Shown here: in pieces, positions 1-64,000 of the stretch
Layout of the letters: the number at the start of each line of letters is the position of its first letter
Position numbering within the stretch: the stretch's first letter is position 1
Source of the DNA: a virus
DNA length: 64,000 nt
Reading direction: 5' to 3' (one strand)
Virus record (IMG/VR): IMGVR_UViG_3300037502_002304
Span: 26,012-90,011 of that record
Notes under the pieces: model-generated
Told to the model about the DNA's origin: nothing
Seen by the model: the letters and a program-made list of their open reading frames with translations, nothing else
Databases searched by the model: none
Made by a program: the position numbers and the translations under genes

Positions 1-2910
1 TTAGAAACTGACCCTACACAGTTAGGGGCTGAAAGAATCGATCATAAAAAGAGTGACCCTTTAGTAGCTGAATTAATGAGTGGCATCAATAGGATGTTTA
101 AAAGGGCTGACATATTAGAAGCTAAGAGTGCTGAAGAACAGGATGAAAATAAAGCAGAATCTCTTAGAAGAGCTGCAGCTATGATACGATATAATTTGTA
201 TACTAAAAGGGAGCCAGAAGCAGCCATTGCTCTCTACTTAGATTATATAGATAATGAAGAATTAAGTATTATTATTAATCAGATTCGTAAGTTTAGAGAA
301 GACCCTAAGAAAAATAAACTTACTAGTTTTCAAATAAACCGTATTCAAGATATTATAGATGCTAACGAAGCCAGTATATCAGATATTAATAGAATACTTA
401 AATGGACTCCAGAGTTTAAGGATATTTATAATAAAGTAGAAGAAAGGCTTAAATCTGCTTTAAATCACTTATCAGAAGCTAAAGAATTTGTAGATATTCT
501 CAATAGAAATAGGACTCAAGAGATTATTTTAGAAAACAGAGTAGAGGGTAGTAAGTTATCTGTAGAAGATATAGTAAATTCAAGTATAGGAGATATAGGT
601 TATTTATCTAGATGGTTTGGGCCTTTAAGGACTTCTAGTAATGAAGTCCTTAGAATGGTCTATAATATGGTTGCCAATGTATACAATGAAACTCATAGAG
701 AAGTTATTTCAGAAGGAAATGAAATGCTTCTCCTTCAAGAAGATTTTGAGAAAGCAGGTTTCAGTGGTAAAGACCTACATGAATTAGATGAGAATGGTAA
801 GAAAACTGGTTTCCTTATAGCTGAAAGAAAATGGGGTGAATATTATAAGGCTAGAGAAAAAGTCAGACAAGACTTAATGAAACATTTTAATAAAGAAGTA
901 TATTCTGATATTATCCCAGAAGAATTAGATGAAGAGGAATTAAAATATTATAATAAGAAGTGGTCTGAATTTTTTAAGAAATATCATAAGTATGTAGATG
1001 GACAATCTATACCTAATCCTCCTATAAATGAAGAGTTTCAGAAGCGAATGAAAAATAAAGCATTTGCTGCTTATTATAATAAAGTTTTAGAGATTCATAG
1101 GAGGTCTAAAGAAATGCTTCCTAGAAAGTATAAAACTGGTATATATGAATGGATGTTACCTCAGATAAGAAAAGATATTATGCAGACTATTAAAGACTCT
1201 GAAAACCCTCTGTTTAAAGAGTTAAAGTCTCGTATAAAAGAAAACTTTACTATTACTGAAGATGACATCGACTACGGTAGTCAAGACGTATTATTAGATA
1301 TTAACGGTAAGGTAGTTAAAAAAGTACCTGTTCATTACACTAAAAGATTAGAAGATCCTAATCAATTATCTAATGATATTACATCTATGTATGCTCTCTA
1401 TTATGAAATGGCTTTAAATTTTAGAAGCCTATCTTCTAGATTAGAAGATATTATGGTTATAAAGAGAGTTATGGGTAGTTCTGTAATACGTCCTCAAAAT
1501 AAGACTGATAATGAAGGTAATAAGCTTGGTTATGAAACAAATGCTTATCAAGCTCTAGAAGACTTTATTAACGCTTATATTTATGGTGAAGAGAAGAATA
1601 AATCTTATATTACTTTACCTAATGGTAAAAGAGTAGAAATTAGTAAACTTGTAGATAAATTTAGGTCATTAGTAAGAAGTAGTAACTTGTTCTTTAATAT
1701 CCCTACTATAATAAGTGGACATGTTAAAGGTAGTATAGATTCTAAATTAGAAGATGTTATGGGTTTATATACTACCCAAGAATCTAAACTATTTGCAGAA
1801 GCTGAATTTGATAGGAATCTGCCTAAAGTTCTCTTAAATGCTGGTAAAAGATATAAAGAAACTAAGATGGAGCATCTATTCATGAGATTTGGTGTTTCTA
1901 AAGATACCAGAGAAATATTTAAGAGACTGGATATGCAAGATAGACTTTCTAGAACTACTTCTGATGACTTATTATATGGTATATATGAAGCTTCAGACTT
2001 TAGAGTTAAAGGTAAGTTTGCATTAGCTGTAATGGACAATTTTAGGCTTGTAGACGGCAAATTTATCACTAAAGCACAGTTTGATAGACTAATCCATAAA
2101 AAGGGTCGTAAATGGTCTGATTTTAAAGATAAAACCTTATATAATGCTTATGATTTTAAGAATAATAGATTGATAGTTAAGCCTGAATTTAAGAAGTATG
2201 TTACTAAAGATATAGAAAATAGAGTAGCTAATATCATAGCAGATAGAACAGCCTCATTAGAAGGAGTTCCAGGAAGGTTAGACAGAGCACAAATATATAG
2301 AGGAATGTGGGGTAGGATGTTAATGCTTCACAGAGGTTGGATGATTACTGGTGCTGCAGATAGGTTTAAAAAGGGTGGAATTAACTATCAAACAGGTGAA
2401 TTTGAAGAAGGTTATTATCGTACTGTAGGTAGAGTTATAGCTAAACTGATTAATGATAAAAATGTAATTAAGTATAAATTATCAGTATGGGAAACTCTTA
2501 GTGAATATGAAAAGCGTAATGTTCGTAAATTCATGACTGATATGCTTGTTACAGCAGGATTTATGATATTAGCTAGAATAATTCAAGGAATAGCAGATGA
2601 TGATGACGATGATTGGGAATTGCAATATCTAGCATATCAATTTAATAGAATTGAGTTAGAACAAGCTGCATTCTTTAATCCACAAGAAATTCCTAATATT
2701 TTGAATTCTCCGTCTGCAGCTGTTAGTACTTTTGAAGACTTACAGAACTTATTTTTTGCTATATGGGATAATGATGAGATTGAATATGGAGCTTATGAAG
2801 GAATGACCCAACGTGAGAAATTTCTCATCAAAAGAACTATATTAAAGAATATTTGGGAACTTCCTTATATTAAGGATAAAAATAAGTACATTAAGACTCA
2901 GATTCTATAA
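1..2910 (+). CDS. C-terminal part of a very large virion-associated protein (partial)
   Basis: The frame is open from base 1 through the first ATG at 76, so the gene enters from outside the window and only about 969 C-terminal codons are visible. The protein is charged, largely helical and rich in Lys/Glu, with no enzyme motif I can name. Near its end, at about 2590-2620, lies a run of six aspartates after a hydrophobic segment, followed by a conserved-looking helical tail. It is on the late strand and ends before the convergent early block. In crAss-like phages this position is held by giant proteins packaged in the virion (cargo or virion RNA polymerase region). I infer such a role from position and size only; a large tape-measure or ejection protein is the alternative. 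Confidence 0.5.
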   Translation, partial: LETDPTQLGAERIDHKKSDPLVAELMSGINRMFKRADILEAKSAEEQDENKAESLRRAAAMIRYNLYTKREPEAAIALYLDYIDNEELSIIINQIRKFREDPKKNKLTSFQINRIQDIIDANEASISDINRILKWTPEFKDIYNKVEERLKSALNHLSEAKEFVDILNRNRTQEIILENRVEGSKLSVEDIVNSSIGDIGYLSRWFGPLRTSSNEVLRMVYNMVANVYNETHREVISEGNEMLLLQEDFEKAGFSGKDLHELDENGKKTGFLIAERKWGEYYKAREKVRQDLMKHFNKEVYSDIIPEELDEEELKYYNKKWSEFFKKYHKYVDGQSIPNPPINEEFQKRMKNKAFAAYYNKVLEIHRRSKEMLPRKYKTGIYEWMLPQIRKDIMQTIKDSENPLFKELKSRIKENFTITEDDIDYGSQDVLLDINGKVVKKVPVHYTKRLEDPNQLSNDITSMYALYYEMALNFRSLSSRLEDIMVIKRVMGSSVIRPQNKTDNEGNKLGYETNAYQALEDFINAYIYGEEKNKSYITLPNGKRVEISKLVDKFRSLVRSSNLFFNIPTIISGHVKGSIDSKLEDVMGLYTTQESKLFAEAEFDRNLPKVLLNAGKRYKETKMEHLFMRFGVSKDTREIFKRLDMQDRLSRTTSDDLLYGIYEASDFRVKGKFALAVMDNFRLVDGKFITKAQFDRLIHKKGRKWSDFKDKTLYNAYDFKNNRLIVKPEFKKYVTKDIENRVANIIADRTASLEGVPGRLDRAQIYRGMWGRMLMLHRGWMITGAADRFKKGGINYQTGEFEEGYYRTVGRVIAKLINDKNVIKYKLSVWETLSEYEKRNVRKFMTDMLVTAGFMILARIIQGIADDDDDDWELQYLAYQFNRIELEQAAFFNPQEIPNILNSPSAAVSTFEDLQNLFFAIWDNDEIEYGAYEGMTQREKFLIKRTILKNIWELPYIKDKNKYIKTQIL

Positions 2911-2960
2911 AAAATCGATTATTCTGACAATCAGGTTTCGGAAAAATAGTTATAAATCCA

Positions 2961-2997
2961 ATAGTAAGGGGGGTAATAAATACTCCCCTTATTCTAT
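2961..2997. terminator. Bidirectional terminator between convergent blocks
   Basis: Inverted repeat ATAGTAAGGGG / CCCCTTATTCTAT with an 11-13 nt loop. It lies between the late-strand gene ending at 2910 and the early-strand gene whose stop codon (2989-2991) is inside the hairpin. The arms are AT-rich outside a GC core, so it can act in both directions. Confidence 0.7.
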
Positions 2998-3483
2998 TGA
3001 ATTCTTCTTTAATATCTCTGATAATAATTGTGGTTTATAATTAATAGCTTCACAGGATACATTTATATACCTACTATCGTTTATTTTTTCTTCATGAATA
3101 TGACCATGGATATTAATACATCCACGTAATTCTGAAGGATGAATAGGTATATGAGATAAAATGAATCCATCATGTTTACTAATTATATAACCACCTATAC
3201 AATTTACGTAGTTGAGTAACTCTGTATTATGAGCTCTTCTACATAATTCATGGTTTCCAAGTAATACTTTTTTATACCCTTTTAATAACTTTAACTTAGA
3301 GTACTCTTTAGATTTTTCAAGACTTATATCTCCTAAAATCCATATAGTATCTCTTTTAGTAACAGTATTATTCCAAGTATTAATTATGTAATTATCATGC
3401 TCTTCTACAGAGTTGAATCCTCTACGTAAGGCCATATTAGTATGACCTAAATGTAAATCTGATATTACATATACATCTCTCAT
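2989..3483 (-). CDS. Metallophosphoesterase (calcineurin-like)
   Basis: A 164-residue protein with the metallophosphoesterase motifs in order: ISDLHLGH near the N terminus, GDI around residue 51, GNHE around residue 77, and a C-terminal GHIHEE. These supply the Asp, His and Asn ligands of a two-metal phosphoesterase site. Small phage members of this family act on nucleotides or phosphoprotein/RNA ends; the substrate cannot be read from the sequence. It is the last gene of the early-strand block, and the stop codon of 3483-3698 overlaps its start (TAATG arrangement), which implies translational coupling. Length is normal for the compact YfcE/MJ0936-like branch. Confidence 0.85.
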   Translation of the reverse strand: MRDVYVISDLHLGHTNMALRRGFNSVEEHDNYIINTWNNTVTKRDTIWILGDISLEKSKEYSKLKLLKGYKKVLLGNHELCRRAHNTELLNYVNCIGGYIISKHDGFILSHIPIHPSELRGCINIHGHIHEEKINDSRYINVSCEAINYKPQLLSEILKKNSIE

Positions 3484-3698
3484 TACTGTAAATTACTATA
3501 ATAAAGATAAGGACTTCCAGCATCTGGAATTTCTTCAGTCTCTGGAAATTTAATCTTATAGTCAGGTTCAAATTTTATGTAATATTCTACCAATTCTTCT
3601 TCACGTATGACCTTTTTAAGCTCTTTATTCAGTTCTTCTAATTTTACCATGTTGTGTATGGTAATTACTTTATTATCAGTATCTATTGTGAAATTCAT
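3483..3698 (-). CDS. Hypothetical protein (71 aa)
   Basis: A short acidic protein with an N-terminal beta-rich segment (FTIDTDNKVITIHNM) and a charged helix rich in Glu/Lys, then a proline-containing tail. I do not recognise a family. Its stop codon overlaps the start of the phosphoesterase gene, so the two are cotranscribed. The start follows an AT-only leader typical of this block. Confidence 0.6.
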   Translation of the reverse strand: MNFTIDTDNKVITIHNMVKLEELNKELKKVIREEELVEYYIKFEPDYKIKFPETEEIPDAGSPYLYYSNLQ

Positions 3699-3722
3699 AG
3701 CAATTTATTTTAATTAGTTATA

Positions 3723-3953
3723 TCAAATTAATTTAGAAAATCCTCTAACCACTTCAAGTTCTATAAGTTCATGACTATTATCTTTAACATAGTTATAAAC
3801 AGTTTCAGCCTCTTCATCAGTTTTAAAATAAAATCCAACCCTATCTCCTGATGTTTTTACTATAATAAGATAAGGTTTATTTCCTAGATTGAATCCATCT
3901 GCAGGATAATATACAATCTCTTCAATATTTTTTACTTTAATTAAGTGTTTCAT
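3723..3953 (-). CDS. Hypothetical protein (76 aa)
   Basis: A small alpha/beta-looking protein with the segment DEEAETVYNYVKDN near its middle. No recognisable family. It overlaps the upstream gene (3950-4294) by 4 nt in an ATGA-type junction, which supports both reading frames and suggests coupled translation. Confidence 0.6.
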   Translation of the reverse strand: MKHLIKVKNIEEIVYYPADGFNLGNKPYLIIVKTSGDRVGFYFKTDEEAETVYNYVKDNSHELIELEVVRGFSKLI

Positions 3954-4294
3954 AATGCTACAATATTATCAATTCTTTTTAAAACTTTTTTCATCCATTT
4001 TCTAGAAGGACGACATAAGAATCTACCTAAAAAACTTATAAGATCTACTCTAATACGATTTATTTCAGATAAAATTTTATAATAATTACTTTGAAATTCT
4101 TCATCACTATATCTAATCATATAAAAATGAAATTTTTCATTAGTACCGTATATTTGAAATATAGTAGGGGATATTACTTTTTTAATAGTAACTGCTTTTT
4201 GTGAATATTTAGCATGTGTATCATTTGCTATAATATCCCCAAATCTATATCCTTTAGATATTTTATTTAAATAAACAATATCATATTTTTTCAT
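3950..4294 (-). CDS. Hypothetical basic protein (114 aa)
   Basis: A Lys/Arg-rich protein. The N-terminal third is beta-like (YDIVYLNKISKGYRFGDII) and the C terminus is strongly basic and helical, with RPSRKWMKKVLKRI. The basic tail would fit nucleic-acid binding, but that is inference. It shares a 4-nt overlap with the downstream gene. No family recognised. Confidence 0.6.
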   Translation of the reverse strand: MKKYDIVYLNKISKGYRFGDIIANDTHAKYSQKAVTIKKVISPTIFQIYGTNEKFHFYMIRYSDEEFQSNYYKILSEINRIRVDLISFLGRFLCRPSRKWMKKVLKRIDNIVAL

Positions 4295-4351
4295 AACTAT
4301 AATTTTTAAATTGTTTTAAATACTTACTTAATATTATAAAGGTTTATTCTA

Positions 4352-4678
4352 TTACTCAGGAAGTACTAACAAACTAACTGCATTTATACAATCATCAGTA
4401 TTCCAATCTTTATCACAATCAAACTCATAAGGTCCAGGATAATTAGGATCTACTAAAGTAATATATACTTTATTTTCCACCCAATCATAAGTTACTGTCT
4501 TTATAGACTTATCAACCTTCCTAGTCTTTTTCCTCATTCTGTCTTTAAAATAATCTTGTAGATATTCTGGAATAGGTTCAAATAGAACTTTATTATTTGA
4601 GTAACGAGATATTATAGTTTTATCTCTAATATATTCTATATCTTCTTCAGACAATGTTATATATTTTCGCCCCTTCAT
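4352..4678 (-). CDS. Hypothetical protein (108 aa)
   Basis: Unrecognised. The protein starts with a basic MKGRKYITLSEEDIEYI helix, has a Lys/Arg cluster (DRMRKKTRKVDK) in the middle and an acidic tail containing two cysteines (FDCDKDWNTDDC). It stands as an independent frame with short AT-rich spacers on both sides and codon usage like its neighbours. Confidence 0.6.
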   Translation of the reverse strand: MKGRKYITLSEEDIEYIRDKTIISRYSNNKVLFEPIPEYLQDYFKDRMRKKTRKVDKSIKTVTYDWVENKVYITLVDPNYPGPYEFDCDKDWNTDDCINAVSLLVLPE

Positions 4679-4729
4679 GATTTTAAGTTTTTTCTAAGTT
4701 CTAAGAAATTCAATTAATTCATCCGAACC

Positions 4730-5014
4730 TTACTTTTTACTCTTTACAATTTTCTTTACTTCATCTACTGGCATACTTAACCAATCGAAAGGAATACTAA
4801 ATATTACTTCTCCATTCCATTCTTCAAGGCTATCATCTATAATATAACATTCTTTAAAATCATCACTAAATGTTAAATAACAAGGATAACCGTCACTTAA
4901 CATTGGATATTCTTTTGGTCGTATTTCATGTAATTGTTTTCCTAGAGATAATACCTCATTATAAATTTGTTTATGAAATTCAATATGTTTTTTAAAATCT
5001 TCCTTTGCTATCAT
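4730..5014 (-). CDS. Hypothetical protein (94 aa)
   Basis: Unrecognised small protein. It has an N-terminal charged helix (EDFKKHIEFHKQIYNEVLS), then a beta-like stretch with YLTFSDDFKECYIID, and a basic C terminus ending KIVKSKK. It is located directly downstream of thyX in the same orientation and is probably cotranscribed with it. Confidence 0.6.
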   Translation of the reverse strand: MIAKEDFKKHIEFHKQIYNEVLSLGKQLHEIRPKEYPMLSDGYPCYLTFSDDFKECYIIDDSLEEWNGEVIFSIPFDWLSMPVDEVKKIVKSKK

Positions 5015-5031
5015 CTTTAATTTATTTTATA

Positions 5032-6117
5032 TTATAATGCTTCCCAATTATTCTCAACCATATACCTATATTGAATAAATCCTCTAAAGTTATTACACCA
5101 TCCTGGAATTCGTTTTACAGTTCTACCATCTTCAGAAAGAACAAATTTAATAAAAGATTTATACTCATCGTCAGTCATTGCTCTAGCACAGTGCTCAAAT
5201 GGACTCATATGTTTAGATTTCAACAATCTATCATGTAATTCAATATCTTTCTGATAATCAATTTTACCATCGAAAGTCATGTATGATAAACGAGCACATC
5301 TAGCTGTAGCTATTTTAACTTTATTCTGTTCGTCATAGTCTTTAAAACCAGTATTATCAATTTTTTCAACTTCAATACGATTTCCTACAAAATCAATCAT
5401 ATCTCCAAATGGGATATGCCATTCCCCAGGTTCAAGAACTTTAGGTTTAGATTCATTCACTGCATCCCATAAAGATTCTGCTAATGCTTGGATATGTATT
5501 TCTGCAGGTGATTTAGATATTTTCCACCATTCTTCTTCAGTAAAATTTTGTTTACCATAGTAAGCTTCATAATCTTTCCTACTCCTAAAAACTATATTAT
5601 CAGTATCAGATAATTTTTCATTTGGATTAATATATTGTGGGCATCTAAGTTCGAAGAAATTATCTAATTCAGTAGTAGTAACTAATACAGTATGCCACAT
5701 AAATGGTTCAAGAAGACGATTACAGAGTTGCTTTGTTACATCTAATAATAAATGTTTATTTTCTGGTTCTATCCAGTTATCTCCATGCAATTCACAAGCT
5801 CTTTCCACAGCATTGTCTTTTGCATGTAACCAACCTTCTTTACACCTATTAATAAGTTTCTCATCAGTAATATACGCACTTCCTTGCATTCCTTTATGGT
5901 CTTTTTGCCATGCTATAGGAATAAAAGGGCATTCTTCAATCTGTTTAACCATTTTATTAAATGGAATAGCACGACTACTAGCTGAATTCCTACTAAACAT
6001 TCTATGAGTCATTAACTCTGAATGAATAAATCTAGGATATGTAGCTAAAAATGATATAATTCTATCTCCTTGTTTATTTATACTATCTTGTACTATCTCT
6101 ACTCCAATCTTTTTCAT
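5032..6117 (-). CDS. thyX: Flavin-dependent thymidylate synthase (ThyX-like)
   Basis: Converts dUMP to dTMP using methylenetetrahydrofolate and FAD/NADPH. The signature is visible near residue 38: MTHRMFSRNSASSR, a variant of the ThyX motif RHRxxSxNxxSxR that binds dUMP and flavin. At about 361 residues it is longer than typical bacterial ThyX (220-250), as in several Bacteroidota phages. I place the start at ATG 6117 (MKKIGVEIV). An upstream in-frame ATG at 6153 lies in the terminator hairpin of the preceding gene and would add twelve residues of hairpin-coded sequence. It fits the dTTP-supply set formed with dUTPase, ribonucleotide reductase and the polymerase. Confidence 0.85.
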   Translation of the reverse strand: MKKIGVEIVQDSINKQGDRIISFLATYPRFIHSELMTHRMFSRNSASSRAIPFNKMVKQIEECPFIPIAWQKDHKGMQGSAYITDEKLINRCKEGWLHAKDNAVERACELHGDNWIEPENKHLLLDVTKQLCNRLLEPFMWHTVLVTTTELDNFFELRCPQYINPNEKLSDTDNIVFRSRKDYEAYYGKQNFTEEEWWKISKSPAEIHIQALAESLWDAVNESKPKVLEPGEWHIPFGDMIDFVGNRIEVEKIDNTGFKDYDEQNKVKIATARCARLSYMTFDGKIDYQKDIELHDRLLKSKHMSPFEHCARAMTDDEYKSFIKFVLSEDGRTVKRIPGWCNNFRGFIQYRYMVENNWEAL

Positions 6118-6141
6118 ATAATCTATTTTAATTAAATTAAA

Positions 6142-6166
6142 GGGAAGTCCCATTAAGAGACCTCCC
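6142..6166 (-). terminator. Terminator after the lysozyme-like gene
   Basis: On the minus strand GGGAGGTCTC and a GGGACTTCCC arm form a hairpin with a short AT loop, followed by TTTAATTTAATT. It sits between the stop of 6180-6788 and the chosen thyX start, and supports moving the thyX start downstream. Confidence 0.55.
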
Positions 6167-6179
6167 TATAAATTTAACG

Positions 6180-6788
6180 CTATGGATTTAACAGGATAAA
6201 TTCATGTTTTGAGAATTCCAGTAGGTAATCACTTAATCTAGTACCATAACTATCTGCCGGATTATATCTACCATTAGTTCTTAAGAATCTTTTTACTCCT
6301 GAAGCTCCTGCTAAATGTGCAGCAGCTAATAATCCAGCTTCTGTTATCTTTATACCTGCTATGTATTTACCTTCATATTTCTCAATAGTACTTTCCAAGC
6401 GTTTTCTGTTAATTTTTAGAAGCATTATTATTGCTTTATCTTGAGCTTCTTCTGGAAAAATACTTGGATTTTTTCTAAATTCAGAAACTCTAAGTGACCC
6501 ATATCCTACCTCTTTAAGTGCAGCCCTACCAAATTGGTATTTTCCAATATACCCTAATGTATTTACTACATTTGGATTATTAGAAGATTCTTTGTATGCT
6601 AAATGATTTAGAAAATTTTCTAATCCTAATGAATTTAATTTATGAAACTTTTCAGTTTCAACTTTAACTTTAAATCTCTCTAAATCATATTCCATATTCT
6701 CTTCTAACATCTCTACAGGTAAAGTAGAGGTACTAGTAAATGTAGCAAAAGCTACACTTAAAATTAATAGAATAATTACTCTTTTCAT
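6180..6788 (-). CDS. Exported lysozyme/lytic transglycosylase-like protein
   Basis: A 202-residue protein with an N-terminal signal-like segment (KRVIILLILSVAFATF) followed by a Ser/Thr-rich spacer. Around residues 66-92 is a lysozyme-fold signature: an AYKESSNNP segment, where the Glu is the likely catalytic acid, and GYIGKYQFG, typical of SLT-type transglycosylases. The C-terminal part (AGLLAAAHLAGASGVKRFL) matches the end of such domains. It probably degrades host peptidoglycan during lysis. Just upstream lies a two-helix membrane protein that could be its holin. A hairpin terminator follows. Confidence 0.75.
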   Translation of the reverse strand: MKRVIILLILSVAFATFTSTSTLPVEMLEENMEYDLERFKVKVETEKFHKLNSLGLENFLNHLAYKESSNNPNVVNTLGYIGKYQFGRAALKEVGYGSLRVSEFRKNPSIFPEEAQDKAIIMLLKINRKRLESTIEKYEGKYIAGIKITEAGLLAAAHLAGASGVKRFLRTNGRYNPADSYGTRLSDYLLEFSKHEFILLNP

Positions 6789-6799
6789 ATAATATAAAT

Positions 6800-7036
6800 T
6801 TACTGTTTACTTCGTCGCTTTATTCTAAATAAAGTCTTATCTCCAAAGATTTCTAGACATAAATTTACAACTAAAAATGCTGGCCATAATAAGATTATTA
6901 GTAAAAATATACATAAATCCATTAAAGTTATTTCAACTTCTTCTCTAAGATAAAATCTTTCTTTAACTTCAATGAAAGCCATAATTGAAGCTACAATAAG
7001 TCCTACTAATAAATACAATAAAACAAGTGTGTTCAT
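6800..7036 (-). CDS. Small membrane protein, holin candidate
   Basis: A 78-residue protein with two hydrophobic segments (residues about 4-22 and 38-60) separated by a charged loop, and a short basic tail (RIKRRSKQ) as in many class II holins. It is 11 nt upstream of the lysozyme-like gene, which is the main reason to think of a holin. The second helix contains LLWPAFL; the membrane proteins at 33413-33987 have the same Trp-Pro placement, so the three may be related. Function is inferred, not shown. Confidence 0.5.
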   Translation of the reverse strand: MNTLVLLYLLVGLIVASIMAFIEVKERFYLREEVEITLMDLCIFLLIILLWPAFLVVNLCLEIFGDKTLFRIKRRSKQ

Positions 7037-7063
7037 AATATAAATAATTTAAATAGTTAATAA

Positions 7064-7588
7064 TTAGTCAATTAAATCTTCAAAATTTGTCCATCCTTTA
7101 TCTTTACAAATAAGAACTAATCCTCCAATAATATCTGCTACATCATTTTTACGTAGTTCTTTAGAATTCTTAACTCTAGCTAATTTTTCGTCAAGTCTTG
7201 ACCCATAAGGATGGTGTTTAGCAAATATATCTAGAGGTTTTAATGCAGAGTTACCATAAGCTTTATCCTTAGCTTTCTGCATTTTTAACAAACTACTATA
7301 AATCTTTTCAAAGTCATCACCTTCTACAAAATTTGGTATCTTTAATTTATTTACTGAATCAGTTTTAATGTAAAGATCATTCTCCTGTTTTTTCATAAAA
7401 TCAGAATATACTTTCATTGAAACTTCATCATTATAACATGTTCCTACAAATTCCCAATCTTCTGGAATCAATTCTGCTAATGTCCCTACTGTATCAGAAC
7501 TAATACTGTATTTGTGATGTTCTGAATAATTTTTACCTTTTTTAAAAAATTCGTTACTTTCCCCCACAAATTTATAAATATTCTCCAT
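7064..7588 (-). CDS. Protein with DUF1599-like C-terminal domain
   Basis: About 174 residues. The C-terminal half contains KAKDKAYGNSALKPLDIF, then YGSRLDEKLARVKN and NDVADIIGGLVLICK, a pattern I associate with DUF1599 (nucleotide-modification associated) proteins of phages. The N-terminal part is unassigned. I place the start at ATG 7588 (MENIYKF), because the longer frame from 7615 begins with TTG and overlaps the polymerase stop. Its position directly after the polymerase gene agrees with a role in nucleotide metabolism, which is inference. Confidence 0.6.
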   Translation of the reverse strand: MENIYKFVGESNEFFKKGKNYSEHHKYSISSDTVGTLAELIPEDWEFVGTCYNDEVSMKVYSDFMKKQENDLYIKTDSVNKLKIPNFVEGDDFEKIYSSLLKMQKAKDKAYGNSALKPLDIFAKHHPYGSRLDEKLARVKNSKELRKNDVADIIGGLVLICKDKGWTNFEDLID

Positions 7589-7599
7589 ATTATTATATT

Positions 7600-9600
7600 T
7601 TAATGATTCCACCAATCTACTACTTTAGGGTCAGCTTTTAAAGGTACTCTTGTATAAAATTTAGCTCCAGCTCTTTCCATACAATCTTGTACTATAACAG
7701 CCACTTCATCTGCTAAATCTTCTTCAGCTTCTAATAATACTTCATCATGTACAATATTAGTAAACAGTACTTTAAAAAGCCATCCTCTTTTTTGCAATTC
7801 ATTAAATATATAAACACCTGCTAATTTAGTTATTTCTGCCGAAGTACCTTGAATAGGATAATTATAGGATTTACGTTCTATTATCCCCTGCATTTTAAAG
7901 AATTTACGTACTTTTGGCTTATAATAACTATAAAATTTATCAGTTTTAGCATATTTATGATGTCTATATTCTTCCCAAAATTTAGAATCAATTTCTTTTT
8001 CTAATTGCTTATATTCATCAAAAAAATCTATAAAAGATTTTCTTCTACTAATGTCATTAAATTGCACATAACCATATTTAAGAGCATCTTCTTTACACTT
8101 TTTAAAATAATTTTTTACCCCTTTAAAACTATTAAAATAAGCTTCATAAATAGCATTTCCTTCTTCTATAGGAATTGATAAATTTTGAGCTATAGTAATA
8201 CCTTGCCCTCCATATTGAATAGCAAATCCAGCACTTTTAGCTTTTTGTCTAAGATCTGGACGCTCCTTTTTAACTTTCTCTAATGGAATATCTTTTAAAT
8301 CTTCATGGAAACATAATTTAGCAATATAGCTGTGCATATCTCCTAATTTTCTGTCGTAAAATTCCAACAGAGCAGGGTCTAAAGTCTTATTAGCAAATAC
8401 TACAGCTTCTTGACCACTATAGTCACAATTCACTAATTTATAACCTTTAGGTGCAGTAAAGCATCCTCTAGTTTCTCCATCAGCTGGGATATTTTGTAAA
8501 TTAATATGATCTATTCCTGTAGTACTATCTTTACCACCACAGGACATTCTTCCAGTTGCTTTAATTTGTGTAAAATTACTATGAAGCCTACCAGATACTT
8601 TATTTATCTGGTCTAAAAAAGTTTGTCCATAAGTAGTTACAACCTTTTCTGCTTTCTTATACTCTAAATATAAAGGAATTATTTCAAACTTATCTTTTTG
8701 AGGTATTAGTATCTTAGCTTCTACTGAATCTTTAGGCAATCCAGTTTTATCATCTATAGTAGTGATATCAATTCCTAATTCTTTAAATAAAGGTATCACT
8801 TGCTTTTGTGATGACCAATTTATAGAACATTTTCTTTCAGGATTAAACAGGTCTAATTGTCTATCAATATATTTAAATAAATTATGAGAAATGACCCAAT
8901 TATCTAATTTAATTTTACACTCCTGAAATCTCTTATAATCCTTTTCCATCTTTGCAGCCCATTTATCTCTATCAAGATAAATACCGCAATATTCTATATA
9001 AGCAAGTACTTTTACAAAAAGATTATCTAAAGCTAGAGCTCTTCTTAAATCCCATTTATCAATCTCTTTAAGCTGTTTGTTCATAATGGGTTTTAGGTAT
9101 TTTACATCATCTGCTCCATATATAATGACTTTTTCCGATAATCCTTCTGTAATAATTTTACCTCTAATTTCCTTATCTAATTCTACCCCCCAATATTTAT
9201 AAGCAATATATTTTAAAGATTTCCTAGCTCCTTCTATACCAGTATTTAGTACCATCTCTGCCAACATAGTATCATATATATTTGATGGTACTATCCTTTG
9301 ATGGTATAGAAACTTTAGATCAAATTTAGCATTTTGAAATATAAATGTTTTATCAGGATCTTCTAATAGTTTTTTATATTTCTGTAAATTTACAGTAGAA
9401 GCATCTATAACAAACTGATCATTATAAGTACCTAACTGTAAGGAAAGGATCCTTTTAGTGTAAGGATCCAAACCTTCAGTTTCGGTATCAACTCCAATAT
9501 ACTTAAATTTATTAAGATATTTTAAACTATCTTCTACTGTGCAGTGCTTAATATTATTGCTTTCAAATATTATTGGTTGATTAGTTATATAATATATCAT
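7600..9600 (-). CDS. polA: Family A DNA polymerase (Pol I-like)
   Basis: The replicative polymerase, 666 residues, with an N-terminal 3'-5' exonuclease and a C-terminal polymerase domain. The exonuclease starts with GVDTETEG near residue 38. Polymerase motif A is NCDYSGQE near residue 390, motif B is DLRQKAKSAGFAIQYGG near 448 with the Arg, Lys, Phe and Tyr in place, and motif C is VHDEVLLE near 618. There is no 5'-nuclease domain, as usual for phage Pol A. I use ATG 9600 (MIYYITN); the ten-residue extension to 9630 is unlike the family. It is flanked by dUTPase and ribonucleotide reductase genes in one operon. Confidence 0.93.
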   Translation of the reverse strand: MIYYITNQPIIFESNNIKHCTVEDSLKYLNKFKYIGVDTETEGLDPYTKRILSLQLGTYNDQFVIDASTVNLQKYKKLLEDPDKTFIFQNAKFDLKFLYHQRIVPSNIYDTMLAEMVLNTGIEGARKSLKYIAYKYWGVELDKEIRGKIITEGLSEKVIIYGADDVKYLKPIMNKQLKEIDKWDLRRALALDNLFVKVLAYIEYCGIYLDRDKWAAKMEKDYKRFQECKIKLDNWVISHNLFKYIDRQLDLFNPERKCSINWSSQKQVIPLFKELGIDITTIDDKTGLPKDSVEAKILIPQKDKFEIIPLYLEYKKAEKVVTTYGQTFLDQINKVSGRLHSNFTQIKATGRMSCGGKDSTTGIDHINLQNIPADGETRGCFTAPKGYKLVNCDYSGQEAVVFANKTLDPALLEFYDRKLGDMHSYIAKLCFHEDLKDIPLEKVKKERPDLRQKAKSAGFAIQYGGQGITIAQNLSIPIEEGNAIYEAYFNSFKGVKNYFKKCKEDALKYGYVQFNDISRRKSFIDFFDEYKQLEKEIDSKFWEEYRHHKYAKTDKFYSYYKPKVRKFFKMQGIIERKSYNYPIQGTSAEITKLAGVYIFNELQKRGWLFKVLFTNIVHDEVLLEAEEDLADEVAVIVQDCMERAGAKFYTRVPLKADPKVVDWWNH

Positions 9601-9638
9601 AACTACTTCCCTCCTTATCCAACTGCACAAAATTACAA

Positions 9639-10082
9639 TTATTTTCCTGTATGACCAAACCCTCCTCCACCTCTTTTAGTATCTGATAGAGAATTTACTG
9701 TATTCCATTCTACTGGAATTACTTTTTCAAAAAATATTTGAGCTACCCTATCACCTACTTTATAAGGAAAAGGACAATATTCATTACATTCAAACATTAT
9801 TTTCCATTCCCCTCTATAATCACTATCTATCTGTCCTGGACTATTCTTAATTGATAATTTTTCATCAAAGAATTTAGTAATACTACTTCTAGGAACAATT
9901 ACTCCTTTATATCCTTTAGGAATTTCAGTAGCAAATCCTAGATTAACTAGATAATGACTAGGGAAAACTTTAGTTATTTCAGCAGCAAATACATCAAAAC
10001 AAGCAGCTTCTTCAGTTGCTTTTACTGGAAGTTTTGCATCAGGATGTACTAATTTAATTTTTACATCAATAGGTTCTGTCAT
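9639..10082 (-). CDS. dut: dUTP pyrophosphatase
   Basis: Hydrolyses dUTP to dUMP, keeping uracil out of DNA and feeding ThyX. All trimeric dUTPase motifs are visible in 147 residues: VPRSSITK (motif 2), SPGQIDSDYRGEW (motif 3), VGDRVAQIFF (motif 4) and RGGGGFGHTG (motif 5, flexible C-terminal arm). It lies between the polymerase and the second exon of the ribonucleotide reductase gene, with spacers of roughly 10-40 nt, so all three are one transcription unit. Confidence 0.95.
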   Translation of the reverse strand: MTEPIDVKIKLVHPDAKLPVKATEEAACFDVFAAEITKVFPSHYLVNLGFATEIPKGYKGVIVPRSSITKFFDEKLSIKNSPGQIDSDYRGEWKIMFECNEYCPFPYKVGDRVAQIFFEKVIPVEWNTVNSLSDTKRGGGGFGHTGK

Positions 10083-10093
10083 GCTAATAACTT

Positions 10094-11013
10094 TTAAACA
10101 ATTTCACAATTACCTCCACCACAAGCGACTTCTCCTCGTAAGTCTGTATTATCAAATGTTTCTACTACTTTAGACAAATCAATATCTTTTAAGCTTTTAT
10201 AAGCCTCCTCATACTCTTCTTTAGTACAAGATTCAAATGGGGCTTGCTTATAAGTATGTTCAACATAAGGAAGTACAGATATTCCACTATATAAATCCCT
10301 ATTTATCCACATCCAATTAGCAACTTCATCCCATTCATGTTCTTTAATAGATACAGTACAGCTTACATTATGAGAATTATAACCTTTAATAAATCCAGGT
10401 TTAATCCACTTATCTGTAATTGCATGTACTCTATTCAATAAATCTATAGCTGATTCATCTCTAGTAACTGCTCCTTCTGGTGCTTTTTGCGGAACTTTGA
10501 TAATAGCAGTAGTATCAGGATTAAAGTAATCATCTTCTAAAAGTTCTGGATGATGTATTGTTAGATAAGTATATAAAGCTTCTGTTTTATTAAGCCTAAT
10601 ACGTCTCCAATAATATTTATCATGCCAAGCATGTATTCCAGAAGATGTTCCTAATACCAAACTAGTAGTCCCTGCAGGTTTTACAGTAGTAACCCTAGCA
10701 GCAGGATTAATACCTATTTTAGCTGCATATTCTCTATTAACTTGTACAGCTAAATTAGCAGCTTCTTCTATATTATAGTCAAATACCTTCATTGAAGCAA
10801 TACCTGTTTGAGAAACCCCCAATAATGCCTCTTTTTCACAATTTCTACGCCAACTATCTCTTAGATAGTGGAAATCTGTATAACTTGCTTGAAGAGTACC
10901 AATAATAGTAGCAGCTTTAACTCTATCATTAAAGTCTTGCTGTGATACTAAATTAGAAACATTTACTTCAGTAAGATTACACATTTGTTCAGAATGTAGT
11001 GATACCTCATGAC
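10094..11013 (-). CDS. nrdJ: Class II ribonucleotide reductase, exon 2 (C-terminal part)
   Basis: Second exon of the split reductase gene. Read from 11013 the frame gives CHEVSLHSEQMCNLTEVN, joining onto the NP at the end of exon 1 to form the NPC(x)E active-site segment. Further on come the LGVSQTGIASMK region, TVKPAGTTSLVLGTSSGIHAWH (shown in part) and the Cys pair near the end (ACGGGNC), probably the redox-active C-terminal cysteines. An internal ATG (10984) makes it look like a separate gene, but the upstream coding sequence up to 11013 is needed. Exons of 952 and 920 nt sum to 1872 nt, exactly 624 codons. Confidence 0.9.
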
Positions 11014-11851
11014 CTTTATTGTTAACACTCTATAAAGAGTGTGCCTAGTCATTTCTGCTAGGCTCTGCATATTACTATGCAGAACAGACTATATCATCAC
11101 CCATTACTGGGGCCTTTCGTCCAATAATTTGTATTTAAAAGAATCTGTTATGTATGGTCTAATACCTTTCATAAATTTATTAATATCTTTTGTTCTTAAA
11201 GTTAGATAATAATACTTACCGTTCTTATTTATATTCCACTCCAAATTTAATTTATCTTTTAAAGCCTTCTTTAAGATGAATAAATCTCCATAAGAAAGTC
11301 TTTTAAGATTTAGAGTTACTTTATATGAAGGATTGACCATACCTATATTAGGTCTAAAATCTTTATAAATAGACCCATCACTCATATATAAAAAGGATAA
11401 GGCTTCATAATCTAATAATTTTAAGGCGTGTACATCAATACTTTTATAGTTACCTACATATATTCTATCTCTTAATTTAGTAAAGAATGGGTGTGTTTTT
11501 GTTTCTAACCTATATTGAGGTTGTCTGCCTTCTCCTTTATCTACAGAATATATTTTAGTACTGGTAATGTTTTCTAAAATATCTCTACATAAAAGAACAT
11601 AATCTTTATTTTTTTGTATCATATTCATTATAAACTTGGCATTTTTCTTATACTTATACACGCCTCCGTCTCCCATTACCATAAAAGAGACTAACTTAAC
11701 CAATTCCTTTTTATCAGTGATTTTTCTCATAACAAATTATTATAGTCGTTACACAATTCATATCGAATTAGCACGGTATTGTCCTAGTAGGAGTTCTACC
11801 GTTTTTAGAAAGGTTTTCATAGTAGATTACTCTATTATGCCGCTATCATTA
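11014..11851 (-). mobile_element. Group I intron in the ribonucleotide reductase gene
   Basis: An 838-nt intervening sequence. Exon 1 ends ...AATCCGT and exon 2 begins GTCATGAG, so the last exon base is T and the last intron base is G, as in group I introns. P1 can form between exon CCGT and intron GCGG with the required U.G pair. The 3' part holds GATATAGTC, and its partner ACGACTATA lies before the ORF; I read these as the P7 strands. Hairpins follow (TCTGCATAGTAATATGCAGA; GCCTAG...CTAGGC; ACACTC...GAGTGT). The intron carries a LAGLIDADG ORF at 11104-11730. Confidence 0.88.
11104..11730 (-). CDS. LAGLIDADG homing endonuclease (intron-encoded)
   Basis: A 208-residue protein with two LAGLIDADG-like helices: LVSFMVMGDGGVY near residue 13 and ALSFLYMSDGSIY near residue 110, each with the acidic Asp that binds metal. 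The two-motif layout indicates a monomeric enzyme. It lies inside the group I intron, and cleavage of intron-less nrdJ alleles would drive intron homing. The AT-rich composition matches the phage. Confidence 0.88.
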   Translation of the reverse strand: MRKITDKKELVKLVSFMVMGDGGVYKYKKNAKFIMNMIQKNKDYVLLCRDILENITSTKIYSVDKGEGRQPQYRLETKTHPFFTKLRDRIYVGNYKSIDVHALKLLDYEALSFLYMSDGSIYKDFRPNIGMVNPSYKVTLNLKRLSYGDLFILKKALKDKLNLEWNINKNGKYYYLTLRTKDINKFMKGIRPYITDSFKYKLLDERPQ

Positions 11852-12803
11852 ACGGATTAAATCCCATTTCTGGATTATTAGTCCAAGAAATACCAGGCTC
11901 ACCACTTCCTGAAGCTTTAATGTATTCCCACAAATCAAAGAATGTTTCTTTAGTAGCTCTTGACCTTACTAAAACTACACTATTATTAGCTCTACCTCTT
12001 TGTGGATTTAATTCCCACCAGTTACCTGTTTTACAAGATAACATTTCTTTATCATCCACAGAGAATAATGATATTAGTGCTGCTCTTCTAATACCTCCAG
12101 ATAGTACAGAATCAGCTATATGACACATAATATCATGTACTTCTATAGGCCTTAACTTACTATTATCAGGTTTATTATCTAATATACCACGTACTTTGGT
12201 AATACATTCTTTTAATGGTTGAGGACCAGGTGCTTTACCTCCAGAAGTAATTAATAAACTACCCTTAGGTCTAATTTCCCTATAATCGAATTCTATTGTA
12301 GAAGAAATCATACCAAAGTAGGATTTCATCAACATTTTAATAGCATCAGCCCACCCAACTATACTATCTTCTATTACATATCTCCTAACTCTATTAGGAT
12401 TAGGTTTTCTGATATAAGGTAACTGTTCAACATGATGTTTTTGAACGGAATATCCTACACCAGAACCACTTAGTAATAGAAACATAGCTTCTTGGAAGGC
12501 TCTATAATCATTCATAGCCATGAAGCTACAATTATAAAGTCTAGCAGGGTTAACATCTGCTGCAGGCCCTGCAAACTGCATACTCCTCATTGAAGGAAGT
12601 ACCTTTTTGTTTAAAACAAATGAATATGCCCATTCAATATCATCCTTTAATTTAGGAAATTTCTTCAGGTGCATATTCTTATTCCTATCTACAATCTCCT
12701 GCCAAGTTTCCCTACGATTTAAATCATAAAGATACCTAGCATACTTGTTAAAAATAGTAATCTCACTCAAAATCTCTCTACTTCTATCCATATTACTATT
12801 CAT
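11852..12803 (-). CDS. nrdJ: Class II ribonucleotide reductase, exon 1 (N-terminal part)
   Basis: First exon of the adenosylcobalamin-type ribonucleotide reductase (RTPR/NrdJ-like). Visible segments are VLPSMRSMQFAGPA, LYNCSFMAMND, LLLSGSGVGYSVQ and ADSVLSGGIRRAA; the Cys of LYNCS is the usual first redox cysteine. The exon ends after NP plus the T of the next codon. Without splicing the frame would run five codons into the intron and stop. The mature enzyme is 623 residues. It supplies dNTPs under any oxygen condition where B12 is available, which suits a gut or anaerobic host. Confidence 0.9.
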
Positions 12804-12820
12804 ATTAAAATATTTAGTTA

Positions 12821-13474
12821 TTAATAATTTTTAAGTAATTCATCAATTATTGGATGTCTCCAATTAGTCTTAAGACTATAATATCCTACTCCTTCTACAA
12901 TTTGGCTTAATTCACATAATCTTTTAAATCCAGATTCTTCTTTATTAATTAAAGCTTGATCTATATCACCACAGAAAATCATTTGAGAACTACGACCTAA
13001 TCTAGTAAAGAAAGCAATAGTGTCTTCTTTATTAAGATTCTGTGCTTCATCTACTATTACTATTGAATTATTAAAAGTTCTACCTTGTACAAACATAGTA
13101 GGTACTATCTTCAATACTTTATCTTTAACTAGTTTATCGTAATTTTCACATCCTTCTATATCTGTGATAATTTCGATTATAGGGGCAAGCCAAGGGTCAA
13201 GTTTTTGTACAATATCTCCAGGAAGAAATCCAATATTATGTTCTTTTTTAAAAACTGGGGGTCTAGTAATTATAATATTTTTAATTCCTGAATTCTTACG
13301 CCCTAGAGCATACTGCTCTAGAGCATAAGTTGAAGCTAATCTAGTCTTCCCAGTTCCTGCTCTTCCTGCTAGACAAGTAATTACATTACTTTTTATGACC
13401 TTTTTAGCTTCTAATTGATCTTTACTAAGACTTTCATTATACTTCTGGATTGGTGCTTTTGGTACTCTTCCCAT
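12821..13474 (-). CDS. phoH: PhoH-like ATPase
   Basis: A 217-residue P-loop protein of the PhoH family. The Walker A is CLAGRAGTGKTRLAS near residue 33. It is followed by the family segments FLPGDIVQKLDPWLAPI, FVQGRTFNNSIVIVDEAQN (Walker B with DEAQ) and FCGDIDQ (sensor). PhoH proteins are ATPases/helicases linked to RNA processing and are common in phages; the precise job is unknown. It lies between nrdJ and an unknown gene in the nucleotide-metabolism operon. Confidence 0.9.
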   Translation of the reverse strand: MGRVPKAPIQKYNESLSKDQLEAKKVIKSNVITCLAGRAGTGKTRLASTYALEQYALGRKNSGIKNIIITRPPVFKKEHNIGFLPGDIVQKLDPWLAPIIEIITDIEGCENYDKLVKDKVLKIVPTMFVQGRTFNNSIVIVDEAQNLNKEDTIAFFTRLGRSSQMIFCGDIDQALINKEESGFKRLCELSQIVEGVGYYSLKTNWRHPIIDELLKNY

Positions 13475-13490
13475 AGATTATCTTTTAAAA

Positions 13491-13997
13491 TTAATCATCA
13501 TAATAGGTTTCCTTAATTATATCAATTTTACTACTTAAATCTACATCTTCTGGAAATTCTTCTAAGTTAAGATAGTCTATCCATTGCTGAATCAATTCTG
13601 GATCTCTGTATACTACTTTACTGATTAAATCATATACATGCAGCGGATAATACTCAAAAGTAAATTTAATAATCTTAGCTTTACTTTCTTCACTAATCTT
13701 ACTGTATTTACCGTTAATAAATTTAATATAATCTTCTAAATACTCATCTTTAATTTTTAAGATTAAAATATACTCATTAGTATTTTCTTTGTGAAAAAGG
13801 GCGTCAAAGATAGGAATATTTTTATAATAATCAAAAAAATCTTCGGAAATATTTTCACCGTCGATTAATAAGACTAATACTTTATCCTTATCTCGATACC
13901 TTATAAAAGTATTTTTAAGATTATCTAATAATGTCTGAACATTTTTTTGATAATCAGATAGTACTAACGGTAAAATGTAATTTTTTGACTTATTCAT
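13491..13997 (-). CDS. Hypothetical protein (168 aa)
   Basis: Unrecognised alpha/beta protein. The central part contains KVLVLLIDGENISEDFFDYY, a strand followed by an acidic turn, and a second strand EYILILKIKDEYLEDYI. The C terminus is acidic. No catalytic motif I can name. It lies between phoH and rtcB in the same orientation. Confidence 0.65.
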   Translation of the reverse strand: MNKSKNYILPLVLSDYQKNVQTLLDNLKNTFIRYRDKDKVLVLLIDGENISEDFFDYYKNIPIFDALFHKENTNEYILILKIKDEYLEDYIKFINGKYSKISEESKAKIIKFTFEYYPLHVYDLISKVVYRDPELIQQWIDYLNLEEFPEDVDLSSKIDIIKETYYDD

Positions 13998-14030
13998 ACG
14001 CCTCTACCAACTTCACGATTAAACTTACTA

Positions 14031-15242
14031 TTAAGATGCTTTAAAATTATAAATAGGTTTTAAAATATCTATAACTTCTACAGTACCTTTAATATTATTT
14101 ATAATTTCATCTATAGGCTTATAAGCCATAGGTGACTCATCTAAGGTATCTTTAGTTACAGAACTACTATAAATACCTGACATACTCTTAACATATTCAT
14201 CATAATTAAGAGTTTCAAAAGCTTTTTTACGACTCATTAACCTTCCTGCGCCATGCGGTGCAGAACAATTCCATTCAACATTTCCTAATCCTCTACATAA
14301 TAATGTCCCCTCCTTCATATTAATAGGTATAACAACTAATTTATTTAATAGGGCACTTATTGCTCCTTTTCTTACAATATAAGTGTCATCATCTATACTT
14401 TTTGCTATAAAATTATGAATAGTATTAATAGTTTTCACCCTAAAATTTAGATTCATATTTCTTAAAATAATATAAGCTATATAAGTTCTATTTAATAAAG
14501 CATAAAGGGTTACTTTTTGTACATCTTCAATATAATTATCAAAGTTTTTTCCTATTAAAACAGCATTTTCTTCATTAATAGATCTTTGCTTAATCTTATT
14601 AATAGCACTCTGTATTTCCTTTTGTCTACCAGCAGCTTTAAGCCTATTAATAGTACGCTGTATTTTCTTCCTTTTAGAATCTTTTAAGAAATCTATAGCT
14701 ACTTTCTCATAATATTTAGCTACTTGATAACCTAAACTTCTACTACCAGAATGAATTATAAGATATAAATTACCTTCTTTATCTTTATCTACTTCTATAA
14801 AATGATTTCCTCCTCCTAGAGTTCCTATAGACTGTTTAGCTCTTTCAATATCTACATGATCTTTACATTTTAAACTATTTAAAAGTTTAGTGATAAGTAT
14901 ATTATCATTGTAATTTTTATGAACATTTTTACCACTGGGTACAGTATATTTAATAATAGCATCTAATTTTTTAAGATCAATATCTTTTTCTTGAAGCTTA
15001 AAAGCAGTGACCCCACAGCCAATATCCACACCTATTAATTTAGGTGAAATCTTATCTTTAACAGTCATAGTAGTACCTATAGTACATCCTTTTCCAGAAT
15101 GTACATCAGGCATAATTCTAATTTTAGAATCTTTATAAAAGGGATTATTAGCTAGATTTTTTATCTGCTTTAAAGCCTCATCTTCAATGTTATCAGTAAA
15201 AATTTTTACTTCTGATCCAAATTTAGTTTTAAAAGTCTTCAT
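14031..15242 (-). CDS. rtcB: RNA-splicing ligase RtcB
   Basis: Joins 2',3'-cyclic phosphate (3'-phosphate) and 5'-OH RNA ends with GTP and Mn2+. Family motifs are in order: GVDIGCGVTAFKL (metal Asp and Cys), GTLGGGNHFIEVD (metal His), HSGSRSLGYQVA (metal His), and CSAPHGAGRLMSRKKA near residue 330, where the conserved His is the guanylation site. At 403 residues it is close to the short bacterial/phage form. It overlaps the start of the downstream-encoded nuclease frame by 4 nt (ATGA). In phages RtcB plausibly repairs tRNAs cut by host anticodon nucleases; joining of processed phage RNAs is another possibility. Confidence 0.92.
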   Translation of the reverse strand: MKTFKTKFGSEVKIFTDNIEDEALKQIKNLANNPFYKDSKIRIMPDVHSGKGCTIGTTMTVKDKISPKLIGVDIGCGVTAFKLQEKDIDLKKLDAIIKYTVPSGKNVHKNYNDNILITKLLNSLKCKDHVDIERAKQSIGTLGGGNHFIEVDKDKEGNLYLIIHSGSRSLGYQVAKYYEKVAIDFLKDSKRKKIQRTINRLKAAGRQKEIQSAINKIKQRSINEENAVLIGKNFDNYIEDVQKVTLYALLNRTYIAYIILRNMNLNFRVKTINTIHNFIAKSIDDDTYIVRKGAISALLNKLVVIPINMKEGTLLCRGLGNVEWNCSAPHGAGRLMSRKKAFETLNYDEYVKSMSGIYSSSVTKDTLDESPMAYKPIDEIINNIKGTVEVIDILKPIYNFKAS

Positions 15243-16261
15243 GTTAAAGGTGTTTGAATTTCAATCACTCCATTATTTTCTGCAATATGCCTAGGAAGAA
15301 TAAATTCTTCATTTTCTAGATACCATTTATAATCATCTACTATTTCTAGGATACCTTTATATTCTTTTCCAGTTCTGGTAATCCAGCCTTCAGCAGCCAT
15401 TTCAATGAATTTATTAGGCATCTTATAAATTAAAGGTAATTCTGGATTTTCTCTAGAAATGTAAATGAATTCAAATGGTGCTACTTCAAAGTCTTTGAAA
15501 TAAGGAACTGTTTCTCTAATATAGTATACTGCTATAGTATACATAGCAGCTTGTAGATAATATTTATATTTATAAAAGTTTTCCATAAAATTAAAGAAAG
15601 TTCCTGTCTTTAAATCTTTAGGGTAAATAACCTTATTTTTATGATCTACTATTACAATATCAAGCATTCCCTTTACTTCTACTCCTCTTATAGTAAAGAA
15701 AATAATTGCTTGTTTTACAATCTCTATATTTTCATCATAACTTTCTCTAAATATATCCCTAGTATATTCATGAGATTTTAAAGTAGCAACCATTGTTTGT
15801 GCCAACTCTAATTCATCAGGACTTATATATTTTTTGCCCCTTAACATAGCTTTCACCATATTAAGTTGCACCTCAAAGAACTTATCCTTTAAATTAGGGG
15901 ACTTCTTAAAGTTTAATTTCTTACAAATATCCTTTAAATCAGAGTCTTGTATATTAATTAAGTTATTATCAAATATATACTTTAATATTTTACTATGGTG
16001 AGTCCTTCCTGATAAATCAGGTGATACATTACTAATAGTGTATTCTTCATTTACATCATAATCCTCACCTGTTAAATATTTATCAACTATACTTCCAAGT
16101 GTAAGACTTGGACTTCTTTTTTCAGGGATACCCTCCATTATTACGGAGGGTCCCTTTTCTTCTAATTCCTTAAAGAATGAATAAGAAGGTCTAGGATCTG
16201 CTCTATATTCTTTTTCTGGAATGTCTTGACAACAACTTTTAAATTCTACCATATCTTTCAT
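15239..16261 (-). CDS. PD-(D/E)XK exonuclease, RecB/Cas4-like
   Basis: A 340-residue nuclease. The catalytic core is visible around residues 205-225: VKGMLDIVIVD (metal Asp), then YPKDLKTG (D-x-K of the motif), and a YKYYLQAAMYTIAVYY helix typical of the PDDEXK_1 family used in recombination and DNA-end processing. A preceding helix-rich part (PDELELAQTMVATLKS) matches the same families. It overlaps rtcB by 4 nt. It may work with the RecA-like ATPase at 26778-27533 in recombination; this pairing is inference. Confidence 0.8.
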   Translation of the reverse strand: MKDMVEFKSCCQDIPEKEYRADPRPSYSFFKELEEKGPSVIMEGIPEKRSPSLTLGSIVDKYLTGEDYDVNEEYTISNVSPDLSGRTHHSKILKYIFDNNLINIQDSDLKDICKKLNFKKSPNLKDKFFEVQLNMVKAMLRGKKYISPDELELAQTMVATLKSHEYTRDIFRESYDENIEIVKQAIIFFTIRGVEVKGMLDIVIVDHKNKVIYPKDLKTGTFFNFMENFYKYKYYLQAAMYTIAVYYIRETVPYFKDFEVAPFEFIYISRENPELPLIYKMPNKFIEMAAEGWITRTGKEYKGILEIVDDYKWYLENEEFILPRHIAENNGVIEIQTPLT

Positions 16262-16264
16262 ATT

Positions 16265-16471
16265 TTAACCAAAATAATATTCTGTAACCATTGTATCCAA
16301 TTCAGATAATTTCTTACTTCTAGGATGTCTCTCACAAAGAGATTCTGTAATAATTCTAGCTACATGACCTTCAGATTGGTCAGTATTTACTGCTTCTATA
16401 AATGCTTTCTTTACTTGTCTATCCCTTATATATTTTTTAGCATGCTTAATAATATCTTCTTTATTATACAT
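16265..16471 (-). CDS. Hypothetical protein (68 aa)
   Basis: A small basic helical protein (IIKHAKKYIRDRQVKKAFIEAV) with no family that I recognise. Three-nucleotide spacers separate it from the genes on both sides, so it is clearly part of the operon between two nuclease-like genes. Confidence 0.6.
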   Translation of the reverse strand: MYNKEDIIKHAKKYIRDRQVKKAFIEAVNTDQSEGHVARIITESLCERHPRSKKLSELDTMVTEYYFG

Positions 16472-16474
16472 ACA

Positions 16475-17116
16475 TTATTTCTTTAAGTTAAACAAAAATT
16501 CATTTAAAGTTTTTACATCATAATTTAACTTACTTTCTCCAATTCTATTTTTAGAAGTATTTCTCCTATATACTTCTAGATTAATTACTTTTCTAGGAGT
16601 AAAAGTTAAATTAAATAATGTATCAGCTCTTTTACTTTTTTTAGGGGAAAAAGGTTTTATCTTTTGGATATAAATTCCAGCCTTATCATATAACCATTTT
16701 TGTTTGTATGGAAATGAAATACTACTACTAGTATTCTTTTCATAATAAGCTTTTATTTCTACATAAGAAATAAATTTTCTTTCTCCATCTTCTTCTACTG
16801 TAGTATTTACTCTAAATGGAATATCTCTTACATTACCTTTTATAGGCACTTCAGTATTTAAATAAAATATATTTTCAGCCTTTTTATTCCATAAAATAGA
16901 GAAGTCAGCAGTAATACTGGCTTCCCTTAATAAATGTTCTGATTTTACAACTGTCTTACCTCTGACATTTTTATAATAATAATTTACTACTGGCTCACTA
17001 AGAGGAAAAGTATTTACTTCATATCCCCAATCTTTTACAAATCCAGCTTGTTTTAATTCTTCTAAATAATAAGAAAAATACTCTTCTTCCCTAGACTTAA
17101 AATCATAATCAATCAT
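16475..17116 (-). CDS. Putative PD-(D/E)XK nuclease/resolvase (DUF1064-like)
   Basis: A 213-residue protein with an arrangement like phage DUF1064/endonuclease proteins: an N-terminal helix SREEEYFSYYLEELKQAGF, then ITADFSILW (possible metal Asp near residue 70), YVEIKAYY (E-x-K near residue 120), and a Trp-containing KQKWLYDKAGI segment. That D...ExK order fits a PD-(D/E)XK fold, perhaps a Holliday-junction resolvase. The assignment rests on motif spacing only. It overlaps the ATP-grasp gene by 8 nt. Confidence 0.5.
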   Translation of the reverse strand: MIDYDFKSREEEYFSYYLEELKQAGFVKDWGYEVNTFPLSEPVVNYYYKNVRGKTVVKSEHLLREASITADFSILWNKKAENIFYLNTEVPIKGNVRDIPFRVNTTVEEDGERKFISYVEIKAYYEKNTSSSISFPYKQKWLYDKAGIYIQKIKPFSPKKSKRADTLFNLTFTPRKVINLEVYRRNTSKNRIGESKLNYDVKTLNEFLFNLKK

Positions 17117-17987
17117 CTGAATCCTCCTCTTCTAAATAATTCTCTGCATTACTATTATATCTCTTATTATATTCATCTACAGAAAAAGCAATTCCTAAAT
17201 ATTTAGAAATAGCTCTTACATACCTTAAATGAGTTGTAGTACCTCTTTTCATTCCTGGTGCAGTATTAATTTCTAATACACGAGCTTCTCCTGTATTTGA
17301 ATTATATGCAATATCTACTGCACCAAATACTAATCCAAGAGCAGGAATAGCAGCTAATGCTACCTCTTTTACTATATCTGGAACTTCTATTCCCTTCCTA
17401 CAAAATGACCAACCTTTTTTAAAGTTTCTAATATATTTAGATTCTTCAGTAATAACTATATTCTTTTCTGCACGTCTACTGCTAGACATTTTCTTTTTCT
17501 GTACAGCATCTATTACTTCTCCATTAAATACATGAATCCTATACTCAGCATCATTTTCAAAATATTCTGTATATAATTTAGCATCTACTAACTCATCTTC
17601 AGTAGTAGCTAATACAATACCTTTACCTTCTTTACTAGATACTAAAGTTCTACAATAAATTATTTTACCATTTCTAATAGCTTTGGCTGCATCTTTCTTT
17701 TTTAGATAAAAAGTTACATGAGGTACATCACTTAACTCTAAGTTAATAAGAGTCTTAATTTTATTAGAAGCTAATGCTACATTTTCAGGTCTATTTATAA
17801 TAATTATATCAGCATTACCACGTCTTAAAGCAGGGGCATCTCCTGCATACCCCCAATTTAATACAACATGTCCAGTTCTTGGGATATAATTTCTATTTGG
17901 ATATATTCTTTTACATTTAAAATGTCTTGAAATAGCCTTAGAAGATAGACTATTCATTTTGTAAGGAAGAACTTTTAAATTTCTCAT
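17109..17987 (-). CDS. ATP-grasp ligase
   Basis: A 292-residue protein with ATP-grasp features: GHVVLNWGYAGD near residue 38, a substrate/nucleotide loop SSKEGKGIVLATTEDEL, an LYTEYFENDAEYRIHVFNGE strand pair, and RVLEINTAPGMK near residue 252 with the Glu and Asn that hold Mg-ATP. ATP-grasp enzymes form amide or peptide bonds through acyl-phosphates. It is the first gene of a stretch that also encodes two amidoligase-type enzymes, a class II glutamine amidotransferase and a gamma-glutamylcyclotransferase, which suggests one peptide-modifying pathway. The substrate is unknown. Confidence 0.8.
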   Translation of the reverse strand: MRNLKVLPYKMNSLSSKAISRHFKCKRIYPNRNYIPRTGHVVLNWGYAGDAPALRRGNADIIIINRPENVALASNKIKTLINLELSDVPHVTFYLKKKDAAKAIRNGKIIYCRTLVSSKEGKGIVLATTEDELVDAKLYTEYFENDAEYRIHVFNGEVIDAVQKKKMSSSRRAEKNIVITEESKYIRNFKKGWSFCRKGIEVPDIVKEVALAAIPALGLVFGAVDIAYNSNTGEARVLEINTAPGMKRGTTTHLRYVRAISKYLGIAFSVDEYNKRYNSNAENYLEEEDSDD

Positions 17988-18012
17988 AGTAGTTTATTTA
18001 AAAAGATTTAAC

Positions 18013-18390
18013 TTATTTATATATATTTAAATATACTAAACAAATTGCCATTCGAGATTTATTAGTGCTAGTATACTTTTTAACTTCAACCTTGTCATAA
18101 TAAGGTTTAAGTTTTTCTAATATAGTATCTAAATATTTTTCTCTAACATCAATTGCCATTATTTGTTTACCTACATACTCTTTGAGTAATGACATAATTT
18201 TGTCAATATACTCTTGTTTCCTGAGATTAACAAGTGATTCAATATTTCCTACAGTAAATAATTGACAATTTAATGTTGGATCTACTGTGACTAATATACT
18301 AACATAATTAGCATTTAAAAATATTATTTCTCCAATATAAGGAAAATATTTATGTTTCCATTCAAATACTATTTCTACATCTTGTGTCAT
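18013..18390 (-). CDS. Hypothetical protein, paralogue of 18407-18799
   Basis: About 125 residues from ATG 18390 (MTQDVEIVFEWKHK); the longer frame from 18426 overlaps the upstream gene by 20 nt. Its middle and C-terminal parts match the neighbouring gene: NCQLFTVG, GKQIMAIDVREKYLD and EVKKYTSTNKSRMAICLVYL line up with NCQLCSLG, GKNIVLIDIRQFYLD and NIKKYTSTNGSEMVLCLLYL. This is a tandem duplication. The family is not known to me; the alternating strand/helix pattern suggests a small alpha/beta fold. Confidence 0.65.
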   Translation of the reverse strand: MTQDVEIVFEWKHKYFPYIGEIIFLNANYVSILVTVDPTLNCQLFTVGNIESLVNLRKQEYIDKIMSLLKEYVGKQIMAIDVREKYLDTILEKLKPYYDKVEVKKYTSTNKSRMAICLVYLNIYK

Positions 18391-18406
18391 TTTAGTAATA
18401 TTTAAA

Positions 18407-18799
18407 TTATATAAGTTTTTCGTCACTTAAGTATAATAAACATAAAACCATTTCAGACCCATTAGTACTTGTATATTTCTTAATGTTTATTTTATTACAA
18501 TATGGCTGTACTAATTTCTCCATTTTATCTAAATAGAATTGTCTAATATCTATTAATACAATATTTTTACCAATATGATATTTAATTTTTTTAAAAATCT
18601 GTCTAACTATATCTGGAAATTCTTTTAATTCTAAAAGTTCTTCACTTCCTCCTAAAGAACATAATTGACAATTAAAAGTAGGAGAACTATATACTGTTAG
18701 AATAATATCGAAAAAAGGATCATGTTCTATAGTTATTTTTCCTGCACTAATTGGGCCAGTAACCCATTCAAATTTTACATTATTAATAGAATCTCTCAT
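18407..18799 (-). CDS. Hypothetical protein, paralogue of 18013-18390
   Basis: A 130-residue partner of the tandem duplication described for the neighbouring gene; both keep FEW near the N terminus, NCQL in the middle and KKYTSTN near the C terminus. The shared NCQL and YTSTN motifs are the best candidates for functional residues. It starts 2 nt before the stop side of ung in the same operon. Function unknown. Confidence 0.65.
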   Translation of the reverse strand: MRDSINNVKFEWVTGPISAGKITIEHDPFFDIILTVYSSPTFNCQLCSLGGSEELLELKEFPDIVRQIFKKIKYHIGKNIVLIDIRQFYLDKMEKLVQPYCNKINIKKYTSTNGSEMVLCLLYLSDEKLI

Positions 18800-18800
18800 A

Positions 18801-19484
18801 TTACAATAATTTTAATTCTTGATCATAATATTTTTTAACTAATCCTACTAAATTTTTAAAATCAAATTCCCATAATCTACCTTTTCTAGCAGCATATGAA
18901 GGATGTTCTGCTTCTAGAATGATATGAGCATTTGAGTTTATATATTGTTTATAATCCTGTGCATTCTTACCCCACAAACAGAATATTAATCCACTGTTAT
19001 ATTCTGATAGTCTTTTAAGCACTTCAATAGTAAACCATTTCCAATACTTAAAATGACTTTCTGGCTCACCTTTTTTCACAGTTAAAGCAGTATTATATAA
19101 AAATATACCTTGGTTAGCCCAATGTATTAAATCCTTTTTAAACTCTCCTTCATAATTAAAATCGTATTCTACACGTTCTTTTATTTTTCTGAGAGAAGGA
19201 CTTAATCCATTAGAAGATAAATCATTAGAGAAAGCTAATCCATTAGCTCTATTATTTGGATAAGGGTCTTGGCCTAATATAACTACTTTTAAATCATCAT
19301 AATTTGTTAATTTAAAGGCATTAAATACCTTATTTTTCTCTGGAAATATTAATCCTTTATTTACTTTATACTCTTTACTCAAAGAGTCTAAAATCTTATA
19401 AAAATCAGTAGATAGTAATATAGGACTTAACATCCTATACCAACTACCTACTAATTTTTGTGCAAATTCTTTACTAACTTTCAT
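18801..19484 (-). CDS. ung: Uracil-DNA glycosylase, family 1
   Basis: Removes uracil from DNA. The water-activating loop is VVILGQDPYPNNRANGLAFS near residue 69, where Asp is catalytic and the usual His after GQDPY is Pro. GIFLYNTALTV follows, and the Leu/His loop is EAEHPSYAARKG near residue 193 (canonical HPSP with Tyr at the last place). Length 227 is normal for UNG. Together with dUTPase it shows strict control of uracil in the phage DNA. Confidence 0.92.
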   Translation of the reverse strand: MKVSKEFAQKLVGSWYRMLSPILLSTDFYKILDSLSKEYKVNKGLIFPEKNKVFNAFKLTNYDDLKVVILGQDPYPNNRANGLAFSNDLSSNGLSPSLRKIKERVEYDFNYEGEFKKDLIHWANQGIFLYNTALTVKKGEPESHFKYWKWFTIEVLKRLSEYNSGLIFCLWGKNAQDYKQYINSNAHIILEAEHPSYAARKGRLWEFDFKNLVGLVKKYYDQELKLL

Positions 19485-20909
19485 TCATACTATTTCTTTT
19501 ATTGGAAAATTAAAATTATTTAAATTGTCGCATTTAACATCTAATACTCCTATAAAATCATGATATTTACTTTGATACATATTCATAAGATCTTTTCTAT
19601 ACTTTATATAAGCTTTTAAGAACTTATTAAGCATTTTATCTTTATAAATAGTATCTATAATAGAGTTAAGAGTAATATTTTTATTAAAAGGATTTTCATC
19701 TTTAACTCTAAAAGCATATTCTACAATAGCACTGGTAATAAATATCCAAGCAGCTATCTTATCTTTATTAAAAGTACTGTTATGAATTCTAAATTCTACA
19801 GTACCACTACCAGCAAAAGCATAATGATTTAAATTACATATATAATATCTAGAATTAACAGCCCATTTATGCTCATTATATGCATCTATAGGATGGCTCA
19901 TTCCTATATGAAAAGAATCTAAATCTACATTATCAGATGATAGAAATAAAACTATATTTTCTAGATCATGTTCAAAATCATCATAAGTTATTAGATTTTT
20001 ATTTAATGGTTGACAATAATTCTTACCAGTACTTTTAAATAAAGCTGTCCTTTTTAATAATAAAGGAAACATTTTATATATTTCATCCTGAACTGTACAT
20101 ACTGTTCTATAAAGAGATACTAACATTTCATCAGAGCGGGAATAACCTCCTATATGGACATGTAAACTTTCATCTACACTTCTAGAACAGTACTTATTCA
20201 ATAGTTCAGAATGAGTTTTAATAGCTGGAAATACAACATTTTTGTCTAGAATTACAGTAGCATATTCAAAAGAAATACCTCTAGACTTTCTGAGACTACC
20301 ATCTTTTACTGGTATTAATCCATTAATTAAACATTTATTTTCAGGGATTTTACCTGCATATGTTTCATATTCTAACCCCACAGTAACATTATCTGGTAAA
20401 AATTTCCAGAAATGCTTTACTTTAGGTGGATTAAAGTGTTTATTAAAACTGTTGGTAAAACCTTGCAATAATCTATCTGCACTATAATCAAAGGGGAAAT
20501 TATAACTTCCCCCTAAAGTTGGTCTATAGAACTTTTTATTTGCTTTATTTTTACGAACAAATATACCAGTTCTTATATCTTCTACATATTTACCACTTTT
20601 TAATAAAACACTTTCATCATAAAAAATTCCTTCTGAAGGTATAGCAACACTTTTTATAGGATCAAATTTAAAATGAGCATAAACAGGTTTATCCTTCTTG
20701 TAATCAACTATACCTTTTACATGTGCTGCACTCTTTAATACATAATTCTTTACATCATAATCATACACTACTAAATTACTATCAATTCGATAATATCGGC
20801 CGTTAGGCATTTTAAAGCACTGACGACCGATTTCATAATACTTACCATTATATTTTCTACAATTATCTTTAGGTGCAAGTGTACCATCAAAAGTTTCTAC
20901 CATTTCCAT
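19485..20909 (-). CDS. Amidoligase (GS-like COOH-NH2 ligase, Amidoligase_2 type)
   Basis: A 474-residue protein. An N-terminal part of about 160 residues of unknown function is followed by a glutamine-synthetase-like amidoligase domain: VTVGLEYETYAG near residue 190 (metal Glu pair), PVKDGSLR, ISFEYAT, SLHVHIGG (metal His), WAVNSRYYICNLNHYAFAG and GTVEFRIHNSTFN near residue 390. These match the amidoligase family described by comparative genomics as making amide bonds in peptides or proteins. It starts 2 nt after the glutamine amidotransferase gene, so the two are almost surely coexpressed. Substrate unknown. Confidence 0.82.
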   Translation of the reverse strand: MEMVETFDGTLAPKDNCRKYNGKYYEIGRQCFKMPNGRYYRIDSNLVVYDYDVKNYVLKSAAHVKGIVDYKKDKPVYAHFKFDPIKSVAIPSEGIFYDESVLLKSGKYVEDIRTGIFVRKNKANKKFYRPTLGGSYNFPFDYSADRLLQGFTNSFNKHFNPPKVKHFWKFLPDNVTVGLEYETYAGKIPENKCLINGLIPVKDGSLRKSRGISFEYATVILDKNVVFPAIKTHSELLNKYCSRSVDESLHVHIGGYSRSDEMLVSLYRTVCTVQDEIYKMFPLLLKRTALFKSTGKNYCQPLNKNLITYDDFEHDLENIVLFLSSDNVDLDSFHIGMSHPIDAYNEHKWAVNSRYYICNLNHYAFAGSGTVEFRIHNSTFNKDKIAAWIFITSAIVEYAFRVKDENPFNKNITLNSIIDTIYKDKMLNKFLKAYIKYRKDLMNMYQSKYHDFIGVLDVKCDNLNNFNFPIKEIV

Positions 20910-20911
20910 AG

Positions 20912-22741
20912 TTATCCTATTTCTGAAAGTTGTTCTTTAAAATTATTTAACAATTCAATAGTATCTTCAGCTAATTTAACTCCTGGATAAACATATAAAT
21001 CATCTATAGTATCATCTATAAAAGACACTACATTAACTATTTCTTTAGCAATTTCTTTCCTAGTCAATTCATCTTCCATACTATCTAAATAGTCATTATT
21101 ATCCTTTTCAGTAGAATAATCTGATCCTAATATAGCTTCTTTCTTTTCTTCATCGGAACTATTGAAAACCTCTTCATAATATTTTTCTGCAACATCTTCA
21201 TCTCTACTACAATCATATTCTAAAGCTTTATTAAAATCATCAAAATCTTCAGGATAATATTGTCCTTCATTTTCAGTAACAGTTCTATAATCTGCTACTG
21301 TAGCTACTGATTCTCTACCACCCCTAATAAGTTTAGAGACTTTACTAAATACAGGATATAACATTCCATTATAAACTATTCTTTCACCAATAATTGGATT
21401 CCATTCATAATATTTATTGTCTCTAAGATCTAATACAGGATGTAAAGCTATTTTAATTACTTTTTCTGCAAGAAATCTATTCTTCACTTCATCAGTATAA
21501 AACTTTTTATACTTCTTATTATATTTACGAAAACTTTTATGGTCTTTAACCATAATCCCATCTATAAAGTAATATACTTTATGATATGAAGAATTAGCTA
21601 AATCATTAGGTACAATATATCCTAAAGAATTTACGTGATAAATACCATGAACTATTTTATCTTTAATTTTATACCTACCATTTACAAATACTATTCTATT
21701 GTCTTCTAAACTAATTTTATCATCAGCAGAAGGTAAAGCTTTATTAGTAGAATTACTTTGAATTGTAGTACTCTGAGTGTTTTTACTCTTATACCTCATA
21801 TTCCAGTTAGAATATCCACCATAATTATTATACCAATAGTCATCATAGTCATAACTATGGTTATAATTAAGAAAGCCATTGCCTTGGATATTCTTTCTAG
21901 TTATATGAAAATCATCTACTAACTTACCTTCTTTAAAAGTTAATACAGTATTAGCTTCTATTTCTTCAATATTTGGCTCAGCTTCTTCTGAAATTACATA
22001 TAATGAATTTTCTACTGAAGAAAACCAAATATTATTTCTTCCTTCATAAATATATAATGGCCGCTCTTCTTCATTATCGTTAGAATATTTATTCATAGGA
22101 CTTTCACCTCTAAATAATTTCAAAGTACTGTCCCTGAAATCATACCAAGCTAATGCAGCCCCTCCTTGATATTCTTCTAAAATAGAATAATCTTTCTTTA
22201 CAAGTAACGTCCATAATAATACTTGAGAATCATTAGGGGCATGTTCAATTTTCTTACCCTTATCGTAATAAACTAATTTTTCAGGAACATTATATTTCTT
22301 CATAAGTTCCTCTTTATTATAAAGAGTACCATTATGAAGTCCCATTCCTATGATATTATCATTCTCATCCCTAATAGCAAAGGGTTGAGTATATTCAATA
22401 CCCATAGTTAATTTAGCATTTGCAGAAGTTTTTCTAGTATGACCAAATATAGTTGTCTCATTTTCAATATCAGGGTTTAATCTATAAACAACTATATCAG
22501 TATATTTTTTGATAGGGCTAGAATTAAAATGTTCATAATATTTTCCTATCATTCTTCCTGCAGCATCACCACCTCTGGGATCATTCATAATACCAAGGAT
22601 ATTAAACTTATCCCATTTAAATTTTTTATTAGTCTTACCATGAAATCCCCAGATACCACAATTAAGAGTATCATAATTAGGTTTGAAGAAATAAGTTATA
22701 ATCAAATGAACTAACAATGCTACTAAAATAATATTTACCAT
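20912..22741 (-). CDS. Class II glutamine amidotransferase fusion protein with N-terminal membrane segment
   Basis: A 609-residue protein. Residues 3-18 are a hydrophobic helix (NIILVALLVHLIITYF). At residue 28 the class II amidotransferase domain begins, NCGIWGFHGK; its Cys must become the N terminus to act as nucleophile, so cleavage of a 27-residue leader is needed. Other amidotransferase segments are NDPRGGDAAG, GHTRKTSA, GLHNGTLYNKEEL and NDSQVLLWTLL. Residues 300-600 are an unassigned, acidic region with many Tyr. The domain would release ammonia from glutamine for the neighbouring amidoligases. No downstream ATG places the Cys second, so the leader is not a start-site error. Confidence 0.8.
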   Translation of the reverse strand: MVNIILVALLVHLIITYFFKPNYDTLNCGIWGFHGKTNKKFKWDKFNILGIMNDPRGGDAAGRMIGKYYEHFNSSPIKKYTDIVVYRLNPDIENETTIFGHTRKTSANAKLTMGIEYTQPFAIRDENDNIIGMGLHNGTLYNKEELMKKYNVPEKLVYYDKGKKIEHAPNDSQVLLWTLLVKKDYSILEEYQGGAALAWYDFRDSTLKLFRGESPMNKYSNDNEEERPLYIYEGRNNIWFSSVENSLYVISEEAEPNIEEIEANTVLTFKEGKLVDDFHITRKNIQGNGFLNYNHSYDYDDYWYNNYGGYSNWNMRYKSKNTQSTTIQSNSTNKALPSADDKISLEDNRIVFVNGRYKIKDKIVHGIYHVNSLGYIVPNDLANSSYHKVYYFIDGIMVKDHKSFRKYNKKYKKFYTDEVKNRFLAEKVIKIALHPVLDLRDNKYYEWNPIIGERIVYNGMLYPVFSKVSKLIRGGRESVATVADYRTVTENEGQYYPEDFDDFNKALEYDCSRDEDVAEKYYEEVFNSSDEEKKEAILGSDYSTEKDNNDYLDSMEDELTRKEIAKEIVNVVSFIDDTIDDLYVYPGVKLAEDTIELLNNFKEQLSEIG

Positions 22742-22753
22742 AATTTAAAGATT

Positions 22754-23602
22754 TTAATAATTTACACTTTTTAATTTCCTATAAACATGAGTATTTCTAA
22801 GACTACCTGAAAATCCATTAGAAGGTGGTATTTGTTCTACTAAATCTATACCTAGAAAATCATAATCTTCATAAGAAGGTTTCTTAAGAGACTCTAGTTT
22901 TTCACAATTTTCAGCAGAAGAACAATATTCTACTACTTTTTGTACTTGGTTATAAATCCAGAAAGTATATGCTGGATTTCCAAAATATCCACCTAAAGTA
23001 CGGAATTCAATTCCATAAGGTGTAGGTCTAAATGCTCCATATGCACCATAATTTTCTCTACGTTGTTTAGTATATGATACTATATCTGAAGGTAAACTAA
23101 CAAAATAATCATATGCTCTTGCTAGATACAGATTCATAATCATAGGGTCTACATTATCATCTAATACATCATAACCTAGATGAATATGAGTTCCTACAGG
23201 TCTGTAAAGAGAATCTCCTAATTTAGGTGATTGCTTAGAACATTTTTCCCAAGCATCTATATAACTGCTACATCCAAATTCTTGACCATCTTTTGTATAA
23301 ATAAACCTTTTATCAAATTTAGCTATATCTACAAAATCTATATGAGCTCCAGGTTTTTTAGTTTCAAGCAAAAGATTAATCATAGTAATTAAGTAGCTCA
23401 TATTACTGTAAAATGAGTCTTCAGTACTAGATGGTGGGATATTTCCTTCTATTAAGAGATTATCTTTTAATACAGCAAAACCATTTCCTTTATCTTCTGG
23501 ATTTTGTTTAGTACCTTCAATAAACATAAAAGAAGGTAAATATTTATTTTTATATCTGATTACAAATTCAGGATCTGCACCGATAGTTTTAAATTCTAAC
23601 AT
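22754..23602 (-). CDS. COOH-NH2 ligase, phiEco32-like type 2 (amidoligase)
   Basis: A 282-residue protein with the GADPEF opening near residue 8 that marks phage COOH-NH2 ligases (GS fold). Further family-like segments are LIEGNIPPSSTEDSFY, GTHIHLGYDV near residue 138 (metal His), and GIEFRTLGGYFGNP near residue 198. It is a second, distinct amide-forming enzyme beside the 474-residue amidoligase. The pair, with the amidotransferase between them, indicates a multi-step modification rather than one activity. Substrate unknown. Confidence 0.8.
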   Translation of the reverse strand: MLEFKTIGADPEFVIRYKNKYLPSFMFIEGTKQNPEDKGNGFAVLKDNLLIEGNIPPSSTEDSFYSNMSYLITMINLLLETKKPGAHIDFVDIAKFDKRFIYTKDGQEFGCSSYIDAWEKCSKQSPKLGDSLYRPVGTHIHLGYDVLDDNVDPMIMNLYLARAYDYFVSLPSDIVSYTKQRRENYGAYGAFRPTPYGIEFRTLGGYFGNPAYTFWIYNQVQKVVEYCSSAENCEKLESLKKPSYEDYDFLGIDLVEQIPPSNGFSGSLRNTHVYRKLKSVNY

Positions 23603-23633
23603 AGTTATATATTTTAAAGGTTATTTAAAATTA

Positions 23634-23987
23634 TTAGTCAAAATTAGGTTCTTCCCAAATACCAGTTTCAACTAGTAAATCATAGTTAGGATTAAGTTCC
23701 ATGTTATATACATAAATAATAGCTTTACCATATTTAGTATCTACTATCTGTTTATCATATAACTGAGGATAACCTTCTAATCTATCTAAAGCATCCAGAC
23801 CCTCTTGGTTATCTACATCATAGACTTCGATAGATATACTACCATCTCCTGGTTTAATTCCAGGAAAGGCTCCTAAATTATACATATCAAAGCCTTTAAT
23901 TCTATCTGTACCTAGATATTTATAAGGCCTAATCAATTCGTGATTGTAGAATCCCCTTTTTAATGAACCATAAACTGCTACTAACAT
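23634..23987 (-). CDS. Gamma-glutamylcyclotransferase-like (AIG2/BtrG) protein
   Basis: A 117-residue GGCT-fold protein. The N-terminal VAVYGSLKRGFYNHEL is the YGSL loop that binds the gamma-glutamyl group; IEVYDVDNQEGLDALDRLEGYP carries the expected acidic catalytic position, and KAIIYVYN closes the domain. It cleaves gamma-glutamyl amines with 5-oxoproline formation. Next to two amidoligases and an amidotransferase, it suggests that a gamma-glutamyl group is added and later removed, as in butirosin biosynthesis; this analogy is inference. Confidence 0.85.
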   Translation of the reverse strand: MLVAVYGSLKRGFYNHELIRPYKYLGTDRIKGFDMYNLGAFPGIKPGDGSISIEVYDVDNQEGLDALDRLEGYPQLYDKQIVDTKYGKAIIYVYNMELNPNYDLLVETGIWEEPNFD

Positions 23988-24005
23988 AATTATAAATTTT
24001 AATTA

Positions 24006-24500
24006 TTAACTATTAAAAACAATTCTTCTTGTGAAAAAATTTTCATTTAAAGGAATATCATTTAAAGTAAACTTCTTACTTTTTAAAGCTAATTTTACTA
24101 TTTGACCAAAGCTAGGACCATGTTTTAAATAATCTTTATTTAAATATACACTACTATAGTCGCCAGAATTTATAAAACTTGTTATACCACTATATCCGTA
24201 TGGATCATGTGTGATTGTTAATTTTTTAATTTCATCACAATAATATATACGAATATTAGAATTCCTTTTATCTAATAACATTCTAGCTAATTCTCCTTTG
24301 GTAATAGTTTTAAATTTAGACTTCATTAACCAATAAATATCCATAAAACTCCTACCTTTTGTAGGATAACATTGAATACGATCATTATCTACATAATAAG
24401 TAGCTTTAAAATATCTGTCTGATTCATTAGGAAAAAAACTAAATAAATATTCTTTTTTAGTTTTAATATCTTTACCTTCCTTATAATATATTTTTCTCAT
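24006..24500 (-). CDS. Hypothetical protein, paralogue of 24513-25001
   Basis: A 164-residue protein that lines up along its length with the adjacent gene: FSFFPNE, TYYVDNDRIQCY, GRSFMDIYWLMKSKFKT, LARMLLDKRNSNIRIYYCD and YGYSGITSFINS are matched by LKLLPNE, TYYSDTNRLQCY, ARSFRELFWLFKTRFKT, LAKILLDKRHSNIRMYYCD and HGYSAIPSFINA. This is a second tandem duplication in the region. No family recognised. It is likely cotranscribed with the primase upstream. Confidence 0.65.
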   Translation of the reverse strand: MRKIYYKEGKDIKTKKEYLFSFFPNESDRYFKATYYVDNDRIQCYPTKGRSFMDIYWLMKSKFKTITKGELARMLLDKRNSNIRIYYCDEIKKLTITHDPYGYSGITSFINSGDYSSVYLNKDYLKHGPSFGQIVKLALKSKKFTLNDIPLNENFFTRRIVFNS

Positions 24501-24512
24501 GATTATTAAATA

Positions 24513-25001
24513 TTAAAATACATCTGGATTCAAATTAATATCATCATAAGTAAAATCTTTATTTTGTAATGCCAATTGTAACACATCTTCAAAAGTTTCT
24601 CCATATTCATGAAAATACTCATCTAAATGCATAGAATATTCATGTCCTTCTGCATTTATAAAACTCGGAATAGCTGAATACCCATGATTAGTAGTTACCA
24701 TTAACATTTCAACATCATCACAATAATACATTCTTATATTAGAATGTCTTTTATCTAGTAAAATTTTAGCTAATTCTTTTCTAGTAGCTGTTTTAAATCT
24801 GGTTTTAAATAGCCAGAATAATTCCCTAAAACTTCTTGCTGCTTTTCGGTAGCATTGTAACCTATTTGTATCTGAATAATAAGTTTCAGGAAAAAAACCT
24901 CTATTTTCATTTGGCAGAAGTTTTAAAATAAACTCTTTTTTTGAACGAGCCTTTATATTTTTGCAATAAATCCTTTCTATTGGATAATCTTTTTCACTCA
25001 T
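24513..25001 (-). CDS. Hypothetical protein, paralogue of 24006-24500
   Basis: A 162-residue member of the tandem pair. Shared invariant features are a Cys in the QCY motif, the RSF..L/..WL helix, DKR(H/N)SNIR and a CD pair. It overlaps the primase gene by 4 nt (ATGA), pointing to translation coupled to replication genes. Function unknown. Confidence 0.65.
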   Translation of the reverse strand: MSEKDYPIERIYCKNIKARSKKEFILKLLPNENRGFFPETYYSDTNRLQCYRKAARSFRELFWLFKTRFKTATRKELAKILLDKRHSNIRMYYCDDVEMLMVTTNHGYSAIPSFINAEGHEYSMHLDEYFHEYGETFEDVLQLALQNKDFTYDDINLNPDVF

Positions 25002-26017
25002 AATCCTATTTCTTTTAATTGTTCTTTAATTAATTTTAAAGACTCCTCTTTACCGTTAAAATAATAATAATCAGAAATATCCTTTAGCATACTTCCAGTA
25101 TTAATATAAGGAATATTAAATTTTTCCTCTAATTTTTTAGAGAATTTTATACCAGCATCATCAAAATCATAGAATGTAACTATATGATTAAATCTACTTT
25201 TAAATTCTTTAATCAAAGAATCTTTAAACTCATAGTTTTCTGATTGAGGTGCAACAAAATTATAACCTAAATCATGCAAGCACATTCCATCTTTTAATGA
25301 TGAGGCTATGAATAATAATTCTCCTTTTTCTGGAAGTTGTTCGTAACCACTTAATGTATTCGGTAAAAAGCCACTAATCCATTTTAAAACTTTACTTTCT
25401 GGTTGATAAACTTTAAATCTAATTACATTGTTTTTATTCTCTACATAAGCATATGCTAAAGGATCTGCTTTAATTACATCATCATTAATAAATATATATA
25501 GTAGAGGTCTAACCCGATACTTTTTTAAAGTATCTAGGCTTACTCCATATGATTTCCAATACTCCACATCTCTCCTACGCCACTCTCTACTTTTAATATT
25601 TAAAGAAAAGTGCTTCTCTAATTTTTTATAATCAATATTTTTATGAACTTTAGGATTTTTACTAGAACTTCTAGTTCTTATAGTATCTATATAAAATTTA
25701 TCTTGTAGGTTAAAATCTACTATTATTTGTTCAAGAGCTTCTCTATAATTTAAATGAAATAAGTTCTTTACAAAATGAATAGAATCCCCTTTATCTCCTG
25801 TAGCTAAATCATGATAAAGTATCTTATTTGAATATTTTCTAGAAGTATAAACAGAAAATGAAGGGTGGTTGTCTTTTCTTAATGGTGAATGATTTACACC
25901 ATTTATAGTTACTTCAGGAAAGTAATATTTAAATATATCATAATCACTTATGAACTTATAAATATTTTCTTCACTAACTTGTAATTTAGGATTAAATCTT
26001 TCATCTCTTAAATCCAT
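24998..26017 (-). CDS. DNA primase (DnaG/Toprim type)
   Basis: A 339-residue primase. The N-terminal part follows the CHC2 pattern (NHSPLRKDNHPSFSVY ... LYHDLATGDKGDSIHFV) but lacks the zinc-binding cysteines. The C-terminal Toprim part has LLFIASSLKDGMCL (in place of the usual Glu-bearing strand) and VTFYDFDDAGIKFSKKL with the D-x-D metal site near residue 265. No helicase domain is fused; the DnaB-like helicase is at 27602-28732. Loss of the zinc ligands is a notable deviation, although related phage primases also lack them. Confidence 0.75.
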   Translation of the reverse strand: MDLRDERFNPKLQVSEENIYKFISDYDIFKYYFPEVTINGVNHSPLRKDNHPSFSVYTSRKYSNKILYHDLATGDKGDSIHFVKNLFHLNYREALEQIIVDFNLQDKFYIDTIRTRSSSKNPKVHKNIDYKKLEKHFSLNIKSREWRRRDVEYWKSYGVSLDTLKKYRVRPLLYIFINDDVIKADPLAYAYVENKNNVIRFKVYQPESKVLKWISGFLPNTLSGYEQLPEKGELLFIASSLKDGMCLHDLGYNFVAPQSENYEFKDSLIKEFKSRFNHIVTFYDFDDAGIKFSKKLEEKFNIPYINTGSMLKDISDYYYFNGKEESLKLIKEQLKEIGL

Positions 26018-26030
26018 AGTTATAGTAAAT

Positions 26031-26060
26031 AAAAAAGGGCAGCCATTATGGCCACCCTTT
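26031..26060 (-). terminator. Intrinsic terminator after the SSB-like gene
   Basis: On the minus strand GGGTGGCCATAATGGCTGCCC forms a GC-rich hairpin, immediately followed by TTTTTTATTT. It lies just after the stop of 26084-26683 and separates this abundant-protein gene from the primase operon. Confidence 0.85.
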
Positions 26061-26083
26061 AATTTTAACTAACTTAACTTCTA

Positions 26084-26683
26084 TTAAAGCCATCCATCAG
26101 TCGCTGGTCCATCGGAAGTAAAACCTTCAGTATCTTCACTACCACCTGAAGCTCGCATGTTCATGCCTTCCTCAGGATCGGGCTCTGGACGTGTAGTAAG
26201 GGCTTTACTACTAAGTCGAGGCAACCCATCTTCTACATTCTTAATACCCCAAAACCCATCAATTTCTAAGAAACGACGAGGACGGGTAGTTGTACCATAA
26301 CATACTGCAACATTAACTTTAATGTTATCTTGATTATCATGGCAGCATTTAAGTACACCATCCAAAGCTTCAGTAGGTGATTTATATGCTTTAACAGCTT
26401 TATCTTCTACTCGAAATACTTTAGCCAAATGTTTCAATTCACGACCAAACATTTCTTCACGAGTACCTTCAATATCATCTAGACCTCGTTTAAAATAAGC
26501 ACGGTTAACTTCACCTCCATTTTCATCAGTTACAATTAATCTATAATCAGGTGCATTTTCAGATTCATCTGCTGATTTCTTTTCAATCCTTACAGAACAG
26601 TTCTTTACTACTCCTGCTTCTCCATTGTTGAATACTTTTACTTCTTTGTCATCGAATCTTTTTTCACTTAAATCAAATGCCAT
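26084..26683 (-). CDS. Single-stranded DNA-binding protein-like
   Basis: A 199-residue protein with a beta-rich N-terminal half (FDDKEVKVFNNGEAGVVKN, DYRLIVTDENGG), and a Gly/Ser/Asp/Glu-rich tail ending in DGPATDGWL. A disordered acidic tail ending with an aromatic residue is the hallmark of SSB-type proteins that recruit replication partners. Its codon usage is more GC-rich and biased than its neighbours, it has its own terminator and probably its own promoter; all agree with high expression. OB-fold identity is inferred. Confidence 0.6.
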   Translation of the reverse strand: MAFDLSEKRFDDKEVKVFNNGEAGVVKNCSVRIEKKSADESENAPDYRLIVTDENGGEVNRAYFKRGLDDIEGTREEMFGRELKHLAKVFRVEDKAVKAYKSPTEALDGVLKCCHDNQDNIKVNVAVCYGTTTRPRRFLEIDGFWGIKNVEDGLPRLSSKALTTRPEPDPEEGMNMRASGGSEDTEGFTSDGPATDGWL

Positions 26684-26736
26684 AGTTGTTAGTTTTTATA
26701 AAGTTAGACAATAAATTATTTTTCTAAATAGGGTTA

Positions 26737-26744
26737 CAAAGATA
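26737..26744 (-). promoter_or_regulatory. Candidate promoter -7 box and leader of the SSB-like gene
   Basis: On the minus strand TATCTTTG fits the Bacteroidota -7 box TAnnTTTG; a good TTTG at -33 is not seen. Between it and the start codon the leader has TATTGTCTAACTTTA, which also occurs before the gene at 36381-36935 and resembles the TGATGTTTAACTTTAAA leader of the early genes. Confidence 0.4.
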
Positions 26745-26777
26745 ATAATTTTATTTATAAATACTAGTTAAAGAATA

Positions 26778-27533
26778 TTAATCATTGTTTTTAATAAAGA
26801 TCCTGTCCCAATAAGCAGTAATATTGTTATTTTCATCAGATTCTGCTATAACAATTTCTTTACCTCGAAGATGAGGCGGTCTTGCTTCTACAATAGAATC
26901 TTCACCTCCATTAAAATTAATAATAGTTTTATTTTTATCTCTATAAATATAACCAAGAGCATCAGATTCTGCTGCTACTAATCGTTCTAATTTTCCAGAC
27001 AAATCAATTGTATTTTCAAATAATTCCTTACCTTGTCTGTTAATATTCTTATCTTTAGTATGCGCTAATAGAATCAAGTGAGGTGTTAGTTTTCTAAAAG
27101 TATTAATAACTTTAAAGAAAGCTTCCCTTAGATATAAGTAACCTGCACCATTAGGAAGACTACGAACATCCTCAAAGCGATATTTACCTGTTTTTGGATC
27201 TAAACCAAAGTTCTTACCCATAGGTGTCTTTTGATATAAATTCTGAGCTAAAGGTAGAACCATTTCTTCCAAATCAGTAGCAGTATCAATAGTAATGTAT
27301 TCATAAGGACAATTTGCTTCTTTAATTGCCTTACTTACTTCCATTAACTCATTTAAATCAGAGGCTTTTATGATTAGGCCACTGACATAATCTGATCCAT
27401 CATTAATGTCAACAATTAGGTTATTGTCCAGCATGGAAGCTATAGTAGTTTTACCACTCTTAGGCTTTCCAAATAATACCAAAAATCTTGGATTAACTGT
27501 CTTAGGCTTGCTTTTCTGCGTTGGTAACTTCAT
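26778..27533 (-). CDS. RecA-like/Sak4-type recombination ATPase
   Basis: A 251-residue P-loop ATPase of the Sak4/AAA_24 kind. The Walker A is LFGKPKSGKTTIAS near residue 24, the Walker B strand is YEYITIDTATDLEEM near residue 78, and LTPHLILLAHTKDK near residue 136 is the sensor strand. The spacing and the K-x-x-SGKTT loop are typical of phage Sak4 annealing-associated RecA cores. It is adjacent to the SSB-like gene, its expected partner in recombination-dependent replication. Confidence 0.75.
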   Translation of the reverse strand: MKLPTQKSKPKTVNPRFLVLFGKPKSGKTTIASMLDNNLIVDINDGSDYVSGLIIKASDLNELMEVSKAIKEANCPYEYITIDTATDLEEMVLPLAQNLYQKTPMGKNFGLDPKTGKYRFEDVRSLPNGAGYLYLREAFFKVINTFRKLTPHLILLAHTKDKNINRQGKELFENTIDLSGKLERLVAAESDALGYIYRDKNKTIINFNGGEDSIVEARPPHLRGKEIVIAESDENNNITAYWDRIFIKNND

Positions 27534-27601
27534 AATTAATACTATTTTATTATATTATTAAATTTATATTTATAAATCTTATTATATTTTTACTCATACG
27601 A

Positions 27602-28732
27602 CTAAGTTATAGCGTAACTTTCTTCTTTTTCTCTCATATTACTAACAAATTTATAAACTTCATTAATAGGTTCTCTTGGCAATTCTTTAAAAAAGTTTAC
27701 CGCCCCATTAAAATAAGTTTGAATAGTAGCATTAGCTTTACCATTTCTGTTAAGTATTATGCTAATTTCTCTGTGATAATCTCTTAGTCTTGTTAAGTCC
27801 CAATTTTCATACGATGTTTCTTTATATTTATAAGGTGAAAATATCCCCAACATCAAAGTAGCATCCATTGCTGTATCTTTACAGTTAGCTAGTCCCTCTC
27901 TATCAGGTCTTACTTTATCTAATATTACACTACCATTATTACTAAACTGTTGTCTAGTAGAATCACTTGACTGCTGTTGTACTAATACCGGTGAATATTT
28001 GTATCTAGTTACAAATCTAATTAGATATTCACTAGATAAATTTTTTATACATTCATAAACAGTCTTACCTCTTTCTGATAAAAGAGAAGCATGGTCAATA
28101 ATGGGTACTACTATTTGATTAGGATTATTAGGGGTATAATAGTCAAATACCTTTCTTTTTCTACCAGGATTTTCCCAATCATCTACTTCTATATAATGAG
28201 ATTCACCATGTTCTTTGGCGTAATTCTCTATTTTTACTGAAATTCCAGTAGGATGCCTAATATTATCTATAATTTCTACTTTAGACTCAAAGAATTCCAT
28301 CCATTCTTTAAATTCTTGACTGTCCAAAATAGATAATATTTGGTCGTCTACTGTATAACTTTCAAATACAGATTGTAAATGGTCAGGATTTATAAGTATA
28401 CCATATTTAGTAAATAACCTATAACAGATTGCTTGTAATATCTTAAATTCTTTAGATAATTCTAAAGAAAAATATATTACTTTATAATCTATATCTATAT
28501 CTGGATGTTCTAATAAGAAGTCCAGTGGTTGATATACAAATAAAAAATCTGTTAACTGAGTTTTACTCTCTTTAGGACCACTTGTTATAATGGTATACAT
28601 ACCTTTTCTAACTCCTGGTAAGACTTTAGACAGTCTAGGAAAGTGTTTAGACCAAGGTATTGCTATTATACCCCCTGATTCTTTAATACGCTTATTTTCC
28701 TTAATATTATCTAAGACCCTCTCATAAATCAT
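27602..28732 (-). CDS. DnaB-like replicative helicase (SF4)
   Basis: A 376-residue RecA-fold helicase without the DnaB N-terminal domain. The P-loop is YTIITSGPKESKTQLTDF near residue 47, a variant in which Gly before Lys is Ser. KVIYFSLELSK follows (SF4 motif with catalytic Glu), then IVVPIIDHASLL as Walker B, and PVLVQQQSSDSTRQ (motif with Gln, as in DnaB motif 3). AMDATLMLGIFSP and REISIILNRNG form the C-terminal motif 4 region. The cluster SSB-ATPase-helicase-primase defines the replisome. Confidence 0.72.
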   Translation of the reverse strand: MIYERVLDNIKENKRIKESGGIIAIPWSKHFPRLSKVLPGVRKGMYTIITSGPKESKTQLTDFLFVYQPLDFLLEHPDIDIDYKVIYFSLELSKEFKILQAICYRLFTKYGILINPDHLQSVFESYTVDDQILSILDSQEFKEWMEFFESKVEIIDNIRHPTGISVKIENYAKEHGESHYIEVDDWENPGRKRKVFDYYTPNNPNQIVVPIIDHASLLSERGKTVYECIKNLSSEYLIRFVTRYKYSPVLVQQQSSDSTRQQFSNNGSVILDKVRPDREGLANCKDTAMDATLMLGIFSPYKYKETSYENWDLTRLRDYHREISIILNRNGKANATIQTYFNGAVNFFKELPREPINEVYKFVSNMREKEESYAIT

Positions 28733-28744
28733 AAATGTTTTAAT

Positions 28745-29365
28745 TTATTTTACAATTACTCTATAATCTTCTCCTATATACCCCCCAGATAATCTAAATT
28801 TTACTTCTGAAGGCAGATATTGTTTTCTTAACTGCCTTATCATAGCTTTTATCGTTCTAGGATGAGAGACATTAGTATGAGTTGGATAATACATTGAAGT
28901 ATGTACCCATCTTCTTGTTTTCTTATTATATTCCCAATCATAAGACTCTGGACTTAACCACCATTCTTTAAATGGTGAATAGGGTTTGTTATGAAGTGGG
29001 AACTCTGTTATTTTAGGAATTTTACGAATAATGATTTTCCTGTTTTGTCTATAGTCTTCTGGAAGTTTCACAGGAAACTCTTTATTTTTAAATTCATTAT
29101 AAGTTTTCTGACTGTATACATCTTTCATCCGTTTTTGAACAAATTCAAATGGACAGTTTTGGATGAGGTAAATATCCACCCAATTAGGTGTGTTCATAAT
29201 CGGACGTTCTTGCGTAAAATCTTCCTCTCCCCACCAGTCAAACACATAGTCCCCTATACATTTCTTAAAACCATCAAAGAAGACTACAACTTGTTCACTG
29301 GCCCAGCTCTTGAATTTAATATATTCTTCATATGAATCTGTATATGTTTTGTCAATTCCTGCCAT
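28745..29365 (-). CDS. Hypothetical aromatic-rich protein (206 aa)
   Basis: Unrecognised. The protein is rich in Trp and Tyr (YVFDWWGEEDF, PFKEWWLSPESYDWEYNKK) and has a basic C-terminal stretch with TNVSHPRTIKAMIRQLRKQY, suggesting nucleic-acid contact. Placed immediately upstream of the helicase gene in the replication operon, it could be a helicase loader or accessory factor; nothing in the sequence proves this. Confidence 0.6.
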   Translation of the reverse strand: MAGIDKTYTDSYEEYIKFKSWASEQVVVFFDGFKKCIGDYVFDWWGEEDFTQERPIMNTPNWVDIYLIQNCPFEFVQKRMKDVYSQKTYNEFKNKEFPVKLPEDYRQNRKIIIRKIPKITEFPLHNKPYSPFKEWWLSPESYDWEYNKKTRRWVHTSMYYPTHTNVSHPRTIKAMIRQLRKQYLPSEVKFRLSGGYIGEDYRVIVK

Positions 29366-29370
29366 ATATA

Positions 29371-29571
29371 CTAACTATTTTTACTTTTAAACCCTCTAAA
29401 TAATATACTTATTAAGATATTTAAAGCTAAAGCCTTCCAAAAATTTATTTCTGGTAAATTAAATAGATAGGGCATTACATAATTCCATAATATCATTACT
29501 ACCCAAGTAGTAAAATATTCTATTGATATTATGATTAATATTGCTAATAAATATAATAATAAATTTTTCAT
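29371..29571 (-). CDS. Small membrane protein (66 aa)
   Basis: Two hydrophobic segments (KNLLLYLLAILIIISIEYF and the C-terminal ALALNILISILF) flank a more amphipathic middle with Trp-rich VVMILWNYVMPYLF. The tail is basic. Inner-membrane location likely; function unknown. It is located 5 nt from the downstream gene in the same operon. Confidence 0.55.
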   Translation of the reverse strand: MKNLLLYLLAILIIISIEYFTTWVVMILWNYVMPYLFNLPEINFWKALALNILISILFRGFKSKNS

Positions 29572-29577
29572 ACACTA

Positions 29578-30252
29578 TTATTTTTTAATTTTAAGATGTT
29601 TAACATCTACTCCAGCTAATTTAGCTACTTCTTCCATAGTTAAAACTACCTCCTTCTCTTTAAGATCCTCTTTATATTCTTCTAATGCCTTTTTACATGA
29701 ATTATATGTTTTATATAACTCGGAAGTTTCACCACCTCCACTATAATATTCTGGCTTAATAAAAAATAGTTCTGTTTTCTTAATCTCAAAAGTTCTTTTA
29801 TTAAAATAATAAGCTATTTCTTCTAGATCTACAAATATCTCTCCAATAGAATTAGTAAATATAGAGTCTGTACATAATCTTAATCCAAAATATTTTTCAA
29901 AATTATTTAATTCTTCTTGAGTTAAAATCCTACCAAATCTTTCAAGATTATTTAAATCAGATAAGTAGTATTGGTCTCCAAATATCTTTAAAATTTTACG
30001 TTTATTCCCTTCATCACTTATTAAAACATCTCCTTCTTTATACTTCATAGTTGATGAATTTTTAGAGTCATTAGAAGTAGATTCCTTATATAATTCATAT
30101 CCATACTTATCTAACTCATGCTGAGTATAGGATACCCTTGATCTTTCATAATTATCTACCTCAGATAAAAGATATACTTCACCACATATACCTAAGATTT
30201 TACGTTTACTACGATGTTTACTTATTAAAATGTCTCCTACTTTATATTTCAT
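29578..30252 (-). CDS. Protein with two tandem KYK.GD repeats
   Basis: About 224 residues from ATG 30252; the longer frame would need a TTG start. Two copies of a roughly 60-residue unit are visible: MKYKVGDILIS..KRKILGICGEVYLLSEV with YTQHELDKYGYEL, and MKYKEGDVLIS..KRKILKIFGDQYYLSDL with LTQEELNNFEKYF. The first positions look like a small SH3-like or KOW-like beta barrel. The C terminus has an acidic helix and TMEEVAKLAGVDVKHLKIKK, an HTH-like stretch. The function is unknown, but regulation by a DNA- or RNA-binding protein is possible. Confidence 0.6.
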   Translation of the reverse strand: MKYKVGDILISKHRSKRKILGICGEVYLLSEVDNYERSRVSYTQHELDKYGYELYKESTSNDSKNSSTMKYKEGDVLISDEGNKRKILKIFGDQYYLSDLNNLERFGRILTQEELNNFEKYFGLRLCTDSIFTNSIGEIFVDLEEIAYYFNKRTFEIKKTELFFIKPEYYSGGGETSELYKTYNSCKKALEEYKEDLKEKEVVLTMEEVAKLAGVDVKHLKIKK

Positions 30253-30274
30253 AATTGACAAATTTTAAATTTAT

Positions 30275-30844
30275 TTATAATCGTTCTACATTTTCACCAG
30301 AATTTAGATCAAAATCTTGATGGGTACCTTCTTTTCTTTCTAAAATAGCATCTATATAAGGTTCCCAACCAGATTGATTAATATAAGTTTCTAGCTTCTT
30401 TAAGTAATCTAAGGCACCTCTTTTCTTATAAGAAGCCAACATAATTTTAGTTGCTTGAATAACTAAATCATGAACTTCTTTCTTAGTTACCTTTCTAAGA
30501 TATTTTTCTGATAATAACTTATAATCTCTAGTGATTTTACCTAATTGTTCTTTATTTTTAGCTCTAAGAACTCTTCCTGATGGTGTTTTATGAGGATATA
30601 ATTCAAATAATTCGTCAAAATTTATAGCATTTTTACTGAATATTTTATTAGCTTTTTCAGTAAATATTATTCTATCCTCTATCAGAATTAAATATCCTTT
30701 TTCTACTAAAGAATTTATAACTGACTCACTAGATTCAAATGGAACATCAAATTCACATGTACCACTTATTTTTAATAATGTTAGATACTCATTGATATTG
30801 AGTCCCCACTTTATCAACTGCACTAAATCAATCTCAATTATCAT
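30275..30844 (-). CDS. Winged-helix replication-organiser-like protein
   Basis: A 189-residue protein. Residues 1-70 have a winged-helix look (LNINEYLTLLKIS ... SVINSLVEKGYLILIEDRIIFT). The second half has FDELFELYPHKTPSGRVLRAK and DYLKKLETYINQSGWEPYID, a pattern found in phage replisome organisers and DnaT/DnaD-type loaders (F-x-x-F-x-x-YP ... helix with NQ-x-W). It stands upstream of helicase and primase genes, consistent with origin recognition or helicase loading. Moderate confidence from pattern only. Confidence 0.5.
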   Translation of the reverse strand: MIIEIDLVQLIKWGLNINEYLTLLKISGTCEFDVPFESSESVINSLVEKGYLILIEDRIIFTEKANKIFSKNAINFDELFELYPHKTPSGRVLRAKNKEQLGKITRDYKLLSEKYLRKVTKKEVHDLVIQATKIMLASYKKRGALDYLKKLETYINQSGWEPYIDAILERKEGTHQDFDLNSGENVERL

Positions 30845-30856
30845 CTCCCCTCAAAT

Positions 30857-31096
30857 TTAATTCAACTCCACTCTTTCTAAATTAATAATACTATCATATA
30901 ATTCTTTTCTTGGATTAGCTTCATAAGCTTTCTTAAACTCATTTTTTACTGTCTCTAACATCTTAATTAACTCTTCATCTGGTAAATGTTTTATTACCTT
31001 TTTTTCAACCTGTTCTGGTGGGTTCCTACGCTTAATCCTGTCCTTTTCATCTAAATACCCACCCATGTCTTTTGCCCAACTAATATTGCTACTCAT
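30857..31096 (-). CDS. Hypothetical protein (79 aa)
   Basis: A small charged helical protein. ATG 31096 (MSSNISWAKDMGG) is preferred, because the longer frame starts with TTG. It contains PDEELIKMLETVKNEFKKAYEAN, an amphipathic helix, and ends VELN. No known family. It is located 12 nt before the replication-organiser-like gene. Confidence 0.55.
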   Translation of the reverse strand: MSSNISWAKDMGGYLDEKDRIKRRNPPEQVEKKVIKHLPDEELIKMLETVKNEFKKAYEANPRKELYDSIINLERVELN

Positions 31097-31108
31097 AACA
31101 TACAAGAT

Positions 31109-31327
31109 TTAATTATTATCTTCAATTAATACTCCAAATGTAGCATTTTCTTCAAAATCTTTTAATGATGTTATTGGAACATCAGTTCCATAAAGCTCAT
31201 ATATCATATAAACTTCCTTACCATGTTTAAATCTATTTATGGCTTCTTTCTTGGTAATAACTTTATACTTACCCCCATACCTACAATTAATAATTAATTC
31301 CTTATAATTTTCTTTATTATTACCCAT
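31109..31327 (-). CDS. Hypothetical protein (72 aa)
   Basis: I start it at ATG 31327 (MGNNKENYKEL), since the upstream ATG at 31360 would overlap the preceding gene much further. The protein has a beta/helix mix with YKVITKKEAINRFKHG and an acidic end. It overlaps the previous stop by 8 nt. Family unknown. Confidence 0.55.
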   Translation of the reverse strand: MGNNKENYKELIINCRYGGKYKVITKKEAINRFKHGKEVYMIYELYGTDVPITSLKDFEENATFGVLIEDNN

Positions 31328-31523
31328 AACAATATTTATTATTCCTGAAGATATTATCATATTCTAGAATAGAAATAGGTAATCCTTCTTCTGCCATATC
31401 TACAATAGCCTCTTTTTTAGCTAAGTCATGTAAGTTTTTTACCTCATCATGTGAATTATCTTTAATATCTTTATATTGAAAAGTATATTTAATTTTTCGG
31501 ATTAAAGTACTGATAATTCTCAT
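31320..31523 (-). CDS. Hypothetical protein (67 aa)
   Basis: A small protein with a basic N terminus (MRIISTLIRKIKYTF) and an acidic centre. It is the first gene after the structured RNA at 31546-31664, whose last helix ends 22 nt before this ATG, so its expression may be controlled by that RNA. Family unknown. Confidence 0.55.
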   Translation of the reverse strand: MRIISTLIRKIKYTFQYKDIKDNSHDEVKNLHDLAKKEAIVDMAEEGLPISILEYDNIFRNNKYCYG

Positions 31524-31545
31524 AGTTATTAAATTTTAAAGTTAA

Positions 31546-31664
31546 AAGGCTTCCGCAGGGTTACTGGTTTGTTACTTTATAGTCTACTACTAACCCTTTT
31601 TCGACTTTAAACATGTAACCTAACAGCTCTCCTTACCTTATGGCTAGTGGGTTTTGGAAGCCTT
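31546..31664 (-). ncRNA. Compact structured RNA or leader element (119 nt)
   Basis: On the minus strand a perfect 9-bp stem, AAGGCTTCC (31664-31656) with GGAAGCCTT (31554-31546), closes a 101-nt interior. Inside, GTTAC pairs with GTAAC, AGTC with GACT, and GGGTTA with TAACCC is an alternative. It has no coding potential, no U-tract follows, and the 3' edge is 22 nt from the start codon of 31320-31523. It could be a 5' leader regulator (riboswitch-like) or an independent small RNA. I do not recognise the class. Confidence 0.6.
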
Positions 31665-31671
31665 AATTATT

Positions 31672-31944
31672 TTAAATATCTTCCAATACATCATCATCAG
31701 TAGCTACTATTGCTCCTGTAAGTCCTTTAATTGTTAAAAGTCCTATTTCTCTATCATCTTCCAGTAAAGGAAATATAGCAGCAGGTTCATTAATTTCTAG
31801 AAATTCTTCTTCAGAAATTTTCTCATTCTTAGGATCATTCATTAATTTAATGAACTTATTAATAAAGTCCTCATTTTCTTCGGTAAGTTCAACTTTAAAA
31901 AACAAACTACGTTCCTTGTCTTTATAATAAAAGGGACCAATCAT
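31672..31944 (-). CDS. Hypothetical acidic protein (90 aa)
   Basis: Strongly acidic, with EEFLEINEPAAIFPLLEDDREIGLL and an Asp-rich C terminus (ATDDDVLEDI). No family recognised. An acidic DNA-mimic or inhibitor role would be speculative. It is 5 nt downstream of the exported protein gene. Confidence 0.55.
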   Translation of the reverse strand: MIGPFYYKDKERSLFFKVELTEENEDFINKFIKLMNDPKNEKISEEEFLEINEPAAIFPLLEDDREIGLLTIKGLTGAIVATDDDVLEDI

Positions 31945-31949
31945 ATCAT

Positions 31950-32348
31950 TTAATTTATATTTCCTCCAGGATCTTTTATACTAAATATTGTAATATAAGA
32001 TAAATTCTCATTTTCTTCATATTGAATAGTAAAAACTACCCCTTCATAAGAAAACCAATAGTCTATAAAATCTTCTCTTACTTTCCAATAACTTAGTACC
32101 CTATAGTTTAATTTCTCTTTAAGTCTATCTGTAAGACTTGCTATAATATTAAAAGCATTGGAACCTACATATACTTGTACTCCTGTTATAGCTTTACCAT
32201 TATAAATAAAACTTTTTTCATCTACTTCTACTGAAGTAGGGATAGAAGATTTATAAAATATTGATATAGCTTGGGCTTCAGAGATTTCTTGAGCTTCAAG
32301 AAATTCTACAATGAATAATATTGCAAATATAGCTAATAATTTTTTCAT
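31950..32348 (-). CDS. Exported protein (132 aa)
   Basis: The N terminus KKLLAIFAILFIVEFLEAQE is a signal peptide with a likely cleavage after EA. The mature part is beta-rich (SFIYNGKAITGVQVYVG, VVFTIQYEEN). It is a periplasmic or envelope-directed phage protein; superinfection exclusion or envelope modification are possible roles, none shown. No Cys at the cleavage site, so probably not a lipoprotein. Confidence 0.6.
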   Translation of the reverse strand: MKKLLAIFAILFIVEFLEAQEISEAQAISIFYKSSIPTSVEVDEKSFIYNGKAITGVQVYVGSNAFNIIASLTDRLKEKLNYRVLSYWKVREDFIDYWFSYEGVVFTIQYEENENLSYITIFSIKDPGGNIN

Positions 32349-32360
32349 AACAAATAATTT

Positions 32361-33221
32361 TTAAGATTCAGTTTCAAATTCAGAATATGAATAAGAATTA
32401 TTATTGCCAGTACTTACGCTACGAGTAGCTCTTTTTAATAGACTAAGATAAGATTTTTCTGGAAGAACATATCCTTTATTATACCAATGATACATTCTTG
32501 CTAAAGCATTAATAGCAACAGCTTTATGTCTAAAAGAATAGTTAGTAGGAATAAGTATTTTAGTATCAAAACTTACCTTATCTATATAAAAGTTAGGACT
32601 TGAGTTAGAAAAAGTTATTTTACCTTGTTCTATAGTATAACAGAAGTAGTCTGGACCATTTGTTAAAATTTGTACTACTAAATCATCCTTTTTAAAAGTC
32701 ATAGCAGTTTTAGTTCCTGAAACAAATGTCCATCCTGTTTCATGGAATACATTCATAAGGTCTTGACCACCTTCTCTTTTATAGAATAAGTCATAATCTT
32801 TAGGTTTCCTATCTTCTAAAATATCTACAATAGCTCCTCCTGTTAATATTATATATCTAGGGTCTACAATAGGTTTTCTATTTTCTCTTGCTATTCTGAG
32901 ATACTCTTTAATAGAAGCATCAATTGCTTCAAATCCATTATCTTTTTTAATTTTTTCCACTAAATGGTTCATAGATGTATCAGTTTTAATGTTAAAAGGT
33001 ATGTTTAAAAAATTTGCTAATTTTTCTACATATTCAGCACTTCTATTTAGATTTTCTTCTATAAGTTTATTGTAATATATAGAAAAAGCTTCTGATCCTA
33101 TGTTTCTATAATTTATCAATACTTCAAACAAGATAAGTCTAGAGAATGCACTAGTAATATTTTCTTTTTTAATAAAAGTATATAATTTTGATAATAAATC
33201 TTGGAATTCTTCTGTATCCAT
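32361..33221 (-). CDS. Nucleotidyltransferase-like protein
   Basis: About 286 residues from ATG 33221 (MDTEEFQDLL); the ATG at 33272 lies within a hairpin element and is less likely. A helical N-terminal half is followed by YIILTGGAIVDILEDRKPKDYDLFY, the GG...D-x-D core of the Pol-beta-type nucleotidyltransferase fold, as in tRNA nucleotidyltransferases and antibiotic adenylyltransferases. A further Asp-containing strand (DLVVQILTNG) and the basic RHKAVAINALARMYHW helix follow. The substrate is unknown; a CCA-adding or AMPylating role would both fit. Confidence 0.65.
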   Translation of the reverse strand: MDTEEFQDLLSKLYTFIKKENITSAFSRLILFEVLINYRNIGSEAFSIYYNKLIEENLNRSAEYVEKLANFLNIPFNIKTDTSMNHLVEKIKKDNGFEAIDASIKEYLRIARENRKPIVDPRYIILTGGAIVDILEDRKPKDYDLFYKREGGQDLMNVFHETGWTFVSGTKTAMTFKKDDLVVQILTNGPDYFCYTIEQGKITFSNSSPNFYIDKVSFDTKILIPTNYSFRHKAVAINALARMYHWYNKGYVLPEKSYLSLLKRATRSVSTGNNNSYSYSEFETES

Positions 33222-33242
33222 AATAATTACATTAATAATAAA

Positions 33243-33290
33243 GGGGTTGAGACTATCATAGCGGGTTACCATTACTACGGTCTCTTCCCC
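33243..33290 (-). terminator. Long hairpin before the nucleotidyltransferase gene
   Basis: On the minus strand GGGGAAGAGAC pairs with GTCTCAACCCC (GGGG/CCCC and GAGAC/GTCTC around an AA/AA internal loop), enclosing 26 nt. TTTATTATTAAT follows. It may terminate transcription from the membrane-protein genes or act as a structured leader. Its presence argues against the ATG at 33272. Confidence 0.5.
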
Positions 33291-33320
33291 TCTCTTTGCC
33301 TTACTTTGATAAATCCCTTG

Positions 33321-33404
33321 TTATTCATCATCTAAGGATAAATATAAAGTTAAAGCTACTATAATTATAACAAGTGCCATATAAATTATTTTAAGTGTCA
33401 TCAT
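33321..33404 (-). CDS. Single-pass membrane peptide (27 aa)
   Basis: A very short frame with MMTLKIIYMALVIIIVALTL followed by YLSLDDE: one hydrophobic helix with an acidic tail. It starts 8 nt from the stop of the membrane protein at 33413-33706, so it is placed as a true operon member. Not long enough for homology; reality is supported by position and composition only. Confidence 0.4.
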   Translation of the reverse strand: MMTLKIIYMALVIIIVALTLYLSLDDE

Positions 33405-33412
33405 TTTATCAA

Positions 33413-33706
33413 TTAATAAAAGAAATTAGTGATTTTATCGATCCATTTAGATATATTTGTAATATTTGGGAAAACAGTTTTTAACTTTTTGTATATATAT
33501 CTAAGTACTAAGATCAATAATTTATATATTACATGGATTATAAGATACATAAAAGTAGCTGGCCAAAATGTTAGAAGAATCATAAGCCCCATTATATCTG
33601 AATTATCTGCTTTCCAATTATTTTCTTCTGATTGAACGACATATATTAACAAACCTGCTAAAAGTATCGGTAATAATCCTATTAAATATATCTTTATAAA
33701 TATCAT
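33413..33706 (-). CDS. Membrane protein (97 aa)
   Basis: Two or three hydrophobic helices: IKIYLIGLLPILLAGLLIYVV, and GLMILLTFWPATFMYLIIHV running into KLLILVLRYIY. The polar linker holds EENNWKADNSD. The C terminus is basic. It overlaps the next membrane protein gene by 4 nt (ATGA). It shares the Trp-Pro position in the second helix with 6800-7036 and 33703-33987. Function unknown. Confidence 0.6.
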   Translation of the reverse strand: MIFIKIYLIGLLPILLAGLLIYVVQSEENNWKADNSDIMGLMILLTFWPATFMYLIIHVIYKLLILVLRYIYKKLKTVFPNITNISKWIDKITNFFY

Positions 33707-33987
33707 TTTGGTATAATTTTAGTTAAACAACTTTTTAATTTTCTAATTAAAAATATAATATTCTTTACTATATAGTAAGATAAATAATAAATTAGTACCG
33801 TTAATACAACTATTACTACTGCACTTAATATAAAGGGCCATGTTAATACAAAGAAAAATCCTAGAGCTATATCTTCAAAGTCTCTTTCTTTTAGTTTATC
33901 TAAATTATCAAGTGTAGCAATTAATATCAAATATAATACTGTGAGAATTATAAATCCTATGAAATAAATTGATCCCATAAGTTCCAT
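33703..33987 (-). CDS. Membrane protein (94 aa)
   Basis: Hydrophobic segments IYFIGFIILTVLYLILIAT and FFFVLTWPFILSAVVIVVL, then another hydrophobic run and a basic tail. The topology repeats that of the neighbouring 97-residue protein, so the two look like diverged duplicates. Probably inner-membrane; possible holin/antiholin or exclusion proteins, without direct evidence. Confidence 0.6.
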   Translation of the reverse strand: MELMGSIYFIGFIILTVLYLILIATLDNLDKLKERDFEDIALGFFFVLTWPFILSAVVIVVLTVLIYYLSYYIVKNIIFLIRKLKSCLTKIIPK

Positions 33988-34043
33988 TAGAATGTTCTTT
34001 TAATATTTTAGTTAGTAACATGATTTTATAGATTTAACTGTTC

Positions 34044-34391
34044 CTAACATACTTCTATAAAATTCTTTATTAATATCTCTAATACTTTAGGTTGTATAAC
34101 ACATTCACCATATTCATTAGCGATTATATAGTTTTCTACTTCTTCCGCTAATTCTTTATAACTTTTAGGCACTGTCTTATATAACCTATCTATTTTCTTT
34201 TTAGCAGCTTCAATAGCTTCTTCTTCTGTAGGAAATCCTAATGTATAATTATCTAAATTACTACGATAACCAAGAAGAGCTTTTCCACATATTGAATCTG
34301 CATGAAAACTATTATCTTCAGTACTTTGATATACTGTAATCTCAATATTCCTATATTGTATATCTTTAATCTTTTTTAATTCACTTGTCAT
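34044..34391 (-). CDS. Hypothetical protein (115 aa)
   Basis: An alpha/beta protein: N-terminal strands with IQYRNIEITVYQSTEDN, a DNYTLGFPTEEEAIEAAKKKI segment like phage DUFs with a small HicB-like or dsRBD-like fold, and a C-terminal helix pair. The TEEEA(I/v)EAAK helix is common in small proteins of this shape. No confident family. Confidence 0.6.
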   Translation of the reverse strand: MTSELKKIKDIQYRNIEITVYQSTEDNSFHADSICGKALLGYRSNLDNYTLGFPTEEEAIEAAKKKIDRLYKTVPKSYKELAEEVENYIIANEYGECVIQPKVLEILIKNFIEVC

Positions 34392-34406
34392 AACTTATAA
34401 TTTTAA

Positions 34407-34736
34407 TTATCTCTTTATATAATCTTCGGTTAAACCAGCTTCACTAACTTGATTTCCATATTTATCTGCTACAAAAAAACCATAGCAAGTAAATATTTCT
34501 GCATCAAATTTTCCAAAGGCCACATAACCTTCTTTAAGAATTATTTCTTCTTCTGTACCTATATTTACACCAAATACTACATGATCTCATACTTTGTATG
34601 TAGTATCTCCTATTGTTACGAATGTTGCATCAGAATGTATTTTTGAGTCTTTATGCACATCTTTTTCAGAGGATTCATTTGTTAAAATCGAAACAAATTT
34701 TCTATATGATTGTTCCAATTCTTCTGAAGTTTTCAT
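34407..34736 (-). pseudogene. Gene interrupted by one in-frame TGA (110 codons)
   Basis: Read from ATG 34736 the frame codes 49 residues (MKTSEELEQSYRKF ... TYKV), meets TGA at 34589-34587, and continues open for 60 codons (DHVVFGVNIGTEEEIILKEG ... EDYIKR) to TAA. Codon usage and spacing are like neighbours on both sides of the TGA, and leader and terminator are intact. The simplest reading is a recent TGG-to-TGA nonsense mutation; readthrough or a sequencing error are alternatives. TGA is a normal stop elsewhere in the window. Confidence 0.7.
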
Positions 34737-34762
34737 AGTTATAATTTTAATTATATTATAAT

Positions 34763-34788
34763 AAAAAGTGCCAGTCTCTCCTGGCAGT
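34763..34788 (-). terminator. Intrinsic terminator
   Basis: On the minus strand TGCCAG and CTGGCA flank a GAGAGA loop, followed by CTTTTTATTAT. It ends the transcription unit of 34842-35356 before the interrupted gene. Confidence 0.75.
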
Positions 34789-34841
34789 CACACCTATAGA
34801 GTTTTTAAACGATAATCATTTTATTATAGAAATATAAATTA

Positions 34842-35042
34842 TTATTCGTTTAAATATTCATCAATTTCATGTGATTCTACATAACCTTCTGAAATTTCTT
34901 TTAATCTGTGTTCAGGTACAAAATAAGCTGAAGAGCCTACTTTAGATAATAGAGGTTCATCATTAATGAGAATACACTCATCAAACCATTCTTTATCCAT
35001 TAATATCTGAGAAAATGGCCATTCTACAATTACATATTTCAT
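34842..35042 (-). CDS. Hypothetical acidic protein (66 aa)
   Basis: A small acidic protein: KYVIVEWPFSQILMDKEWFDE at the start, then an ESHEIDEYLNE tail. The opening hydrophobic strand and scattered Trp/Tyr suggest a compact fold. No family. It shares an operon with 35060-35356 and is followed by a terminator. Confidence 0.6.
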   Translation of the reverse strand: MKYVIVEWPFSQILMDKEWFDECILINDEPLLSKVGSSAYFVPEHRLKEISEGYVESHEIDEYLNE

Positions 35043-35059
35043 AATAATTTCATTATTTA

Positions 35060-35356
35060 TTATTGTTGAGGTTGAATATACTTTTTATAAATAGTATTTG
35101 CTATTTCATCACAATCAAGTTCTCTATCTTGGGGATAGTAATTTTCTAATATTATATCTTGTATGTCTTTGATAATTGCATATTTATCTAAAAACTTAAA
35201 GTTTTGATTATGTTCTTTTACTAAATTTTCAGCACTTTCTATATTAGTACATGTACCAATTACCTTTCCTTCTGCAGTTCTAATTTCATGTCTAAGTTTG
35301 TCTAAAGGACATACAAACCATTTTTTAGCATAAACGTTTATATTATTTGCTTCCAT
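35060..35356 (-). CDS. Hypothetical protein (98 aa)
   Basis: Contains a short beta hairpin then ESAENLVKEHNQNF, and a C-terminal helix with DRELDCDEIANTIYKKYIQP. Unknown family; the pattern (strands, then an ENLVKEHN helix) is frequent among small phage accessory proteins. The start follows an AT-rich leader. Confidence 0.6.
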   Translation of the reverse strand: MEANNINVYAKKWFVCPLDKLRHEIRTAEGKVIGTCTNIESAENLVKEHNQNFKFLDKYAIIKDIQDIILENYYPQDRELDCDEIANTIYKKYIQPQQ

Positions 35357-35395
35357 TGTTATAAAGTTTTATTTAGATATGGTTAATAAATTAAA

Positions 35396-35426
35396 TAGTA
35401 GCAGTACTATAATAGTACCACTACTA
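35396..35426 (-). terminator. Terminator after 35434-35820
   Basis: A hairpin of TAGTAG-x-AGTACTAT-type arms (TAGTAGtgGTACTATTATAG on the minus strand) with a tight AT loop, followed by TTTAATTTATT. It lies between the gene stop at 35434 and the next leader. Confidence 0.65.
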
Positions 35427-35433
35427 AAGATAA

Positions 35434-35820
35434 TTAAATTATTTCCCAACTCTTCACTTTGCCCCCTAAATGTTCGGCAATCTCTTGAAGATGTGGTTCA
35501 ATCTTTTCTTTGAATGAAGCATGTTTCCAATTCTGAGCAAGTTTACCCATCGGTGATCTTAACCACCTATGTAATCCTTCCTCAGGTGGAACAGGTCTTT
35601 CTAAAGCATGTTTAATGAAATGATAACTTAAAGTAATGACCTGAGTAGCTTCTTTATACTCTGGTCTTACTACTGCCTTCATTGGTTCAGTAATAGTCAT
35701 CTTCTCTTCTTTAGAGAAAGAATTTTTGACATTAATTTTGGCTTCTTTATAAACACCCTGGCGTACCAAGTACTTGCCTCTGCTAACAGTCAGCAAGATT
35801 TTTGAAGTAGAATCAATCAT
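35434..35820 (-). CDS. Hypothetical protein (128 aa)
   Basis: Composition is more biased and slightly more GC-rich than the small genes downstream. Visible features: a basic beta-like N-terminal half (VSRGKYLVRQGVYKEAKINV) and a C-terminal helical part with SYHFIKHALERPVPPEEGL and RWLRSPMGKLAQNWK. The Pro and Trp pattern suggests a folded enzyme or binding domain, but I recognise no family. It stands alone between two terminators or leaders, so it is separately transcribed. Confidence 0.65.
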   Translation of the reverse strand: MIDSTSKILLTVSRGKYLVRQGVYKEAKINVKNSFSKEEKMTITEPMKAVVRPEYKEATQVITLSYHFIKHALERPVPPEEGLHRWLRSPMGKLAQNWKHASFKEKIEPHLQEIAEHLGGKVKSWEII

Positions 35821-35855
35821 TATAATAATATAGGTTATATAATAATATAAATTTA

Positions 35856-36299
35856 TTATTTGTTTTGGTTTATAGCTAAATTCTTAGGATTCCAGTAGGT
35901 AATACATACTGGATAATATAACATACTCATATCTGTACCAATCTCAGCAACTACTTTATTAGTAACTGCATCAGTTATCTCAAGTATATCATAACAAGCT
36001 TGTATACTGAAAGCATCTAATATGCTTGGTTTCATTTGGCATATTACTTTCTGTGGTGGAAATGTATTAGACACCTTCTCTTCTGTTATCTCTAGCTCTC
36101 CTAAGAATGACCTTTGTCCATCATCAGGGTTTTCTACTGCTTCATAAGTAATGCCATCTAATATAAACCTGACAACATTTACTTCAACAGTTTTATCACG
36201 AGTATCTTTTATAGTCTTTTTAGAAATATCAAACCCTGACAACATATGCTCCCCTACTAAGTCTTTCAAAGTAATATTATCTCTTATCGGGTATTCCAT
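35856..36299 (-). CDS. Hypothetical protein (147 aa)
   Basis: A beta-rich protein with DITLKDLVGEHMLSG-like opening, VRFILDGITYEAVEN, an EVNVV strand, and QACYDILEITDAVTNKVVAEIGTDMS. It might bind DNA or ligand as a small beta sandwich; no motif shown. It is preceded by the terminator of the next gene, so its leader must contain its own promoter or depend on readthrough. Confidence 0.6.
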   Translation of the reverse strand: MEYPIRDNITLKDLVGEHMLSGFDISKKTIKDTRDKTVEVNVVRFILDGITYEAVENPDDGQRSFLGELEITEEKVSNTFPPQKVICQMKPSILDAFSIQACYDILEITDAVTNKVVAEIGTDMSMLYYPVCITYWNPKNLAINQNK

Positions 36300-36334
36300 A
36301 GTTACAAATGATTATTTTGGTTAATGAATAAAAG

Positions 36335-36365
36335 ACTCCTTACCCTAATGGTTAGAGTAAGAAGT
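36335..36365 (-). terminator. Intrinsic terminator after 36381-36935
   Basis: On the minus strand ACTTCTTACTCTAA and TTAGGGTAAGGAGT form a long hairpin with a CCA loop, followed by CTTTTATTC. A clear simple terminator. Confidence 0.8.
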
Positions 36366-36380
36366 CCATATTATATTATC

Positions 36381-36935
36381 CTATGCTTCTCCAGAGATGA
36401 GGGTTTCAAGGCTTGCAGATGGGGTGGATTGTTTAGCAGCCTCTGCAGCTTCTTTCTTCACATCCACTCTCTCAGTTACTTCAAGAGTATCGTGTCCTTT
36501 CTTCTGGAACTCATCGTGGCTACAAATTTGGGTAGTCCTATAGATAGGTTTACCATTATTCAGAAGGATATTACCATTTCTATCAACTCTTGGTTGTTGT
36601 CCATCAAACCAAGCTTTAAGGCTATCCTTCACCCTAATAGTTCCAGGAATAGTAGCTCCTTTTGGAAGGTCTTGAGCCACTTTTGCAGAAGCATTCTGTA
36701 TAGCTCTCATATATACTTCTGTAGAGCTCCATCCTAACAACTGAGCACCCAAATCAGATACTTCAGTATTAGAGCTAGGAAGTCCTGTTACTTTAGCCAT
36801 GAAGTACAGATTTACATACTCTTCATTAGAGGTCTGTACTTTATCAATAAGCACTAATTTACCTTCATCCAGAGCTTTTTTAATCTCTGCATTGGCTAAC
36901 AGTTCTTCATTGGTTAAATTCCTGTTCAAATCCAT
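36381..36935 (-). CDS. Hypothetical early protein (184 aa)
   Basis: The gene has its own leader and terminator and strong codon bias, signs of high expression. The protein begins with acidic helices (LTNEELLANAEIKKALDEGK), has LLGWSSTEVYMRAIQNASAKVAQDL in the middle, then basic/Gly-rich loops (DRNGNILLNNGKPIYR) and an acidic Ala-rich tail. A disordered acidic C terminus recalls single-stranded-DNA-binding proteins. It shares the TATTGTCTAACTTTA leader with the SSB-like gene at 26084, so coregulation is likely. Family not recognised. Confidence 0.65.
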   Translation of the reverse strand: MDLNRNLTNEELLANAEIKKALDEGKLVLIDKVQTSNEEYVNLYFMAKVTGLPSSNTEVSDLGAQLLGWSSTEVYMRAIQNASAKVAQDLPKGATIPGTIRVKDSLKAWFDGQQPRVDRNGNILLNNGKPIYRTTQICSHDEFQKKGHDTLEVTERVDVKKEAAEAAKQSTPSASLETLISGEA

Positions 36936-36945
36936 AATTTATGAT

Positions 36946-37033
36946 TTTAAAGTTAGACAATATATTAATTTAATTTAAGCACTGTGCAGTGCCATAGTTT
37001 CGAAAGGGATGCAACGCAGCGAGTCCCATTTTA
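36946..37033 (-). promoter_or_regulatory. Early promoter-like module A with an inverted repeat
   Basis: On the minus strand, TAAAATGGGACTCG ... GCATCCCTTT (37033-37003) is the repeated early module; the leader TTGTCTAACTTTAAAA is at 36965-36946. Between them the perfect inverted repeat GCACTGTGCAGTGC (36979-36992) may be an operator or a leader hairpin. CTATAATCTATA lies just upstream. It drives 36381-36935. Confidence 0.6.
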
Positions 37034-37169
37034 CTATAGATTATAGGTTATAGGATTATTGATTAAGGGACTATTGAGTTTTGGGCTATGGGCTCTGGGC
37101 TTGGGGGGTTGCGGGGCGGCGTAGTAGTGGAAATAAAGAGCAGTTTAACCACATGCTCAGGTGGGATGT

Positions 37170-37418
37170 TTAACCTTTAGGCCACACTCTACGTCTATGT
37201 GGCCTGTAATTACGATTAGTACAAGCATAATATTGCCCCTGTACTATCGATTCTTTAGCAGCCTGATTAATTTTTTCACAAACAATCATAGCTGACCTAC
37301 TGTAACCTACCCTCGTCCCTGAATATATCGGACTAGATAGGGTATTTTTTCTATCCCCAAGTTCACATAATATATTATGAACTTTAGGGTTTGTGGAATA
37401 TATTAACTTACCCCTCAT
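37170..37418 (-). CDS. Hypothetical protein (82 aa)
   Basis: I take ATG 37418 (MRGKLIYSTNPK) as start; it overlaps the stop of a 29-residue membrane peptide, and the longer frame from 37451 would run inside that peptide gene. The protein is basic with two cysteines in the first half and one or two more later (ILCELG, IVCEKI, YACTNRN) and a C terminus RPHRRRVWPKG. The basic tail and scattered Cys would fit nucleic-acid binding, not proven. Confidence 0.5.
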   Translation of the reverse strand: MRGKLIYSTNPKVHNILCELGDRKNTLSSPIYSGTRVGYSRSAMIVCEKINQAAKESIVQGQYYACTNRNYRPHRRRVWPKG

Positions 37419-37497
37419 GATTCTTCCTTTTAACATTATTATACCATACAATAATAATTATACTCCATACTGCTAATGTTGCTAAGAATGTTATCAT
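37408..37497 (-). CDS. Single-pass membrane peptide (29 aa)
   Basis: Codes MITFLATLAVWSIIIIVWY followed by NNVKRKNHEG: one transmembrane helix and a basic cytoplasmic tail. Its stop overlaps the ATG of 37170-37418, and it begins 12 nt after the gene at 37509-37727, which supports real translation. Too short to classify. Confidence 0.4.
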   Translation of the reverse strand: MITFLATLAVWSIIIIVWYNNVKRKNHEG

Positions 37498-37508
37498 AGT
37501 ACTATGTT

Positions 37509-37727
37509 TTAATGATTAATAAATCTCAATCGTACTCCAACTTTACCATTACCATAACGATACATCCCATCAGTTGGTATATTTAGGTCATCGCATTTCT
37601 TCAGGAATAGATAGGCATCAGATTCATTATTAAAACCTTCTATAGTATCCCATACTGCCCTAAAGTTTAACTTTATATTAGGCTCTAATTGTCTACCATA
37701 CTCCATTAATTCCTCTATAATAGTCAT
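37509..37727 (-). CDS. Hypothetical early protein (72 aa)
   Basis: A small alpha/beta protein with NFRAVWDTIEGFNNESDAYLF-like pattern and a basic beta strand at the end (VGVRLRFINH). It follows early module B and is a likely host-takeover or regulatory protein by position. Family unknown. Confidence 0.6.
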   Translation of the reverse strand: MTIIEELMEYGRQLEPNIKLNFRAVWDTIEGFNNESDAYLFLKKCDDLNIPTDGMYRYGNGKVGVRLRFINH

Positions 37728-37762
37728 GATAATATATTTTAATGGTTAATATTAAGAGGTAC

Positions 37763-37807
37763 ACATCAGGATTTAGAAAGGGAAGCGTAGCTACGAGTCG
37801 CATTTTA
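37763..37807 (-). promoter_or_regulatory. Early promoter-like module B
   Basis: Minus strand: TAGTAAAATGCGACTCGTAG, then CGCTTCCCTTTCTAAATC and CCTGATGTG. It keeps the AAAATG-G, ACTCGT, TCCC and CTGATG parts of the module, with CTATAATCTATA upstream. It precedes 37509-37727 by about 35 nt. Confidence 0.55.
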
Positions 37808-37874
37808 CTATTGAGTATAGATTATAGTATTCTAGGAAAGGAAAGGCAATAGCTAATAACTACTGCCTATTATC

Positions 37875-38102
37875 CTAATAAGTATCTACTATAGAAGCAT
37901 CCTCAGGGTCAAATTCTATGTAGTCATCAGGTATTTTAGGAACATCTAATCCCCTGCGTTTAGCCTCTTTTGATATCCTCTGTATCCACTTAAAACTACC
38001 ATTATTTCTTATCAAATACTTAATGGTGTTTAATAAATGACTATCAGTCATATCTTTGATGGCTATCTTTCTGCCATCTCTTGTAGTCCACTTCTTTGCC
38101 AT
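37875..38102 (-). CDS. Hypothetical early protein (75 aa)
   Basis: Begins MAKKWTTRDGRKIAIKDM and continues TDSHLLNTIKYL; similar small proteins with a 'W-T-R-D-G-R-K-I' opening and a DSHL-NT helix occur widely in phages as unknowns. The middle is basic (RISKEAKRRG), the end acidic (EFDPEDAS). The family is known to me only as a phage hypothetical. No function. Confidence 0.65.
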   Translation of the reverse strand: MAKKWTTRDGRKIAIKDMTDSHLLNTIKYLIRNNGSFKWIQRISKEAKRRGLDVPKIPDDYIEFDPEDASIVDTY

Positions 38103-38160
38103 GATTATTATAGATTATAGATTATAGAACATAAACCATAGAACTGTTTGACTTTAGAGT

Positions 38161-38183
38161 TATAAACTTGAGCCCATTTTTAG
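38161..38183 (-). promoter_or_regulatory. Weak early-module remnant
   Basis: Minus strand: CTAAAAATGGGCTCAAG. It keeps the AAAATGGGCTC part of the module but has no CATCC or CTGATG part; TATAATC repeats follow. It precedes 37875-38102 at about 60 nt. Confidence 0.35.
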
Positions 38184-38214
38184 AAAAGAACAGAGCCGAA
38201 GCCCTGTTATACTG

Positions 38215-38475
38215 CTACAACTCCATGACGATGTTTCCATCAGCCATGTTATGCAGCAGCAAAAACTCACCACCATCGTTCTCTACCAGAGAAACAGCGA
38301 GTTTATTTGGGTCTACTTGTTTAAGATCCACTTGGCTACTAACGTGGCCAATTAACTTACCACAACGAAAGAAATAACTTCCCCCATCCTTCCGTTTAAT
38401 AATGCGGAAAGAATCTTTCTGTTGCTCTTTTACTTCACTGATGCTAAGAGTTTTGTGAAAAATAAGTGCTTCCAT
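38215..38475 (-). CDS. Hypothetical early protein (86 aa)
   Basis: Start at ATG 38475 (MEALIFHKTLS). The in-frame ATG at 38502 belongs to the conserved leader GATGTTTAAC found before several neighbours. The protein is beta-rich: FRIIKRKDGGSYFFR, KLIGHVSSQVDL, NKLAVSLVENDGGEFLLL. Composition is clearly more GC-rich than the replication genes. Unknown function, early position. Confidence 0.6.
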   Translation of the reverse strand: MEALIFHKTLSISEVKEQQKDSFRIIKRKDGGSYFFRCGKLIGHVSSQVDLKQVDPNKLAVSLVENDGGEFLLLHNMADGNIVMEL

Positions 38476-38489
38476 GATAATTGAATTTA

Positions 38490-38541
38490 ATTGGTTAAAC
38501 ATCAGAGATTAGACAAGGATGTATACAACGAGCCCATTTTA
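38490..38541 (-). promoter_or_regulatory. Early promoter-like module D
   Basis: Minus strand: TAAAATGGGCTCGTTGTATA, CATCCTTGTCTAATCT, then CTGATGTTTAACC. A near-complete copy of the module, ending about 15 nt before the chosen start at 38475. Confidence 0.65.
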
Positions 38542-38581
38542 TCATTATTTCAGTAGAAGAAAAGAGTAGTAGCCTTAGCCA

Positions 38582-38803
38582 CTACTCATCTCCTTCGAAG
38601 ATGTGACCATCGATATGACAGCCACCCCCCAGCTCTTCATTGAGAGCAAGGGCTTGGTCAAAGGTTAACCCTTGTATGAGCGTAGGTACATAAGTACCTT
38701 TTCGCCCAACACTATTAAAGTTATAAGTTGTTAACCCGTTTTCACGGGTTTCAACCTTATTCTCAGCTAATTCCATAGCTTTAGCATCCATATAAAGTCT
38801 CAT
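38582..38803 (-). CDS. Hypothetical early protein (73 aa)
   Basis: Start at ATG 38803 (MRLYMDAKAMEL); the ATG at 38827 is part of the repeated leader. It contains ENKVETRENGLTTYNFNSVG and ends with an acidic GDE tail after two His/Cys-bearing turns (GGGCHIDGHIFEG). GC-rich relative to the replication region. No family. Confidence 0.6.
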   Translation of the reverse strand: MRLYMDAKAMELAENKVETRENGLTTYNFNSVGRKGTYVPTLIQGLTFDQALALNEELGGGCHIDGHIFEGDE

Positions 38804-38811
38804 AATACTTA

Positions 38812-38867
38812 ATTTAAAGTTAAACATCAGTGTAAATAAAAGGATGTATTCAATGATTCACATTTTA
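38812..38867 (-). promoter_or_regulatory. Early promoter-like module E
   Basis: Minus strand: TAAAATGTGAATCATTGAAT, ACATCCTTTTATTTACA, then CTGATGTTTAACTTTAAAT. All parts present, with GTG in place of GGG. Confidence 0.65.
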
Positions 38868-38925
38868 CCATTGAATATATCTTATAATATTTCCAGTAAA
38901 GAAAAGAGAGTAGCAGCCATAGCCG

Positions 38926-39279
38926 CTACTTCTCCAATAGTTGGTAAGCTTCCAGGGCAGTCTCGTAACGCATCCCCTTATCATCTGCTTCTCTGCACGT
39001 AGCGTGCATTAAAGCGTCTTCCCACAGCTCTTCCAACTCCTCCTCGTTTAACCTAGCCCTCTTCCACTCCATAGTGTAAAGGGCCGAAGTGTACCCTTCG
39101 TAGATGGCCTTCTCTACTTCGGGGTTTACTTCTACGCAAAACCCCGAGTATTTATTTAGCATAAACTTTCCATCTGAGGTTCTCAAGAGCCAGTCAGGGC
39201 TGGCTTTACAGGACGTCTCAATCCCAAGTTTTAGGTGCTTGAGATCCTCTGCATATAATTTCAGTAAGTCATTATCCAT
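38926..39279 (-). CDS. Hypothetical early protein (117 aa)
   Basis: A largely helical acidic protein: MDNDLLKLYAEDLKHLKLGI, a Cys-Lys-Ala-Ser-Pro-Asp-Trp segment, then YTSALYTMEWKRARLNEEEL and EELWEDALMHATCREADDKG. Codon usage is GC-rich with CC/GC-ending codons, unlike the AT-rich replication genes. It follows early module F. No family recognised. Confidence 0.6.
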   Translation of the reverse strand: MDNDLLKLYAEDLKHLKLGIETSCKASPDWLLRTSDGKFMLNKYSGFCVEVNPEVEKAIYEGYTSALYTMEWKRARLNEEELEELWEDALMHATCREADDKGMRYETALEAYQLLEK

Positions 39280-39290
39280 AGCAATAATAT

Positions 39291-39342
39291 TTAAAGTTAA
39301 ACATCAGGGCTAGTGAAGGGATGTATTCAATAAGCCCCATTT
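39291..39342 (-). promoter_or_regulatory. Early promoter-like module F
   Basis: Minus strand: AATAAATGGGGCTTATTGAA, TACATCCCTTCACTAGCC, then CTGATGTTTAACTTTAAAT, followed about 10 nt later by the start of 38926-39279. Confidence 0.65.
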
Positions 39343-39357
39343 ATTCATTAATTAAAG

Positions 39358-39541
39358 TGGTCTTGAGAGGAATCGAACCTCTTATTGCGTGGTCTTTACC
39401 CTGATACTATGGTGTTAACAGACTTATCTTACGATAAGCGGCTTGTATCACTACAAGACCATTACTCTGTCCCTATCACTTCTGATTCCCAGAGCAGCCA
39501 GAAGTCTCCCTTATACCACGCTTAGCAAACCTGCCAAGACC
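39358..39541 (-). tRNA. tRNA-like RNA with interrupted anticodon arm
   Basis: The minus-strand 3' part is a normal tRNA half: CACGC (3' anticodon stem), AATA, T-arm AGAGG-TTCGATT-CCTCT, acceptor CAAGACC and discriminator A at 39358. A 5' acceptor GGTCTTG occurs twice, at 39541-39535 and 39460-39454. With the outer copy, GCGTGGT (39521-39515) pairs with ACCACGC (39393-39387), placing about 120 nt between the halves of the anticodon arm. The D-arm is short and lacks a clear stem. The inner copy gives a 103-nt RNA with no good anticodon arm. Amino acid identity cannot be assigned. Confidence 0.45.
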
Positions 39542-39551
39542 ATAGGTTACA

Positions 39552-39581
39552 AAAGGATGTGTAGCAACGAGTTACATTTTG
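39552..39581 (-). promoter_or_regulatory. Early promoter-like module G, before the tRNA-like RNA
   Basis: Minus strand: CAAAATGTAACTCGTTGCTA then CACATCCTTTTG, ending 11 nt before the outer GGTCTTG of the tRNA-like RNA. No CTGATGTTTAAC leader follows here, which shows that the upstream part is the transcription signal and the leader part belongs to protein-coding genes. Confidence 0.6.
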
Positions 39582-39673
39582 TTATAGATTATTTATTATA
39601 GATTATTATAGATTATAAACTAATTAATTTGTTTTAAAAGAGAACCTGACCAGTTGGCCAGGCCTCTTCCCCT

Positions 39674-39985
39674 TTAAACTAGAGCAGGTTCAACCTTGGT
39701 ACTGGGGTCGGGGGTTCCCCAGTACTCAGATTCTACGATGTGAGGGTTACGGTATTCGTAGTCCTCGTCATCAAAATAAGCCTCCATTTCTTCACGTACT
39801 TCCTCAAGAGTCTTTCCAATAAGACTCTCAAGAAAGCCGTTACCCCAACCGTCCCAGAACCAGTTGGTTTCATAGGACGAATCGTCATAAACATTAATTA
39901 TGATATTTTTACGGTTAACCTCCACAATGCAGCTTGTAGAGGCACCATAGGTGCTCTCGTGAATAGCAAATCTATAACGTTTCAT
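39674..39985 (-). CDS. Hypothetical early protein (103 aa)
   Basis: Start at ATG 39985 (MKRYRFAIHESTYG); the upstream ATG at 40009 is in the leader repeat. Pattern: RFAIHESTYGASTSCIVEV, NIIINVYDDSSYETNWFWDG, then an acidic helix EEVREEMEAYFDDEDYEY. Strongly acidic; a DNA-mimic type inhibitor is possible but unsupported. GC-rich composition as in its neighbours. Confidence 0.6.
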   Translation of the reverse strand: MKRYRFAIHESTYGASTSCIVEVNRKNIIINVYDDSSYETNWFWDGWGNGFLESLIGKTLEEVREEMEAYFDDEDYEYRNPHIVESEYWGTPDPSTKVEPALV

Positions 39986-39994
39986 ACATACAGA

Positions 39995-40042
39995 TTTAAA
40001 GTTAAACATCAGAGTTAATATAGGGATTTTAGTCCCATTTTA
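39995..40042 (-). promoter_or_regulatory. Early promoter-like module H
   Basis: Minus strand: TAAAATGGGACTAAAATCCC, TATATTAACT, then CTGATGTTTAACTTTAAAT. The spacing between AAAATGGG and CTGATG is shorter (about 21 nt) than in modules D-F, but all parts are present. Confidence 0.6.
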
Positions 40043-40126
40043 TCATTGATTATAAGCACATTTTGTTATTTCTAACAGAACTTACTCACTAAAAACCAGT
40101 CAAGAAGACTGGCAAAGAGACCCTCC

Positions 40127-40324
40127 CTAGAAGGGAAGGTCTTCTACTTCAGGCTCTCCGAAGGCTTCATCACGAAGCCTCCTGGCCTCATCAAGGGAGA
40201 CGTTGTACTCCCTTGAGAAGCGTCTGCAGATTTCGTCAACAAAGTCCGAGCTTTGTACACTTGGATCTTGCATCACTTCCTCCTCAATCTGGAGGAAGGT
40301 CCAAGATGTTTCATTAATTTCCAT
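40127..40324 (-). CDS. Hypothetical early protein (65 aa)
   Basis: Start at ATG 40324 (MEINETSWTFLQ). A small helical acidic protein: SDFVDEICRRFSREYNVSLD, then EARRLRDEAFGEPEVEDLPF. It is the first gene of the early block, next to the divergent region, and therefore probably among the first expressed. Family unknown. Confidence 0.6.
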   Translation of the reverse strand: MEINETSWTFLQIEEEVMQDPSVQSSDFVDEICRRFSREYNVSLDEARRLRDEAFGEPEVEDLPF

Positions 40325-40339
40325 GATACTTAGTTTTAA

Positions 40340-40384
40340 TTGGTTAACCATCAGAACTAATATAGGGATTCGATACCCATTTTA
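40340..40384 (-). promoter_or_regulatory. Early promoter-like module I
   Basis: Minus strand: AATAAAATGGGTATCGAATC, CCTATATTAGTT, then CTGATGGTTAACCAATTAAA. It is the outermost copy of the series, facing the divergent region. Confidence 0.6.
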
Positions 40385-40593
40385 TTTTCCCTACATTAGC
40401 CCAAGCTGTACCTTACCTTTTTTACCAGGGGGTACAGCCCAAAATTTCTGAAGGGAGGGGACCACTATGCGCATTATCCCTCACACACATCATATACTAT
40501 ATTTTTACTACATATCATACACTACATTTTTCTAAAAACAGGTAGGGGGGGTCTTTTATATATATAAAAATATGGGGGGGCTCTTTCTCCTAA
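40385..40593. other. Divergent intergenic region with strong hairpin and G-runs, origin candidate
   Basis: No coding frame. GCTGTACC (40408-40415) and GGTACAGC (40431-40438) form an 8-bp hairpin with a loop of about 15 nt. Two imperfect direct repeats (ACATCATATACTATATTTTT; ACATATCATACACTACATTTTT, cited by their first 20 bases) follow, then two G-runs of seven in AT-rich sequence. It lies exactly where early and late blocks diverge, which is a common place for an origin, but no initiator site is proven. Confidence 0.4.
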
Positions 40594-40601
40594 ATTAATA
40601 T

Positions 40602-40669
40602 AAAGTCTATAATTTTTGCAAAAAAATTTGCATAATATTTGGATATTTGAAAAATATTACTTATATTAG
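40602..40669 (+). promoter_or_regulatory. Late promoter upstream of the structured RNA
   Basis: The late box AAAGTCTAT is at 40602-40610; TTTG (40638-40641), N20 and TATATTAG (40662-40669) fit the Bacteroidota -33/-7 promoter. The box lies 36 nt before TTTG, one helical turn more than the 25 nt in the other three copies. Transcription should start near 40674, at the 5' edge of the structured RNA. Confidence 0.7.
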
Positions 40670-40671
40670 CG

Positions 40672-41017
40672 TCGTGACACTCAATACCAGAGTATCCCCT
40701 TGAAAGCCTATGCGAGTAGTGGGTAGAAGTCGGGTGGTAGCTGCAGCCTTGAAATAATAGGTAAACATAGCGGTGAGATGTCCCCGATAGTCACAAAAAT
40801 TACTTAGGGAGCCAGCTTCGAATCTCGAGAGGAGAAGTTAACAGTTGGGGCGGATAAGAGAGAAGGTAACTCTGGTGAAATTACACCGCAACGTCGTCCC
40901 TGGGTATCCTAGAAATAGGAAGCACTGCTGATGGCTTACGAAAGACCTAAGTTAATGAGTCCCGAAAAAACTGGGATATGAGTCTTTAAGGGCTCAGTGT
41001 ATCTTTTTAAAAGATAC
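40672..41017 (+). ncRNA. Large structured non-coding RNA (about 345 nt)
   Basis: No coding potential and much more GC-rich than surrounding DNA. Paired segments: GTGAC 40674-40678 with GTCAC 40790-40794; ACTTAGG 40802-40808 with CCTAAGT 40946-40952; nested AGCCA 40810-40814 with TGGCT 40932-40936; GGTG-AAATTA-CACC at 40874-40887; and CCTA-GAAA-TAGG, a GNRA-capped hairpin, at 40908-40919. It ends with a GTATCTTTT/AAAAGATAC hairpin (40999-41017). A promoter precedes it and the amidase start is 37 nt after it. It matches no class I can name (not RNase P, tmRNA or a clear group I/II intron). Confidence 0.75.
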
Positions 41018-41053
41018 TAAACAGTTACTAACAATTACTTAAACTTTTAAGTT

Positions 41054-41449
41054 ATGAGAGATATTAAAAGAATTATTATTCACTGTAGTGATTCAGATAA
41101 TCCTAAACATGATGATATATCTGTCATTGATCAGTGGCATAAAGAAAGAGGTTGGAAAAAAGTAGGTTATCACTACTTTATACAATCTGATGGTAATAAA
41201 CAAGTGGGTAGAGATATAGAGGAAGTTGGGGCTCATTGTTATGGTTATAATGAAGATTCTATAGGTATTTGTCTTCATGGTAAGAATCACTTTACTAAAG
41301 AACAGTTTATAACATTAGCAGAACTTATTAAGGATATAAAAGATAAGTTTAGTATTTCAGAAGTAGAAGGACATAATCATTATAATAAGCATAAGACCTG
41401 TCCTAATTTTGACGTTAATTGGTTTAAGAAGACATATTTATACAGATAA
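41054..41449 (+). CDS. N-acetylmuramoyl-L-alanine amidase (endolysin, T7-lysozyme type)
   Basis: A 131-residue amidase_2 domain. Zinc ligands and catalytic residues are visible: IIIHCSDSD near residue 9 (His), KVGYHYFIQSDG (active-site Tyr region), GAHCYGYNEDSIGICLHG near residue 58 (His), and NKHKTCPNFDV near residue 115 (Lys and Cys in place of the T7 pattern KxxCPGF). It cuts the amide bond between muramic acid and the stem peptide. It is the first gene after the structured RNA and may form a lysis pair with the lysozyme-like gene at 6180, which is on the other strand. Confidence 0.9.
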   Translation: MRDIKRIIIHCSDSDNPKHDDISVIDQWHKERGWKKVGYHYFIQSDGNKQVGRDIEEVGAHCYGYNEDSIGICLHGKNHFTKEQFITLAELIKDIKDKFSISEVEGHNHYNKHKTCPNFDVNWFKKTYLYR

Positions 41450-41493
41450 CATACTTATCTCTAATACATCCCAACAAGGTTACCCAAGCATTT

Positions 41494-41527
41494 AAATCCC
41501 TAGGTAAAACGTTACTTAGGGATTTTT
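41494..41527 (+). terminator. Intrinsic terminator after the amidase gene
   Basis: AAATCCCTAGGTAA and GTTACTTAGGGATTT form a long stem with an AAC loop, followed by TTTTT. A strong simple terminator that isolates the amidase unit. Confidence 0.9.
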
Positions 41528-41549
41528 TTATAAAAAATATTACAAAATA

Positions 41550-41581
41550 TTTGCATATATAAGAAAAAATACTTATATTTG
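41550..41581 (+). promoter_or_regulatory. Bacteroidota-type promoter before 41604
   Basis: TTTG (41550-41553), exactly 20 nt, and TATATTTG (41574-41581) match the consensus -33/-7 of Bacteroidota housekeeping sigma factor. The late box AAAGTCTAT is absent, so this may be an unaided promoter. It starts the operon running toward terL. Confidence 0.8.
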
Positions 41582-41603
41582 TACTGTAATTAAAGAATGG
41601 TAT

Positions 41604-41993
41604 ATGGATGGGAAAGTAGTTAAATATAAACTACCTGATGTTAGATTAGGTATAGATGATTTAAAATCAGAATATGCTTTTGTATCAGCTGACCAAGGTG
41701 GGGGGAGATATACAAATTCAGTAGAAGAATATAAAAATAGTGGAGGGTGGTTAATATGTATATTTCCTGATATTAACCCATACGATCAAGAAGCTGTTAA
41801 TAAAGAAGCTGCTAGAAGAGCGGATTTTAATAGAAAGTATATTGAGAGTTTGAAAAAATCAGGAGAATATGGGAGAATAGTAGATGGTGGTTATATGTAT
41901 TTAAAACATTGTGATAAATATGATAATCCAGTTAATAACAATGAAACGTTAGAAAATTATAGATTAGCAATCTTAAATTTTTCAGAAGAATAA
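41604..41993 (+). CDS. Hypothetical protein (129 aa)
   Basis: An alpha/beta protein rich in Tyr and Gly (YAFVSADQGGGRYTNSVEEY), with GGWLICIFPDINPYDQEAVN and a basic helix AARRADFNRKYIESLKK. The start codon is 23 nt after the promoter -7 box, so its leader is very short. No family recognised. Confidence 0.6.
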   Translation: MDGKVVKYKLPDVRLGIDDLKSEYAFVSADQGGGRYTNSVEEYKNSGGWLICIFPDINPYDQEAVNKEAARRADFNRKYIESLKKSGEYGRIVDGGYMYLKHCDKYDNPVNNNETLENYRLAILNFSEE

Positions 41994-42013
41994 TAATTAA
42001 AACAACTTAGCAT

Positions 42014-42391
42014 ATGGAAAAGAGAGTATTTTTAAAGTTACCTGGTAAGACTTTTATAAGTGAGAAGGCAAGGTCAGAGTATTTTGATAGGGTAGAAAAA
42101 GCTCAGAATCTTAAGATTGATCCTTCTTCTATAGACATAGAACCTTATCTAAAGGATGATGACCTTTATATAGATTCTAATGAAATTATTTCCTTTAAAA
42201 GGGCTGGTAAGTATGTAGATATACTTTTAGCAGGAGACCCTGAATATACTAGAATATACATGCCTTTTGAAGAGTTTTTAAGATACTCTGAATTTGTAGT
42301 TAAAGTTAATCAAGAATCTTTAAGTTCAGAAAATATTGAAAAATATTTAAATGAGGTATATAATAATACAGATGACAATAAAGAGGTGTGA
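42014..42391 (+). CDS. Hypothetical protein (125 aa)
   Basis: Opens MEKRVFLKLPGKTFI; contains EIISFKRAGKYVDILLAGDP and YTRIYMPFEEFLRYSEFVVKV, a beta-rich pattern. The leader has the late-operon form AAAACAACTTAGCAT before the ATG. Ends with a TGA stop, showing that TGA is read as stop in this phage. Function unknown. Confidence 0.6.
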   Translation: MEKRVFLKLPGKTFISEKARSEYFDRVEKAQNLKIDPSSIDIEPYLKDDDLYIDSNEIISFKRAGKYVDILLAGDPEYTRIYMPFEEFLRYSEFVVKVNQESLSSENIEKYLNEVYNNTDDNKEV

Positions 42392-42421
42392 AGATATTTT
42401 TTTAACTTAAAACAATTTAGT

Positions 42422-42712
42422 ATGAATAGAGATGTATTTTTACTTAATTTATTAAATGTATTAACTCCTATGTATGGAAAAGATACAGGGGCCACAGAGT
42501 TGTATCAAAAAGTTATTGAGGAACTCTCACAATATTTTTCTTCTACTGAAGAAGATGAAGAGCAGGAAGAGATTCCTGAAGAATTAAGAGATAAGTTTAA
42601 AGAGTTAGAGAAATTAGCTGATGAAGTTGCGGAAAGTATTTCTAAAGCTACGCAGAAAAATACTGAAGATATTTTTAAAATACTTTATGAATACCCTTTA
42701 AATAGAAAATAA
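42422..42712 (+). CDS. Hypothetical acidic helical protein (96 aa)
   Basis: Probably coiled coil: EDEEQEEIPEELRDKFKELE followed by KLADEVAESISKATQKNTED. Leader AAAACAATTTAGT precedes the ATG. No family recognised; small acidic coiled-coil proteins in this place may be head or packaging accessories. Confidence 0.55.
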   Translation: MNRDVFLLNLLNVLTPMYGKDTGATELYQKVIEELSQYFSSTEEDEEQEEIPEELRDKFKELEKLADEVAESISKATQKNTEDIFKILYEYPLNRK

Positions 42713-42750
42713 TTTTAGTACATTAATCTTTAATTTAAAACTTAGTAATT

Positions 42751-43104
42751 ATGGAGACAGGCAACAATCAAAAAGTACAACAGTACGCAACAGATTTGAA
42801 TAAAGTAAAGGACATTAAAAAGGTAAATATAGCTCCAGGACATGTAATGATTGAGTTAATCCAGAAGAAAGATAGTAAGATTATCCTTCCTGAAGGTTCT
42901 GGAGTTAACTCTCTAGTAATAGCTAAAGTTGTTAAAGTTGGGGAGAATGTAAAGACAGTAAAGACTGGAGATATTGTATTAGAAGTTAAATCATTTGGTC
43001 CACATTCTTTTTCTAGATGTAAAAAAGATGATAAAATTTATCTTGTAACTGACCAATATAATATTTTATTATGGACTTCCTTAGATAATTACGAAGCTAA
43101 GTAG
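42751..43104 (+). CDS. GroES-like co-chaperonin candidate
   Basis: A 117-residue protein. From residue 26 the pattern NIAPGHVMIELIQKKDSKII, LPEGSGVNSLVIAKVVKVGE and VKTGDIVLEV follows the GroES fold: first strand with 'V-x-V', mobile-loop place at SKIILPEGSG, then 'A-x-V-V-x-V-G' and a 'GD-x-V' turn. Some phages encode GroES substitutes for capsid folding (T4 gp31 type). Similarity is by pattern; the tail KKDDKIYLVTDQYNILLW also fits. Moderate confidence. Confidence 0.5.
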   Translation: METGNNQKVQQYATDLNKVKDIKKVNIAPGHVMIELIQKKDSKIILPEGSGVNSLVIAKVVKVGENVKTVKTGDIVLEVKSFGPHSFSRCKKDDKIYLVTDQYNILLWTSLDNYEAK

Positions 43105-43121
43105 AGAAGTAGTGAGTTTAA

Positions 43122-43191
43122 AGCTGGTTGGTGTAAGTAGGATAACACGCTGGATATTCCAGAGATATAGGATCGAATCCTATACCAGCTC
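43122..43191 (+). tRNA. tRNA-like gene with short anticodon loop
   Basis: A 70-nt cloverleaf: acceptor AGCTGGT (43122-43128) with ACCAGCT (43184-43190), TG, D-arm GTGT-AAGTAGGATA-ACAC with the GG of the D-loop, G26, anticodon stem CTGG/CCAG around only ATATT, variable AGAT, and T-arm ATAGG-ATCGAAT-CCTAT; discriminator C. The five-base anticodon loop is abnormal, and the T-loop starts with A. If a stem base pair opens, the loop GATATTC would present TAT, but without U33. No CCA is encoded. Confidence 0.6.
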
Positions 43192-43216
43192 CTAGTTAAC
43201 ATTAAAATTTACTAAA

Positions 43217-43471
43217 ATGATAGAGGTAGGCAAGTTATTTTATAAGTATTCAAGACCTTTAAAAGAAGTAGATTATCCTGAAGAAGGAGAAATATATTAC
43301 AATGTAGAAGGTCATGCACTGAAATGTATAGGCAAAGATGAGTATGAATTTGTAGAAGGTAGTCCTTTAAAACCAGGGAATCTTATTACTGAGTTGACAC
43401 CTAAACAGTTAAATCTTTTCTGGACTTTAGTAAAGAATAAACATATATATGGTAAGAACATATATGGTTAA
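43217..43471 (+). CDS. Hypothetical protein (84 aa)
   Basis: A small protein with KLFYKYSRPLKEVDYPEEGE and VEGHALKCIGKDEYEFVEG, suggesting a beta-rich fold; the C terminus is TPKQLNLFWTLVKNKHIYG. Located 26 nt after the tRNA-like gene. No family recognised. Confidence 0.55.
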   Translation: MIEVGKLFYKYSRPLKEVDYPEEGEIYYNVEGHALKCIGKDEYEFVEGSPLKPGNLITELTPKQLNLFWTLVKNKHIYGKNIYG

Positions 43472-43491
43472 TAACTAATAATCTTAGCATT

Positions 43492-43872
43492 ATGAGTAAC
43501 AGTAAAACTATAGTAATAAATACTACTAGGTATAAATTCTTTAGGCAATTTCTAGAATTAATAAAATCTATTCCTCCATTTAATAAATTACGTCCTAAAG
43601 AATTAGATGTATTAGCGGAACTTATGTATCAGAATGATAGATATAGTGATTTAGAGCCTAAAATCAGGCAAAAAATTATTTTTGATACTAAAACTAGGGA
43701 GGAGATAAGAAATGGCTTAAATATGACTAAAGAGAGCTTTAATAACAATCTTTCTATCCTTCGTAAACATGGAGTTCTTAGCAAAGAGAATGAATTAATG
43801 CCATTTTTAAGAAATATTTTATATGATGATAAATATGTAGTTGAATTTGTTTTTAAAGAAACACAGCCATGA
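43492..43872 (+). CDS. Winged-helix protein (126 aa)
   Basis: Residues 28-105 look like a winged helix: LRPKELDVLAELMYQN, then KTREEIRNGLNMTKESFNNN as helix-turn-helix, LSILRKHGVLSKENEL as recognition helix and wing. It is likely to bind DNA. Position in the late operon just before the terminase genes leaves late-gene regulation or DNA recognition for packaging as options. Its stop overlaps the next start (ATGA). Confidence 0.6.
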   Translation: MSNSKTIVINTTRYKFFRQFLELIKSIPPFNKLRPKELDVLAELMYQNDRYSDLEPKIRQKIIFDTKTREEIRNGLNMTKESFNNNLSILRKHGVLSKENELMPFLRNILYDDKYVVEFVFKETQP

Positions 43873-44066
43873 ATGAGTTTGATTTTGATGATAGTATGGA
43901 TTTTGGTATAGATGCTGAGGATTATGAATTCCTAAAAGAGACTAAAAATATGTTAGTTCTACAAGTCTATAATAACATTGGCGAAATAGAAGATGTTTAT
44001 ATTGGTTATGAACAAATAAAAAAGTTTATAGATGATTTTGAAAAAAGATCAAGTAGCAAGAGTTAA
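43869..44066 (+). CDS. Hypothetical acidic protein (65 aa)
   Basis: Very acidic N terminus (MNEFDFDDSMDFGIDAEDY) and a VLQVYNNIGEIEDVYIGYEQ segment. It overlaps the upstream gene by 4 nt and the next by 35 nt. No family. Confidence 0.55.
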   Translation: MNEFDFDDSMDFGIDAEDYEFLKETKNMLVLQVYNNIGEIEDVYIGYEQIKKFIDDFEKRSSSKS

Positions 44067-44220
44067 ATTTGATAGCTTTGAAGAGCTAGTTAAAGCTGAG
44101 CGTAGGATACGGGAAAAATTGTCTAATCACTCCCTAATTAAGGATAGATATGAGTGTAAGACAGAAATAGATGAAAAGAGTCTATGTTTAGACATATTTT
44201 TAGTAAAAATAAGAAAATGA
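44032..44220 (+). CDS. Hypothetical protein (62 aa)
   Basis: Small basic/acidic alternating helix-strand protein (KFDSFEELVKAERRIREKLS ... ECKTEIDEKSLCLDIFLVKI). The overlap of 35 nt with the preceding gene is long, but no internal ATG gives a better start. TGA stop at 44218-44220. Confidence 0.45.
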   Translation: MILKKDQVARVKFDSFEELVKAERRIREKLSNHSLIKDRYECKTEIDEKSLCLDIFLVKIRK

Positions 44221-44226
44221 TTGTTT

Positions 44227-44484
44227 ATGCAGAATCTTATACAAAGACAAGTTAGAGATTTGATTAAAGAGATAGCTAAGGAATTTAATTTACCTTATTC
44301 TACTACTGAAGAAATAATATTCTCTCAATTTGAGTTTGTAAAGCATGCTATGTCCAAGGGAGAGAAAGGTAACCCTGATACCTTTGAAACTATTCTTTTA
44401 AGAAGATTAGGTACATTTGAGGCTTCTAAAAATAAGATTAACTATATGACAGCTAATAGTAAAAAAGGCAAGAAAGATGCGTAA
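44227..44484 (+). CDS. Hypothetical DNA-binding-like protein (85 aa)
   Basis: Starts at ATG 44227 (MQNLIQRQVRDLIKEIA); the two preceding codons begin with TTG. It contains the segment FETILLRRLGTFEASKNKI, which resembles the 'LxxLGTF' turn of HU/IHF-type or small phage structural proteins. Its stop overlaps the next start by 8 nt. The position upstream of terS/terL is typical of small conserved unknowns in this phage group. Confidence 0.5.
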   Translation: MQNLIQRQVRDLIKEIAKEFNLPYSTTEEIIFSQFEFVKHAMSKGEKGNPDTFETILLRRLGTFEASKNKINYMTANSKKGKKDA

Positions 44485-45043
44485 TATATTAGAGAATTTT
44501 TCTCCTGGAATAAACTTTTGGGATGTAAATCCACAGTTTACTACTGTAAATCCTTTTAGGAGATTATGGAAGAGTGATAAATCTAGGGGTAAGGGCACTT
44601 CTTCTAATATAATGTGGGCTATAGCTTTAGTGTATCATCCTAAATCAGATATGTATTATCTTAGTGACGCTAAAGAAAGGGTAGCTATTGATTTCTTAAA
44701 GATTAAGGAAGATAAAGTAGATGAATTTTGGGAAGAGCATAAAGCATTGGTAGATGCTTTTATAGATGCTGCCTTAACTCAAGCAGAGAAATCTTTGAGA
44801 GCTTGGGAGATTAGAATGAAGAAACGAGATGAATTTCTATCAAACCAAGATTATACATTTGGATATGTTGATGAGAATAAGATAGAGCATAAAGATAATA
44901 CTAAACAATTAGATGATATGTTAGCTAAGACTGCTAAAATTTACGAAGAGTTCTTTAAGATTAAGAAAGAACTTGAAGAAGAAGCCTTCTCTGAGGAATC
45001 TTCTAAAAAGGTTAAAAGTGCAACTGCAACTGGAGATCTATAA
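44477..45043 (+). CDS. Small terminase subunit candidate
   Basis: A 188-residue protein directly before terL. The first half has INFWDVNPQFTTVNPFRRLW, IMWAIALVYHPKSDMYYLS; the second half is a long charged helical region (KALVDAFIDAALTQAEKSLR ... YEEFFKIKKELEEEAFSEES), as expected for an oligomerising TerS. No recognisable HTH. Assignment rests on position, size and helical content. Confidence 0.45.
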   Translation: MRNILENFSPGINFWDVNPQFTTVNPFRRLWKSDKSRGKGTSSNIMWAIALVYHPKSDMYYLSDAKERVAIDFLKIKEDKVDEFWEEHKALVDAFIDAALTQAEKSLRAWEIRMKKRDEFLSNQDYTFGYVDENKIEHKDNTKQLDDMLAKTAKIYEEFFKIKKELEEEAFSEESSKKVKSATATGDL

Positions 45044-45055
45044 TAGAATTGAGAT

Positions 45056-48000
45056 ATGGTAAATAATGATAATTTTTTAATTAAAGAAATACCGATATTC
45101 CACCCAATTTCACAGAAATTTGAGCGTATAAACTTTTTTAAAGATATTAAACGTAAGATGTTTGAGGGGATGTGGTCTGGTAACAGATGGTGTCCCCCTG
45201 AATTATTTTTTCACGTAAATTTAAGTACCATACAGTTTTTAGGAGGTGGTAGAAAAGTTAGTGGTATAGGAAGGCCATGGTTCCGTGATATAGAATGGGA
45301 AAAAGCCTATATTTATACAGAAGCATGTGGATTTAGTGGTTTTAGAGATGACCCTGAATATACTTGTTTAAGAGAAGTTCAGGAGATGACTAAAGAAGAG
45401 ATTTATAATGAATTTTGTCTAGATCATCATGGTAATCTAATAGAAGATAATTATAAAGCCTTATTTAAAAAGGATGGGTCTCTAAAGAAATATATGCCTG
45501 CTAGAGAATATCTATGGCGTACAGATATGAACTCTTCTTTTGGCCCTCATATGTACCTAAATCAAGCTAAGAACGTTGTAGATTTTGAAGGCAGAGGATG
45601 TCTCGCAGAGGGAACTGAAGTTTTAATGTATGATGGTTCCATTAAAAAAATAGAGGATATTGTGATAGGTGATGAATTAATGGGTAAAGACTCCACATGT
45701 AGAACCGTGTTGGATATCCACTCTGGAGAAGATTATCTGTATACGCTGAGGCATTCAGACAAGAGCTTTGATGATATCACTGTTACAAAAGATCATAGGG
45801 TTTCTATAAAAAAGAGGTGTTACAACAATGGTAAATATGTAAATGGTAAAAGGACTAATGGAACTTACCATTATGAGTATGTTGACTATACTGTTGAGGA
45901 ACTTAAAAATGTAGAGAGTCAAGCATCTTTTAAAGATGTTTATCATAGATATAAACCAAATATTAGTTTGGAGTTTAAGAATAGTAAGACACCAACAATA
46001 GATCCTTATTATTTTGGACTTTGGTTAGCTGATGGCAGAAGCAATTGCACCTCTATTAAAACTACTGATCCAGTTTTATGGGAATACTTAGAGAATTTCG
46101 CTAAGGATAATAAAATTGATTATAAAGTATCCATTACAAAGGCTGCCTATAACCGAAAAGAAGCTAGAGAGTATTATTATAAAGATAATTATTTTAGACA
46201 ATGTTTTAAAGACTATGGATTACTTTATAAAAAAGGTTGTGTTCCTGATAAATATATACCAAATGATTTTTTAACTGCTACCAAAGATGTTAGACTACAA
46301 TTGCTTGCGGGTATTATTGATGGGGATGGAACCTATGATACTAACAGAAAACATTTTGTAATATGTGTAGGACTGAATAAAGACTTGGCAAATTCTTATT
46401 TAAGGCTAGTACAGTCATTGGGATTTAGAGGTAGTTTAACTTCTAGGAATAGAAAGGGTTACAAAAAAATTTTCATGGTTAGGGTAAGTGGTAATATAGA
46501 GACAATACCAACCAAGCTTTATAGAAAGCAAGCATCTAAAATTATACATAGAGTAGATTTAAATAGTTCTTCTTTTAAAATAGAACCTAAAGGATTTGGT
46601 AAGTATTACGGATTAGTGGTAGATGTAGATGGAGAATATCTGCTAAAAGATTTTAGTGTAGATCATAACAGTGGAAAATCGTATTGGGCATCCTCTTGTA
46701 TTCAACACAATCTACTTACTGATGGTGCCAGAAGTTATGATGCTTATTTAGAAGGACGTAAGACTGGTAACCTTAAATCTATTTCTCAGACTCTAGTAGG
46801 AGCTATAGAAGCTAAGTATAGCATGGATTTGCTAGATAAAGTTAAATTCTCTCTAGAACACCTTCCTGGAAAACTTACTATTCGCATTAATGGGGAGGAT
46901 AAAGACTTTCCATCACCTCTAATGCCTGAATTATCAGGTAGTTGGGCTCCTGCTAAATCTATAAGAGATACACTTTCTGGAAGTAGTATTGTACATCGTA
47001 CCTTCCAAGATAATCCATTGGCTGCTAACGGTACTCGTCCTAATAGAGCTTTTATAGAAGAGGTTGGTTTTATGAGTAACATACAGGAGGTACTTGGTGC
47101 AGTAGAAGCTACACAGCCTAATAAACAGACTAATAAATATTTACCTATATATATGCTTGGTACTGGTGGTTATACTACTACTGGTACTGCTATCTGGCTT
47201 AAAGAAATCTTTTATAATCCAGAAGCATTTGATTGTTTAGCTTTTGATGATGTTTGGGAAAATAAAGGTAAGATAGGATATTTTTTACCAGCTACTAAAA
47301 GCCAAAATGATTTCAAAGAAGGGCCTAATCTTATATCTAATGAAGAAAAGGCTTTAGAATCTATAATGAAGGCCAGAGAAAAAGCTAAGTCTTCTAATAA
47401 TAAAGTAAAATTACTTACTGAAATTATTAACCAACCTATTAAACCTTCTGAAGTATTTAAAACTATAGAAGGTAATTTCTTTCCTACTGAAGAACTAACA
47501 GAAATATTAGCAGATTTAGAATCTAAAGAATATCTATTGAATTCTACTCATAGGTATGAATTTAACATTATTAAAGGGAAAGTAGTTCCCAAAGTATCTG
47601 ATAAACAGCCGATACGGGAATTCCCGCTTCGGAAAGGATTAGAAATGGATGCTTGTGTAGAAATATTTGAGCTTCCTAAGAGAGATAAAGATGGGAATAT
47701 ACCTTATGGTAGATACTTAGCTGGTTGGGACCCAGTAGAAACAGATGGTAATGAAGATACTAATCAATCATTACAGTCATTAATAATATTAGATTCATGG
47801 ACAGATAGGATAGTAGCTGAATATACTGCTAGAACCTATATATCAGAAGAGTATTATGAACAAGCTAGAAGGCTATTAATGTTTTATAATGCTATATGTA
47901 ATTATGAAAGTAACATAAAAGGGCCTTATGGATACTTTAAAAATAAGAATTCATTACATTTATTATGTGATACTCCTGAAATTCTAAAAGATGAGTCTTT

Positions 48001-48355
48001 AATTAAAACTTCTAATATAGGCAATAAATCTAAAGGAACTAGGACTAATGCCAGTATAATTGACTGGGGATTAAGGTTAGTATTAACTTATTTAGAGACT
48101 CAAGCTTATGATAAGCCTGAAGGATATAGAAACATGGATACCATTAAGTCTCCTGCAATACTAAAGGAGCTTATTTCCTATTCTCCTGAAATAAATACAG
48201 ACCGTGTAAGTGCTTTAATAATGTTAATGATTCTTAGAGAAGATAGAGCTCGTATTACAGATATAAGTAGGAGGGAAAGAATCAAAACTAAAGCTAATGA
48301 TAGATTTTGGAAAAAACACTTTAATAAAGCATTAAAAATTCCTAATTATAGATAA
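45056..48355 (+). CDS. terL: Large terminase subunit (TerL) containing an intein
   Basis: The 1099-residue precursor contains a 357-residue intein at residues 182-538; the joined product is 742 residues. Joining restores GRGSGKSYWASS, the Walker A loop; RAFIEEVGF is the Walker B with catalytic Glu. The C-terminal RNase H-like nuclease has LAGWDPVETDGN and a later Asp-bearing strand (HLLCDTPEIL). TerL packages DNA into the procapsid with ATP and cuts concatemers. The length is normal for crAss-like TerL once the intein is removed. Confidence 0.9.
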   Translation: MVNNDNFLIKEIPIFHPISQKFERINFFKDIKRKMFEGMWSGNRWCPPELFFHVNLSTIQFLGGGRKVSGIGRPWFRDIEWEKAYIYTEACGFSGFRDDPEYTCLREVQEMTKEEIYNEFCLDHHGNLIEDNYKALFKKDGSLKKYMPAREYLWRTDMNSSFGPHMYLNQAKNVVDFEGRGCLAEGTEVLMYDGSIKKIEDIVIGDELMGKDSTCRTVLDIHSGEDYLYTLRHSDKSFDDITVTKDHRVSIKKRCYNNGKYVNGKRTNGTYHYEYVDYTVEELKNVESQASFKDVYHRYKPNISLEFKNSKTPTIDPYYFGLWLADGRSNCTSIKTTDPVLWEYLENFAKDNKIDYKVSITKAAYNRKEAREYYYKDNYFRQCFKDYGLLYKKGCVPDKYIPNDFLTATKDVRLQLLAGIIDGDGTYDTNRKHFVICVGLNKDLANSYLRLVQSLGFRGSLTSRNRKGYKKIFMVRVSGNIETIPTKLYRKQASKIIHRVDLNSSSFKIEPKGFGKYYGLVVDVDGEYLLKDFSVDHNSGKSYWASSCIQHNLLTDGARSYDAYLEGRKTGNLKSISQTLVGAIEAKYSMDLLDKVKFSLEHLPGKLTIRINGEDKDFPSPLMPELSGSWAPAKSIRDTLSGSSIVHRTFQDNPLAANGTRPNRAFIEEVGFMSNIQEVLGAVEATQPNKQTNKYLPIYMLGTGGYTTTGTAIWLKEIFYNPEAFDCLAFDDVWENKGKIGYFLPATKSQNDFKEGPNLISNEEKALESIMKAREKAKSSNNKVKLLTEIINQPIKPSEVFKTIEGNFFPTEELTEILADLESKEYLLNSTHRYEFNIIKGKVVPKVSDKQPIREFPLRKGLEMDACVEIFELPKRDKDGNIPYGRYLAGWDPVETDGNEDTNQSLQSLIILDSWTDRIVAEYTARTYISEEYYEQARRLLMFYNAICNYESNIKGPYGYFKNKNSLHLLCDTPEILKDESLIKTSNIGNKSKGTRTNASIIDWGLRLVLTYLETQAYDKPEGYRNMDTIKSPAILKELISYSPEINTDRVSALIMLMILREDRARITDISRRERIKTKANDRFWKKHFNKALKIPNYR
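45599..46669 (+). mobile_element. Intein with LAGLIDADG endonuclease domain in TerL
   Basis: Begins with Cys182 (CLAEGTEVLMYDG, block A) and ends VDHN before Ser539. The B block is DDITVTKDHRVS, with the TxxH pattern. Endonuclease motifs are YFGLWLADGRSN and LLAGIIDGDGTYD. The F/G blocks at the end read YYGLVVDVDGEYLLKDFSV, then DHN. The final Asn and the Ser nucleophile are both present, so splicing should work. Insertion inside a Walker A loop is a classic intein site. Confidence 0.93.
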
Positions 48356-48410
48356 AGTCTATTAGAAGTTAATTTTTATTTGATTATAATAAAATATAAT
48401 TATATTATTG
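48354..48410 (+). promoter_or_regulatory. Late promoter before the portal gene
   Basis: Late box AAAGTCTATTAGAA starts at 48354 (inside the terL stop region); TTTG at 48379-48382 is exactly 25 nt after the start of the box; N20; TATTATTG at 48403-48410. The portal ATG is 18 nt further on. Confidence 0.75.
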
Positions 48411-48427
48411 CAAAAATTTGATATGAG

Positions 48428-50788
48428 ATGGTAGACACAAATAGTTATCCTAATTATTTTCCTGCCCAGAAAATACCTACGTCTAAGAAGACAAAACAAT
48501 GGTATATTGACTGTATTAATGCGGCTGAAAATCTAGCATTAAGTCTGGGTTATGAAGAACATCGTAAAATGGAAGTTTGGTATAATCTATATAATGATGT
48601 TATAGATCAGGAGGAAATGGAAAGGGTATTTAATCCACTTGGATTAGATTCTTCTGCATTTCCTGCTACAATAAAAAACTATCCATTATCTGTTCCTAAA
48701 ATAGATTTATTACAAGGAGAGGAGATCAAAAGAAGATTTGATTGGAGTGTTAGGGCTCAAAATCTAGATGCTTATTCTAGTTATCAAAGTGATCTCTCTG
48801 ATATGTTAATGGAGATTCTTATAGAGGAACTGCAAAGTCAGAATTATGATGAGCAGAAATTACAACAAAGACTTTCTAGTTTTGGCAAGTATGCCATGTA
48901 TGAATGGAAAGATAAGAATGAGTTAACTGCTACTAGAATTCTACAATACTTATGGCAAAAAGAATTATTACAGTATAAATTTAATAAAAACTTCTTAGAT
49001 GCTCTTATCCTTGGTAAGGAAGTAGCTAGAATAGATATTGAGGGGGAGGAACCTGTATTTAAAAGAGTAGATCCTAGAACTTTCTACTCTATTAGAAGAG
49101 GTAATTCTGAATTTATAGAAGATTCTGATATAGTTTTAGAAATTACTTATGAACCTATAGGAAAAGTAATAGATGCTTTCTATGACTATCTTACTCCTTC
49201 AGAAATAGATGCAATAGAAAATGGGCATAGATTTGCTAAAGGCAATCAAAGCCCTCTAGGATATAAAAATCAATTACCTCCTATTTATTCTAACTTAGAT
49301 TTTGGTGGCGGTGAAGGATTTATAAATCTTACAGAATTTAATAATAGTGACTATAAATATGGATTACCTTATGATTATGAAGGTAATGTTAGAGTAGTAA
49401 GAGTGCGTTGGATAGGTTTTAGAAAAATAGGTATATTAACTTATTTTGATGAGAATGGTGAAGAACAAACACGTTTAGTACCTGAAAATTATAAACCAGA
49501 TAAAGAGGCTGGAGAACATGTTAAATGGATATGGATTAATGAAGCATATGAAGGTACTAAGATAGGTGATGGTATTTTTGTTAAGATGCAGCCTAGAGAA
49601 GTCCAAATGCGGCATTTTGGAAATAAATCTAAATGTTTCCTTGGATATGTTGGTATTGACTTTGGTAAGTCTCTTATGGCTAGAATGGAACCATATCAAT
49701 ATTTATACAATATTTACATGTATAGATTAGAGATGGTTCTGTCTAAATATAAAGGCCCAATTTATGAGTTAGATTTATCTAAAGTACCAGATGACTGGGA
49801 ATTAGATATGTGGATGTACTATGCTGATATTCTTGGATGGGCTGTAGTAGATCCATTTAATGAAGGTAAGAAAGGAGCTGCTACTGGAAAATTAGCTGGT
49901 GCCTTTAATACTACTGGAAAAGTATTAGACCCCAACGTAGGTAATTATATACAACAGATAGTTATGATGCTCCAGTATATTGAAAAAATGATTTCTGATA
50001 TTTCTGGAGTTAATGACCAAAGGCTTGGTCAGATTGAAAATAGAGAAACTGTCGGGGGTGTAGAAAGAGCTGTTACTCAATCTAGTCATATTACTGAAAA
50101 ATGGTTTTTCGCTCATGATGAGTTTAAGAAGAAAGTAATGTTGGCTTTGTTAGATACAGCTAAATATGCTTGGCGTAAGTATAAAAATAAGAAGTTAAAT
50201 TATGTACTAGACGATATGTCTAGACAATTTATAGAATTTAACGGAGAAGATATTGCTACTACTGAATTTGATTTATTTATTACTAACAGTAGTAAAGATA
50301 TGGAAATTCGTCAAGTTCTTAAACAACTTAGTCAAGCTGCTGTACAAAATGGTGCTAGCATGGGTATTATTATAGATGTACTAAGGTCTGATAGTATTAC
50401 TGATATGGCTAGAAGGATTGAGCGTGATGAACGAGAGCGTCAAGAAAGATTAGAACAGCAAGAACAAGCTAGCAGAGAATCTCAAGAAAGAATTGCTCAA
50501 CTTCAAGAAGAGTCTAAAGAAAGAGATAGAGAGCTTAAGAAGTATGAGATTGATACTAATGCTAATACTGAGATTCAGAAAGCTTTAATCTCTAATGGTG
50601 GTATTAATGGAGATGATTCTACTATAGATAGAGAAAAATTAGAACTAGCTAGGAAACAGCATGAAGATAGTATGAAGTTAGAGCGAGAAAAATTCTCTGA
50701 AGATAAGCGTCAAGCTAGAGTAGAAGAATCTATTAAACGTAAGGAATTATCTATCAAGAAAAATTCAGCAAATAAAAGTAATAAATAA
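48428..50788 (+). CDS. Portal protein
   Basis: A 786-residue protein directly after terL. The N-terminal part with NYPLSVPKIDLLQGEEIKRR and DALILGKEVARIDIEGEEPV, then RVDPRTFYSIRRGNSEFIED, is typical of portals of the crAss-like/P22-like class; MISDISGVNDQRLGQIENRE followed by ETVGGVERAVTQSSHITE is the conserved wing/stem region. The C-terminal 130 residues are a charged coiled coil (Glu/Arg-rich) ending in KKNSANKSNK, probably the barrel. It forms the dodecameric DNA gate at the capsid vertex. Confidence 0.85.
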   Translation: MVDTNSYPNYFPAQKIPTSKKTKQWYIDCINAAENLALSLGYEEHRKMEVWYNLYNDVIDQEEMERVFNPLGLDSSAFPATIKNYPLSVPKIDLLQGEEIKRRFDWSVRAQNLDAYSSYQSDLSDMLMEILIEELQSQNYDEQKLQQRLSSFGKYAMYEWKDKNELTATRILQYLWQKELLQYKFNKNFLDALILGKEVARIDIEGEEPVFKRVDPRTFYSIRRGNSEFIEDSDIVLEITYEPIGKVIDAFYDYLTPSEIDAIENGHRFAKGNQSPLGYKNQLPPIYSNLDFGGGEGFINLTEFNNSDYKYGLPYDYEGNVRVVRVRWIGFRKIGILTYFDENGEEQTRLVPENYKPDKEAGEHVKWIWINEAYEGTKIGDGIFVKMQPREVQMRHFGNKSKCFLGYVGIDFGKSLMARMEPYQYLYNIYMYRLEMVLSKYKGPIYELDLSKVPDDWELDMWMYYADILGWAVVDPFNEGKKGAATGKLAGAFNTTGKVLDPNVGNYIQQIVMMLQYIEKMISDISGVNDQRLGQIENRETVGGVERAVTQSSHITEKWFFAHDEFKKKVMLALLDTAKYAWRKYKNKKLNYVLDDMSRQFIEFNGEDIATTEFDLFITNSSKDMEIRQVLKQLSQAAVQNGASMGIIIDVLRSDSITDMARRIERDERERQERLEQQEQASRESQERIAQLQEESKERDRELKKYEIDTNANTEIQKALISNGGINGDDSTIDREKLELARKQHEDSMKLEREKFSEDKRQARVEESIKRKELSIKKNSANKSNK

Positions 50789-50805
50789 TTTAATAAATAT
50801 CTAGT

Positions 50806-51351
50806 ATGAATAAATCAGATAAAACTATAGAAGACCTGCTTATGGGCAAAAAGAATAAACCTATGTTATCTACTAAGGTTCAATCAATAATTAATGCCCA
50901 TATTGCTTCTGAATTAGAAGCAGCTTACATTTATCAAGCTATGTATGCTTGGTGTGAGTATAAAGGATATACAGGAGCTGCTAAATTCTTTAATTTGCAA
51001 TATTATGAGGAATTAGAGCATATGCAGAAACTTTATAAGTATATGACAGATAGAATGGCTTTACCTAAAACTCCTACACTTAAACAAGTTCCTATGAACT
51101 ATAGTAGTTTAAAAGAAGTTGTAAGTAAGGCACTAGAACATGAAATTTTAGTAGAAGAAGGGTACAAAGCTTCTTTACAAAAAGTATGGGCAGAAAAAGA
51201 TATGACTACTTTTAGTTTTCTACAATGGTTTGCAGAGGAACAAATAGAAGAAGTAGCTACATTTAGTAATTTTGTGGATAGGTTAACAATAGCAGGTAAT
51301 GATAGTGCTGCTATATTAGAAATTGATGAAGAAATGGGTAAGAGATCATAA
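50806..51351 (+). CDS. Ferritin-like iron-storage protein
   Basis: A 181-residue protein with a 19-25 residue leader, then a full ferritin four-helix pattern: NAHIASELEAAYIYQAM (Glu36 equals the first ferroxidase Glu), YYEELEHMQKL (E-x-x-H with Glu and His), ALEHEILVEEGY (Glu) and WFAEEQIEEV (Glu and Gln). All di-iron ligands are present, so ferroxidase activity is likely; the spacing matches FtnA. It is 17 nt after the portal gene and 19 nt before the exonuclease gene in the late operon, so it is made with virion proteins. Confidence 0.88.
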   Translation: MNKSDKTIEDLLMGKKNKPMLSTKVQSIINAHIASELEAAYIYQAMYAWCEYKGYTGAAKFFNLQYYEELEHMQKLYKYMTDRMALPKTPTLKQVPMNYSSLKEVVSKALEHEILVEEGYKASLQKVWAEKDMTTFSFLQWFAEEQIEEVATFSNFVDRLTIAGNDSAAILEIDEEMGKRS

Positions 51352-51370
51352 TTAATTAAAATATAAGGAT

Positions 51371-52285
51371 ATGACATTACAAGAAGTAGTTAATAAATTT
51401 AAAAAACATCCTAAGTATTTAACTAATGGGGCAGGCAAGTTAAGTAAAAGATTTAAATGTAGTAAAGAAACTATTTATAGAGCTAAAAAGATAGTTAGAA
51501 CTAGTAGAGGTAGACTGCCCAAGATTCTAATATTTGATATAGAGACTTCTCCTTCCATTACTTATACTTGGAAGAGGTTTAAAGAGAATATTGGTGTAGA
51601 TCAAGTAATACAAGACCCAATAATGTTAACATGGGCAGCTAAATGGTTATATGGCTCTGAAATATTATCAGATTGTATTACTACTGAAGAACTTAAAAAT
51701 TTTAATGATTATAGAATAGTAAAAAGTCTATGGAATTTAATAAATGAAGCTGATATTGTAATAGCTCATTATGGTGATAAATTTGATATTCCTACATTGA
51801 ATAGTAGAGCTATTGTAAATGGTATACCTCCATTTTCTTTTACTCAAAGTATAGATACTAAAAAAGTTGCTTCTAAACTATTTAGATTTCCTTCTAGTAA
51901 ATTGGAAGCTCTTGGTACTTATTTTGGTGTAGGTCATAAAATTAAAACTGATTTTACTCTTTGGAAAAGATGTATGGAATTAGAACAAGCTGCATTGGAT
52001 GAGATGCTTACATATAATAAGCAAGATGTAGTGTTATTAGAAGAAGTATATTTGAAACTTAGACCTTATATAAAAGGACATCCTAATATAGGTTTATATT
52101 TAGAATCAGATAAACCTGTATGTGCTAATTGTGGTAGTGACCACTTACATGAAGAAGGTGAATATTATACTACTGTAGGTAGATTTAAAGTTTATAGATG
52201 TGAGTGTGGGGCTTTAAGTAGAGTGAGACATAATAATTACTCTAAAGAGTATAAAGGAGTACTTTTAACTAGTGTTTCAAAGTAA
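51371..52285 (+). CDS. RNase H-like 3'-5' exonuclease with HTH and zinc ribbon
   Basis: A 304-residue, three-part protein. Residues 1-40 look like an HTH (KLSKRFKCSKETIYRAKKIV). Residues 50-235 are a DnaQ/RNase H-like exonuclease: ILIFDIETSP (D-x-E), ADIVIAHYGDKFDIPTLNSR (N/H-x-x-x-FD) and MLTYNKQDVVLLEEVY (D of the last motif). The tail is a zinc ribbon: CANCGSDH and YRCECGA. It is encoded in the late cassette between ferritin and scaffold, away from replication genes, which points to a job in DNA packaging, end processing or host DNA destruction. Confidence 0.8.
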   Translation: MTLQEVVNKFKKHPKYLTNGAGKLSKRFKCSKETIYRAKKIVRTSRGRLPKILIFDIETSPSITYTWKRFKENIGVDQVIQDPIMLTWAAKWLYGSEILSDCITTEELKNFNDYRIVKSLWNLINEADIVIAHYGDKFDIPTLNSRAIVNGIPPFSFTQSIDTKKVASKLFRFPSSKLEALGTYFGVGHKIKTDFTLWKRCMELEQAALDEMLTYNKQDVVLLEEVYLKLRPYIKGHPNIGLYLESDKPVCANCGSDHLHEEGEYYTTVGRFKVYRCECGALSRVRHNNYSKEYKGVLLTSVSK

Positions 52286-52295
52286 TAATTAATAT

Positions 52296-52352
52296 TAAGT
52301 CTATTAGAACTGAAAATAAATTTGGAAGTAATAATTTAAAATCTTATAATTG
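52296..52352 (+). promoter_or_regulatory. Late promoter before the scaffold gene
   Basis: Late box TAAGTCTATTAGAA starts at 52296; TTTG at 52321-52324 is 25 nt downstream; N20; TATAATTG at 52345-52352; ATG at 52372, 19 nt on. Same architecture as the portal promoter. Confidence 0.75.
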
Positions 52353-52371
52353 CAAATAAATTATATTAGCT

Positions 52372-53562
52372 ATGAGTATGGAGAAGAATAATTTGTTCAA
52401 TTTAGACCTATCTGAATATGATGAAACAATATCAAAAATGATAGGAGAAGATACAGATGATAGTGCTGACCAGAATACGGGTGATATTATTGAAGATACA
52501 AATATTGATGTAAACGATAATTTAGACACCAATAATGTAGATAATGATAACATTGATGATGTTGATCAAGATGAGGAGGATACCGATCCTTTAAACGATA
52601 CTGATGATGACCAAGATACTAACAAAGGTGATGACCAGGAAGGGGATGATGAAGATAGCAACACTACTTCTCTTACTCCATATGCTAAGTTGTTAGTTGA
52701 GGAAGGTATCCTCCCTAATCTTGATTTAGAAAAATTTGATGGAACAGCAGAGTCTCTTATTGAGGCTGCTAGGAATGAAATTTACAATGGTATCAATTCT
52801 TATAAGGAAAATTTACCTGATGAGATTAAAACATTAATTAATGGTTATGAAGCAGGTGTTCCTTTTGATCAATTATTGGAATATAATAAAAGTATTACTA
52901 AATATTCACAAATAGATGAAAATTCTTTATCTGAAAGTGAAGAACTTCAGAAGCAAATTTTAAAAGATTATTATAAAAAGACTAGTAAATTTTCTGATGA
53001 GAAAATTGATAAGTTAATTGAGAGGAGTGCAGATTTAGGAGAATTGTTTGAAGAAGCTTCTGCTAGTTTGAAAGAACTTGTAGAGATTCAGAAAGAAGAG
53101 GAGCAATTAGCTATTGAAGAAGCTCGTAAACAACAGGAGCAAATGTTAGAGCAACAAAAGGCTCAGCTAGAGGAATTTAATAAAACTGTGGATAATATTA
53201 AGGAGATTATTCCAGGATTAAAAGTTAGTGATACTCTTAAGAATAAGATTAAGAAAAATATTACTACTCCTGTAGCTTATGATCAGTATGGTAATCCTCT
53301 CAATAAGATAGGTAAATATAGATTAGAGAATCCTATTCAATTTGAAATAACTTTAAATTATTTGTTTGAATTAACTAATGGATTTACAAACTTTGAAGTC
53401 TTAGGTAAGACTGGTAAATCTAAAGCTTTTAAAGAACTTGAAGAAGCTGCTAAGAGCATTAGCTCTAGCGATGGAGGTAGAGCAGCTACTTCTAAACCAA
53501 TGGATTCAGATATTAAGAAATCAATTGAAGGATTCATGTCAAATTTTCGTAATGGGTATTAA
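52372..53562 (+). CDS. Capsid scaffolding protein candidate
   Basis: A 396-residue protein. Residues 20-110 are extremely acidic (long Asp/Asn/Thr runs) and likely disordered; residues 215-275 are a Glu/Gln/Lys coiled coil (QKEEEQLAIEEARKQQEQML); the C-terminal part is mixed. Abundant coiled coil, an acidic N terminus and a place directly before the major capsid gene are typical of scaffolding proteins. No protease motif seen. Confidence 0.65.
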   Translation: MSMEKNNLFNLDLSEYDETISKMIGEDTDDSADQNTGDIIEDTNIDVNDNLDTNNVDNDNIDDVDQDEEDTDPLNDTDDDQDTNKGDDQEGDDEDSNTTSLTPYAKLLVEEGILPNLDLEKFDGTAESLIEAARNEIYNGINSYKENLPDEIKTLINGYEAGVPFDQLLEYNKSITKYSQIDENSLSESEELQKQILKDYYKKTSKFSDEKIDKLIERSADLGELFEEASASLKELVEIQKEEEQLAIEEARKQQEQMLEQQKAQLEEFNKTVDNIKEIIPGLKVSDTLKNKIKKNITTPVAYDQYGNPLNKIGKYRLENPIQFEITLNYLFELTNGFTNFEVLGKTGKSKAFKELEEAAKSISSSDGGRAATSKPMDSDIKKSIEGFMSNFRNGY

Positions 53563-53581
53563 TTTATAAAATAGATAGAAA

Positions 53582-55063
53582 ATGAGTGTAAGTAAAGCTA
53601 GTTTTCCCAACATAAGGGTAGAAGCAAAAGATTGGGCGGGTCTAACTACCCGTAACCATTTGGGAGCTCTGTTTGGAGAACAACCTGAAATTATTTCTGA
53701 TTTCATCTCTAAATTAGAGTACCTTGATCTGGGAGAAGATTTAATCTCCTATATGCAACAGTATCCTGTTTATTATCTTAATGATGATGTAGAATTTGAA
53801 TGGATGCTGAAAGGAGCTGAAGAAAAGAATATTCCTTTGGTTAAAGCTACTGATCTTAATGGTACTGAAGTTACTCCTACAGATGAATTCGGTAAAGGTG
53901 GTCAACGGTTCTTAATGTGGTTCCCTGAAAAATGGTTCTCTAAACAACAAGTAATTGTAGGTGATAATCCTGATGCCTATAAGTTACTTATTCGTAGCGA
54001 AGGAGAACAACGTGGTGCATACTTCGTATATGAAGTAGAACTGGTAACTGGAGACACTGAACTTTATGTCCCGTATGAAGAACTGGTAGCTGGTACTCGT
54101 TGGAGCATTGAATACTCTCTGTCTGAACAAACTCTGTCAAAAGATGGTTCTGACATCGTATTCAACTCTGCCTTTAGAATGAGTAACCGCATGTCTATGA
54201 TCAGGAAGAAACATCTCGTTCCTGGTGATATGATTAATAAGAAGTTGAATAATCCTATTATTTTCCAACTTGGTGATGGTAAAGCTAAGACTTGGATTAA
54301 TAAACTCGACTGGGAATTCAACCGTCAGTTCCGTCGTGAAAAAGCTAAATTGTTGATGTTTGGTATTTCTAACCGTCGTCCTGATGGTTCTTACGGAAAC
54401 ATTGGAGACTCTGGCTATGAAATTAAAGCTGGTATGGGGCTCCGTGAACAAATCTCTCCGTCTAATATTCTGTACTACAATAAGTTTAACATTGAAACTC
54501 TTGTAGATTACTGCTTAAGCTTATCTGTAGGTAAATTGCCTGAAGATTCTCGTAGGTTTGTAATCGGTACTGGTGAGCATGGATTGAAAGTAATCTCTCG
54601 TGAAATTGAGCGTTATGCTTCTTCTAGTGCTCTTGACTATGGTCGTATCACTGGAATTGAAGGAGGTTCTAAGGCTAGCTTCCATCGTCCGCAATTCGTG
54701 AAATTAGCTGACATTAATGGTATTCGCCTTGAATTTATCCATATTCCTCAATATGATGATCCCGTACGTAATAAGATTCAACATCCTGAAGGAGGTCTTG
54801 CAGAGTCTCACCGTATGACTATTATGGACTTTGGTACTTCACAAGGAGAGCCTAATATCCAGTTAGTACGGTCTAGAACCAATCCTGAAATCTTTGCTTA
54901 CTATCCTGGATTGCGTGATCCTTATACTCCTGGTGGTGGAAATCGTCCTAAAATGATTGCTACTCCTGTAGATGGATACGAAATCCACAAAGCTGATTGG
55001 CTGGGTGTTATGGTTAGAAATCCGATGCGTTTAGGTGAATTTATTCCTAACGTTTTAGCATAA
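53582..55063 (+). CDS. Major capsid protein candidate
   Basis: A 493-residue protein with more GC-rich, biased codons than its neighbours (e.g. many CGT and CTG codons), expected for the most abundant virion protein. Placed after the scaffold gene and followed by a terminator. Beta-rich with VEFEWMLKGAEEKNIPLVKA near residue 82 and LMFGISNRRPDGSYGNIGDS near 258. Length fits the HK97-fold capsid proteins of crAss-like phages (about 490). The fold itself cannot be verified here. Confidence 0.75.
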   Translation: MSVSKASFPNIRVEAKDWAGLTTRNHLGALFGEQPEIISDFISKLEYLDLGEDLISYMQQYPVYYLNDDVEFEWMLKGAEEKNIPLVKATDLNGTEVTPTDEFGKGGQRFLMWFPEKWFSKQQVIVGDNPDAYKLLIRSEGEQRGAYFVYEVELVTGDTELYVPYEELVAGTRWSIEYSLSEQTLSKDGSDIVFNSAFRMSNRMSMIRKKHLVPGDMINKKLNNPIIFQLGDGKAKTWINKLDWEFNRQFRREKAKLLMFGISNRRPDGSYGNIGDSGYEIKAGMGLREQISPSNILYYNKFNIETLVDYCLSLSVGKLPEDSRRFVIGTGEHGLKVISREIERYASSSALDYGRITGIEGGSKASFHRPQFVKLADINGIRLEFIHIPQYDDPVRNKIQHPEGGLAESHRMTIMDFGTSQGEPNIQLVRSRTNPEIFAYYPGLRDPYTPGGGNRPKMIATPVDGYEIHKADWLGVMVRNPMRLGEFIPNVLA

Positions 55064-55074
55064 TCTAATCTTAT

Positions 55075-55112
55075 GGCTATAGGTGGTTGGTTCTGCCTAT
55101 AGCCCCTATTTT
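55075..55112 (+). terminator. Terminator after the major capsid gene
   Basis: GGCTATAGG and CCTATAGCC flank a TGGTTGGTTCTG loop and are followed by CCTATTTTTAAT. It may let high capsid transcription drop before the following neck genes. Confidence 0.85.
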
Positions 55113-55138
55113 TAATAAATAATTAAAATAACTTAGTT

Positions 55139-56002
55139 ATGGCAGATACATTTTTGAGGAAAGAGAAAGTAGTGGTTAAACCTATTGTAAGAACTAGACC
55201 CTTTTTTAGTAAAGGACATGATGGAGAATTTATGTTTACAGGAGCTGTAAAAAGTTACATGCTTCCTTATTCTATGAGCACTCGTAGTTTTGTAAACATC
55301 TTTGAAAGTAAAGAAGAACAAGAGTTTTTTGAATCTGAAATGGGCCTAAAGAAGGGAGCTATGTCTGTATATGACAGGAATAGTGCTTTTTGGAATGATT
55401 TTAAAGTAGATATTACTAAAGAAGGTAAAACTTTAGATTTATCTATTCCTTCACATATGCTAGAGTATAAAGTGCTTAAAGCTAACAAAACTAGAATTGC
55501 TCCTTCTTGGGATGATAGAAATAAGAGTGCTACTTATGAATTCGCTTTGGTGAGTGAATCTCAAGTTATTGTAGATAATATTAAAAACGCAGAGCGGGAC
55601 GAAAAAGCCATGGAACTCTTTATGAAGATTCATAAGTCTCCTAAAAAGATGTATGATATTCTTAGAGTTCTTGGTAAGAAACCTGAACATAATGCTAAAG
55701 ATGATATAGGTTGGCTTAAAGCTCAAATTACTGAGATTATTGCTGAGAAGAGGAAATCTAAAGGTGTTACTAATGTAGATGATTTTATTGCAGCTGCTGA
55801 AGATCCTAATCTTGCTACTAAATTGTTTGTACTAGATGCTATTGATGCAGGTGAAATTGTGCAACAAAATGGTAGTTATAGATTGGCAGCAAATGACCAA
55901 CTTCTTGGCAAGAATATGGCACAAGTAGTTGACTATTTTAAATCTCCAGTAGGAAGAGAAGATAAACTTCTCATTGAGCAACGGTTAGAATTAAATAAAT
56001 AA
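55139..56002 (+). CDS. Virion structural protein (287 aa)
   Basis: The first 130 residues are beta-rich and basic (RKEKVVVKPIVRTRPFFSKG), and the C-terminal 150 are helical with LRVLGKKPEHNAKDDIGWLK and a possible winged helix ending in LLIEQRLELNK. The family is a conserved unknown in Bacteroidota phage capsid cassettes; capsid decoration or vertex role is possible. Leader AAAATAACTTAGTT before the ATG. Confidence 0.55.
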   Translation: MADTFLRKEKVVVKPIVRTRPFFSKGHDGEFMFTGAVKSYMLPYSMSTRSFVNIFESKEEQEFFESEMGLKKGAMSVYDRNSAFWNDFKVDITKEGKTLDLSIPSHMLEYKVLKANKTRIAPSWDDRNKSATYEFALVSESQVIVDNIKNAERDEKAMELFMKIHKSPKKMYDILRVLGKKPEHNAKDDIGWLKAQITEIIAEKRKSKGVTNVDDFIAAAEDPNLATKLFVLDAIDAGEIVQQNGSYRLAANDQLLGKNMAQVVDYFKSPVGREDKLLIEQRLELNK

Positions 56003-56018
56003 TTTAAAATATTAGATA

Positions 56019-56777
56019 ATGACTGCTAATGAGATGAAATTTAATTTTCAGTTAAAATTTGATAGCTTATTTGAGTTTTCTGCACCTGCATATGATGACC
56101 GTCAAATAAGTTATCTTTTAACTGAAGCTCAATTTAGAGTATTTATTAAAAGGTATAACCCTTTTGCTAATAAATACAGGGCAGGATTTGAAGATAATGA
56201 ACAGCGCAGACGTGATTTAGAACAACTTATAAAACCTGCTTTGTACTCTACTGTAGATACTATTCCTGATGGTGTAGAAGAAATTACTTTATCTGCTCAT
56301 CAAGGAGGGGTGCATCCTAATGGTGTTTTCCTTGATATGCCTGACGATTTCTTATATGCAGTTGAAGAAGCGGCTAAATTAGAAGGGCAACCAAAAGAAG
56401 CTTGGGTTAGGCCAGTAAAACATGATGAATATTTAGCTAATATTAATAATCCATATAAGCAACCTTATAAAGATTTAATCTGGAGGATGGATATTAGCAG
56501 ATACCAACATGCTGAGGGTACTTCTATAGCTGCTACAGCTAAAAGGACAGAACTTATTTTACCTGATGGATATAATTTAGAACATTATAGAGTTAGGTAT
56601 CTATCTACACCTCCTTCTATTGTTTGTGATGAATTTGATCCTGATAATCAAAAACACTGTGTTTTGGATGAAACTCTACATAGAGAGATTGTAGATGAAG
56701 CAGTTATTATTGCACAAGCTGCTGTTAAACCTGAACAATATCAAGTAGGGGTTAATGAACAAGAAAGAAATGATTAA
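56019..56777 (+). CDS. Head-tail connector/neck protein candidate
   Basis: A 252-residue protein opening FNFQLKFDSLFEFSAPAYDD, then RQISYLLTEAQFRVFIKRYN and a FEDNEQRRRDLEQLI helix; the segment SIVCDEFDPDNQKHCVLDET and the C-terminal REIVDEAVIIAQAAVKPEQY follow. This D-x-RQIS-x-LLTEAQ start and the C-terminal 'E-x-V-x-x-A' helix are typical of ring/adaptor proteins placed after the capsid gene in podovirus-like phages. Identity is by context and pattern. Confidence 0.55.
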   Translation: MTANEMKFNFQLKFDSLFEFSAPAYDDRQISYLLTEAQFRVFIKRYNPFANKYRAGFEDNEQRRRDLEQLIKPALYSTVDTIPDGVEEITLSAHQGGVHPNGVFLDMPDDFLYAVEEAAKLEGQPKEAWVRPVKHDEYLANINNPYKQPYKDLIWRMDISRYQHAEGTSIAATAKRTELILPDGYNLEHYRVRYLSTPPSIVCDEFDPDNQKHCVLDETLHREIVDEAVIIAQAAVKPEQYQVGVNEQERND

Positions 56778-56810
56778 TAATTATTTATGTCAAACTTAAT
56801 ACTATAGAAA

Positions 56811-58010
56811 ATGATCGCACAAAGTAATGTAACTCACATGATTGTAGGTAAAGACCTAGACCTGCTTTCTGCTTCTGGAACTCGAGATGACCTTGCTGTA
56901 GGTCAAATTGGAGTCTTTTTGGTTGGGTCTAAGACTGCTAAGATTGATGCTTTAGCTTCTGGAGATAGATTTACCATTGTGTATCGTAACAGTAAAGGTG
57001 TTCTCATTGAGACTCCTGTAATTGATTATGATACAGTTAAAGAAAAGTCTGCAGTTGAATATACGGCTCCTTCACAAAAAGTAGTTGCAGTAGGTTATAA
57101 TGGTACTTCTGGGTCTATAGATGTAGAGGACAATAACGATTATGTATTCCACATTTTCTTTAAAGATAACTCTACTACTTTTGCAAAGGGTACTCCTGTT
57201 AAATTCGCTGCTTATCGTAGTTCTGATGCTGCTACTCAAGTAGAAATTGCTGATGGATTGGCAGAGAACTTTAACAAGAACTTTGCACGTGAGAATCCCA
57301 AGCTGATTAAAGCTGAAGTAATTGTTAGTGCTTCTGGAGCTGCTATCACTGGTACTGGTGATTTAACTGTTAAAAATGGTAGTAAATATGTAGTTGCTGC
57401 TACAGATGTAGATGCTGTATTAACTGTAGGAGATTATATCCGATTCGGTACTAATACTTCTGCTCCTGTATATAAAGTAACTGCTATTGATGCTACTAAC
57501 AACATTATTACCTTACATATGCCTTATCAAGGTGATAGTGGAACTGTAGCAGAAGCTAATGCTAATGTAGTAACTGCTGCTGATGCTGCTTCAGCAAATG
57601 CTGGTGTACTCTTAACTGGATTACCTATTACTGCTAGTTTTGACCCTGGTATTATTAGGTATGATGTTGTAGAGTTTAATGTAGAACTTAAAGATGATTT
57701 TGGCTCTACTAATATTGAAGAGCTGTCTGCAGCTTCAGTAGGTGCTGGTACTTATTGGGAAGTAGCACAAAATGAATGGTTCTTGAAAGGTAACCGTGGT
57801 GAACCGTGGAGATTAGGTAACTATCCTAAAACTGTAGTTCTAGAAGCTACTGAGGGAAAAGTATATGATCAAATCTCCTTCAACTATGTAGACTATAATG
57901 CTAGAACTGTGGATAGACATGTAGGTTCTTTCGGAACTGTTATGATTGCTACTGAAGATGAAGATTCTTCTACTATTCATACTGATTTGAAGACTGTATT
58001 AGGAATTTAA
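56811..58010 (+). CDS. Virion structural protein (399 aa; ring/tail or head-fibre candidate)
   Basis: A strongly beta, Ala/Thr/Val-rich protein with low charge and codon usage close to the capsid gene. Segments: VGQIGVFLVGSKTAKIDALA, YVFHIFFKDNSTTFAKGTPV, a repetitive Ala/Thr middle (SGAAITGTGDLTVKNGSKYV) that resembles an inserted Ig-like or beta-sandwich domain at residues 170-265, and KGNRGEPWRLGNYPKTVVLE near 325. Probably abundant in the virion; tail-tube-like or head-fibre function cannot be decided. A strong terminator follows. Confidence 0.55.
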   Translation: MIAQSNVTHMIVGKDLDLLSASGTRDDLAVGQIGVFLVGSKTAKIDALASGDRFTIVYRNSKGVLIETPVIDYDTVKEKSAVEYTAPSQKVVAVGYNGTSGSIDVEDNNDYVFHIFFKDNSTTFAKGTPVKFAAYRSSDAATQVEIADGLAENFNKNFARENPKLIKAEVIVSASGAAITGTGDLTVKNGSKYVVAATDVDAVLTVGDYIRFGTNTSAPVYKVTAIDATNNIITLHMPYQGDSGTVAEANANVVTAADAASANAGVLLTGLPITASFDPGIIRYDVVEFNVELKDDFGSTNIEELSAASVGAGTYWEVAQNEWFLKGNRGEPWRLGNYPKTVVLEATEGKVYDQISFNYVDYNARTVDRHVGSFGTVMIATEDEDSSTIHTDLKTVLGI

Positions 58011-58040
58011 TCCCCTATCCTGTCTCTTGCCTGTCTCGGA

Positions 58041-58070
58041 AGGTGGTTAGTAATTCTAGCCACCTTTTTT
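58041..58070 (+). terminator. Terminator before the fibre operon
   Basis: AGGTGGTTAG and CTAGCCACCT with a TAATT loop, followed by TTTTTTAT. It closes the capsid-neck operon just before the late promoter at 58084. Confidence 0.9.
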
Positions 58071-58083
58071 ATAAAATTAATAT

Positions 58084-58140
58084 AAAGTCTATTAGAACTA
58101 AAAAAATATTTGTAAGTAATTATTAATTACCATATATTTA
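58084..58140 (+). promoter_or_regulatory. Late promoter before the fibre genes
   Basis: Late box AAAGTCTATTAGAA starts at 58084; TTTG at 58109-58112, 25 nt on; N20; TATATTTA at 58133-58140; ATG at 58158, 17 nt later. It sits just after a terminator, where a new promoter is needed. Confidence 0.8.
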
Positions 58141-58157
58141 CGCCAAATAATGTAATT

Positions 58158-59975
58158 ATGTCTAAGTTACAAGGATATATAAAACCATTAAAGTCTACTA
58201 CTCTACGTATTTGGAGAAATGGTAGGGATGAAATAGAATTAGCATGGGATGGAAATGATCTATTGTTATATAGAAATGGTAACTTTTTAAGAAAAGTTAC
58301 GGATTCTATTTCAGTAGAAATAGAAGTTTGGGATCCTACTAAATCATATATTGCTGGAGATGTTTTTGTAAGTTACAAATCTCCAGATTTTGAACTTTTA
58401 AGTGATGATGATCCTTTAAAATATGAATACATCTATAGATGTATAGAGAACACATCTCCTGGAGAGTCCCCAGAAACACATCCAAATAAATGGGAAAGAC
58501 AGGGTAAAGTATCAGAACAAAATGATAATACTATATTTATTTCTGATATAAGTGGTTTAGAGGAAAGATTAAATGAATTAGTAAAATATACAGATTTTTC
58601 TGATGAATTTACAATAGATAATAATACAGTTTCTTTAAATATAGACTATATTACTTTATCAGACTTTAGTGGTAAAGATTATATTCAACCAGATCCTTTA
58701 CCACCAGCTAATATAAGACTATCTTCTACTTCTGTGAATGTTACAGAAGGAGATTCTACTATTATTACTGTAGTACTTGATAGAGAACCTACAGACGATG
58801 TGGTATTATCTGTTATATCGCAAGATACTAATATAGCTACAGTGGTACCTGGTTCTATTACTTTTACTACTGCCAACTATGATACCCCTCAAAATATTCA
58901 AATAAATGGCGTTTCAGACGCTAATTCTGTTACAGACAGTACAACTATTACTGTAGCTGTAAGCAGCTCAAATGATTCTAATTATACTAATCTAACGCCA
59001 AAATATATTTCAGTTAATGTAGCTGATTTAGATAACGCTGATTATATACTTTCTAAATCTAATATGTCTATTACAGAGGGTACTTCTGATACTTTTAATG
59101 TAAGATTGGCTACTGAACCAACTAGTAATGTTAATATATCAGTAAGTTCTTCTGATACTAATATAGCTACAGTAGGTAGTGACTCTCTAACTTTCACACC
59201 CTTAAATTATAATACTAATCAAACTGTTACAGTTAATGCTGTAGAAAATACAGATATAGGGGATAAAAATACAACTATAGTATTAAAACCATCATCTACT
59301 GACCCTTCTTACGGTAATTTACCTAATAAATCTGTAGCCTTTACTTCTATAGATAATGATACCTCAGCACCGAATGAAGTTAGGATAGGTAATACTATTT
59401 GGAAAACAAAGAATGAAACTTGGGATGATGGTGGTCCTGGTATTTACTATCCAAATAACAATATTGACAATGTTGATGATTATGGCTTACTTTATACTTA
59501 CGACGCTCTTTTACGTTTACTAGCAGACAATCCTGGTTATAGAATACTGAATACTGATGATTTGTTTGAACTTGTAAATACAGTATTTCCAGATAATACT
59601 AGGAATGAAACTAATGAATATTTACAGGTTTATGATGTTTATGATATTTGTAAATACAAAGAAAATTTGTGGGATATAGATAAAGTTTGGTCACCTTCTA
59701 CCGATTTGAATATAGTGCCAGCAGGTCGGGTAGGTGATGAAGGGAGGAGCAGAGGTGGTTTCAAAACCGAGTCTGAAATGTGGAGAACAATAGTTAATAC
59801 TAATAATGAAATTGATTATTATATTTTTTCTGTTTATAAATATGTTGATACTATAAGATTGCATATAAGAAAAGATAATCAATATACTGGTAAAGTGCAA
59901 TTATCCGATGGAAGTAGAATAGATTTTATAGAGACGGGATACGCCTATTCAGTTAGACTAGTAAGAGATATTTAA
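58158..59975 (+). CDS. Tail fibre/adhesin with Calx-beta-like repeats and FSU domain
   Basis: 605 residues. Residues 1-50 are a likely virion-attachment part (YIKPLKSTTLRIWRNGRDE). Residues 55-115 form a carbohydrate-binding-like module (VEVWDPTKSYIAGDVFVSY ... SPETHPNKW). Two Calx-beta-like repeats follow at about 185-290 and 290-395 (VNVTEGDSTIITVVL; MSITEGTSDTFNVRLATEP). The C-terminal third is a Fibrobacter-succinogenes-type paralogous domain from VRIGNTIWKTKNETW to YAYSVRLVRDI. Such domains are typical of Bacteroidota surface proteins, so this is a probable receptor-binding protein. Confidence 0.8.
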   Translation: MSKLQGYIKPLKSTTLRIWRNGRDEIELAWDGNDLLLYRNGNFLRKVTDSISVEIEVWDPTKSYIAGDVFVSYKSPDFELLSDDDPLKYEYIYRCIENTSPGESPETHPNKWERQGKVSEQNDNTIFISDISGLEERLNELVKYTDFSDEFTIDNNTVSLNIDYITLSDFSGKDYIQPDPLPPANIRLSSTSVNVTEGDSTIITVVLDREPTDDVVLSVISQDTNIATVVPGSITFTTANYDTPQNIQINGVSDANSVTDSTTITVAVSSSNDSNYTNLTPKYISVNVADLDNADYILSKSNMSITEGTSDTFNVRLATEPTSNVNISVSSSDTNIATVGSDSLTFTPLNYNTNQTVTVNAVENTDIGDKNTTIVLKPSSTDPSYGNLPNKSVAFTSIDNDTSAPNEVRIGNTIWKTKNETWDDGGPGIYYPNNNIDNVDDYGLLYTYDALLRLLADNPGYRILNTDDLFELVNTVFPDNTRNETNEYLQVYDVYDICKYKENLWDIDKVWSPSTDLNIVPAGRVGDEGRSRGGFKTESEMWRTIVNTNNEIDYYIFSVYKYVDTIRLHIRKDNQYTGKVQLSDGSRIDFIETGYAYSVRLVRDI

Positions 59976-59988
59976 AATATAAATTGTT

Positions 59989-62900
59989 ATGGCTAAATAT
60001 ATAGCACCAATACAACCATTAATACTTACAGAAAGAGGGCAGAAACCTACTGTACCTAATCCTTCTACAATAATGCCTAACGATAGTAGGTTTAATAAGG
60101 AATCTGACCTTATGATAGGTCAACTTGCTTATAATGTAGCAGATGATATATGGTATTACAGATCTTATTCTGCTATTAAAAAGTTAACTGGTAGTACTAT
60201 ATTAGAAGTTGAAGATGTTGAAGTATGGCGTAGTGATAAAGTATATCAAGCAGGTGATATTTTTGTTAGTTATGTAAACGCTTCTTCTAGTAATCCACAA
60301 TATCAAAATGCTGCAATATACAGGTGTATAATAACAACAGAAGCTGGAGAATCGCCTGAATCAGCACCAAATAAGTGGGAATTACAAGGTACAACAATAG
60401 ATAATTCGCAGATTAGTTTTTTAGATTTGATAGATACTCCCACTGATTACACTGGATTATCTGGCAAGTTTGTAGCAATAAACGATACTGAAGATGGTCT
60501 TAAATTCGTGGATCCACCAGAATCAGAAACTATTACATTAGATACTGTAGAAGTGTGGGATGATACTAAAGCGTATACAGCAGGTAATACATTTGTATCA
60601 TATGTAAATGCAGGTTCTTCAGATCCACAATTTCAAAATGAAGCAATATATCGCTGTGATATAGATACAACTGCCGGTGAGAGTCCTGAAACTAATCCTG
60701 AAAAGTGGGTATATCAAGGTACTCAAGTAGAACTATCTAGTGGTAATACTTCTAATACTGCTGTAGATGATCTAAATACTTTAAAAGCTCTTACTGGGTA
60801 TAAGAATACTGATAGTCTATTTGTAATTTCAGAAAATGCTTGGTACAAATTTGATTCAAGTGATGACTCTGGAATAAGAGCGAATGATTATAATCCTGTA
60901 GATAATCCAGGAAGTTGGAAAAAACAGCATTCTATTGGTGATGCTATATCCGAGGAAATTCACTCTGTAACAGCAAAAACAACACCAGTCGATGCTGATG
61001 AATTTGGCATTTGGGATAGTGTTAGTGCAACATTACGAAAAGTTAGGTGGGCTAACATCAAAGCAACCCTAAAAACTTATTTTGATACTATTTATAGCAC
61101 TTTTTCTGGCAGTTATAATGACCTAACTGATAAACCTCATATACCAGTTAATAGTGATTTTACACTTAGTGGTTTAAGTGAGAAGTCATATAATAATCTT
61201 ACTGATAAGCCAGACTTGAATGCGAAGATGGATAAAGACCCATCAGCAGTAACAGAGACTACTTTAAATGATACTAGTGTTATACAGTTTTGGAAGTCTG
61301 GTATTTCTAAGATAACATGGTTAAATATTAAAAATACTTTAAAAAATTATTTTGATAATATTTATCAAGCTGTTTTAGTTTCAGGAACAAATGTAAAGAC
61401 TATCAACTCCGAGAGTATTTTAGGAAGTGGGAATATTGTTATAGGACCAGAAGATACTTCACTTTGGGAACCAGAAAAAACCATAGCAGCCACAACAGAA
61501 CATCCCCGTTGGGACGATTCTGGAGATCCCAATATTTATGGTATAGATAAGTTTGGTTTTAATGCTTTACCTGCTGGTACACGAAATACTATTGGTTTTG
61601 TAGCGTTAGGTCTTGAAGTAAATTTTTGGACAACGGATGAAATAGGCTCGTCTGGCGAAATCTTATGGATACAAAACATTTCTTCGAAATTAAATTATAA
61701 TTTGGGAACATCTAAAGAATCAGGTAATTCTGTAAGATTAGTAAGAGATTATGATGTATCGGACGGAGAAAAGGTAGATGGAAGAATTTTAAAAAATGCT
61801 TATACTGATTATGATGGGAATGTTTATGATGGAACAATAATTGGAGATCAAGTTTGGTTAACATCTAATTTAAAAGTCACTCATTATAGTAATGGTGATG
61901 CTATACCTACTGGTTTTGATAATAGTCAATGGGTAGGTTTAACTTCTGGTGCATATTGTGTATATGATTATACTCTTGTATCTGGTATAAATTCAGAGCA
62001 AGAAATGATTAATTATTATGGATTGTTATATAATTGGTATGCATGTATAGATGCAAGAAGTCTTTCGTCTGGAGATTGGCGTGTTCCAGATGGTAATGAT
62101 GTTGATACTTTGGTTACTTACCTTGTAACTAATTATGCAGAGATAACAGGAGATTGGTATAGCAATAATATAGGCGATTATTTAAAATCTATACGTCAAG
62201 TAAATAGTGCATATATAGTTGAAACTGATTACATCAAACCAAAAAATGACAAAAAAGTAAAGGCTGAACATATAGAAGGGTTAGATATAGAAGGTAGAGA
62301 CACAGCCCTAACAACCGTCCCAACAATAACAGAATTAACCGCCCTAACAGACTTCAATAATAATGATACAGTCTTTGTTGCCGAAACCAATACTTACTAC
62401 AGGTTTGACGAAACAGACGAAACAGGAGAAAAGGCGGATGACAATAGGTCTGGAAGTTGGGTTGTTGACTATGAATTGTCGCTACCAATAAGCAGGGTTA
62501 ACGGTCTTGAAGAGACTTTGGCACAGATAGAGGAAACATCACCTGCTGCTAAGGTTCTTTATTTTATTGACGATACTATAACAATAGGCGGCGAAACATT
62601 TCGTACGACAAGCGAAACACCGAGCACTGACCCACTGGCTGAAATAACGCAAACAATTACAGGTACAGACGCAGCCAATGCAGATATAATAGCCCAATTC
62701 GTTGGCGAAGCATTTACCCAAGACGACTTGCCTACGATAGAAAAGATTCAGGCACACATCTACGCCCGTAAAAATTTGGCCAGCCGTGAATGTACGCTTT
62801 TCGCAGAATTCGGTGTTTTAGATAGTAATGACACGCTAACAATATTAGGTACATCTGAAATAGCTGCGCTAACAACTACAAATGTTAGTTATAACCTATT

Positions 62901-63747
62901 TTACTCACTTTCAGAGTTCACTCCAGAAGACGGCGACCGCATTGTCATACGTTTTAAAGCTTATCGTATAGGAACAGAGCAAACCGTTACGGCTACAATA
63001 AGTATTCAGGATGAGACGTATAGCCGTTGGTCTTATGTTACGCAGGTAGATTTAGTATCTGACTTATTCCATACGCCCGTATCGTCTAATAGTGCAATAC
63101 GTGCTATCGAAAATTGGAGGGATGGGGCGTATGTGTTGAATTATGGCACCAACGACAGCTATGTATTTAATATAGCAAGCACAGCTCAGGACGACGACGA
63201 TATGGTGTTAAAGCCTGATAATATCGATATAAATGATGCTGGTAGGTGGGAAAAGATAAGTTCTTCTTCTAAAAAAGCGGATACCTTCACTGTTGGAAAC
63301 CTGAAAAGGTTTGATGTAAATGGTAATGATGAAGATAGTGGTTTGACTGGCGAAAGTCTTGACATATACGATGTAAGCACGACGGTTATAAATGAATTAT
63401 TGGACGAGAGTAATTGGGTTGATACAAGCGGAAATCCTATCACGACGCCCGTAACATTGAGCGGAGGATTACAAGGACAAAGATATTATTCAGATGACTA
63501 CTTTTTTGAGTGTGTATATGATTACAATTGGCGAAGAACGTATCAAGGTAGGCCAATTTTGGACGTGTACGGTTTCTTGTCTATTGCCGATCAAGCTTTA
63601 CTTGAGGATACTGCGAATTGGTCTAATAAATCTTATGTAGGAAGTTCCTTTTCAGAGGACATTCCAGCAGGCGTAAAGCATTACGACAATGATTATATAT
63701 ATGAATTTGTGCAAACCAACATACCTGTAAGGTATTCACGTGTTTAA
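59989..63747 (+). CDS. Long tail fibre, modular and mosaic
   Basis: 1252 residues. The N terminus (MAKYIAPIQPLILTERGQKP) repeats the attachment style of the first fibre. Two CBM-like modules follow (VEVWRSDKVYQAGDIFVSYV; VEVWDDTKAYTAGNTFVSYV), then the segment LRKVRWANIKATLKTYFDTI common in phage fibres and repeated as SKITWLNIKNTLKNYFDNIY, an FSU-like domain ending SVRLVRDY near residue 590, and a second FSU-like domain (IIGDQVWLTSNLKVTHYSNG). After about 62280 the codon use becomes more GC-rich and the unit xxLTALxxFNNNDTVFVAET recurs in variants. Recombination at the 3' half is likely. Confidence 0.8.
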   Translation: MAKYIAPIQPLILTERGQKPTVPNPSTIMPNDSRFNKESDLMIGQLAYNVADDIWYYRSYSAIKKLTGSTILEVEDVEVWRSDKVYQAGDIFVSYVNASSSNPQYQNAAIYRCIITTEAGESPESAPNKWELQGTTIDNSQISFLDLIDTPTDYTGLSGKFVAINDTEDGLKFVDPPESETITLDTVEVWDDTKAYTAGNTFVSYVNAGSSDPQFQNEAIYRCDIDTTAGESPETNPEKWVYQGTQVELSSGNTSNTAVDDLNTLKALTGYKNTDSLFVISENAWYKFDSSDDSGIRANDYNPVDNPGSWKKQHSIGDAISEEIHSVTAKTTPVDADEFGIWDSVSATLRKVRWANIKATLKTYFDTIYSTFSGSYNDLTDKPHIPVNSDFTLSGLSEKSYNNLTDKPDLNAKMDKDPSAVTETTLNDTSVIQFWKSGISKITWLNIKNTLKNYFDNIYQAVLVSGTNVKTINSESILGSGNIVIGPEDTSLWEPEKTIAATTEHPRWDDSGDPNIYGIDKFGFNALPAGTRNTIGFVALGLEVNFWTTDEIGSSGEILWIQNISSKLNYNLGTSKESGNSVRLVRDYDVSDGEKVDGRILKNAYTDYDGNVYDGTIIGDQVWLTSNLKVTHYSNGDAIPTGFDNSQWVGLTSGAYCVYDYTLVSGINSEQEMINYYGLLYNWYACIDARSLSSGDWRVPDGNDVDTLVTYLVTNYAEITGDWYSNNIGDYLKSIRQVNSAYIVETDYIKPKNDKKVKAEHIEGLDIEGRDTALTTVPTITELTALTDFNNNDTVFVAETNTYYRFDETDETGEKADDNRSGSWVVDYELSLPISRVNGLEETLAQIEETSPAAKVLYFIDDTITIGGETFRTTSETPSTDPLAEITQTITGTDAANADIIAQFVGEAFTQDDLPTIEKIQAHIYARKNLASRECTLFAEFGVLDSNDTLTILGTSEIAALTTTNVSYNLFYSLSEFTPEDGDRIVIRFKAYRIGTEQTVTATISIQDETYSRWSYVTQVDLVSDLFHTPVSSNSAIRAIENWRDGAYVLNYGTNDSYVFNIASTAQDDDDMVLKPDNIDINDAGRWEKISSSSKKADTFTVGNLKRFDVNGNDEDSGLTGESLDIYDVSTTVINELLDESNWVDTSGNPITTPVTLSGGLQGQRYYSDDYFFECVYDYNWRRTYQGRPILDVYGFLSIADQALLEDTANWSNKSYVGSSFSEDIPAGVKHYDNDYIYEFVQTNIPVRYSRV

Positions 63748-63761
63748 AATTATATTACGAT

Positions 63762-64000
63762 ATGGATAGATTAAAAATGAATATAACCAGCAGCGGAATT
63801 TTAAAATCTGGTAATTATATATTGGGTAGTCCGTTTGTTACAACTGAACTATTTGGTTCTTTAAGTGGAACTTATAAGTGGATGGGCGGTGTTTTAGCAC
63901 CTAATGGAAAAATTTATGGTATCCCGCACAATTCAACTCAAGTATTAGAGATTGACCCTAACACACAGACAACCACGTTATTTGGTTCTTTAAGTGGGAC
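63762..64000 (+). CDS. Beta-propeller-like fibre protein (partial, N-terminal)
   Basis: The frame opens at ATG 63762 and runs off the window end. After MDRLKMNITSSGILKSGNYI it shows a repeat of about 45 residues: ELFGSLSGTYKWMGGVLAP, then NGKIYGIPHNSTQVLEIDPN, and the next unit TTTLFGSLSG. This Gly-Lys-Ile-Tyr-Gly-Ile-Pro pattern recalls propeller blades found in phage fibres. It continues the fibre operon. Only 79 codons are visible, so total length is unknown. Confidence 0.7.
   Translation, partial: MDRLKMNITSSGILKSGNYILGSPFVTTELFGSLSGTYKWMGGVLAPNGKIYGIPHNSTQVLEIDPNTQTTTLFGSLSG

Follow-up and report, generated by a model that had tools for sequence, protein, structure and literature searches.

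Podoviruses carry a set of amide-bond-forming genes which later papers, citing Iyer 2009 and Hardies 2013, describe as a 'peptidoglycan modification cassette' (PMC5498523, PMC6256558, PMC11945000). A peptidoglycan role has been proposed for the cassettes of RIO-1-like phages, phiEco32, LUZ24 and PA11 (PMC5498523, PMC6256558, PMC10580990). The RIO-1-, PA11-, LUZ24- and phiEco32-like cassettes share with the locus described here four core enzymes, a gamma-glutamyl cyclotransferase (GGCT) and/or a Peptidase_C26 enzyme (C26), and a position adjoining primase. The same genes are annotated in the crAss-like phages phi14:2 and cr108_1, so the set is not the novelty that the sequence-only reading had taken it for; our locus represents this known phage amide-ligase cassette as it occurs in Crassvirales. 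Guesses about the product of the cassette go back to 2009, and our literature search found no experiment and no product, substrate or mutant phenotype reported for any such cassette, which leaves the earlier statement that no product is known standing in the literature found. A chemical likeness exists to the butirosin and putrescine pathways, in which gamma-Glu is put on by a ligase and taken off by an enzyme of the GGCT or C26 type. In butirosin side-chain protection these are the ATP-grasp enzyme BtrJ and the GGCT BtrG, which removes gamma-Glu, and in putrescine use the ligase PuuA adds the group and the C26 enzyme PuuD removes it. An acyl-carrier protein holding the growing chain is a hallmark of butirosin chemistry.

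The window, a stretch of 64,000 nucleotides, comes from a 90 kb record of a Steigviridae-like crAss phage. The major capsid protein matches that of cr108_1 at 38.5% (1e-88), the portal and TerL have PHROG matches, and the synteny of the replication slot with other crAss phages, together with the crAss-like capsid, portal and terminase, places the phage in the Crassvirales, Steigviridae. The cassette is one co-directional, densely packed run on the minus strand, flanked by the primase gene and a gene for an exonuclease of the PD-(D/E)XK type, and encodes a GGCT, a COOH-NH2 ligase, a class II glutaminase, an Amidoligase_2 and a RimK-like ATP-grasp (Table 1). All five enzymes named by the sequence-only reading at 17109-23987 were recovered by Pfam, PHROG, profile or structure matches, and its placement of them in an early/replication block was borne out by the adjoining primase, whose synteny is kept in phi14:2, cr108_1, crAss001 and cr85_1. 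The description as a five-gene cluster was accurate in that all five lie in the interval and incomplete in that a uracil-DNA glycosylase (UDG) and two paralogous ORFs also lie inside it. The paralogous ORFs gave no convincing family match in Pfam or PHROG, and weak relatives of them occur in two of the compared loci, L008 and L052. UDG was considered as a functional partner of the cassette and ruled out, since crAss001 and cr85_1 have UDG without the cassette.

Table 1. Genes of the cassette and its surroundings, with positions in the window.
Feature	Coordinates	Strand	Matches and remarks
RimK-like ATP-grasp (alpha-glutamate-ligase type)	17109..17987	-	phrog_2599 2e-54; under every Pfam cut-off
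Two paralogous ORFs	18013-18426, 18407-18799	-	38% identical to each other
Uracil-DNA glycosylase (UDG)	18801..19484	-	PF03167 4.7e-15; conserved Steigviridae gene, marks slot boundary
Amidoligase_2 (glutamine-synthetase-like)	19485..20909	-	PF12224 1.8e-9 (above cut-off)
Class II glutamine amidotransferase (GAT)	20912..22741	-	GATase_6 2.4e-6 (above cut-off)
COOH-NH2 ligase type 2 (glutamine-synthetase-like amidoligase)	22754..23602	-	PF14395 1.2e-9 (above cut-off); phrog_3815 1e-41
Gamma-glutamyl(amine) cyclotransferase (GGCT/AIG2-like)	23634..23987	-	PF06094 3.4e-21; phrog_2520
DNA primase	24998..26017	-	phrog_12622 4e-44; conserved upstream neighbour of cassette slot

Catalytic residues are kept in all five enzymes, and the amidoligase and ATP-grasp folds that had been predicted were found by profiles and, for the amidoligases, by AlphaFold models. 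For both amidoligases the best matches of the models are solved glutamine synthetases and YbdK-type carboxylate-amine ligases (mean pLDDT 89 for the COOH-NH2 ligase and 87 for Amidoligase_2). Residues E52, H139/H141, R192, E199 and R201 of the COOH-NH2 ligase are invariant among 65 sequences, as are G178, E180, E182, H250, H252, E372 and R374 of Amidoligase_2 among 46; the latter also bears an N-terminal extension of ~170 residues that is typical of crAss-type members. The ATP-grasp profile matched RimK-type alpha-L-glutamate ligases in the PDB at 1e-10 to 2e-7, with E239-x-N241, D225, R150 and K165 invariant. The GGCT family profile retrieved YtfP (1xhs, 4e-22) and, at ~3e-8, the GGACT-type AIG2-like chains 2kl2/3juc; its catalytic Glu71 is invariant, and the nearest relatives of the window GGCT are podovirus-type GGCTs.

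The GAT consists of a glutaminase domain, with no synthetase domain recognised, and a C-terminal extension beyond it. Its family profile (8 members) matched the glutaminase domains of PurF and GlmS at up to 1e-19, and C28, R56, N137-G138 and D171 are invariant. Ahead of the catalytic Cys28 lies a hydrophobic leader (residues 1-27), which was present in about half of the assessable crAss-type sequences (13 of 24, including the window, phi14:2 and loci L015, L017, L018, L028, L036, L038, L043 and L049) versus none of 58 podovirus-type sequences. A T-L-N motif directly before the cysteine is frequent at the end of these leaders; in the window, the codon preceding Cys28 is AAT and no start codon. 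The start codon of the leader is itself a candidate, and a TTG within the leader would give a short propeptide. As judged from sequence, the leader hints at membrane tethering of the glutaminase in part of the crAss group, and Lys/Arg residues after the hydrophobic stretch in several leaders suggest that the enzyme faces the cytoplasm. As the leader is absent from roughly half of the crAss-type and all of the podovirus-type GATs, membrane tethering is not essential.

Scanning IMG/VR with the window COOH-NH2 ligase as a single protein returned no matches; an alignment-based search found 402 relatives. Cassette genes in wide loci were then scored with our own HMMs, and 50 loci were compared, 48 of them of classified type. 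The ATP-grasp, COOH-NH2 ligase, Amidoligase_2 and class II GAT occurred together in all 48 wide classified loci, which span two unrelated phage types; such clustering is far above chance and upholds the expectation that the genes stay together and work as a set. A gamma-Glu-cleaving enzyme, either GGCT or a PuuD-like C26, was present in every one of the 50 loci (GGCT only in 14, C26 only in 23, both in 13, neither in 0), with 11 changes of GGCT/C26 state on the COOH-ligase tree. A tree-controlled test of complementarity between the two types was not passed, there being too few independent contrasts for power. A cellular origin was considered and rejected: only 13 matches fell in the collection of genome contigs, nearly all of them phage-looking MAG contigs, so that no host operon hints at the role of the cassette. 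All hosts named among the matches listed are Gram-negative/diderm, and an envelope target common to cassette phages is therefore possible. The constant core linkage, the constant gamma-Glu cleavage by swapping enzyme types, the GAT leader and the presence of an E1/JAB module in the cassette's slot in other crAss phages are points that we did not find in the literature covered.

Compared with the podovirus cassettes, that of the window resides in a crAss-like phage, has a longer Amidoligase_2 and GAT, bears the GAT leader and relies on GGCT, C26 being absent from the 90 kb record. It also lacks a conserved ~200-aa gene that lies between the two amidoligases in 30/30 podovirus-type and 0/18 crAss-type loci, and which we treat as a trait of the podovirus form only; profile comparison ruled out that it had become fused to either of the lengthened crAss-type proteins, Amidoligase_2 or GAT (hhalign probability 0.1%). 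The window ATP-grasp has moved past UDG, away from the rest of the cassette, and is a podovirus-type sequence (raw scores of 173 bits for the podovirus type versus 49 bits for the crAss type). Its transfer from a podovirus cassette is not claimed, because grouping with crAss-type sequences was rejected in the AU test with two other outlying crAss-type sequences included (p = 3e-6) and not without them (p = 0.28). Among crAss-like phages, Cellulophaga phage phi14:2 (Steigviridae; g037-g041) has the five enzymes in the same primase-UDG slot and a membrane-type GAT leader. Its proteins are ~19-36% identical to those of the window, its GGCT is longer, and its ATP-grasp is of crAss type and sits between GGCT and COOH-NH2 ligase. 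The slot and the four core enzymes also recur in cr108_1 (gp028-gp034), which differs in having a C26 class I GAT in place of GGCT, a GAT without leader and two extra paralogous genes.

The best explanation, which we favour tentatively and short of thinking it probable, is an envelope- or peptide-modifying pathway that acts early in infection and ends in gamma-glutamate removal. Glutamine hydrolysis by the GAT-II domain, the first step and the source of ammonia, is borne out by the enzyme's family, its fold and its motifs; in part of the crAss group the glutaminase appears to be membrane-held through its leader. One glutamine-synthetase-fold amidoligase may then activate the gamma-carboxyl of glutamate and couple an amine, and the other may make a second amide, with one of the two using ammonia, and the RimK-like ATP-grasp would place an amino acid, most likely glutamate, on a carboxyl end. 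The gamma-Glu-cleaving enzyme, here GGCT, would strip gamma-Glu from the product or an intermediate, a step supported by the presence of GGCT or C26 in every locus. The acceptor would be a peptide-bearing envelope molecule, most likely a peptidoglycan stem-peptide precursor, and its early change might make the cell resist rival phages or might time lysis. The lack of both a Mur-ligase and an acyl-carrier gene in the 90 kb record counts against this reading, and adjacency to replication genes would be equally expected of a nucleotide- or DNA-modifying pathway.

Rather doubtful, by comparison, is modification of a host or phage protein. The ATP-grasp and amidoligases would here put on and trim groups such as glutamate or isopeptides, with the effect of steering the machinery of the host or shielding proteins of the phage. 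RimK adds glutamate to ribosomal protein S6, and GGACT activity cuts gamma-Glu off lysine side chains. The nearest solved relatives of the ATP-grasp are RimK-type enzymes, and GGACT-type chains are among the matches of the GGCT profile, but small molecules, too, are substrates of RimK-like ATP-grasps, and crAss-type cassettes have no conserved dedicated target protein or carrier. In other Steigviridae the primase-UDG slot is occupied not by the cassette but by an E1-like ThiF together with a JAB protease, a combination characteristic of protein conjugation, and the two modules never co-occur in the slot in the records checked; this swap, however, is positional evidence. It would be distinctly unlikely, in our judgement, that the slot is a dedicated site for host-directed covalent tagging by either module, with the cassette being an amidoligase-based counterpart of ubiquitin-like conjugation rather than a cell-wall edit, and acting partly at the inner membrane via a leader-bearing, self-processed glutaminase.

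Synthesis of a small molecule acting on the host or on rival phages, with gamma-Glu protecting an amine until its removal by GGCT or C26, is unlikely. Known de-gamma-glutamylation types (BtrG-type GGCT and PuuD-type C26) always accompany the set and interchange, which fits an obligatory removal step, and the window shares with butirosin synthesis, at the family level, a GGCT and a predicted ATP-grasp glutamate ligase. No acyl-carrier protein (PF00550) was found in the possibly incomplete 90 kb record, however, and the conserved core has no oxidation or other tailoring enzymes, which would leave little to be built while the protecting group is in place. The protecting-group logic proposed earlier is supported indirectly, by the constant cleaving enzyme, and not by a butirosin-type carrier; the GGCT/C26 test that bears on it was underpowered.

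DNA hypermodification, in which the cassette would make an amide-bearing nucleotide or base that shields phage DNA from restriction, appears very unlikely. In several phage groups that are unrelated to one another, the cassette has genes for primase and DNA polymerase as neighbours, and the Gordonclarkvirinae, reported to be remarkably restriction-resistant and to have no known DNA-modification pathway, include the cassette-bearing Kuravirus SU10 and phiEco32 (PMC11990801). The BASEL authors nevertheless favour a dCTP deaminase and a nucleotidyltransferase (PMC11990801), the DNA of the cassette-listed LUZ24-like phage tf is cut by RsaI, HpaI, EcoRV, SmaI and HaeIII (PMC3517423), and the set has no constant nucleotide-handling gene. 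Least credible is scavenging, proposed for Phage-ZRK32 with its amidoligase, GAT, GGCT and 'glutathione synthase' (PMC10945688), in which the enzymes would free and recycle glutamine/glutamate nitrogen for phage growth, as ATP-consuming ligases are an odd route to free nitrogen and the strict four-gene coupling points to a single pathway product.

Relatives of the cassette enzymes occur in over 300 records of sequenced phages, among them E. coli and Pseudomonas phages that can be grown in any ordinary laboratory, and the constant linkage of four enzymes with a constant gamma-Glu-cleaving step provides a concrete chemical prediction. That crAss-like phages have the cassette, and have it where others have the E1/JAB module, links it to an abundant order of gut phages and suggests the type of function that this slot serves.

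All five amide-chemistry genes named in the sequence-only reading are present on the minus strand of the window, each with a Pfam or PHROG match, and form one closely packed run in which no gap exceeds 31 bases; a terminator-like site lies directly upstream of the primase gene. The UDG gene and two paralogous ORFs inside this interval are outside the amide set. The ATP-grasp protein was the weakest of the five by Pfam, yet it matched phrog_2599 at 2e-54, and its family profile led to RimK-type alpha-L-glutamate ligases in a PDB search. The profile of the class II glutamine amidotransferase (GAT) retrieved the glutaminase domains of PurF and GlmS, and that of the gamma-glutamylcyclotransferase (GGCT) retrieved YtfP and, more weakly, GGACT-type AIG2-like chains. 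AlphaFold modelled the two amidoligases at pLDDT 89 and 87. The solved structures that matched these models best were glutamine synthetases and YbdK, at E-values close to 6e-6, and the TM-scores were modest (about 0.3-0.5). Catalytic residues are invariant in four cassette enzymes across eight diverse phages and in GGCT across five; those of the amidoligases are invariant across 65 (COOH-NH2 ligase) and 46 (Amidoligase_2) sequences. Another paralogous pair, between primase and GGCT, has weak relatives in three compared loci (L028, L032, L038).

Features of the window and of compared loci
Feature	Location	Strand	Remark
ATP-grasp	17109-17987	minus	
Amidoligase_2	19485-20909	minus	
Class II GAT	20912-22741	minus	
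COOH-NH2 ligase	22754-23602	minus	
GGCT	23634-23987	minus	
Paralogous ORFs	24006-24500; 24513-25001		45% identical
Replication block	window		DNA polymerase, dUTPase, split ribonucleotide reductase, PhoH, RtcB, exonuclease, UDG, primase, Sak4-like and DnaB-like proteins
Ribonucleotide reductase, two ORFs (10094-12803)	10094-10984; 11835-12803		consecutive parts of phrog_367
LAGLIDADG-type homing endonuclease	11104-11730		between the two reductase ORFs
Terminase large subunit	45056-48355		1099 aa
DNA polymerase exonuclease-subunit homologue	51371-52285	plus	phrog_403, 3e-89
ThiF, JAB-like metalloprotease and neighbours	L010 (crAss001) 20583-25805; L011 (cr85_1) 23202-27558		primase-UDG slot
Protein of ~180-250 aa between the amidoligases	L006 3990-4538; L007 5456-6016; L005 8172-8783; podovirus-type IMG/VR loci		

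Relatives of the COOH-NH2 ligase occur in 314 phage records and 402 IMG/VR stretches. From IMG/VR, 80 loci were retrieved and every open frame in them was scored against profiles that we built; the 48 classified loci with wide flanks comprised 18 of crAss type and 30 of podovirus type, the latter with primase/helicase. ATP-grasp, COOH-NH2 ligase, Amidoligase_2 and GAT co-occur in all 48; because the COOH-NH2 ligase was the sole criterion for choosing loci, the selection did not impose the other three core enzymes. Neither scattering nor independent loss of the four was seen. The amide genes are a real, obligatory set, and the sequence-only reading had identified them correctly. All 30 podovirus-type loci have a conserved protein between the two amidoligases that every crAss-type locus lacks; Pfam recognised none of the copies checked. 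The window set almost certainly belongs to the published peptidoglycan modification cassette, described with seven genes in RIO-1-like podoviruses and present also in phiEco32, 7-11, PA11, tf, MR299-2, LUZ24, PaP3 and CW02 (PMC5498523); seven cassette ORFs are reported for phiM6 (PMC6256558) and five domain types are tabulated for UFV-P2 (PMC3890496). In the part of the literature covered, we found no published discussion of the cassette in crAss-like phages.

The virus record holding the window spans 90,011 bases. Its late block encodes crAss-type terminase, portal and major capsid protein, the last 38.5% identical to the capsid of crAss-like phage cr108_1, and the replication block follows the Steigviridae order of cr108_1, phi14:2, crAss001 and cr85_1. 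The split ribonucleotide reductase probably reflects an intron or interrupted gene. The phrog_403 homologue sits in the structural block, between the portal and major capsid genes. The families matched by the N-terminal half of the terminase ORF are different ones, phrog_36964 and (weakly) a primase family; the ORF may be a fusion or bear an intein. Within the cassette, COOH-NH2 ligase, Amidoligase_2 and GAT have crAss-type closest relatives, whereas podovirus-type proteins score higher than crAss-type ones for ATP-grasp (173 versus 49 bits) and GGCT (98 versus 72 bits). The ATP-grasp gene, on the far side of UDG, was likely acquired by transfer, although a cleaned AU test did not reject branching with the crAss group (p = 0.28).

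Gamma-glutamyl groups are removed by both GGCT enzymes and PuuD-type C26 enzymes. Across 50 wide loci, 14 carry GGCT only, 23 Peptidase_C26 (class I GAT) only, 13 both and none neither; C26 was not found in the window's record, which has GGCT. Pfam recognised C26 in cr108_1 and PA11, and most copies checked contain the PuuD-like GICRG nucleophile motif, which was not found in that of cr108_1. The GGCT/C26 state changed about 11 times on the COOH-NH2 ligase tree, and a tree-controlled pair test gave too few contrasts for significance. The presence of one or the other in 50/50 loci is the best support for the protecting-group logic, like butirosin synthesis, proposed earlier, and likewise for all schemes that require a gamma-Glu bond to be cut in the end.

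Class II amidotransferases require a free N-terminal cysteine. In the window GAT the catalytic cysteine is residue 28, preceded by a strongly hydrophobic segment, and the codon before it is AAT, so that translation cannot start directly before the cysteine. The same arrangement occurs in the phi14:2 GAT (27% identity), and of 24 crAss-type sequences that could be assessed, 13 have such a leader, against 0 of 58 podovirus-type ones; several leaders end in T-L-N directly before the cysteine. Given the need for a free cysteine, we predict that the leader is removed at this residue; it stays a prediction because translation from a TTG farther downstream would shorten the leader to a small propeptide. 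The hydrophobic leader hints at membrane association, and the Lys/Arg residues that come behind the hydrophobic part of several leaders suggest a cytoplasmic orientation of the enzyme.

Preparations of phage SU10 contained early cassette proteins (PMC4281155), so the cassette is expressed. No product has been shown in the literature examined on it, and nitrogen metabolism has been proposed as an alternative role (PMC10945688). In Steigviridae, phi14:2, cr108_1, the window and several IMG/VR loci have the amide cassette between primase and UDG, and crAss001 and cr85_1 have an E1-like ThiF protein and a JAB-like partner there; of 16 records checked, the two without the cassette were the only ones with ThiF. 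Both ThiF and JAB-like genes are present in many related crAss phages, and 78 phage records, among them three Xanthomonas phages and one Erwinia phage, contain ThiF relatives. Because the cassette and ThiF/JAB both form bonds to carboxyl groups, a protein-tagging role is a possible, if less likely, alternative. A DNA modification pathway is improbable: phages of several unrelated groups have the cassette next to primase, and Gordonclarkvirinae, the group of cassette-bearing Kuravirus SU10, are reported to be remarkably restriction-resistant with no cause known (PMC11990801), but DNA of cassette phage tf is cut by five different enzymes (PMC3517423) and the BASEL authors named other candidate genes for the resistance (PMC11990801). 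We tentatively propose that the cassette may act early on a host envelope molecule, most likely a peptidoglycan stem-peptide precursor, with gamma-Glu removal as one step; the cassette has been suggested to block superinfection (PMC5498523), an idea repeated since (PMC10580990).
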